Shown: positions 1 through 23,198 of the stretch, piece by piece
Position numbering within the stretch: the first letter of the stretch is position 1
How the letters are laid out: every line of letters starts with the position of its first letter
Origin: a virus
Length of the DNA: 23,198 bases
IMG/VR virus record: IMGVR_UViG_3300025674_000414
Coordinates: 1 to 23,198 of that record
Reading direction: 5' to 3' (one strand)
Made by a program: the position numbers and the translations under genes
The notes under the pieces: model-generated
Databases searched by the model: none
What the model was told of the DNA's origin: nothing
Seen by the model: the letters and a program-made list of their open reading frames with translations, nothing else

Positions 1-642
1 CACATTGCAACTGACGGAACAGTAACAACTGGTGCAAGTGCATTATTAAAAGAAACAGGTACATTATATTATGAAATACCATCTGGAACATCAACTACAA
101 TTTACTATGCTTGTCAATATCACTCTGGTATGGCAGGTTCAATTGTTGTACAAGATGATACATCAGTTGGTGGTGTATCAGACATTGTAGATGACACAAC
201 TCCTCAGCTTGGCGGACAATTAGATGTTAATGGAAATGCAATTGGTGATGGCACTTTAGAATTATTAAAATTTTCTGAAACTGCTAGTGCGGTAAATGAA
301 TTAACTATTACAAACGCTGCTACAGGTAACGGTCCTCAATTATCAGCAACTGGTGATGATACAAACATTGATTTAAAATTAACTTCAAAAGGAACAGGTG
401 ATATTGTTGCTACAGGAAATATTGTACCAGGTGCAGACGACACATACGATTTAGGTGCTTCAGGTAATGTATGGGCTAACATCTATACTGGAGACTTAAA
501 TTTATCTAACGAGGCCAAAGAACAAGGCAATAGTGTTGACGGTACAAAAGGTAACTGGACTATCCAAGAGGGTGACGAAAACTTATTCCTAATTAACAAC
601 AATTCTGGCAAGAAATATAAGTTTAAATTAGAGGAGATTTAA
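1..642 (+). CDS. Fibre-like virion structural protein, 5' end outside window
   Basis: The reading frame is open from the first base of the window, so this is the last 213 residues of a longer gene; the ATG at 130 is internal. Near the start it reads YYACQYHSGM, with Cys38, His41 and Met44 counted from the window edge. This Cys-x2-His-x2-Met spacing resembles the C-terminal copper loop of cupredoxins such as amicyanin. The rest is Gly/Thr/Asp-rich fibre-type sequence (LTSKGTGDIVATGNIVPGAD), and the C-terminus GNWTIQEGDENLFLINNNSG followed by a Lys-rich end is a tail-fibre style ending that I recognise from T4-like marine phages. A virion fibre or decoration role is inferred. The gene ends one base before the next start. 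Confidence 0.8.
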   Translation, partial: HIATDGTVTTGASALLKETGTLYYEIPSGTSTTIYYACQYHSGMAGSIVVQDDTSVGGVSDIVDDTTPQLGGQLDVNGNAIGDGTLELLKFSETASAVNELTITNAATGNGPQLSATGDDTNIDLKLTSKGTGDIVATGNIVPGADDTYDLGASGNVWANIYTGDLNLSNEAKEQGNSVDGTKGNWTIQEGDENLFLINNNSGKKYKFKLEEI

Positions 643-643
643 A

Positions 644-1240
644 ATGCCTTTTATCTCCAACGGCACAACAATACTAGACAATGGTGCTTTTAGTGTATCT
701 TTAGGTAATCAGATTTTATTATCTGAACAAACCGCATCAGCTTCAGCTTCAATATCATTTACAAGTGGATTAGATAGCACCTATCCAATATATAAGTTTG
801 AGTTTATCAATATACACCCGTCAGGAACAAACACTATATTTCAATTTAATATGAGTACAGATGGTGGTAGTAATTACAATGTCACTAAAACTACAACTTC
901 ATTTGGTGCATACCATGCTGAAGATGATGGTTATGCAGCTTTAAGATATGATGCACCTTTGGATTTAGCACAAGGAACAGGTTATCAACCTTTATTTGAA
1001 ACAGGAACACCAAATAATGAAGAAAGTAGTGCTGGAACTTTAACATTGTTTAATCCATCTAGTACAACTTTTGTAAAACATTTTATAAGTGATTGCACAA
1101 ATGCGTTTGAATATACAGTTAGAAATTTAGTGTCTGGTTATGGTAATACCACTTCCGCAGTTAATGCTATAAGATTTCAAATGGCTAGTGGCAACATAGA
1201 TTCTGGAACAATAAAACTATATGGAATAAAGGACAGTTAA
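644..1240 (+). CDS. Virion-associated protein, tandem paralogue 1 of 3
   Basis: 198 residues. The ATG is preceded at a spacing of 7 by GAGGAG (631-636), a good ribosome binding site that lies inside the end of the previous gene. The sequence is Ser/Thr/Asn/Gly-rich and looks all-beta, with no signal peptide or membrane segment. Marks shared with the next two genes are SNGTTILDNG at the N-terminus, QTASASASISFTSG, NIHP, LFNPSSTTFVKHF and a C-terminal GNIDSGTIKLYG. I recall similar proteins as uncharacterised proteins of marine myophages, but I cannot name the family. The location among tail genes suggests a virion surface, fibre-tip or decoration protein. The function is inferred only. Confidence 0.8.
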   Translation: MPFISNGTTILDNGAFSVSLGNQILLSEQTASASASISFTSGLDSTYPIYKFEFINIHPSGTNTIFQFNMSTDGGSNYNVTKTTTSFGAYHAEDDGYAALRYDAPLDLAQGTGYQPLFETGTPNNEESSAGTLTLFNPSSTTFVKHFISDCTNAFEYTVRNLVSGYGNTTSAVNAIRFQMASGNIDSGTIKLYGIKDS

Positions 1241-1241
1241 A

Positions 1242-1844
1242 ATGGCAGTAGTATCAGGTGGAACAACATTAATAGACAATGGTGCTTTAGATTCTGGAGT
1301 ACCAACAGGAAGTTTAATATTACTTTCAACTCAAACAGCTAGTGCAAGTGCAACAATAGATTTTACATCTGGTATAGATTCTACTTATGATTCTTATGTG
1401 TTTAAATTTATTAATATTCACCCAGCAACAGATAGTGTTGAGTTTTCTTTTCAAGTAAATGCTGTTGGTGGTTCTGGTTATAATGAAACTATTACATCTA
1501 CTGCTTTTGATGCTTATCATAAAGAAGATGATTCTACTGCTGGAATAGAATATGATACTAATAGAGATAAAGCACAAGGAACAAGTTTTCAAGCTCTAAA
1601 TTCTGGTCTTGATAATGATAATGATAGTTCTATGTCTGGGTATTTACAGTTATTTAATCCTAGCTCTACTACTTTTGTTAAACATTTTATGTCAAATACA
1701 AATACTTATTATGATGAGGGTTGGTCATTAGATTGGAAAATGAATGGGTATATAAACACAACATCAGCAATAGATGAGATACAATTTAAAATGAGTTCAG
1801 GCAACATAGATAGTGGAACAATCAAAATGTATGGAGTAAAATAA
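1242..1844 (+). CDS. Virion-associated protein, tandem paralogue 2 of 3
   Basis: 200 residues. AAGGA at 1229-1233 precedes the ATG, and the gene starts two bases after its upstream paralogue. It keeps the family marks: GGTTLIDNGA, QTASASATIDFTSGIDSTY, FINIHPATD, AYHKEDD, LFNPSSTTFVKHF and SGNIDSGTIKMYG. It differs from its neighbours mainly in the middle (about residues 65-130) and before the C-terminal strand (WSLDWKMNGYINTTSA). Conserved ends with a variable centre would suit a fibre-like protein with a shared fold and divergent exposed loops. The exact virion position is unknown. The long reverse-strand frame under this gene is an artefact of its Ser/Thr codons. Confidence 0.8.
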   Translation: MAVVSGGTTLIDNGALDSGVPTGSLILLSTQTASASATIDFTSGIDSTYDSYVFKFINIHPATDSVEFSFQVNAVGGSGYNETITSTAFDAYHKEDDSTAGIEYDTNRDKAQGTSFQALNSGLDNDNDSSMSGYLQLFNPSSTTFVKHFMSNTNTYYDEGWSLDWKMNGYINTTSAIDEIQFKMSSGNIDSGTIKMYGVK

Positions 1845-2452
1845 TGGGACTAATATCTAACGGCACAACAATATTCGATAATGGCTCAATGGCATCTGGC
1901 TTTGGTGGAAGTTTAAACTTTATCTCAAAACAAACTGCTAGTGCTAGTGCATCTATTTCATTTACATCTGGTATTGATAGTACATATAAGGAATATGTTT
2001 TTTATTTTGTGGATATACACCCAGCTAGTGATGCTGTAGATTTACAATTTAATATGAGTACAGATAGTGGAAGTAACTATAATGTAACAAAAACAAGCAC
2101 ATCTTTTAGAGCATATCATCAGGAAAATGATGGTGTATCTGGCGTAGAATACAGAACAGATGATGATTTAGCACAAGGAACTGGATTTCAAAATCTTTCA
2201 GATGCTATAGATGGTGCAAATGATGCTTCATTTTGTGGTTATTTGCGTTTATTTAATCCATCTTCTACAACTTTTGTTAAACACTACATAGCAAACACTA
2301 CATTTTTAGCTCATAGTGGAACTTCTGAATATAGTATGAATATGTTTGTAGCTGGTTACGGAAACACAACAAGTGCAGTTGATGCTATTAAATTTCAAAT
2401 GAACTCTAACAACATAGATGCTGGAGATATAATATTATACGGTGTCAGTTAA
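1844..2452 (+). CDS. Virion-associated protein, tandem paralogue 3 of 3
   Basis: 202 residues. The ATG overlaps the preceding stop by one base (TAATG), so translation is probably coupled; GGAG lies at 1833-1836. It carries the same block structure as the two upstream genes: SNGTTIFDNG, QTASASASISFTSGIDSTY, VDIHPASD, FNMSTDSGSNYNVTKTSTSF, LFNPSSTTFVKHY, VAGYGNTTSAVDAI and NNIDAGDIILYG. It is closer to paralogue 1 in the FNMSTD..GSNYNVTKT block and closer to paralogue 2 in FTSGIDSTY, which hints at mixing among the copies. It ends just before a late promoter, so it closes the first gene block. Function is unknown; a virion role is inferred from position. Confidence 0.8.
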   Translation: MGLISNGTTIFDNGSMASGFGGSLNFISKQTASASASISFTSGIDSTYKEYVFYFVDIHPASDAVDLQFNMSTDSGSNYNVTKTSTSFRAYHQENDGVSGVEYRTDDDLAQGTGFQNLSDAIDGANDASFCGYLRLFNPSSTTFVKHYIANTTFLAHSGTSEYSMNMFVAGYGNTTSAVDAIKFQMNSNNIDAGDIILYGVS

Positions 2453-2456
2453 TGAT

Positions 2457-2464
2457 TATAAATA
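2457..2464 (+). promoter_or_regulatory. T4-type late promoter octamer
   Basis: A perfect TATAAATA lies in the 30-base gap between the third paralogue and the tail chaperone gene, 18 bases before its ATG. This is the consensus for late promoters read through the T4 sigma factor gp55 and its marine relatives. It overlaps nothing coding. Confidence 0.7.
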
Positions 2465-2482
2465 GTAAAAAGAGGAAAATAA

Positions 2483-2770
2483 ATGCCAAGATTTAAATTA
2501 GTAGATGGAGTTTCAATTCAGTTAACTGCTGAAGAAGAAGCAGCCAGAGATGCTGAAGAGGCTGCTTACGCTGCTGGCGCCTTTGATAGAGCAATTGCAA
2601 AAGTAAGAGAAAAAAGAGATAGATTACTCAAAGAAACTGACTATCTTGCTTTATCTGATAATACATTATCAACTGAAATGACAACTTACAGACAAAATTT
2701 AAGAGATATTACAAATGGTGTAACAACTGTTGCTCAAGTAAGTAGTATTACGTGGCCTACAAAACCTTAA
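2483..2770 (+). CDS. Tail fibre/tail assembly chaperone-like protein
   Basis: 95 residues. AGAGGA at 2471-2476 precedes the ATG. The N-terminal 35 residues include a Glu/Ala-rich helix (TAEEEAARDAEEAAYAAGA). Residues 41-75 read VREKRDRLLKETDYLALSDN and then TTYRQNLRDI, and the protein ends in a WPTKP tail. The pattern R-x-LL-x-x-TD, L, YRQ-x-LRD and a terminal W-P is typical of the small phage tail assembly chaperone family (Phage_tail_APC type). Such proteins help fold or trimerise fibres and are not usually kept in the virion. It has its own late promoter and is followed by the baseplate genes. The assignment rests on motif memory without a search. Confidence 0.65.
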   Translation: MPRFKLVDGVSIQLTAEEEAARDAEEAAYAAGAFDRAIAKVREKRDRLLKETDYLALSDNTLSTEMTTYRQNLRDITNGVTTVAQVSSITWPTKP

Positions 2771-2779
2771 TGGAAGATG

Positions 2780-2787
2780 TATAAATA
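2780..2787 (+). promoter_or_regulatory. T4-type late promoter octamer
   Basis: A perfect TATAAATA lies in the 36-base gap between the chaperone gene and the gp8-like gene, 19 bases before the ATG at 2807. It probably drives the long structural run that follows. Confidence 0.7.
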
Positions 2788-2806
2788 TAAGAAAGAATAA
2801 AAGATT

Positions 2807-4279
2807 ATGCCAGCAATTATAACAAATAAGTTTAGAATACACAATTCGGAACAGTTTTTTGAATCATTTTCAGAAGCTGCACCTAATGTTTATTACTTAG
2901 GAATTGGTAGACCACAAGATTTTACTACTTCTACTAGACCAGACGGAAGAACAGAAAACGAAGGTACGGATTCTGCTTCACCAACACCTACAGATTCAGT
3001 CGTAGAAGAATTTTATACTTTTGACGATTTACTGGCAGTTAAAAAAATTACAAGTTCAGATATATCAAAAGTTATTCCAAGAAGAAACTGGACAAGTGGT
3101 GCTGTATATGATATGTACAGACACGACTATGGTAGATACATTACAGGTACAACAACAGCAAAAACTTCAACAAGTGGTGCTTCAAATTTATATGACGCTA
3201 CTTTTTATGTAAAGACTGCCGCTAATAGAGTTTATAAATGTTTAAACAATGCTAACGGTGGTGCTGTCAATGATGAACCTACAACAACATCACCATCAGC
3301 AACACAAACTACAGGTGATGGTTACGTATGGAAATATATGTACACATTATCATCTTCACAAGTTGCAAATTTCTTATCTACAGATTTTATGGCAGTTGCA
3401 TCCGATTCAGGTGTACAATCTGCTGCTCTTAACGGTGCAATTGATACCGTTATTGTTAAATCTGCTGGTACAGGCGGAACAAACGGAACACATACAAGTA
3501 TTCCAATAAGAGGTGATGGATCAGGCGGTGTCGTTTCTGTAGTTGTTTCTTCTGGTTCTGTTTCAAGTGTTACAGTTACAACTGCTGGTACAAATTATAC
3601 ATACGGATATATTAGACTTGCAGATATTAATTCTGCTGGTGCTGGTGCATTAACAGGTGCTGAATTAGATGTAATTATTCCACCAAAAGATGGACACGGT
3701 GCAAACGCTGTAGAAGAATTAGGTGGTTTCTTTATTATGTTAAATCAAAATTTAGAAGGAACTGAATCTGCTAATTCTGGCGACTATACTGTAGAAAATA
3801 ATTTTAGAAAAATAGTTTTAATACGTGATCCACTTTCAGGTGGTTCTGCTGCTTCAGCAACAACATTAAGAGCAACTAAAGCAGTTAGATTTGCAAGTTC
3901 TCCTACTCCAGGCACATTTACAGTTGATGAAAAGATTACTCAAGCAACGACTGGTGCTGTAGGTAAAGTTGTAGAATGGGATGCTACAAATAGAATTTTA
4001 TATTATATACAACCAAGATTTACAGACGAGGGAGTAGATAGTAACGGAAATCTGACAGCATTTTCTACTGCTGCTGTAATTACAGGTGCTAGTTCAAGTG
4101 CTACTGGAACACCTGATACATCAATTACATCAACAGTTAACAATGTTGTATTTACAGGCGGATATTCTGTTTCAGAATTAGACGCTGATACAGGAGACGT
4201 AATGTATATTGAAAATAGAGCACCAATCAGTAGAGCTTCAGATCAAACCGAAAATATTAAACTGATAATTGAGTTTTAG
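2807..4279 (+). CDS. gp8: Baseplate wedge protein, T4 gp8-like
   Basis: 490 residues. It opens with ITNKFRIHNSEQFFESFSEA (about residues 5-24), followed by NVYYLGIGRPQDF (27-39), a Thr/Asp-rich loop, and IPRRNWTSGAVYDMYRHDYG (90-109), then DGYVWKYMYTLS. I recognise this order of blocks from proteins annotated as gp8 baseplate wedge in marine T4-like phages. In T4, gp8 is a dimer in the baseplate wedge that contacts gp10, gp7 and gp6. This protein is longer than T4 gp8 (334 residues), with an extra Ser/Gly/Thr-rich part. The segment VDEKITQATTGAVGKVVEWD (about residues 375-394) resembles a bead-like repeat also found in the next protein. It follows a late promoter and is 10 bases from the next gene. 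Confidence 0.7.
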   Translation: MPAIITNKFRIHNSEQFFESFSEAAPNVYYLGIGRPQDFTTSTRPDGRTENEGTDSASPTPTDSVVEEFYTFDDLLAVKKITSSDISKVIPRRNWTSGAVYDMYRHDYGRYITGTTTAKTSTSGASNLYDATFYVKTAANRVYKCLNNANGGAVNDEPTTTSPSATQTTGDGYVWKYMYTLSSSQVANFLSTDFMAVASDSGVQSAALNGAIDTVIVKSAGTGGTNGTHTSIPIRGDGSGGVVSVVVSSGSVSSVTVTTAGTNYTYGYIRLADINSAGAGALTGAELDVIIPPKDGHGANAVEELGGFFIMLNQNLEGTESANSGDYTVENNFRKIVLIRDPLSGGSAASATTLRATKAVRFASSPTPGTFTVDEKITQATTGAVGKVVEWDATNRILYYIQPRFTDEGVDSNGNLTAFSTAAVITGASSSATGTPDTSITSTVNNVVFTGGYSVSELDADTGDVMYIENRAPISRASDQTENIKLIIEF

Positions 4280-4289
4280 AGGGAAATAA

Positions 4290-7200
4290 ATGCCAAGTCC
4301 AACTGACTTTAACCTCACGCCTTATTATGATGACTATGCTGAAAGTAAAAAGTTTCATAGAATACTTTTTCGACCTGCATTTGCTGTCCAGGCAAGAGAG
4401 TTAACACAATCACAATCAATTTTACAAAATCAGATTGAAAGAATATCTGACCACTTCTTTGAAAAGGGTGCGATGGTTATTCCAGGTGAGATTTCTTACG
4501 ACTTGGATTATCGTGCTATTAAATTAACAAGTTTCTCTGGTTCAGCAACACTTTCAAACTTTGTTGGTAAAACATTTAAAGGTGCAACATCTGGTGTTTT
4601 AGGAACAATTGTAAATTCAGTTGTAACAGACGGTGTTGATCCTGATACTTTATTTGTTAAATATTTAAACTCTGGTTCTTCAAATACTGCAATTGCATTT
4701 TCTGACTCAGAAACAATAAACGAAAGTTCAACTGCTGGAGTTTTAGTAAGTGGTGGATTTAGTGCTGTTGTTAATTCAACTGCTACAGGTTCTGCTGCGG
4801 AAGTTGCTGAAGGTGTTTATTACATCAACGGATTTCACGTTAAGGTAGACAATCAAACTGTTATACTTGACAAATATACAAACACTCCTTCATATCGAGT
4901 AGGACTATTAGTAACAGAATCTTTTGTTGCTTCTACAGACGATAATAGTTTATTAGATAACGCACAAGGAAGTTCAAACGTAAATGCTCCTGGTGCTGAT
5001 AGATTTAAAATTAATTTAACTTTACAAAAAAGAATTATTACAAGTTCGGATGACGCAAACTTTGTTGAGTTATTAAGATTAAGAAACGGTATTTTACAAA
5101 ACCAAGTTAGAACAACTGAATATGCTGTATTAGAAGATACATTTGCTAGAAGAACATTTGACGAATCTGGCGATTATACAGTTAGAGATTTTGATTTAGA
5201 TTTAAGAGAACATATCGTTGACGGTAATAATAGAGGTATCTATACATTAGCACAAGGCGGTAATGAAGCACTTATGGCTGCAGGTTTATCACCAGGAAAA
5301 GCATATGTTCAAGGATATGAAATCTCTACAATCGGAACAACATTTTTAAATGTTGACAAAGCAAGAGATTTTGCTACTCAAAATAATTTCAATACAAGAA
5401 TAGATTTACAAAACTATGTACACGTTACAAACATTTACAATGCACCAGATATAGGTTTTGTTTCTGGAGATGTTGAGGCACTTAAAGCAGTAAACTTATA
5501 TGCTTATCCTACATCTGCTCGAGGAACACAAAATACAGGATCTGGTTCAACAGTTTATCAACTTGGTCGTGCTAAATCCAGAGGATTTGAATATGTAACA
5601 GGACCTGCAAGTGCAAATATTTTTGCTAGTTCGTCTGCTACATCAGCAGTATATAAACATTATCTATTTGATATAGAGATGTTTACTCACTTAAACATTT
5701 TATCAAATCAATCTTATTCTGCTGGAGATCGAATAACTGGTAACACTTCAGGTGCTACAGGTTATGTACACAATTCTTCAACAACTGAAGCAACTGCTGT
5801 TTCTAGTATTACAGTTGCAAGTCCAGGTGTTGTAACTGCTACAGGTCATAAATTTAGAGAAGGACAACAAATTAAATTTAGTGCTATAAGTGCTGAAAAT
5901 AATTCTACTGCTATTACAACTAGTGATATATTTACAGTTAGAAATCCAGATACAAATACTTTTGAATTATATGAATCAAATGGAACAACAGCAACTAATA
6001 TAACTTCTTTTTCATCGGCTGGTAATGCAATTCACGGTGTTGTAGTAGTTTCATCTGTAAACGGGACATTTGTTGCAGGAGAAACAATTACAGACGGAAG
6101 TAACACTGCTGTAATTCAATCAGACGCTGTAGGATTTAAAGCAGTAAGATCACACGAATTTTCTGCTGTTAAACAAGTTGGTATGGCAGGTGGCACTTTA
6201 ATTTCTTATACTGCTGATACAGCATTAGACTCAACTTACGGAGATGTAACAGAATTAACAGGTCTTGTTTCAATTGTAAACAGTTCAACCGCATTGATAG
6301 GTTCAGGTACTTCTTTTTTAACTGAATTAAAAGTAGGTGATGAAATTACTTTTGATACAGACGCAGGTACAACAATTTCAAAAAATGTTGAGGCAATAAT
6401 ATCTAATACAAGTATAACTTTATCTTCTGCTGTAGGCGGATCAGACGTAACAACATCAAATGTATTTTATAGAAAAAGAAGTAAGTTAAACGGATCAAAT
6501 AAAAACATTTCAATATTTCAGTTACCTTATAAAAAAATTAAAACATTAAATACAACTGCTAACGGCGGTGCTTCAGATACAAACTATTCTTATAGAAAAC
6601 AATTTACTGCTACACTATCTGCTAATGGTGACGCAACTATAACTGCTGGTACAAATGAAACTTTTGCTTCACTATTAGAAAAAGACTTTGTTGTATCTAT
6701 CGTTGTATTAGGTGCAGGATCAACAGGTGCTCTTGGTGATGTATTAAGTTTAAGTGGTAACAACCACGAAGGTGATGCTATCTTTGAAGCAGGTGGATCT
6801 CCTGTAGGTAAAACATTAAAATTTGACTTTGGTGCAAATTATCAAGGACATAAAATAAAAATTTTAGCAACAATATCTAAATCAATTGGTGATTTAAAAA
6901 CTAAAACATTAACAGCATCCACATCTGTTGTAGGTTTGCCTAATATATCTAGTCAAACAGAAATAGAAAGTGGAACAATAAGATTAAAAAGAGCTGACAT
7001 ATTACGAGTAAATGCTGTTTATATGTCTGCTGATTTTTCAACAGCTGCAACTTCTAGTAGCACAAATATAACAAGTAGATTTGATTTAGACAATGGTCAA
7101 AGAGATAATTATTATGATATTGGTAGATTAGTTTTAAAAACAGGTGAATTAACACCTACAGGTCAATTATATGTTGACTTTGATTTCTTTGAACACGGTA

Positions 7201-10200
7201 CTGGTGAATACTTTGCTGTAGATTCATATACAGGTAGTATTGACTATGAACAGATTTATACTTACGTTTCAGATACAACAGGTAAAGAATACGATTTAAG
7301 AGATTGTATTGATTTGAGACCTCGTGTAGATGACGCTTCAACTATACCTGGTTCTACTTCAGGTTCAAATTACGAAAGATCGTTTGACGGTACAGGTGCT
7401 TCAGTTATTAATTACATTGAATTTGGTTCTGATATGTCAAATGACTTTGAATATTACTTACCAAGAATAGATAAAATCTTTTTAGACAAAGAAGGTAACT
7501 TTAAAGTTTCAAAAGGTAATTCTGCATTAGTTCCACAAACACCTTTAGATGTTGCAGGCGCAATGCACCTTTACACATTAGAAATTCCTGCTTACACATT
7601 ATCAACCGAAGATGTAACAATTAAGAAGATTGATAATAGAAGATTTACAATGAGAGATATTGGTAAATTACAAGACAGAATAGAAAACTTAGAATACTAT
7701 ACTCAATTATCTCTATTAGAAACACAAGCACAAAATTTACAAATCCAAGACGCAAGTGGATTTGATAGATTTAAAAATGGATTTGTTGTAGATAACTTTA
7801 CAGGTCACAACATTGGTGATCCAGGTAACGTAGATTATAAATGTGCGATTGATATGGCAAGAGGTGAATTAAGACCTATCTTTAATGAGGATGCCGTTTC
7901 ATTAGTTGAAACAGATGATGATGGAACAGCAATTGTTGCCGCTGATAGAACAGCTGCTAATTATCAAAAAACTGGAGACTTGATTACTTTACCATACACA
8001 GAATCAACTTTAATAGATCAACCATTTGCAAGTAAAACTTTAAATGTTAACCCATTTGATATTAGAAACTTTACTGGTTCTATTCAGTTAACACCAGAAA
8101 CAGACGAATGGAAAGAAACAGAAAGAGCACCAGAATTAGTTATTAACAACGTAGGTGGTTTTGACACACTTGCTTCAAATTTAGGAAATAGTGCATTGTC
8201 TGGATTTGAAATTGGTACAATATGGAATGAATGGCAAGATTCTTGGACAGGAACACCAGTTGATATTGCAAGTAGAGATACTTCAGGAGAATTAAGAGCA
8301 GGTCGTAGAGTATTTAGAGAAACTGAAATTGAATCTATTACTGCTGTTTCTCAAACAAGAACAGGTGTTAGACAAACAATCGTACCTCAAACAATTAGAA
8401 ATAGTATTGGTGACAGAATTATATCAGTTGCCTTTGTTCCATTTATTAGAAGTAGAGATGTAGAATTTACTGCTACTAGAATGAAACCAAATACAAGAGT
8501 TTATCCATTCTTTGATAACATTGATATTACCGCATACGTAACACCATCAGGTGGTGCATTAGGTGGTTCTTTAGTTACAGATAATAACGGTTCTGTATCT
8601 GGAACATTCGCAATACCTGATCCTAAAGTTGACGCAAATCCTAGATGGAGAGCAGGTACAAGAGTATTCAGATTAACAAGTTCATCAACAGATGGTAGAA
8701 CAGATGTAGAAACTGCTGCTGAATCAGATTACGTAGCAAGAGGATTATTAGAAACTGTACAAAATACAATTATCTCTACAAGAGAACCTACAGTTGTTAG
8801 AGAAAGTACAAGTGAAACAAGATCAATCGCTAGATCATCTACAAGACAATCTACAAGAACAGTTGGTTGGGTAGATCCACTAGCACAAACATTCTTAATT
8901 GATGATGAAGGTGGTGTATTCTTAACATCTATAGATATTTTCTTTAGTTCAAAAGATGATAACATTCCAGTATCATTACAAATAAGAGAAGTTATAAACG
9001 GTTATCCTGGAAATAAAATATTACCATTCTCGGAAGTTAGTTTAAATCCTGGTTCTGTTAATACAAGTGCTGACGGTACAACAGCAACTACATTTACATT
9101 CTCTAGTCCTGTATTCATACAAGAAAACATTGAATACTGTTTTGTATTATTAGCAAATTCAGACAAGTATCTAGTTTATGCAAGTAGATTAGGTGAAACA
9201 GTTATTGGTTCAAATAGAACAATATCTCAACAACCTTATGCAGGTGTTTTATTTAAATCACAAAACGGTTCTACTTGGACTGCTGATCAAAACGAAGACT
9301 TGAAATTTAAAATTAAAAGAGCAGAATTTAGTTCTACTCCAGGTACAGTTACGTTATCAAATGCAACTCTTCCTGTTAGAACATTATCATCTAATCCTAT
9401 TAGAACAACAAACGGTTCAAATGTTGTAAGAGTATTCCACAAAAATCACGGAATGCACGGTCTAACAAATAGAGTTACAATTTCAGGCGTACCTTCTTCA
9501 GGTATTAATGGTATTGTACAAAACGAAATTAATGCTACTCACACATCTATTTCAAATGTTACGTTAGATAGTTACGATATTACTTTAACAGGAAACGCAA
9601 CTGCTACAGGTGATATTGGTGGAAGTGCTGTAACTGCTTCACAAAACAGATTATTTGATGTATTGAATATAAATGTTTCAACACTTGCAATACCTGGTAC
9701 TTCTATTGCAACAACTTTAAGAACAACAAGTGGTAGAGGTATACACGGATCAGAAACAGAATTTAGCAGACAATCTGCTTCTGAAGCAGAAGCTATTGTT
9801 ACAAACGATAACATTTACTTTACATCTCCTAGAATGGTAGCAAGTGAAGTCAATGAAACTAATCAAGCAACTTTAGGAAATGGTACAAGAACACCATCTA
9901 TAATAACAAACTATACATTAAGTACAAACAATACTAAACATACACCTGTTTTAGATTTACAAAGAGCAAGTGCTTTTGTTATACATAATAGATTAAATAA
10001 TCCTACTGCTGGTAATACACCTAACTTTGTTGCTGAAACGGCAAGTACAGGTGGTTCTGCGTCTGCTGTTTATTTAACAAGACCTATTACACTTGCAAAT
10101 GCTTCAACAGCATTAGATATTAGATTAACTGCTAATGTACAATCAAGTTCAGAAATAGAAGTTTACTATAGAACAACATCATCAAGTGAACCTAGAGATA

Positions 10201-10415
10201 TTGAAAACTTATCATATGTACCATTTAACGGTGATGGAAGTGAAGACGTTGCAGTAACTCCTGCTTCAGATTCACAAACATACCAAGAATACAAATATTC
10301 AGCAACTGGAATAGAAGACTTTACTGCCTTTCAAATTAAAATAGTTATGAAAGGTACGATAACATCTTATCCACCAATTATAAAAGACTTTAGAGGTATT
10401 GCTCTGGCAGTATAA
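4290..10415 (+). CDS. Giant DUF4815-like tail/baseplate structural protein
   Basis: 2041 residues, the largest gene in the window, with AGAGGG (4278-4283) before the ATG. The N-terminus (residues 22-66: FHRILFRPAFAVQARELTQS, then QNQIERISDHFFEKGAMVIPGE) is the signature I know as DUF4815 in T4-like marine phages. Bead-like segments follow, such as KGATSGVLGTIV, ITGNTSGATGYV and VAGETITDGSNTAV. A second recognisable block begins at residue 1526 (GWVDPLAQTFLIDDEGGVFL) and runs through SLQIREVINGYPG. The protein is rich in Thr, Ser, Asn and Ala, with no signal peptide. It probably forms part of the baseplate periphery or a long fibre-like structure; a gp10-like role is possible but unproven. It lies between the gp8-like gene and the fibre genes. 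Confidence 0.75.
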   Translation: MPSPTDFNLTPYYDDYAESKKFHRILFRPAFAVQARELTQSQSILQNQIERISDHFFEKGAMVIPGEISYDLDYRAIKLTSFSGSATLSNFVGKTFKGATSGVLGTIVNSVVTDGVDPDTLFVKYLNSGSSNTAIAFSDSETINESSTAGVLVSGGFSAVVNSTATGSAAEVAEGVYYINGFHVKVDNQTVILDKYTNTPSYRVGLLVTESFVASTDDNSLLDNAQGSSNVNAPGADRFKINLTLQKRIITSSDDANFVELLRLRNGILQNQVRTTEYAVLEDTFARRTFDESGDYTVRDFDLDLREHIVDGNNRGIYTLAQGGNEALMAAGLSPGKAYVQGYEISTIGTTFLNVDKARDFATQNNFNTRIDLQNYVHVTNIYNAPDIGFVSGDVEALKAVNLYAYPTSARGTQNTGSGSTVYQLGRAKSRGFEYVTGPASANIFASSSATSAVYKHYLFDIEMFTHLNILSNQSYSAGDRITGNTSGATGYVHNSSTTEATAVSSITVASPGVVTATGHKFREGQQIKFSAISAENNSTAITTSDIFTVRNPDTNTFELYESNGTTATNITSFSSAGNAIHGVVVVSSVNGTFVAGETITDGSNTAVIQSDAVGFKAVRSHEFSAVKQVGMAGGTLISYTADTALDSTYGDVTELTGLVSIVNSSTALIGSGTSFLTELKVGDEITFDTDAGTTISKNVEAIISNTSITLSSAVGGSDVTTSNVFYRKRSKLNGSNKNISIFQLPYKKIKTLNTTANGGASDTNYSYRKQFTATLSANGDATITAGTNETFASLLEKDFVVSIVVLGAGSTGALGDVLSLSGNNHEGDAIFEAGGSPVGKTLKFDFGANYQGHKIKILATISKSIGDLKTKTLTASTSVVGLPNISSQTEIESGTIRLKRADILRVNAVYMSADFSTAATSSSTNITSRFDLDNGQRDNYYDIGRLVLKTGELTPTGQLYVDFDFFEHGTGEYFAVDSYTGSIDYEQIYTYVSDTTGKEYDLRDCIDLRPRVDDASTIPGSTSGSNYERSFDGTGASVINYIEFGSDMSNDFEYYLPRIDKIFLDKEGNFKVSKGNSALVPQTPLDVAGAMHLYTLEIPAYTLSTEDVTIKKIDNRRFTMRDIGKLQDRIENLEYYTQLSLLETQAQNLQIQDASGFDRFKNGFVVDNFTGHNIGDPGNVDYKCAIDMARGELRPIFNEDAVSLVETDDDGTAIVAADRTAANYQKTGDLITLPYTESTLIDQPFASKTLNVNPFDIRNFTGSIQLTPETDEWKETERAPELVINNVGGFDTLASNLGNSALSGFEIGTIWNEWQDSWTGTPVDIASRDTSGELRAGRRVFRETEIESITAVSQTRTGVRQTIVPQTIRNSIGDRIISVAFVPFIRSRDVEFTATRMKPNTRVYPFFDNIDITAYVTPSGGALGGSLVTDNNGSVSGTFAIPDPKVDANPRWRAGTRVFRLTSSSTDGRTDVETAAESDYVARGLLETVQNTIISTREPTVVRESTSETRSIARSSTRQSTRTVGWVDPLAQTFLIDDEGGVFLTSIDIFFSSKDDNIPVSLQIREVINGYPGNKILPFSEVSLNPGSVNTSADGTTATTFTFSSPVFIQENIEYCFVLLANSDKYLVYASRLGETVIGSNRTISQQPYAGVLFKSQNGSTWTADQNEDLKFKIKRAEFSSTPGTVTLSNATLPVRTLSSNPIRTTNGSNVVRVFHKNHGMHGLTNRVTISGVPSSGINGIVQNEINATHTSISNVTLDSYDITLTGNATATGDIGGSAVTASQNRLFDVLNINVSTLAIPGTSIATTLRTTSGRGIHGSETEFSRQSASEAEAIVTNDNIYFTSPRMVASEVNETNQATLGNGTRTPSIITNYTLSTNNTKHTPVLDLQRASAFVIHNRLNNPTAGNTPNFVAETASTGGSASAVYLTRPITLANASTALDIRLTANVQSSSEIEVYYRTTSSSEPRDIENLSYVPFNGDGSEDVAVTPASDSQTYQEYKYSATGIEDFTAFQIKIVMKGTITSYPPIIKDFRGIALAV

Positions 10416-10420
10416 TTTTT

Positions 10421-10648
10421 ATGACTATATTAAAAGTACAAGGTTATGAAAGTTTAGTGAGAGATACAAGATCAAATGCGATTGTTAATACAAATAAAAG
10501 TGAATACAAAATGTATATGGCAAGAGCAAGAGCAAGAGAACAACAAGGTGATGAAATAAGAAATGCTGTAAAAGAGATAAATAATCTAAAAGCAGAATTA
10601 AGAGAAATAAAAAATTTAATAAAAGAAGTAGTTAAAAATGGCAGTTAG
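10421..10648 (+). CDS. Small coiled-coil protein among tail genes
   Basis: 75 residues. There is no clear Shine-Dalgarno site before the ATG, which lies five bases after the previous stop, so coupling is likely. The first 30 residues read LKVQGYESLVRDTRSNAIVN, which has the feel of small conserved proteins in T4-like marine phages. The rest (about 33-72) is charged and heptad-like (IRNAVKEINNLKAELREIKN), predicting a coiled coil. It overlaps the following fibre gene by 11 bases. A role in fibre or baseplate assembly is only an inference from position. Confidence 0.65.
   Translation: MTILKVQGYESLVRDTRSNAIVNTNKSEYKMYMARARAREQQGDEIRNAVKEINNLKAELREIKNLIKEVVKNGS
10576..10583 (+). promoter_or_regulatory. 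Possible late promoter, GATAAATA
   Basis: GATAAATA matches the relaxed NATAAATA late motif and lies 55 bases before the fibre start at 10638. However, it sits inside the small coiled-coil gene, where such AT-rich octamers arise often by chance. Confidence 0.2.
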
Positions 10649-12032
10649 ATCAGTAGCAATAACAGATACACTAGAAACATTTAGAACGCAATTTAATACA
10701 CTTGCGGCAAGTGATTTTGGTGATATAGCAACTTTAGATCCATCACTTTCAGCAACAAGTGTCATTGGTGCGGTTAACGAATTATCAGCACAGGTTTCTG
10801 CTTCACTTGGTATCTTTATTGAAGATAGTTCATCTACTCAACAACAAATCGGTGCAGGACAAACTTTAACAGTTTTAGGTACATCAAATCAAATTAATGC
10901 TGTTGTATCTGTTCCTGATACATTAACTATTTCAATGCCTAATGATGTTACGATTGCAAACAATCTTACTGTTTCAAATCAATTAACGGTAACTGATACT
11001 GCTTTAATAGATGGCACATTAACTATTGCAACAGGTTCTATTACAGATTCAAGTGGTACAATATCTTTTTCAAATGAAAATTTAATTACTACAGGTACAA
11101 TCAATACTGGCGGTGCGACTGTAACATCTTTATCATCTACAGGCGCTGTTTCTGGTACAACAATTACAGGTTCAAGTACAGTTACAGGTGCTAATTTAGT
11201 TTTAACAACAAATGGTACATTAACTTTTGAAGGTTCTACAAATGATGATTTTGAAACTACTTTAACAGTTGTAAATCCTACTGCTGATAGAACAATTACT
11301 TTACCTAACATAACAGGTACAGTTGTAACTACTGGTGATACTGGTACAGTTACAAGTACAATGATTGCAAATGGAACAATTGTTAACGCTGATATAGCAG
11401 ACACAACTATTAGAGCAGCAAAATTAAATTTATCTGCTGATACACTAGTTGTAGATACTTTACAAGCAAATACAATTACAGGAACTGCTTCAGTTGCTCA
11501 GTTAGTAGAATTAACAGATAACGGAAATTTAAACGAAACAGTTTACTTAACTTTTGCCGATGGTGCTACAGGTAATCAAGGATTAGAAACAGATCCAGGT
11601 TTAACTTATAATCCAAGTACAAATATTTTATCTACAACTGCTTCACAAGCAAACTACGCCGACTTAGCAGAGAAATATGTATCAGATGAAGAATATTTAC
11701 CAGGTACTATTGTTATGTTTGGTGGTTCACAAGAAATTACTATTGCAACTGAAAAAACAAAAGCAGTTGCTGGTGTTATATCAGAAAAACCTGCTTATTT
11801 AATGAATAGTGGATTAACAGATACATTAGCATTAAATGTTGCTTTACAAGGAAGAGTACAATGTAAAGTAAAAGGTAATATTAATAAAGGTGATATGATT
11901 GTTGTAAGTGATGTATCAGGAGTTGGTATTGCTGATAATGATCCTAAATTAGGAACAGTTGTCGGTAAAGCATTACAAAGTTACAATAGTGAAGAAGTTG
12001 GAACTATAGAAGTCGTGGTTGGTAGACTGTAA
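10638..12032 (+). CDS. Tail fibre-like protein with conserved C-terminal domain
   Basis: 464 residues. The N-terminal 70 residues (VAITDTLETFRTQFNTLAAS, then SATSVIGAVNELSAQV) look like a virion attachment segment. The middle (about 70-330) is low-complexity Thr/Ser/Gly/Asn beta-repeat sequence. Residues 335-464 form a distinct domain: YADLAEKYVSDEEYLPGTIV, VAGVISEKPAYLMNSG, ALQGRVQCKVKGNINKGDM and a terminal EVVVGRL. I know this domain from the ends of fibre proteins of T4-like marine phages, where it resembles intramolecular-chaperone or protease-type tips; autoprocessing here is unproven. It is the last ordinary structural gene before the modification cassette and ends inside an inverted repeat. 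Confidence 0.75.
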   Translation: MAVRSVAITDTLETFRTQFNTLAASDFGDIATLDPSLSATSVIGAVNELSAQVSASLGIFIEDSSSTQQQIGAGQTLTVLGTSNQINAVVSVPDTLTISMPNDVTIANNLTVSNQLTVTDTALIDGTLTIATGSITDSSGTISFSNENLITTGTINTGGATVTSLSSTGAVSGTTITGSSTVTGANLVLTTNGTLTFEGSTNDDFETTLTVVNPTADRTITLPNITGTVVTTGDTGTVTSTMIANGTIVNADIADTTIRAAKLNLSADTLVVDTLQANTITGTASVAQLVELTDNGNLNETVYLTFADGATGNQGLETDPGLTYNPSTNILSTTASQANYADLAEKYVSDEEYLPGTIVMFGGSQEITIATEKTKAVAGVISEKPAYLMNSGLTDTLALNVALQGRVQCKVKGNINKGDMIVVSDVSGVGIADNDPKLGTVVGKALQSYNSEEVGTIEVVVGRL

Positions 12033-12044
12033 TAAATATTACAG
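12027..12044 (+). repeat. Perfect 18-base inverted repeat at cassette boundary
   Basis: CTGTAATA, AA, TATTACAG: two perfect 8-base arms around two bases. It spans the fibre stop codon (12030-12032) and ends two bases before the next ATG (12047). There is no GC-rich stem or U-run, so it is not a classical intrinsic terminator. An operator-type or dyad promoter element is possible. Confidence 0.6.
12031..12038 (+). promoter_or_regulatory. Possible late promoter, AATAAATA
   Basis: AATAAATA in the 14-base gap and stop region before the cupin gene is one base from TATAAATA and fits the NATAAATA form reported for cyanophage late genes. It is the only such motif close to the head of the 12047-21433 cassette. 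The spacing to the ATG (8 bases) is too short for a usual leader plus ribosome site, so it may instead act from within the palindrome or be fortuitous. Confidence 0.35.
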
Positions 12045-12046
12045 TT

Positions 12047-12484
12047 ATGATTGCTGAATTGATGAACGAAGTAGTATCGTATGAACGATACGAAAATAAT
12101 GAATTATTTTATATAGACAAAGACGGAAAAGACTTTTCTGTAAAAAACACTTTATCATTTTCTGAATGGTTAATAAAAAAAGATAACTTCCCTACTATCA
12201 AAGTTGAAGGCATAGAAACAAATGCTTTTATCACATCAAATTTTCCACGTATAGATTTTAATACAGTACATTTATTTGTACAAAACAAAAAAGGTTATAG
12301 TTTTGATTGGCACAAAGATGATACAAATGTTTATCTTTATGTAGTCAAAGGTCGTAAAAAAGTTTTTATAGATGATGAACAACATTGGGTTGGTTTTGGA
12401 GATGGCATACATATATTAAAAGGAAATAAACATAAAGTTGAAAGTGATAATGACACTTGGGCATTAAGTTTAGGTTATGAATAA
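12047..12484 (+). CDS. Cupin/JmjC-like putative Fe(II) dioxygenase
   Basis: 145 residues. The second half carries FDWHKDDTNVYLYVVKGRKK (residues 86-105), which strongly resembles the JmjC/cupin_4 pattern H-x-D followed by a strand and a G-x-K turn. His89 and Asp91 are the likely proximal metal ligands, and His129 in KGNKHKVES the distal one. JmjC and cupin_4 enzymes use Fe(II) and 2-oxoglutarate to hydroxylate protein side chains. This is a short member (most are over 200 residues), close to a minimal double-stranded beta-helix. The gene overlaps the next radical SAM gene by one base (TAATG), so the two are probably made together. Substrate is unknown; a non-enzymatic cupin is possible. Confidence 0.65.
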   Translation: MIAELMNEVVSYERYENNELFYIDKDGKDFSVKNTLSFSEWLIKKDNFPTIKVEGIETNAFITSNFPRIDFNTVHLFVQNKKGYSFDWHKDDTNVYLYVVKGRKKVFIDDEQHWVGFGDGIHILKGNKHKVESDNDTWALSLGYE

Positions 12485-13527
12485 TGAATTGGATGTTTTA
12501 TATAAAGACAACGGAAACTTGTCAATTAAATTGCAAACATTGTTTTACTAATGGTATAAACGGTGCAAAAATTTATTTCAATCCCACAAAGACAATAGAC
12601 TGGTTTAAAAGATTTAGAGATTATCATCCTAACGAATTAGATTCTGCACACTTAGAGTTTCACGGTGGTGAACCTTTTTTAGCACCTGTTTCTCATATGA
12701 CAAAAGTTCATAATGAATTAAAAGACTTATGGAAAAGACAAACTTTTGGTATAACATCTAATTTAGTTTTTAAATTAAAAGATGAACACTTTGAGTTTAT
12801 AGACGGACCTTTAAACAAAAGAATGGGTACAAGTTGGGATCCTAAAATAAGATTTGAAAATGATAAACAAGAAAAGTTGTGGGAAAAGAATATACAAACT
12901 TTATTAGATAGAGGCGTTACAATAAAACTTTTTATATCTGTTACACAAGATACAATCAATATCGAACCAATTGAATTATTAAAATGGATAAGAGATTTAG
13001 GTGTACAAGAAGTTTCATTTGAAAGACTTACAGGTAATGGTAATGCGAATTTACATCCAGAGATATTTCCAAAGAACATAGAACAAGACGCTTGGTTTCT
13101 AAAAATGCACCATCAAAGTGAAGAATACGGTGCTAGAAAATGGTTTGAAAATGAAACATTAGAAGTCATCTATGATAAATTTGATACAGGATTTTTAAAA
13201 GGTGGTACATTTTGTAGAGATTGTGAACAAAAAATCTTTACAATTAACGCAGATGGCACAATATCAGGTTGCCCAAATGCAGCACCAGAGTTTCAATTTG
13301 GTCATTTAAATGACGATATAAAAAGTCTTATAAATAGTCCAAAGAGAATACACAACATTGTTTGTGAAAGGTCACGTAATCCTTTATGTTTTAAGTGTCC
13401 TGTATTTGAATTTTGTGGTGGAGATTGTCACCAACTTGCTTGGCAAGGAGATATTTGTGGCGCACCAAAAAGTTTAATGAAAGAATTAAAAGGAAAATTA
13501 AGTTATGGCAATATCAGATCCAGTTAG
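12484..13527 (+). CDS. Radical SAM protein with SPASM domain (copy 1)
   Basis: 347 residues. CQLNCKHC gives the radical SAM cluster ligands Cys13, Cys17 and Cys20 (Cx3Cx2C), and HGGEPF at 60-65 is the SAM-binding GGEP motif. The C-terminal third has Cys244, Cys247, Cys263 (DGTISGCPN), Cys294, and then Cys302-x2-Cys305-x5-Cys311-x3-Cys315 and Cys325. This is the SPASM pattern for two auxiliary 4Fe-4S clusters. SPASM enzymes such as anSME and peptide maturases modify Cys, Ser or other side chains in proteins or peptides. The 3' end overlaps by 23 bases the gene whose product ends in CHxS repeats, making that protein the first candidate substrate. Family is near certain; substrate is inferred. 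Confidence 0.9.
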   Translation: MNWMFYIKTTETCQLNCKHCFTNGINGAKIYFNPTKTIDWFKRFRDYHPNELDSAHLEFHGGEPFLAPVSHMTKVHNELKDLWKRQTFGITSNLVFKLKDEHFEFIDGPLNKRMGTSWDPKIRFENDKQEKLWEKNIQTLLDRGVTIKLFISVTQDTINIEPIELLKWIRDLGVQEVSFERLTGNGNANLHPEIFPKNIEQDAWFLKMHHQSEEYGARKWFENETLEVIYDKFDTGFLKGGTFCRDCEQKIFTINADGTISGCPNAAPEFQFGHLNDDIKSLINSPKRIHNIVCERSRNPLCFKCPVFEFCGGDCHQLAWQGDICGAPKSLMKELKGKLSYGNIRSS

Positions 13528-14068
13528 TAAAGCGGGTATCGTAAATAGATTTGAAGATTTGGTTACAGACGTTGCAAATACAGGCATTGTATGGGGAACA
13601 GACAATAAACCATTTACAGAAATGCCTGATGGTAATTATGCTGGTACAACTGCTGGCGACAGCATAAACATTACAAGTGCTGACATCACAGGTACAGTTA
13701 TTACTGCTTCAACTATACGTACTGTTTTAGAAACAGAAGCTGCGTTATATACAAACATTAGACAACAACAAGCAATTTTATTTGTAGAAGGTGCAGGTGG
13801 TAACACAGGTTCACGTCCAACACCAGGTACAATTTTTGACCAAACCCAAGTTGCACACTTAGACACAGGTAATCGAGCATCTTTAGGTGCTATTAGTTCT
13901 GGAAGTGTAACAACAGGAAATGTTATAGATGATACAAATTTAGAAACATATATGGGAAACATTGCAACAGCATACAATACAATTAGAACAACAACGATAA
14001 CAGATCAGGTAAATGTGTGCCACGCAAGTTGCCACTCATCTTGCCACGGAAGTAGAGGAAGAAGATAA
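13505..14068 (+). CDS. Structural-like protein with C-terminal Cys-His-x-Ser repeats, candidate modification substrate
   Basis: 187 residues. AAAGGA (13488-13493) supports the ATG, which lies inside the upstream radical SAM gene. Residues 1-170 are Thr/Ala/Asp-rich phage virion-type sequence (NRFEDLVTDVANTGIVWGTD near the start, YNTIRTTTITDQVN at 157-170) and contain no Cys. All three Cys occur in the last 16 residues: CHAS, CHSS, CHGS, then RGRR (172-187). A large Cys-free core with a compact reactive tail is what one expects of a carrier with a maturation tail, or of a metal-binding tip. It overlaps the next gene by one base. No homologous function can be named; similar tails may exist in cyanophage proteins, but I could not check that. 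Confidence 0.75.
   Translation: MAISDPVSKAGIVNRFEDLVTDVANTGIVWGTDNKPFTEMPDGNYAGTTAGDSINITSADITGTVITASTIRTVLETEAALYTNIRQQQAILFVEGAGGNTGSRPTPGTIFDQTQVAHLDTGNRASLGAISSGSVTTGNVIDDTNLETYMGNIATAYNTIRTTTITDQVNVCHASCHSSCHGSRGRR
14018..14065 (+). other. Cys-His-x-Ser triple repeat encoding segment
   Basis: Codons 172-187 of the 187-residue protein. The hexamer TGCCAC recurs exactly every 12 bases (14018, 14030, 14042), encoding Cys-His three times, each followed by x-Ser; an Arg-Gly-Arg-Arg end follows. The spacing is Cx3Cx3C and, for His, Hx3Hx3H. HAS, HSS and HGS are three His-x-Ser tripeptides, as in the HxsA targets of bacterial His-Xaa-Ser radical SAM systems, but with a Cys before each. Confidence 0.7.
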
Positions 14069-14754
14069 TGATTATAGAAACAAAAGCACCAATTGCTATT
14101 GATGAATTGAAAAAATATTTTACTGACAAAGACGTAAGTTATTTAATTGATTATTCAACAAGTGAATTAAAAGGTAAAAAACTTTTAACTTATTTAAGTA
14201 ACTTAGATATACCTGCTGATATTAAAAATGTAGATTTAGAATTAGTTAAAGAATATTTACATTCTGTTTCTTTAGTTAATATTAAATCATTAGAAAACAT
14301 TGTAATAGATATTTTACTTGTAGAAAAGAACCTTGCAAAGAACGAACATTACAATAAGTTTATTACAGAAAATTTTGAGATTATTGAAAAATGGAAAAAC
14401 AAATTAGAAAGTTTGACTTTGTATAATATGTATATGTTAAATTCAGATGAATTTAGAGATTATGCAAAATCATATCCAAATGATGAAACAAAAGATTTAG
14501 AAGGTGTAAACTTTGTAAGTCTTTTAAAACACGAGAGATTTTTCTCATATTACGGTAGAATAAATAATGATAAACTAAAGTTTTATAATCATTACTTTAA
14601 TGACTATATGTTTAGAGGAAAAAATATGTTTGACTATTGGGCAAACGATAAAAACCCTCTATTCTTGTTGACTTGGGCAGTTGCAAATAATAAAGGTAAA
14701 GACTATATCAACGCTAAAAAGGAATTTATAAAAAATGTTACATCTATTCAATAA
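14068..14754 (+). CDS. Unknown protein in modification cassette (228 residues)
   Basis: 228 residues, starting on a TAATG overlap with the CHxS protein gene, so translation is probably coupled. It is Lys/Asn/Leu-rich and contains no cysteine. The sequence looks mostly helical in residues 1-130 (for example IAIDELKKYFTDKDVSYLID), with an aromatic C-terminal half (FFSYYGRINNDKLKFYNHYF, NMFDYWANDKNPLFLLTWAV). I recognise no domain. Its place directly after the candidate substrate and before another unknown gene suggests a partner: a substrate-binding helper, chaperone or second virion component. That is inference from order alone. Confidence 0.7.
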   Translation: MIIETKAPIAIDELKKYFTDKDVSYLIDYSTSELKGKKLLTYLSNLDIPADIKNVDLELVKEYLHSVSLVNIKSLENIVIDILLVEKNLAKNEHYNKFITENFEIIEKWKNKLESLTLYNMYMLNSDEFRDYAKSYPNDETKDLEGVNFVSLLKHERFFSYYGRINNDKLKFYNHYFNDYMFRGKNMFDYWANDKNPLFLLTWAVANNKGKDYINAKKEFIKNVTSIQ

Positions 14755-15838
14755 AGTTTATTTAGAATTAGACGATAAGATAGAATTAAATTACGATAGA
14801 GTTGTTATCGGAACTTGTGGTGTACCACTTGCCGATCGAGTTGCAGATGTAACTAGCGGACAACTATTAAGTTATTCAACAAGTTATCCAGACAATTTTG
14901 TAAACTTAATTACATCAATTAAATCACATACTGATACAAGTAATAAAAAACTAATCATCTATGCTGATAAAACAAACTATACAAAATTATTCATAGAGTG
15001 GGTTAAAACAATATTACCTAACCTTGATCTATCTTCATTTAATAAACTAAAAGACTTAACTGTTTATAAAGAAAGAGTTATTAATAATACTCAATTACAA
15101 ACTGTTGGTTCTATTAATATGACACAACTATGGGCAGGTCTTGGTGATTTAACAGACACATTTAATAATACAGTTGTTTCAGATGAACAAAGATCATCTA
15201 TCAAAAGTTTAAATTTAAATTATTCATATGAGTATTTACTTGCTGATCACTTTAGTGGATCAACAAATTATACATCTTCATTAAATACAACAGTTCATAG
15301 ATTTTTAATTAGATGGTTCAAAGAAGCATTTACAGATAATAGAGAAATGGTTTTAATGAATCTGTTAAATAAAACTTTTCAAACTGGATTATCATTTACT
15401 GAAAGTGATGTAAATTTAACTTCATCAAATCCTATATCTGGCGTTTCTTCACTTCAATACTATGCAGATGAAACTATATGGGAACAAAAAGATACAATTA
15501 GTTCAGGTGTTTATGGTATATGTAATTTAGAAGGTATCAATCAAACACAAGTTGACGGATTAAGAACATTAATTAAAAAAGTTTATGCAGATGTAGAAGG
15601 AATGGAAATCAATAGAACAATGTTTAGTGCTTTTGATTACTTAGAGTATGCTGTAAAAGATTCTATTTCAAATACAGAAATGAATACTGTTTTAGACTTT
15701 GTTGTTGCAAATCCATTTGATACTTGTTTAGTACCTAAATTTGATTTTCAAAATGTAAACTTTGTTTTAATTCAACACATTTTCAATTTAAAGAGAGATA
15801 ACAATACCGAGGCATTAACGAAATTTAGATTATTATAG
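14735..15838 (+). CDS. Unknown protein in modification cassette (367 residues)
   Basis: 367 residues. AAAAAGGA at 14716-14723 precedes the ATG, and the gene overlaps its upstream neighbour by 20 bases. The N-terminal part alternates short strands and helices (DRVVIGTCGVPLADRVADVT; KKLIIYADKTNYTKLFIEWV), followed by an Asn/Thr/Ser-rich middle (YLLADHFSGSTNYTSSLNTT) and a C-terminal helical part. It has only three cysteines, with no metal-site spacing, and no signal peptide. No family is recognised. It could be a virion protein acted on by the cassette or a scaffold for the enzymes; the sequence does not decide. Confidence 0.7.
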   Translation: MLHLFNKVYLELDDKIELNYDRVVIGTCGVPLADRVADVTSGQLLSYSTSYPDNFVNLITSIKSHTDTSNKKLIIYADKTNYTKLFIEWVKTILPNLDLSSFNKLKDLTVYKERVINNTQLQTVGSINMTQLWAGLGDLTDTFNNTVVSDEQRSSIKSLNLNYSYEYLLADHFSGSTNYTSSLNTTVHRFLIRWFKEAFTDNREMVLMNLLNKTFQTGLSFTESDVNLTSSNPISGVSSLQYYADETIWEQKDTISSGVYGICNLEGINQTQVDGLRTLIKKVYADVEGMEINRTMFSAFDYLEYAVKDSISNTEMNTVLDFVVANPFDTCLVPKFDFQNVNFVLIQHIFNLKRDNNTEALTKFRLL

Positions 15839-15843
15839 AGGGG
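15837..15843 (+). promoter_or_regulatory. Ribosome binding site deciding a GTG start
   Basis: AGAGGGG overlaps the stop codon of the 367-residue protein gene and lies four bases before GTG at 15848. No ATG in that frame is nearer, so this strong site fixes the GTG as the start of the second radical SAM gene. Confidence 0.6.
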
Positions 15844-15847
15844 TAAA

Positions 15848-16900
15848 GTGAGAGAATTTATCATTGACCCAAAGCGTGATCCAGAACAAGAATACACAAT
15901 ACATTTATTTGAGTTTTGTAATTTAAGATGTTCGTTTTGTTGGCAAAACCACGAAGATACGATAGGTATAGATAACGTAGTAGATAAACTACCGTTTATT
16001 GAAAAGTTTATTTCAAAAGAGTTAAGAAAAAAAGTTCTATTCAATGTAATGGGTGGTGAAGTCTTTGCACCTGCAATCTACAATAAAAATCTCAATGAAG
16101 GATACAAACTACTTTCAAAAGGTATAGAAGATATTTGTAAAAAATATAATAAAGAATTTGTGATTAATTGGGTTACAAATTTAGTTACAAATGAAGAAGG
16201 TAATAATTTAATAAGAGATTTATTAGATTGGTCAAAATCAAATAATATAACTGCTAGATTAACAACAAGTTATGACCCTCGTGGTCGTTTTAACGCAACT
16301 GATTTACAAATATTTAAAGATAATGTTGAATATTGGAAAGATGAATTAACTTGTTTTTCTTGTTTGATGACTAAATCAAATTTAGAATATTACTTAACAA
16401 ATAATGATGAATACTTTGATTATCTTTATAAGTCTGGTAAATATATTTACTTTGATTACTATATGCCAGATCACGCTGCTAAACATCAAATGCCAAGTGA
16501 TGAATTATTATTAAAGTTTTTTAAATGGTTAGTAGATAATTATCCAAATACACATCCTGTTAGAGATTGGATTTTCAATAAGAAAAATTATGCTTCTTGT
16601 AGAACAAGTAAGTTAGTTTTAGCAGACGGTACATTATGTCAATGTGGTAATTTAACACAACATCCTAAATCATTAAGTATGTACAAAAGTCCTATTAAGA
16701 GAATGGATAATAGTGAGATTGAAAATAAGTTTTTAGAAAAATACAACTGTGCTTCTTGTGAATTTTTAGATAGATGTACACTAGGTTGTTTTATGAATAG
16801 AGATTACAAATACTTGGAGGAACTAAATGAGTGTGTCTTCAAACTTACGCACCGATATATCGAAGATGTACGAGTACAACGAGGATACGAAGCTCGTTGA
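15848..16900 (+). CDS. Radical SAM protein with SPASM-like domain (copy 2)
   Basis: 350 residues from a GTG start backed by a strong ribosome site. CNLRCSFC gives Cys24, Cys28 and Cys31; MGGEVF (68-73) is a GGE motif with Val in place of the usual Pro. The C-terminal cysteines are Cys251, Cys264, Cys266, then Cys301-x2-Cys304-x5-Cys310-x3-Cys314 and Cys329, a SPASM-type arrangement with an unusual Cys-x-Cys pair in the DGTLCQCGN turn. The middle has little in common with copy 1, so this is an old, divergent paralogue and not a recent duplicate. It probably acts on a different site or substrate. The 3' end overlaps the next gene by 74 bases. Confidence 0.88.
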   Translation: MREFIIDPKRDPEQEYTIHLFEFCNLRCSFCWQNHEDTIGIDNVVDKLPFIEKFISKELRKKVLFNVMGGEVFAPAIYNKNLNEGYKLLSKGIEDICKKYNKEFVINWVTNLVTNEEGNNLIRDLLDWSKSNNITARLTTSYDPRGRFNATDLQIFKDNVEYWKDELTCFSCLMTKSNLEYYLTNNDEYFDYLYKSGKYIYFDYYMPDHAAKHQMPSDELLLKFFKWLVDNYPNTHPVRDWIFNKKNYASCRTSKLVLADGTLCQCGNLTQHPKSLSMYKSPIKRMDNSEIENKFLEKYNCASCEFLDRCTLGCFMNRDYKYLEELNECVFKLTHRYIEDVRVQRGYEAR

Positions 16901-17417
16901 TATTCAAATACCTAATGTTGATATTAAGTTAGATACATTACCTATTAAACATCCGTTTGTACCTAGAATATGTGATAGACAAGCACATTTCTTTATATGG
17001 TGGGGAACTGTAGAAAGTGATCCTGATATATATGAAGACGCTATTAAAAACAAAGGTGAAGAACAATGGGTTAATTGTGATGACAATTGGAAGTTAGAAA
17101 AAGGTGTTGCTATGTTACATATCTATGATGATGAGGTAATTGTCGGCAGTATTAAGTATGCTGGACATATGAATAGAAAATCTAAAAGTGAAATACGAAA
17201 CTTCATAAGATTAATGTATTCAGATATATTAGAATGTTTTGATGATAGAAAAATCATAATACCATCTGGTTCTTACTTTGAACACTTACATTTAACTATG
17301 AATCAAAAGAAGATACAACACGAACCTTATCATAGAGAATTAATGCAACAATTCGGTTTTGAAAGGCAAGATAAGTATTGGATACGATATGCAAATCAAG
17401 TTTATAGATACCATTGA
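16827..17417 (+). CDS. Unknown protein, faintly acetyltransferase-like (196 residues)
   Basis: 196 residues. GGAGG around 16816-16820 gives a good ribosome site for this ATG, although the gene begins 74 bases inside the previous one. The core (about 92-185) runs KGVAMLHIYDDEVIVGSIKY, then helix IRNFIRLMYSDILECFDDRK, PSGSYFEHLHLTMN, and HRELMQQFGFERQDKYWIRY. The strand-helix-strand order and the final L-x-x-x-F-G-F-x-x-x-x-x-Y-W are faintly like GNAT acetyltransferases, but the acetyl-CoA loop is not evident. I do not claim the family. It sits between a radical SAM gene and an oxygenase gene, overlapping both, so a role in the same modification is likely but unspecified. Confidence 0.7.
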   Translation: MSVSSNLRTDISKMYEYNEDTKLVDIQIPNVDIKLDTLPIKHPFVPRICDRQAHFFIWWGTVESDPDIYEDAIKNKGEEQWVNCDDNWKLEKGVAMLHIYDDEVIVGSIKYAGHMNRKSKSEIRNFIRLMYSDILECFDDRKIIIPSGSYFEHLHLTMNQKKIQHEPYHRELMQQFGFERQDKYWIRYANQVYRYH

Positions 17418-17967
17418 AATTGTAGATAACTTTTTAGATGATAAGAAGTTAATAGATGATTTAAAACAAGAAAGTAAAATCACTAATACAATTGAAGGAC
17501 AAGATACACATAACTTTACAGAACCTCAAAAAAAGTTTTACGAGTTAATTAATAAAGTTATTGTAAATTATTGTTTTGAAAATGACATTGAATATACTAA
17601 TTTAAAATTTTCTAATTTACAAAAAGGTAATCTACACAAATACGATCAATCAAAAGTAACAAATCATTTGTATGAACCACACCACGATATGGTAGAAAGT
17701 TCTTATATAACTGCTATCTATTATATTGATAGTGATTACTCTACTGAAAAGTGGGTGGGTGGTGAATTAGCAATCTATAAGAGTCTGACGTTTGCAGAAT
17801 ATCCGCACAATACAGTAAACATATTACCAAAGAAAAACAGATTAATTATCTTTCCAGGTTTTTTAGTGCATAGAGTTAAACCTTATTTCGGTGATAATCC
17901 TAGATCATCATTAGTGTTAGGGTGGAAAATAAAAGATCAACCAAAAGTTTTACCTATAAAAGTATAA
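17389..17967 (+). CDS. 2OG-Fe(II) oxygenase, prolyl 4-hydroxylase-like
   Basis: 192 residues from ATG 17389; a TTG 30 bases upstream is possible but unnecessary, and the ATG start gives FIDTIEIVDNFLDDKKLIDD, a normal opening for this family. The double-stranded beta-helix motifs are clear: YEPHHDMVES with His98 and Asp100 (HxD), ITAIYYIDSDY, GGELAIY, then FPGFLVHRVKP with distal His161, and NPRSSLVLGW with Arg172 as the likely 2-oxoglutarate salt bridge. P4H-type enzymes hydroxylate proline or other residues in proteins. The gene overlaps its upstream neighbour by 29 bases and its downstream radical SAM neighbour by one. Family is confident, substrate unknown. Confidence 0.85.
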   Translation: MQIKFIDTIEIVDNFLDDKKLIDDLKQESKITNTIEGQDTHNFTEPQKKFYELINKVIVNYCFENDIEYTNLKFSNLQKGNLHKYDQSKVTNHLYEPHHDMVESSYITAIYYIDSDYSTEKWVGGELAIYKSLTFAEYPHNTVNILPKKNRLIIFPGFLVHRVKPYFGDNPRSSLVLGWKIKDQPKVLPIKV

Positions 17968-19058
17968 TGGATTTAATAATTAAACCTACAGAATTATGTA
18001 ATTTTAAATGTACGTTTTGTTCATCTACAAAGATAGCACAACACAAAAAAGATTTATTAAATCATAATTATATCTTTAGATTTCTTAAAAGATTTCCTCA
18101 AACTAAAACAATCATAGTTAATGGTGGTGATCCTTTAATGGTTGAACCAGGTTATTACTGGAGAATTATTGATTGGTTAGATGAACATAATTATAATACT
18201 TCTATTTCGTTAACAACTAATCTCTGGCCGTTTTATGTTAAACCTAAAAAGTGGGCACCTTTATTTAATAATGATAGAGTAGGTATTACAACATCTTTTC
18301 AATACGGTGGTGGTAGACTAAAAGGTGACTTTACAGAATTTACTGAAGAAGACTTTTGGAAATGTTCAGATACAATGTTAGAGTATTGTGGTTATCGACC
18401 TGATTTTATTGCTGTTATTGTGCCAGAGAACGAAGATATGGCATTAAAAAACGTAGAATTGGCGTACAAAATGAGTGATGGAAAAGAACCTAAAGATACG
18501 TTTGAAAATTTATCAAAAGAAAAAACGGGTGTTGAATGTAAATTAAATTATGCTATGTCAAGTGGCGACCAAGATAAACCATATTTGTTAAGTAAGATAT
18601 ATCAAAAGTATGTAGAGATATGGGAAAAAGGTTTACATCCTTGGGAGTTTAATACTCGACAAATGATGAAAAGAATTAGAGATGAAATAACTTTATGTCC
18701 TCAAAATAGAAAATGTGATGAGGGTATCAGATCATTTAATCCAAGTGGTGATTATTATAGTTGTGGTGCTTTTGGTGATGATAAAGATAAAGCAATAGAC
18801 TTTGAAGCAGAAATGCAAGGTAAGTTTTTTACACCATTACAAAAAGATGTAAACTTGTTTAGTATGAAACGTGCTTGTTTAGAATGTCCTATGTTTAATA
18901 TATGTAATGGATGTAGAAAGACAATTAAAGATTTTAAAAAACATAATGTAGTAGAAGATCATTGTAGATTAATGAAAACTATCGCACCAAAGATACTAAA
19001 AGCAAATGATCTAAATATAGAAGTAACTCCTTACGTGGATGAAAGAAATGTTAGATAA
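17967..19058 (+). CDS. Radical SAM protein with SPASM-like domain (copy 3)
   Basis: 363 residues from ATG 17967, which overlaps the oxygenase stop (TAATG); a GTG at 17922 in frame is less likely because the ATG puts the cluster motif at the usual distance from the start. CNFKCTFC gives Cys11, Cys15 and Cys18; NGGDPL at 52-57 is a GGDP variant of GGEP. The C-terminal cysteines are Cys244, Cys250, Cys266 (GDYYSCGAF), then Cys304-x2-Cys307-x5-Cys313-x2-Cys316 and Cys333. This again suggests two auxiliary clusters. It is translationally coupled to a 2OG oxygenase on both sides, which points to a joint modification. Substrate is unknown. Confidence 0.88.
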   Translation: MDLIIKPTELCNFKCTFCSSTKIAQHKKDLLNHNYIFRFLKRFPQTKTIIVNGGDPLMVEPGYYWRIIDWLDEHNYNTSISLTTNLWPFYVKPKKWAPLFNNDRVGITTSFQYGGGRLKGDFTEFTEEDFWKCSDTMLEYCGYRPDFIAVIVPENEDMALKNVELAYKMSDGKEPKDTFENLSKEKTGVECKLNYAMSSGDQDKPYLLSKIYQKYVEIWEKGLHPWEFNTRQMMKRIRDEITLCPQNRKCDEGIRSFNPSGDYYSCGAFGDDKDKAIDFEAEMQGKFFTPLQKDVNLFSMKRACLECPMFNICNGCRKTIKDFKKHNVVEDHCRLMKTIAPKILKANDLNIEVTPYVDERNVR

Positions 19059-19566
19059 ATTTTTAAATAATGGATTTTTCAAAGTAACTGACTCAAAAGC
19101 ATTTAAGTTCTTTGATATAGATACTGTCGAATGGACAGACAAAGGTGAAATGGGTGTAGCAATTATTGAACGTAACGATAAGATAGAAAAACAATTAGAA
19201 AAGACTAGAGATTATGTTAGTGATAATATCATACTACCTCATTTAGGTTCTCACGCTTATAGTAAAATAGAAGTTGTAAATGGATTAGATAAACCTACAT
19301 TAGAATGGCACAATGATTTAGTTGAAGGTCCTAATTGTGGTTGTTTATTATACTTTGATGATACAGACGAAGATACAGGCGGTGCAATTAAATTTAGACA
19401 CGCTAAATCAAAAGATCAAATAAGTGAAATCTATCCTAAAAAATTTGACATCATAGTTATCAATCATAGTTTAAGATTTCAACATATGGTAACTGAACAA
19501 AAAATGCCAGTACCTCGTAGAGTGATGAGTTTAAACTTTTACTTAGATGAAAGATTATCAAAATGA
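19039..19566 (+). CDS. 2OG-Fe(II) oxygenase-like protein (P4H type), second copy
   Basis: 175 residues; the start may be ATG 19039 or ATG 19048, and both overlap the radical SAM gene. LEWHNDLVEG holds His91 and Asp93 (HxD). CGCLLYFDDTDEDTGGAIKF is the following strand-turn-strand, RFQHMV gives distal His149 (a His at 143 is a second candidate), and PRRVMSLNFYL supplies Arg160 or Arg161 for 2-oxoglutarate. This order is characteristic of the prolyl hydroxylase-like fold. It is not a recent copy of the oxygenase at 17389, since similarity is limited to the motifs. It overlaps the next oxygenase gene by four bases (ATGA). Confidence 0.82.
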   Translation: MKEMLDKFLNNGFFKVTDSKAFKFFDIDTVEWTDKGEMGVAIIERNDKIEKQLEKTRDYVSDNIILPHLGSHAYSKIEVVNGLDKPTLEWHNDLVEGPNCGCLLYFDDTDEDTGGAIKFRHAKSKDQISEIYPKKFDIIVINHSLRFQHMVTEQKMPVPRRVMSLNFYLDERLSK

Positions 19567-20126
19567 TTTTAAACTATTGGCCAACACCTATAATGTACGA
19601 TAGAATTAGTAACAACAAGTTATTAGATAAAACTACACAATACATTTTAACTGCTTACAATGATAATACAAGTGCAAATATCTTACATCAAAATATATTA
19701 GATGATAAAGAATTAACAGATTTTAGAAAAGAAATAATTGTACCTACTTTTGATAAATTTTATAAACAAGAGTTTGGTTTTAGTATTAAGGAAAAAAGAT
19801 TTCATTTGAGAGGGTGGATAACTGGTTATGGAATAACTTATTCAATGAGAAAACATAATCATTCAGGTTCACATTTAAGTGCTGTATTTTATTTACTAGC
19901 AGAGGAACAAGATAAGGGTGGTCGTTTAGTAATAAGTGATCCTAGATTTAATGCAAATCGAGGATATAAAGATGAGTTTAATAAATGGTTTGAACCACAT
20001 ACTATAATTCCTTGTACAGGAGATGTAGTTCTTTTTCCTAGTTTTCTTTATCATAATGTAGAAACATTTTATGGTAAACTAAGACTTGCAATGCCAGTAG
20101 ATTTAATATTGTACGACAATGAATAA
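19563..20126 (+). CDS. 2OG-Fe(II) oxygenase-like protein of the 2OG-FeII_Oxy_5 type
   Basis: 187 residues. RGWITGYGITYSMRKHNHSG (83-102) and HLSAVFYLLAEEQDKGGRLV (104-123) are followed by ISDPR, GDVVLFPSFLYHNVETF and KLRLAMPVDL. This matches the small putative 2OG-Fe(II) oxygenase family seen in marine phages and proteobacteria (TIGR02466/PF13759 type). The proximal motif is H-x-H (His98, His100), with His104 nearby and no HxD; His164 is the distal ligand and Arg174 the likely 2-oxoglutarate contact. The substitution for Asp is usual for this subfamily as I recall it, but I could not check. It overlaps both neighbours by a few bases. Confidence 0.78.
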   Translation: MILNYWPTPIMYDRISNNKLLDKTTQYILTAYNDNTSANILHQNILDDKELTDFRKEIIVPTFDKFYKQEFGFSIKEKRFHLRGWITGYGITYSMRKHNHSGSHLSAVFYLLAEEQDKGGRLVISDPRFNANRGYKDEFNKWFEPHTIIPCTGDVVLFPSFLYHNVETFYGKLRLAMPVDLILYDNE

Positions 20127-21066
20127 AATAACTGTATCAATTAATCCATCTTATTTTTGTAACTTTAGATGTAACTTTTGTTATCTAACACCTGAGCAAT
20201 TAGGTAATCAAAAAAGAATACCCTTACCTATTTTAGATAAACGATTAGAAGAATTATCTAAAGTAAGAGAAATAGAATGGATAGATTTATATGGTGGTGA
20301 AATAGGTGCATTAAAGAAAAATTACTTTTATGGTTTACGAGATGTTATAAGAAGATGGTATGGTGGAAAAATAAACATCATTACAAACTATAGTATGTTG
20401 CACGAAGGATTTTATGAAGATGACTTTTATCTTTCTGTAAGTTATGATTTTGAAGCAAGAGAAAAATCTGATTTAGTTTATAATAATATGATTATGAGTC
20501 CTGTACCAATTGCTGTATTAATACTTGCAAGTGAAAAAGTTATTAATATGAATGTAGATGAAATGATTTTAAAATTAAATTTATGTACATCTATAGAAAG
20601 TGTTGAGATTAAACCTTATTCTATTAATCAAGCAAATGCACAACCAGTAACACATAGAGATTTTGAAAACTTTGTACAAAAATGGATTGAAAGTAAAGTA
20701 CATAAGAATTTTGATTTTATAAATGAAGGTAATATTATTAGAAGTTTAAAAAAAGAATATAACGCATTTTCAAACGATCACGTTTACATCACACCGAACG
20801 GTAACTTTGGTGTTTTAGAGTTTGATAAAAATGATAAAGAATATTTTAAAGAGTATAATAACTTTAAGTTTATAGAAAAATGGGCAAATGATGAACCACT
20901 AAATAACATATCAGACATATGCAAACAATGTAATTATTATGGTCATTGTTTAACTGAACATTACAGATATGTCAAAGATTTGAAAAACGGTTGTAATGGA
21001 TATAAAGGACTATTAGATTGGTATGGAAAAGAAAGATTGGAAGATAAGACAAGAGTTATATCATAG
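20119..21066 (+). CDS. Radical SAM protein with reduced auxiliary cluster domain (copy 4)
   Basis: 315 residues, the shortest of the four. CNFRCNFC gives Cys14, Cys18 and Cys21, and LYGGEIG at 57-63 is the GGE motif. The C-terminal part has only Cys268-x2-Cys271-x5-Cys277 and Cys292. The turn where copies 1-3 place the first auxiliary-cluster cysteine reads NGNFGVLEFD and has none. This suggests one auxiliary cluster (twitch-like) or a degenerate SPASM domain. The core still looks intact, so it is probably active. The gene overlaps the oxygenase by 8 bases and the next small gene by 44. Confidence 0.85.
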   Translation: MNKITVSINPSYFCNFRCNFCYLTPEQLGNQKRIPLPILDKRLEELSKVREIEWIDLYGGEIGALKKNYFYGLRDVIRRWYGGKINIITNYSMLHEGFYEDDFYLSVSYDFEAREKSDLVYNNMIMSPVPIAVLILASEKVINMNVDEMILKLNLCTSIESVEIKPYSINQANAQPVTHRDFENFVQKWIESKVHKNFDFINEGNIIRSLKKEYNAFSNDHVYITPNGNFGVLEFDKNDKEYFKEYNNFKFIEKWANDEPLNNISDICKQCNYYGHCLTEHYRYVKDLKNGCNGYKGLLDWYGKERLEDKTRVIS

Positions 21067-21433
21067 ACTACACAAAGAACACAAAGACAATCTTTATGGT
21101 TATGATATTTTAATGTCAGACGATATAGTCAATGACGCTATAGACTATTTCAATGAAACTGAAATGCCCTTTATCTATCCAGCAAAAAGTTATGTAGTAG
21201 CAATATGTTACGCTACGTGGTTAGCAAGAGATTTTAAAGAAGACTTTTACGACTTATTGAGAGATAAGGAACTTCTTTATAATAATGATCCATACTTTAA
21301 AACGTATGAAGAAGACAAAGACACATATGATAAGATTATAGAAAAAGTCTTACCATTTGATGAAAACAAGGGAATTGTGCCTGACATAAAAGAATATTAT
21401 AAGGCAGAATTTTTCGATATAAATATAACATAA
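21023..21433 (+). CDS. Unknown acidic protein at the end of the cassette
   Basis: 136 residues from ATG 21023; no good ribosome site is visible, and the next ATG in frame would remove 30 residues, so the start is uncertain. The protein is rich in Asp, Tyr and Lys, with one possible hydrophobic helix (YVVAICYATWLARDFKEDFY, about 57-76) that is too charged for a membrane span. I recognise no family. The last codons (D-I-N-I-T) carry a late promoter octamer. It overlaps the last radical SAM gene by 44 bases and so belongs to the same coupled run. Confidence 0.65.
   Translation: MEKKDWKIRQELYHRLHKEHKDNLYGYDILMSDDIVNDAIDYFNETEMPFIYPAKSYVVAICYATWLARDFKEDFYDLLRDKELLYNNDPYFKTYEEDKDTYDKIIEKVLPFDENKGIVPDIKEYYKAEFFDINIT
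21418..21425 (+). promoter_or_regulatory. T4-type late promoter octamer inside a coding end
   Basis: A perfect TATAAATA sits in the last codons of the 136-residue protein gene, 17 bases before the next ATG at 21443. It marks the restart of late structural transcription after the cassette. Confidence 0.6.
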
Positions 21434-21442
21434 GGAGATATT

Positions 21443-21652
21443 ATGGCAATAACTATAGATGGAAAAGTGTATGATGAAACTAAGTTCAGTTTAAAACTAA
21501 GAAATTACATTGTCGCTAGACAAGAGATAGATCAAGGTAAAATCAGACACGAAATCGAGTTGGAAAAAATACAAGTGCTTACAGATTATTATAACACTAA
21601 AATAGGTGATTTATTAAAAAAAGAGAAAGTACAACCAGAAAAACCAGAGTAG
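21443..21652 (+). CDS. Small DUF6447-like phage protein
   Basis: 69 residues. AAGGAGATAT just before the ATG is one of the best ribosome sites in the window, and a late promoter lies directly upstream, so strong late expression is likely. MAITIDGKVYDETKFSLKLR followed by a charged helix and a Pro/Glu tail resembles the small DUF6447-type proteins common in T4-like marine phages, which begin with T-I-D-G-x-x-Y-D and continue as a coiled helix. Function is unknown. The resemblance is from memory and not searched. Confidence 0.6.
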   Translation: MAITIDGKVYDETKFSLKLRNYIVARQEIDQGKIRHEIELEKIQVLTDYYNTKIGDLLKKEKVQPEKPE

Positions 21653-21658
21653 TATTAA

Positions 21659-22006
21659 ATGGCAGCAGTCGCAAATCTAATCATTGACCAAGGCGCAACT
21701 TTTACATCTGACATTACAGTAAAAGACGCTAGTGGAAACGCATTTAATTTAACTGGATATACTGCTGAAGCAAAGATGGCAAAGGGATATGCCTCTACAA
21801 GAACACGTACTACAATAACTGCTACAATTTCTGGTGATCCTACAACTGGAACCGTTGCTCTTTCTCTAACACCTGTTCAAACAGCGGCTTTAGACGCACC
21901 AGAAAGATACGTTTATGACGTGGAAATCACGCAAACCTCTTCAGGTGCTGTAACTAGAGTTATTGAGGGTATAATTACTGTAAGACCAAACGTAACAACA
22001 AGTTAA
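21659..22006 (+). CDS. Small beta-sandwich virion protein
   Basis: 115 residues. The sequence NLIIDQGATFTSDITVKDAS, LTGYTAEAKMAKGY, TGTVALSLTPVQTAALDAPE, YVYDVEITQTSSGAVTRVIE and GIITVRP reads as an immunoglobulin-like or BppU-N-type beta sandwich. Such proteins occur in phage tails and baseplates as small fibre-base or decoration modules. I recall close relatives in marine T4-like phages annotated only as structural. It lies six bases after the previous gene and ends before a late promoter. The family assignment is moderate. Confidence 0.65.
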   Translation: MAAVANLIIDQGATFTSDITVKDASGNAFNLTGYTAEAKMAKGYASTRTRTTITATISGDPTTGTVALSLTPVQTAALDAPERYVYDVEITQTSSGAVTRVIEGIITVRPNVTTS

Positions 22007-22012
22007 AAGTAT

Positions 22013-22020
22013 TATAAATA
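22013..22020 (+). promoter_or_regulatory. T4-type late promoter octamer
   Basis: A perfect TATAAATA lies in the 36-base gap before the 82-residue gene, 22 bases before its ATG. It probably drives that gene and the fibre gene that follows. Confidence 0.7.
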
Positions 22021-22042
22021 TTGTTTAAAGAGAGAGGTTTGG

Positions 22043-22291
22043 ATGCCAACAATTACAGCAAAGATTAATGCCCCTACTTCTAGTGGCCCACAACAAGTAT
22101 CTGTAACTTTACCTTCTGGTCAAGCACTTCAAAATAGTTCTCTTTCTTTAAAATTATTAGGTGATGTTGACGTAACCGATTTAAATGATGGTGCATTATT
22201 ACAATACAGAGCAAGTGATGGCAAGTTTGTAAGTAGAAACGAAATTGTTACCACGACTGGAAATCTAACATTTAACGGCGGAAGTTTTTAA
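22043..22291 (+). CDS. Small fibre-associated structural protein
   Basis: 82 residues. An AGAGAGAGG site precedes the ATG and a late promoter lies upstream. The N-terminal half (ITAKINAPTSSGPQQVSVTL) is a short beta strand region. The C-terminal half LLGDVDVTDLNDGALLQYRA, followed by VSRNEIVTTTG, resembles the L-x-D-V-x-x-L-x-D-G-x-L-L-x-Y unit common in phage fibre proteins. It could be a small fibre adaptor, or a split-off relative of the fibre gene seven bases downstream. No certain family. Confidence 0.65.
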   Translation: MPTITAKINAPTSSGPQQVSVTLPSGQALQNSSLSLKLLGDVDVTDLNDGALLQYRASDGKFVSRNEIVTTTGNLTFNGGSF

Positions 22292-22297
22292 TAAGAT

Positions 22298-23198
22298 ATG
22301 ACAACAGTAATACAGATAAAAAGAAGTCCTAATACTACTGCTCCATCCTCACTCAAACTTGGAGAATTAGCATATACATACGGAACAGGTACACAAGGTA
22401 ATGCTGGAGATAGACTCTTCATTGGTACAGGTGGTGTAGATTTAAACGGTGATGCTCTTTTTGAAGATGTAATTGGTGGTAAGTATTTTACTCAAAAATT
22501 AGATCACGTAGATGGCACATTAACTGCTAGTTCAGCAATTTTAGTTGACGCTAATTTAGCAATCAACACACTAAATGTAGGTAACGCATTATCAACAGGT
22601 GGTGAAATAAGATTTAACGAAGGTACAAATAATGGTACTGAGTATATAGGATTAAAAGCACCAAATGCAATTACAACATCTAAAACATTTGTTTTACCTG
22701 GTGCAGACGGTACTTCAGGACAATTTTTAAAAACAGACGGTTCAGGTAATTTATCATTTGGAACAGTTAATCAATTTATTACTTTAGCTGCTGACGCAGG
22801 ATCTCCAGATCAATATAATACTTCAGAAACTTTAACCTTTACAGGTGGTACAGGATTAGATTCAGCAGTTTCAAATAATCAAATTACATTCAACATTACT
22901 AATTCAGGTGTTGATACAACACAAATAGCTGATGACGCTGTAACAAACGCAAAACTATCTACAAACGGTGAATTAATTTTAGGTTCTTCTACTTTACAAT
23001 TAGGTACAACTACAACTGATATTGCAGGATTAACTTCTTTAGTTGTTGATGACATAACTGTTAACGGTGCTTCAATCACAACAACTGCTTCAAATTTAGA
23101 TATTAATTTAACACCACACGGAACTGGTGTTGTAAAAGTTCCAGCAGGTTATGACCAAAGAGCAGGATTTGATACTGACTCATTAGTTCCTAAATCAT
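22298..23198 (+). CDS. Tail fibre-like virion protein, 3' end outside window
   Basis: Reading from ATG 22298, 300 codons remain open to the window edge. The N-terminus MTTVIQIKRSPNTTAPSSLK, then LGELAYTYGTGTQGNAGDRL and FIGTGG, is a signature I know from large fibre or structural proteins of T4-like marine phages, and DVIGGKYFTQKLDHVDGTLT continues it. After residue 100 come Thr/Asn/Gly-rich fibre repeats (TFVLPGADGTSGQFLKTDGS; DTTQIADDAVTNAKLS; LDINLTPHGTGVVKVP). The full protein probably extends well beyond the window. It follows the 82-residue gene by six bases; no clear ribosome site is seen. Receptor-binding or whisker-like roles are possible but not shown. Confidence 0.8.
   Translation, partial: MTTVIQIKRSPNTTAPSSLKLGELAYTYGTGTQGNAGDRLFIGTGGVDLNGDALFEDVIGGKYFTQKLDHVDGTLTASSAILVDANLAINTLNVGNALSTGGEIRFNEGTNNGTEYIGLKAPNAITTSKTFVLPGADGTSGQFLKTDGSGNLSFGTVNQFITLAADAGSPDQYNTSETLTFTGGTGLDSAVSNNQITFNITNSGVDTTQIADDAVTNAKLSTNGELILGSSTLQLGTTTTDIAGLTSLVVDDITVNGASITTTASNLDINLTPHGTGVVKVPAGYDQRAGFDTDSLVPKS

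Follow-up and report, generated by a model that had tools for sequence, protein, structure and literature searches.

Why would a T4-like phage carry, within a block of structural genes, some nine kilobases of radical SAM and oxygenase genes, and on what would these enzymes act? The window, a 23,198-nucleotide stretch of viral DNA (IMG/VR record IMGVR_UViG_3300025674_000414), contains 13 called ORFs between positions 12047 and 21433, every one on the + strand. Eleven of the 12 junctions between them are overlaps of 1-74 nt as called, and the remaining junction is a 9-nt gap. With the start codons of 2OG-1 and rSAM3 revised to 17389 and 17967, respectively, the cassette and its surroundings read as follows.

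2807: gp8-like baseplate wedge (PF09215, 2e-22)
10421: phrog_473 virion protein
10638..12032, + strand: tail-fibre-like gene (phrog_19602 tail fiber protein, E=3.5e-04; phrog_22593, E=5e-09)
12047..12484, + strand: cupin, probable accessory to rSAM1 (PF07883, 3e-07), immediately 5' of rSAM1 in most loci
12484..13527, + strand: rSAM1, radical SAM/SPASM enzyme (SPASM PF13186 and TIGR04085 above cut-off; phrog_1802, 1e-66)
13505..14068, + strand: tag protein, 187 aa, fibre-associated candidate substrate (diverging scaffold, kept tail)
14018..14068, + strand: C-terminal tag CHASCHSSCHGSRGRR plus stop codon, proposed modification site (exact pattern match)
14068..14754, + strand: g14068 (phrog_20767), tightly linked to the tag gene (112/129 loci)
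14735..15838, + strand: g14735, frequent partner (70/129 loci)
15848..16900, + strand: rSAM2 (phrog_1802, 2e-42)
16827..17417, + strand: g16827, optional (18/129 loci; no family match)
17389..17967, + strand: 2OG-1, 2OG-Fe(II) oxygenase-like, optional (PF13640, 9.8e-09)
17967..19058, + strand: rSAM3, most conserved enzyme of the set (orthologous group, homologue identities)
19039..19566, + strand: 2OG-Fe(II) oxygenase-like, optional (PF13640, 1.1e-04, below the curated cut-off at 23.5 vs 27 bits)
19563..20126, + strand: 2OG-Fe(II) oxygenase-like, optional (PF13759, 9.8e-12)
20119..21066, + strand: rSAM4 (phrog_1802, 1e-31)
21023..21433, + strand: g21023 (phrog_20737, 8e-44), small partner 3' of rSAM4
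21659: L-shaped-tail-fibre assembly match

The modification cassette recognised in a preliminary description is real, with four radical SAM (rSAM) genes, one cupin gene and three 2OG-oxygenase-like genes on the same strand and mostly overlapping, and its T4-like surroundings are borne out by the baseplate wedge, virion protein, tail-fibre-like and fibre-assembly matches. Two of the labels given there have to be changed: the cupin, described as JmjC-like, is of the ordinary Cupin_2/AraC type in Pfam, and a DUF6447 assignment for the gene at 21443 is unsupported, as this gene has no Pfam match. The gene order cupin-rSAM1-tag-g14068-g14735-rSAM2-rSAM3-rSAM4-g21023 is far beyond chance, since it recurs in dozens of independent contigs. 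Scans for promoters and terminators gave no signal exceeding that of shuffled sequences.

The rSAM genes at 12484, 15848, 17967 and 20119 have weak Pfam PF04055 and SPASM matches, strong phrog_1802 matches (1e-31 to 1e-66) and, in each, a readable CxxxCxxC motif. The best curated matches of rSAM1 and rSAM3 are peptide maturases, all far below the curated cut-offs, and PDB sequence searches with these two enzymes returned no relative. Each of the four falls into an orthologous group of phage and bacterial sequences: rSAM1 with 13 phage and 12 bacterial rows (support 96), rSAM2 with 20 and 8 (support 99), rSAM3 with 20 and 9 (support 99) and rSAM4 with 19 and 7 (support 97). The four groups are common to T4-like phages, phiKZ-like Burkholderia phages, Agrobacterium/Sinorhizobium jumbo phages and Bdellovibrionota chromosomes. 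Mean column identity of rSAM3 is 63% over 20 diverse homologues, and it is 62% identical to its homologue in Phosso.

The most likely substrate is encoded between the enzymes. The tag protein ends in a 16-residue tail with the consensus CHxSCHxSCHxSRGRR, a pattern that occurs in none of 100 shuffles of the window and that retrieved at least 119 viral stretches. The scaffold of the protein diverges whereas its tail is conserved, also in loci that were found without the tail. We considered whether the tail hops among unrelated scaffolds and rejected this, as 167 of 177 tail-stripped sequences form a single homologous cluster. The AlphaFold model consists of a folded domain (pLDDT 87.7) and a disordered tail, and among homologues the folded carrier domain varies from 120 to 364 aa. 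This domain has no Pfam match, no PDB fold match and only a weak PHROG match to an unnamed family, and a PDB sequence search with the protein found no relative. Searching isolate phages by tblastn with the whole protein or a 26-aa tail query also gave nothing, though tail-bearing homologues exist there, because the scaffold is too diverged and short queries fail. The tail motif also matches by chance in Frankia, Pseudoalteromonas and Bordetella, where every cassette neighbour that was profiled is absent.

Linkage between tail and cassette was assessed in loci collected through rSAM3 or g14068, so that the tail itself played no part in finding them; rSAM3 was chosen for profile searching because g14068 has no conserved stretch. 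Among the 69 g14068 homologues, the tail gene is adjacent in 57 and elsewhere in the locus in 6, while 4 are truncated and 2 lack it. Thus, 63 of the 65 untruncated copies have a tail gene, or a His-rich version ending in SRGRR, adjacent or nearby. The two tail-less homologues are near-identical, and no tail is found within 1.4-1.8 kb upstream of them. Moreover, in a set of 50,697 phage records rSAM1, g14068 and rSAM3 each match 7, identical for all three, and g21023 is present in 71 of the 80 loci gathered through rSAM3. The partner proteins resemble little else: g14068 is confidently modelled (pLDDT 93.6) and has neither a PDB fold match at E<=0.001 nor a relative in a PDB sequence search, and g14735 has no match in Pfam or NCBIfam. 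Neither matches a known family, and no RiPP recognition domain (RRE) was matched in Pfam or NCBIfam. Within g14068, residues 1-55 are similar to common alpha/beta units (Z<=4.1), a likeness that we set aside.

Joint gain and loss of the thirteen genes as a whole had been put forward as a test. Among relatives sharing the same upstream baseplate gene, with absences counted only given enough downstream sequence, the block is present in 6 loci and absent from 44, and the expectation holds for the core cassette. It does not hold for the 2OG genes, the only ones that also occur alone in the marine relatives; we place these oxygenases outside the obligate set because they are present at the same site in loci devoid of rSAM genes. 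An NAD-epimerase-like gene also occurs at this site in one locus (L261).

The fibre gene directly upstream belongs with the core. The cassette and the C-terminal domain of the fibre (YADLAEKY...VVVGRL) are inherited together, and fibre and core are gained and lost together in marine relatives. Of the 81 tag loci with >2.5 kb of upstream sequence, 60 have the fibre-end domain on the 5' side of the tag gene and in 21 it was undetected there, and in a two-tag class this domain and the tag genes abut by 0-4 nt. In the cultured phage Atu_ph07 the tag homologue is gp170, the first member of a virion-protein cluster (CDS 170-215) defined by mass spectrometry (PMC6102473), gp215 being the major capsid protein in both that paper and the record. 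The corresponding tag proteins are gp72 in S13 and QTH80265.1 in pPa_SNUABM_DT01. The cluster boundary is indirect evidence that gp170 is present in Atu_ph07 virions, and hence an indirect indication that the tag protein is part of the particle. The cassette had been suggested to be a dedicated pathway acting on virion proteins or on a surface polymer. The virion-protein half of this suggestion is strongly supported, and the surface-polymer half has gained no support.

Copies of the cassette also exist in bacteria. In seven bacterial loci for which g14068 was the sole means of detection, a nearby gene encodes a variant tail, and each of these variants ends in SRGRR. Two variants with fewer Cys, YWCHSSHSSHSSHSSRGRR and YCHGNFPPPCHGSRGRR, keep the same rSAM set, and a third, CHSSHSSHSSHSSRGRR, is a pure HxS repeat with a weak match to HxsA (TIGR03979, E=0.009). 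The bacterial cassettes adjoin either a gene with prepilin N_methyl and Peptidase_S74 domains or a gene with the fibre-end domain; the S74 gene has a prepilin N_methyl start in 2 of 3 cases. The carriers are some Bdellovibrionota, the group of the predatory Bdellovibrio. The preliminary description included neither the tail signature and the co-inherited fibre gene nor the occurrence in phiKZ-like phages and bacteria.

In known rSAM RiPP maturation (ranthipeptide PapB, darobactin DarE, dynobactin DynA), SPASM-type maturases likewise adjoin a small gene whose product is conserved and Cys/Ser/His-rich at its C-terminal end. In the cassette, a ribosomally made candidate precursor keeps a modifiable segment conserved on a diverging scaffold, and dedicated maturases are linked to it (rSAM1-4 and g14068). 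It differs from PapB, DarE and DynA in its folded carrier domain, its four distinct rSAMs and its place in a virion-gene block, and no clear match to a protease, exporter or transporter that could serve proteolytic release and export was obtained among the window's cassette genes in Pfam or NCBIfam. The tail units are H-x-S, as in the His-Xaa-Ser system (HxsA-HxsD), but the cassette has a fixed SRGRR end and four rSAMs instead of two. Membership in that system is rejected: rSAM1 and rSAM3 score far below the HxsB/HxsC cut-offs (29.4 bits vs 370 and 30.1 vs 267.9), HxsD has no match in the cassette, and for HxsA the window protein has no match and a homologue (L255) reaches 16 bits vs 121.65. 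Like a gp38-like fibre-tip adhesin, the tag gene lies one or two genes after the fibre gene and is swapped with it. Neither Pfam nor PHROG relates its domain to an adhesin and fold searches of the PDB gave no match, though kinship is still compatible with this. Known phage adhesins are not reported to come with rSAM enzymes. Fibres of predators that end in Peptidase_S74 have been described as Bdellovibrio MAT fibres (PMC10769870), in a paper that does not mention radical enzymes, and the bacterial cassettes adjoin S74 fibre-like genes.

The genes and the links between them, the invariant tail, the quartet of orthologous enzymes, the co-inherited fibre and the bacterial copies are all read directly from sequence. 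We consider it likely that the cassette encodes a RiPP-like pathway by which a fibre-associated surface protein is matured at its C-terminal tail. That the tail is the substrate is strongly indicated, and it is genomic evidence that places the putative modification there. The tag protein would fold as a domain and leave its 16-residue tail free; rSAM1, with the cupin, and rSAM2, rSAM3 and rSAM4 would then modify the Cys/His/Ser units in several ways, most likely by cross-linking or by other radical C-H chemistry, with g14068, g14735 and g21023 as helpers, and the variable 2OG oxygenases may add optional hydroxylations. The mature tail would remain attached, on the virion beside the fibre encoded just upstream, and would most likely touch a general feature of the Gram-negative envelope at attachment, a role that we assign to the tag protein with moderate confidence. 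A further proposal, which we offer tentatively, is that this is an undescribed modification class in viruses and bacterial predators, in which the rSAM quartet remodels a CHxS-repeat tail and the tip engages a near-universal component of that envelope.

The Cys/His-rich repeats would also fit metal binding, as would a tail predicted to be disordered in the absence of ligand. The tail, with its six Cys/His ligands, might then be an unmodified metal- or cluster-binding element, for example a metallated tip like PAAR-type spikes, and the rSAMs would have another substrate. We regard this as unlikely, since the tail protein is firmly tied to the rSAM set and the bacterial variants with fewer Cys retain that set, so that no fixed ligand set is conserved. 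In a variant of the idea, the tail could bind metal and the rSAMs act on it only indirectly. Multi-rSAM pathways can build small molecules, and several of the rSAMs have weak, superfamily-level viperin matches, which raises the question of whether the tag protein serves host takeover or counter-defence, as a carrier for building or releasing a small molecule or nucleotide analogue, and is next to the fibre only incidentally. This appears improbable to us: the window rSAMs reach at most 28.7 bits against the viperin equivalog NF038283 (cut-off 180), excluding membership, Pfam and NCBIfam gave no clear protease or exporter among the window's cassette genes, the fibre gene is co-inherited, the Bdellovibrionota copies adjoin fibre or pilin genes, and gp170 belongs to a virion-protein cluster.

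The surveys that we found treat rSAM and 2OG genes only as accessory or auxiliary: the pelagimyophage host recognition cluster holds radical SAM cassettes (PMC7029224), and 12 rSAM genes are listed in one T4-like genome (PMC5332604). From these reports, the 2OG genes at sites lacking the cassette and the epimerase-like gene of L261, one could read the locus as loose auxiliary or surface-polymer-modifying genes in a variable host-recognition region. We think this very improbable, as gene order, the orthologous rSAM quartet and the invariant tail are kept across distant phages and bacteria, and Pfam and PHROG searches of the window's cassette revealed neither a glycosyltransferase nor a sugar-nucleotide gene.

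A search of the open-access literature, with subscription papers and preprints outside its scope, found no paper on the tag or the pathway. Chemical remodelling of the tail by these enzymes, which we hold very probable, is a type of virus-particle modification that, as far as we found, has not been reported before. The claim is accessible in the cultured phages Atu_ph07, S13/SURPRISE13, FLC6, Phosso and pPa_SNUABM_DT01. If RiPP-like maturation of the tail is confirmed, viruses would finish a piece of their own particle by RiPP-style radical chemistry, and a function would emerge for the rSAM and 2OG genes that surveys have left unexplained as accessory or auxiliary. A phage attachment module would then also be connected with Bdellovibrionota, and new peptide chemistry and a new mode of binding to Gram-negative cells may follow.

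The window, 23,198 bases long and in itself a complete IMG/VR record, comes from a T4-like phage and carries a gp8-like wedge gene (PF09215 match). Its positions 12047-21433 are occupied by 13 genes, all on the + strand and overlapping at nearly all junctions.

Genes of the cassette, in order (12047-21433, + strand; start or span where listed)
cupin
12484, radical SAM gene rSAM1
13505-14068, tag protein
14068, g14068 (phrog_20767)
14735, g14735
15848, radical SAM gene rSAM2
16827, g16827
2OG oxygenase
17967, radical SAM gene rSAM3
2OG oxygenase
2OG oxygenase
20119, radical SAM gene rSAM4
21023, g21023 (phrog_20737)

Family searches of the window genes bore out the enzyme count of the preliminary description; the cupin, there called JmjC-like, matches ordinary cupins and not JmjC, and the number of 2OG oxygenases stands at three, one of which scores under the Pfam cut-off. 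Elsewhere in the window, three tandem ~200-aa genes at 644-2452, the first a phrog_14820 match, are apparent paralogues with a common FNPSSTTFVKHF segment and possibly encode duplicated fibre or decoration proteins.

The 187-aa tag protein (13505-14068), the candidate substrate, ends in CHASCHSSCHGSRGRR. Radical SAM homologues occur among isolate phages in Agrobacterium phage Atu_ph07, Sinorhizobium phage Phosso, Burkholderia phages SURPRISE13, FLC6 and FLC8, and Pseudomonas phage pPa_SNUABM_DT01. In the loci of Atu_ph07, Phosso, SURPRISE13 and DT01, retrieved via rSAM1 without using the tail, rSAM1 is followed by a gene whose product terminates in CHSSCHASCHNSRSRR, CHTSCHASCHSSRSRR, CHSSCHTSCHGSRGRR and CHTSCHTSCHSARGRR, respectively. 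A degenerate DNA pattern of the tail matched at least 119 viral contig stretches, in which long in-frame ORFs terminate in the tail, and none of 100 shuffles of the window.

Because pattern-found loci contain the tail by construction, we built two tail-independent sets: an rSAM3 scan, giving 80 viral loci, and a g14068 profile search of bacterial genomes, which matched 12 of 129 in the order of a Bacteriovorax MAG and 3 of 140 in a Bdellovibrionaceae order. For the 69 g14068 homologues counted (rSAM3 loci plus seven bacterial loci from the Bacteriovorax-order search), the tail gene is adjacent in 57 and elsewhere in the locus in 6; 4 of the homologues are themselves truncated, and two near-identical ones have no tail gene within the 1.4-1.8 kb of upstream sequence available. 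The seven bacterial tails are variable (YCHGNFPPPCHGSRGRR and near copies, YCHTNVPTPPPCHASRGRR, YCHSNHCSHSNHGSRGRR, YWCHSSHSSHSSHSSRGRR) and all seven keep the SRGRR end, so the common elements are His-x-Ser/Asn-like units and that end; cysteine is usual, yet judging from these sequences reducible.

The order cupin-rSAM1-tag-g14068-g14735-rSAM2-rSAM3-rSAM4-g21023 is recurrent across 129 loci, and rSAM1, g14068 and rSAM3 recover an identical set of seven records among 50,697 isolate-phage records. A second locus class has a tandem pair of tag proteins, mostly of 124-140 aa. Radical SAM genes of phrog_1802 were found in 21 of 24 records checked (the two-tag class, several single-tag records and one bacterial genome), the other three being contigs of 5.6, 7.2 and 18 kb. 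This profile also matches 14 of 14 control genomes, so match strength is what counts: most positive records contain several matches that are both strong and full-length (1e-20 to 1e-61), and one, G007, has weak and partial matches only. Individual loci show further variants: a four-repeat tag protein (CHSNCHSNCHSNCHTNRSRR) followed by seven radical SAM genes (L041, 1203-10081), and two genes annotated as dihydrofolate reductase within a Burkholderia phage cassette (L004, 14406-15583). Three contigs binned as Rhodobacteraceae Water_Bin34 (L138, L142, L147), which look like phage contigs, have a fibre gene of ~2000 aa and then two tag genes.

A tree of 109 radical SAM proteins, built by a quick method and with some long branches, gave four groups with phage and bacterial members in each, and the pathway therefore travels as an orthologous quartet.

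Groups in the radical SAM tree
rSAM1: 13 phage, 12 bacterial, support 96
rSAM2: 20 phage, 8 bacterial, support 99
rSAM3: 20 phage, 9 bacterial, support 99
rSAM4: 19 phage, 7 bacterial, support 97

The closest curated matches of these enzymes are radical SAM peptide maturases, all sub-threshold; models of the His-Xaa-Ser system and of viperin miss their cut-offs by wide margins. Searches of the window's cassette genes revealed neither a clear protease nor a clear exporter, and the simplest interpretation is that the radical SAM enzymes would mature the tail in place, without release. Four non-interchangeable subfamilies imply several distinct steps, which, by analogy with peptide maturases, would likely cross-link tail Cys, His and Ser or modify them by other radical C-H chemistry. 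AlphaFold predicts a confident domain for the window tag protein (mean pLDDT 87.7, pTM 0.81), with pLDDT ~55-61 at residues 172-187, as expected if the tail is free; a fold search with this model matched no known fold. The tag protein of Atu_ph07 is gp170, and its position at the edge of the mass-spectrometry-defined virion-protein cluster, CDS 170-215 (PMC6102473), indirectly indicates that it was detected in virions; paper and record agree in their numbering, each assigning the major capsid protein to gp215.

Earlier papers treat these genes piecemeal. They count as accessory in S13 and FLC6 and are listed with other genes in phiRP12/31; for pelagimyophages, radical SAM cassettes are reported from the host recognition cluster (PMC7029224), and in a T4-like genome that has 12 radical SAM genes they are classed as auxiliary iron-sulphur genes (PMC5332604). 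Neither tail nor substrate is named in the papers examined.

The gene directly upstream of the cassette (10638-12032) matches phrog_19602 tail fiber. Of 81 loci with sufficient upstream sequence, 60 have the C-terminal domain of its product encoded upstream of their tag gene. Fibre and tag genes lie 0-4 nt apart in the two-tag class; in the single-tag class usually just cupin and rSAM1, ~1.5 kb, intervene. Among relatives of the window's baseplate gene with enough downstream sequence (29 were too short), the cassette is present at the site in 6, all with the window-type fibre domain, and absent in 44. Cassette-free sites (for example, L328 and L264) retain the flanking genes but have other small fibre-like genes in the interval between them; 2OG genes can occur there without any radical SAM gene. 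The block comes and goes with the fibre domain and 2OG genes also occur alone; fibre, tag protein and maturation enzymes thus appear to form a swappable host-recognition module, with 2OG genes as optional extras. Several 2OG-like genes, with radical SAM genes absent, lie at 9763-13531 of L264, where the oxygenases behave as apparently independent mobile parts of the module. The site in L261 has only a different radical SAM; the NAD-epimerase-like gene there, together with other genes of radical SAM/twitch-like type (7357-14026), is perhaps a different surface-modification cassette.

Full or near-full cassette sets are also present on Bdellovibrionota contigs, and these are chromosomal rather than phage contamination, because the same contigs encode ribosomal protein S20, pyruvate kinase, methionyl-tRNA synthetase or cytochrome oxidase. 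Bacterial cassettes also encode an additional radical SAM protein of 570 aa, which weakly matches a B12-binding domain (L154, 9568-11280). Several bacterial cassettes adjoin a gene with Peptidase_S74, a fibre chaperone domain; two of three such genes examined have a prepilin N_methyl start, and one locus, L255, has a phage-type fibre-end domain (E=7e-27). Bdellovibrio uses S74 fibres on prey (PMC10769870) and, for invasion, type IV pili (PMC3983030). Mainly because the system is common to two different groups that attack Gram-negative cells, we propose that it may serve a role in contact, both in phages and in putatively predatory Bdellovibrionota MAG lineages.

Follow-up and report, generated by a model that had tools for sequence, protein, structure and literature searches.

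From our analysis of a viral stretch of 23,198 nucleotides (hereafter the window; IMG/VR record IMGVR_UViG_3300025674_000414), we found that small fibre-associated proteins ending in a Cys-His tag are encoded by many phages, and by some bacteria related to predatory ones, along with a peptide-modifying type of radical SAM enzyme. The repeats of the tag vary in number and spacing, the C-terminus is invariantly basic, and a SPASM enzyme is ever present; we therefore favour the view that a virion protein associated with the fibres has its tail matured in a dedicated way by the radical SAM enzyme r1, an Fe(II)-type cupin, and three further radical SAM proteins (r2-r4). Judged from sequence, we give this reading a probability of about 0.6. 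Phages probably finish part of their virion by a previously undescribed radical chemistry.

A portable Cys-His tag at the C-terminus of differing proteins

The putative substrate in the window (13505-14068, + strand) is a protein of 187 aa with an ATG start, which we studied by homologue searches, alignment, and an AlphaFold model. As a preliminary description of this DNA had it, the protein ends in three Cys-His-x-Ser units and RGRR, which take up the last 16 codons (CHASCHSSCHGSRGRR; 14018-14065, + strand) and are followed by TAA. The Cys-free stretch noted there is also present, at 171 residues instead of 170 (the first Cys is residue 172), and the described overlap with the SPASM radical SAM gene (r1, 12484-13527) amounts to 23 nt, while 1 nt is shared with the DUF-A gene. 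Five homologues of 46-82% identity were found in viral contigs, and the tail is kept in 5/5.

The viral contigs were searched with a DNA pattern for CHxxCHxxCHxxRxRR, which uniform random DNA should yield about 0.4 times per 1e11 positions. Among the matches listed, the ORF stopped exactly after the motif in 116 of 120 viral loci, and four (L011, L046, L060, and L063) had no ORF ending at the motif. The 140 non-redundant tags carried Ser at position 4 in 124 cases, Ser (103) or Asn (33) at position 8, Ser at position 12 in 123, and Gly at position 14 in 122; the C, H, and R positions were preset by the pattern, and their 100% identity in this set is partly due to selection by the search. The 82 tag peptides are encoded by 138 different DNA sequences, which is indicative of selection at the protein level. 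In an alignment of 56 tagged proteins, many of them collected via r1 and hence independent of the tail, the tag was the most conserved part. The units differ in number (two to four) and in spacing, with Pro linkers or HSS repeats in some tails, and RGRR stays constant. A four-unit tail, CHSNCHSNCHSNCHTNRSRR, was noticed at L037:8105-8878; the locus has seven matches to radical SAM proteins. The Ser positions accept Asn and Ala, and Cys positions can drop out in variants from Bdellovibrionota; conservation therefore does not fix the reacting residues. Codon diversity, exact stops, and homologues exclude a chance artefact, a nucleotide repeat, or a frame error as the origin of the tail. The related pattern CHxxHxxHxxRGRR gave two matches in viral contigs, which we regard as chance; r1 was not found in either record. 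The tail is also compatible with CxxxCH, but c-type haem binding was set aside as unlikely from the sequence.

The Cys-His tail is a portable tag on differing bodies. Without their tails, the tagged proteins fall into nine BLASTP groups of about 100 to 360 aa, some of which still share a fold, because the model of the window protein (pLDDT 88, pTM 0.81, the tail part being of low confidence) structurally matches the 296-aa tagged protein of Atu_ph07. Among viral models (BFVD), the fold is that of jumbo-phage proteins, with a match to a 178-aa viral protein (E 2.5e-13, TM 0.81), which is also the length of the tagged protein of phage pPa_SNUABM_DT01. For the tagged protein and DUF-A alike, Foldseek against the PDB gave no significant fold and PDB profile searches gave no credible relatives; tblastn of the tagged protein against the phage collection returned zero matches at 1e-5 and unrelated weak ones at E up to 10, and a query of the 45-aa tail part returned none, probably owing to low-complexity filtering. 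Six of the 232 body homologues are ORFs without a tag, and all six belong to a single variant in which the gene is split and a neighbouring ORF carries the tag. In this variant (L152-L155, L014, and L099), the N-terminal half has been joined to a protein of 308 aa whose end is Gly-rich, and the tag is kept by an ORF of its own, 140 aa long, an arrangement that looks like adhesin domain shuffling.

Linkage of the tag with r1

Of the non-redundant loci of the main type, 85 extend 2.5 kb or more upstream of the tag, and in 79 of these r1 lies at most 3 kb upstream. In the other six, r1 lies elsewhere in the locus (L280, L145, and L121) or in the record (L034, L114, and L116). In the reverse direction, 80 r1 loci were fetched independently of the tail; the tag gene is adjacent in 70 and within 1.4 kb in 5, and a contig end cuts the remaining 5, that is, all 75 r1 loci with room have a tag gene within 1.4 kb. 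The linkage thus holds in both directions and in all testable loci. The preliminary description had paired the tail with the radical SAM gene and proposed a survey of viral and metagenomic proteins with such tails for adjacent radical SAM genes; the survey returned the linkage, and not tail proteins that occur widely without radical SAM genes. The interpretation given there is thus upheld in outline, but a unit of two genes was too narrow a view, as what travels together is a cassette comprising seven or more gene families.

A second architecture consists of two adjacent genes for 128-aa tagged proteins directly after a long fibre gene. In these paired-tag phages, cupin-r1-r3-r4-r2 form a separate operon, so that linkage is present without adjacency, and r1 was found in 14 of 20 fragmentary paired-tag records. 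The long gene immediately in front of the tag genes in these phages encodes a relative of the tail-fibre-like protein of the window (10638-12032). Tagged genes stand side by side in many phages (L056, L077, and paired-tag loci such as L030, L049, and L084), which suggests that their products form a heteromeric complex.

The cassette and its setting among tail-fibre genes

In the window, the cassette is ordered as follows, all on the + strand. Behind the tail-fibre-like gene (10638-12032), which has a weak match to a tail fibre family, stand a cupin/Fe(II)-oxygenase-like gene (12047-12484; upstream of the tag in 71/85 loci with room), r1 (12484-13527), the tagged gene, DUF-A (phrog_20767, 14068-14754; downstream of the tag in 86/90 loci with room), DUF-B (14735-15838; 71/90 loci with room), and r2, a second radical SAM protein with a SPASM-type Cys pattern (15848-16900), which was present in 25 of the 26 loci with 8 kb downstream. 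A 2OG-Fe(II) oxygenase (PF13640, 17359-17967) is a variable member of the island with relatives in 6/26 loci. It is followed by r3 (17922-19058), a 2OG-Fe(II) oxygenase-like protein under the Pfam cut-off (19039-19566; 13/26), a further 2OG-Fe(II) oxygenase (PF13759, 19563-20126; 13/26), which is with the cassette in paired-tag phages, and r4 (20119-21066); r3 and r4 are the third and fourth radical SAM proteins, each with a CxxxCxxC motif and each found in 24 of the 26 loci with 8 kb downstream. The last gene (21023-21433; 16/26) encodes a small conserved protein that travels with r1-r4 and belongs to the cassette of paired-tag phages. The region is flanked on one side by a baseplate wedge gene (2807-4279, + strand; phrog_438, 487 bits) with fibre-like genes, and on the far side by a gene (21659-22006) whose product is similar to an L-shaped-fibre assembly protein.

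The catalytic motifs are intact. The CxxxCxxC motif of r1 (at residue 13) and its complete 7-Cys SPASM motif (residues 244-325) are kept in 18/18 diverse members, and the putative metal triad of the cupin (H89-x-D91...H129) is invariant in 41/41 sequences. r1 passes the SPASM model TIGR04085 (34.1 against a cut-off of 27). Its best models are peptide modifiers (TIGR04083, PapB, and DynA), all scoring far under their cut-offs, and its best structures include CteB (5wgg) and anaerobic sulfatase maturases (4k36-4k39); the nearest models and structures are mostly modifiers of peptides or proteins. The tagged protein, as the putative precursor, is encoded beside this peptide-modifying type of enzyme, an arrangement by which RiPP systems are recognized. 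One viral contig of 116 kb has, ahead of its oxygenase, cupin, r1, and tagged-protein genes, a pair of neighbouring genes for tryptophan halogenases (L005:3301-6439; 345 and 359 bits).

Isolated phages and the virion

In a phylogenetic profile, r1, r3, r4, and DUF-A match the same seven of 50,697 phage records. These represent six isolates, Atu_ph07 being recorded twice, and comprise phages of Agrobacterium, Sinorhizobium, Burkholderia, and Pseudomonas. Tails ending in the tag were read directly in Atu_ph07, Phosso, SURPRISE13, pPa_SNUABM_DT01, and FLC6, while in FLC8 the tag is known through a tblastn match spanning the tag region. Since isolated phages carry the cassette, the proposed maturation can be tested now. 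The 296-aa tagged protein of Atu_ph07 is gp170. According to the published mass-spectrometric virion proteome of this phage, virion proteins are clustered in CDS 31-76, 170-215, and 284-329, and gp170 is the first CDS of cluster 170-215; baseplate gp numbers in that paper agree with the RefSeq tags (PMC6102473). The boundary of this cluster suggests that gp170 is present in the virion. Support for a virion protein, as the preliminary description called it, is thus indirect, coming from the baseplate/tail-fibre setting and from the place of gp170 at the cluster edge.

Phages FLC6, SURPRISE13, and pPa_SNUABM_DT01 carry the same cassette, with genes annotated as cupin, Fe-S oxidoreductase, and radical SAM in the available portions of their published accounts, which mention neither a substrate nor a tail; one paper on these phages assigns the genes to DNA repair and host metabolism. 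Radical SAM genes occur in other phages as well, and T4-like phages of Campylobacter have six (PMC3322345). In these, no match to r1, r3, or r4 was found at 1e-5, and their enzymes may serve another substrate.

Related systems in Bdellovibrionota

Scanning bacteria (one genome per species) with the tag pattern gave 19 matches, many in Bacteriovoracaceae/Bdellovibrionaceae with r1 close by; three of the 19 (L134, L135, and L141) are pattern matches without an ORF containing the motif. Of 291 Bdellovibrionota genomes, 16 have r1, and the exact tag is confined to 8 of these 16 (Fisher 1e-11). Several other r1-bearing Bdellovibrionota have variant tails ending in RGRR or RSRR (YCHTNVPTPPPCHASRGRR, YCHGNFPPPCHGSRGRR, YCHSNHCSHSNHGSRGRR, WCHSSHSSHSSHSSRGRR, and ICHSNCYTPPPKSRSRR). 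Nearly all variants share a Cys-His start, His-x-(Ser/Asn) units, and a basic end, and later Cys residues are missing from some. The r1 proteins of variant-tail genomes mostly fall outside the well-supported clade that accompanies the exact tag. At three r1 loci (L272, L282, and L283), no recognisable tail was found within the stretch examined, which is short in two of them.

The cassette at L276, on a 4.15-Mb contig, adjoins a 376-aa protein (L276:11576-12706) in which a type IV pilin start with its N-methylation motif is joined to a phage S74 tail-fibre chaperone domain. Pilin-like genes stand at the same place at L275:10983-12083 and L273:1019-2110. Extra radical SAM-like genes beyond r1-r4, with a Cys-rich N-terminal motif, were seen at L276, L273, L275, and L294.

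A model of tail maturation and its alternatives

We propose that a small protein at the tail fibres or baseplate, with a variable body and a fixed C-terminal tag, is matured by the island. The terminal RGRR would probably be the recognition end for the enzymes, in the manner of a follower peptide, and the Cys-His-x-Ser units ahead of it would be the residues acted on. r1 would most likely make the first modification by abstracting hydrogen within the repeats. Further steps, in an order that we infer, would fall to r2-r4 and the Fe(II)-type cupin, while chaperoning or presenting the substrate may be the task of DUF-A and DUF-B. A virion adhesion protein would thereby gain a cap that is chemically hardened or ready for metal. 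As four or more radical SAM enzymes co-travel, r1 is not necessarily the one that acts on the tail, and the three others or the cupin may do so instead. Since Ser is replaceable by Asn or Ala and later Cys residues are missing in some variants, chemistry centred on His or the backbone is at least as likely as Cys thioethers. A broader version of the model, in which several radical SAM enzymes and Fe(II) oxygenases in succession turn the Cys/His-x-Ser tag of a virion adhesin into a cap that is crosslinked or binds metal, and the machinery has been exchanged with Bdellovibrionota for adhesins borne on pili or fibres, is tentative, and we would put it slightly below even odds. No RiPP-like maturation is known so far for a structural protein of a virus, and this would be the first.

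The tail could instead be a mere recognition handle, with r1 and its partners modifying the body or a neighbouring tail fibre and leaving Cys and His as they are. The portability of the tag across bodies unconnected by BLASTP, always at the exact C-terminus, would suit a handle, as would the tag genes placed right behind the long fibre gene in paired-tag phages. We nevertheless consider this unlikely, as unit number and spacing vary while RGRR stays, which better fits a reacting core joined to a handle. Somewhat less probable still is a metal site (Zn, Fe, or an Fe-S cluster) formed by the Cys-His tail at the tip of a fibre or spike, with the radical SAM enzymes acting on a different substrate. 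Both Cys and His are well suited as metal ligands, phage tail tips and fibres with His-bound metal are known, and the His units outlast Cys in several variants. Such a site would leave unexplained the co-occurrence of r1 and tag in all testable loci, including those where the two are not neighbours; modification of the tail and metal binding are, moreover, not mutually exclusive. It appears highly improbable that the island serves to produce a secreted peptide or to modify the host, with the tagged gene as a proteolytically released precursor and not a part of the virion. Radical SAM/SPASM enzymes together with 2OG-Fe oxygenases do resemble RiPP clusters, and the tail is of peptide size. Against this, the body is a confidently predicted folded domain, the genes stand in the baseplate/tail-fibre region, the locus gene maps, as inspected, show no obvious conserved protease, exporter, or transporter, and gp170 of Atu_ph07 opens a virion-protein cluster in the published proteome (PMC6102473).

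Significance of the tag-r1 system

If the proposed maturation is true, radical chemistry would join the ways in which phages build their host-binding parts. It would also offer enzymologists a SPASM family with an unusually well-defined C-terminal target, and would link phage tail adhesins to surface structures of Bdellovibrionota. Many radical SAM and 2OG-Fe oxygenase genes of phages have no assigned job, and one set of them now has a concrete candidate substrate. In the open-access literature, we found nothing on the tail string or on radical SAM action on phage virion proteins; the tag-r1 system is large, conserved, and apparently undescribed.

Comparison with known systems

The nearest known analogue is the His-Xaa-Ser (HxsA-D) system, reportedly described by Haft and Basu, in which C-terminal His-x-Ser repeats on a partner protein are likewise found beside radical SAM genes. 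The preliminary description had made this comparison, which is apt in view of the HxS/HxN tails of Bdellovibrionota; one of these, WCHSSHSSHSSHSSRGRR (L271), is a literal His-x-Ser repeat with a weak HxsA match (TIGR03979, 16 of 121.65 bits). Family membership has to be rejected, as the curated models are missed by a wide margin: the tagged protein of the window has no match to the HxsA model (TIGR03979), and r1 and r3 score 29.4 of 370 bits with HxsB (TIGR03978) and 30.1 of 267.9 bits with HxsC (TIGR03977). Unlike in His-Xaa-Ser systems, Cys precedes His here, the tail ends in RGRR, the setting is that of phage fibres, and a cupin, DUF-A, and four radical SAM genes are present.

In its domain layout and complete SPASM Cys set, r1 is like PapB and CteB, which are SPASM maturases of ranthipeptides/sactipeptides. 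With 41.8 of 340 bits, r1 is under the curated cut-off for a PapB-type ranthipeptide maturase, and this identity was rejected. PapB substrates pair Cys with Asp/Glu (PMC9413430), whereas the tail of the window protein has no such partners and a whole folded protein, about 190 aa long, is the target. Anaerobic sulfatase-maturating enzymes are similar in being SPASM radical SAM enzymes that work on Cys/Ser of a whole protein; here, by contrast, there is no sulfatase, repeats take the place of one residue, and the score is under the model cut-off. T-even gene 38-type adhesins are small proteins encoded just 3' of the tail-fibre genes, and in this the tagged protein resembles them, although no sequence or fold link was found with the tools used and the radical SAM cassette, absent there, is an addition here. 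The mosaic adhesive trimer (MAT) fibres of Bdellovibrio are built of tail-fibre-like proteins with S74 domains (PMC10769870), and the Bdellovibrionota cassette similarly adjoins an S74 protein; radical SAM is absent from that account, and here S74 is joined to a type IV pilin-like N-terminus. In essence, the system would appear to work like a His-Xaa-Ser system or a SPASM RiPP system, yet by the curated models it is a member of neither.
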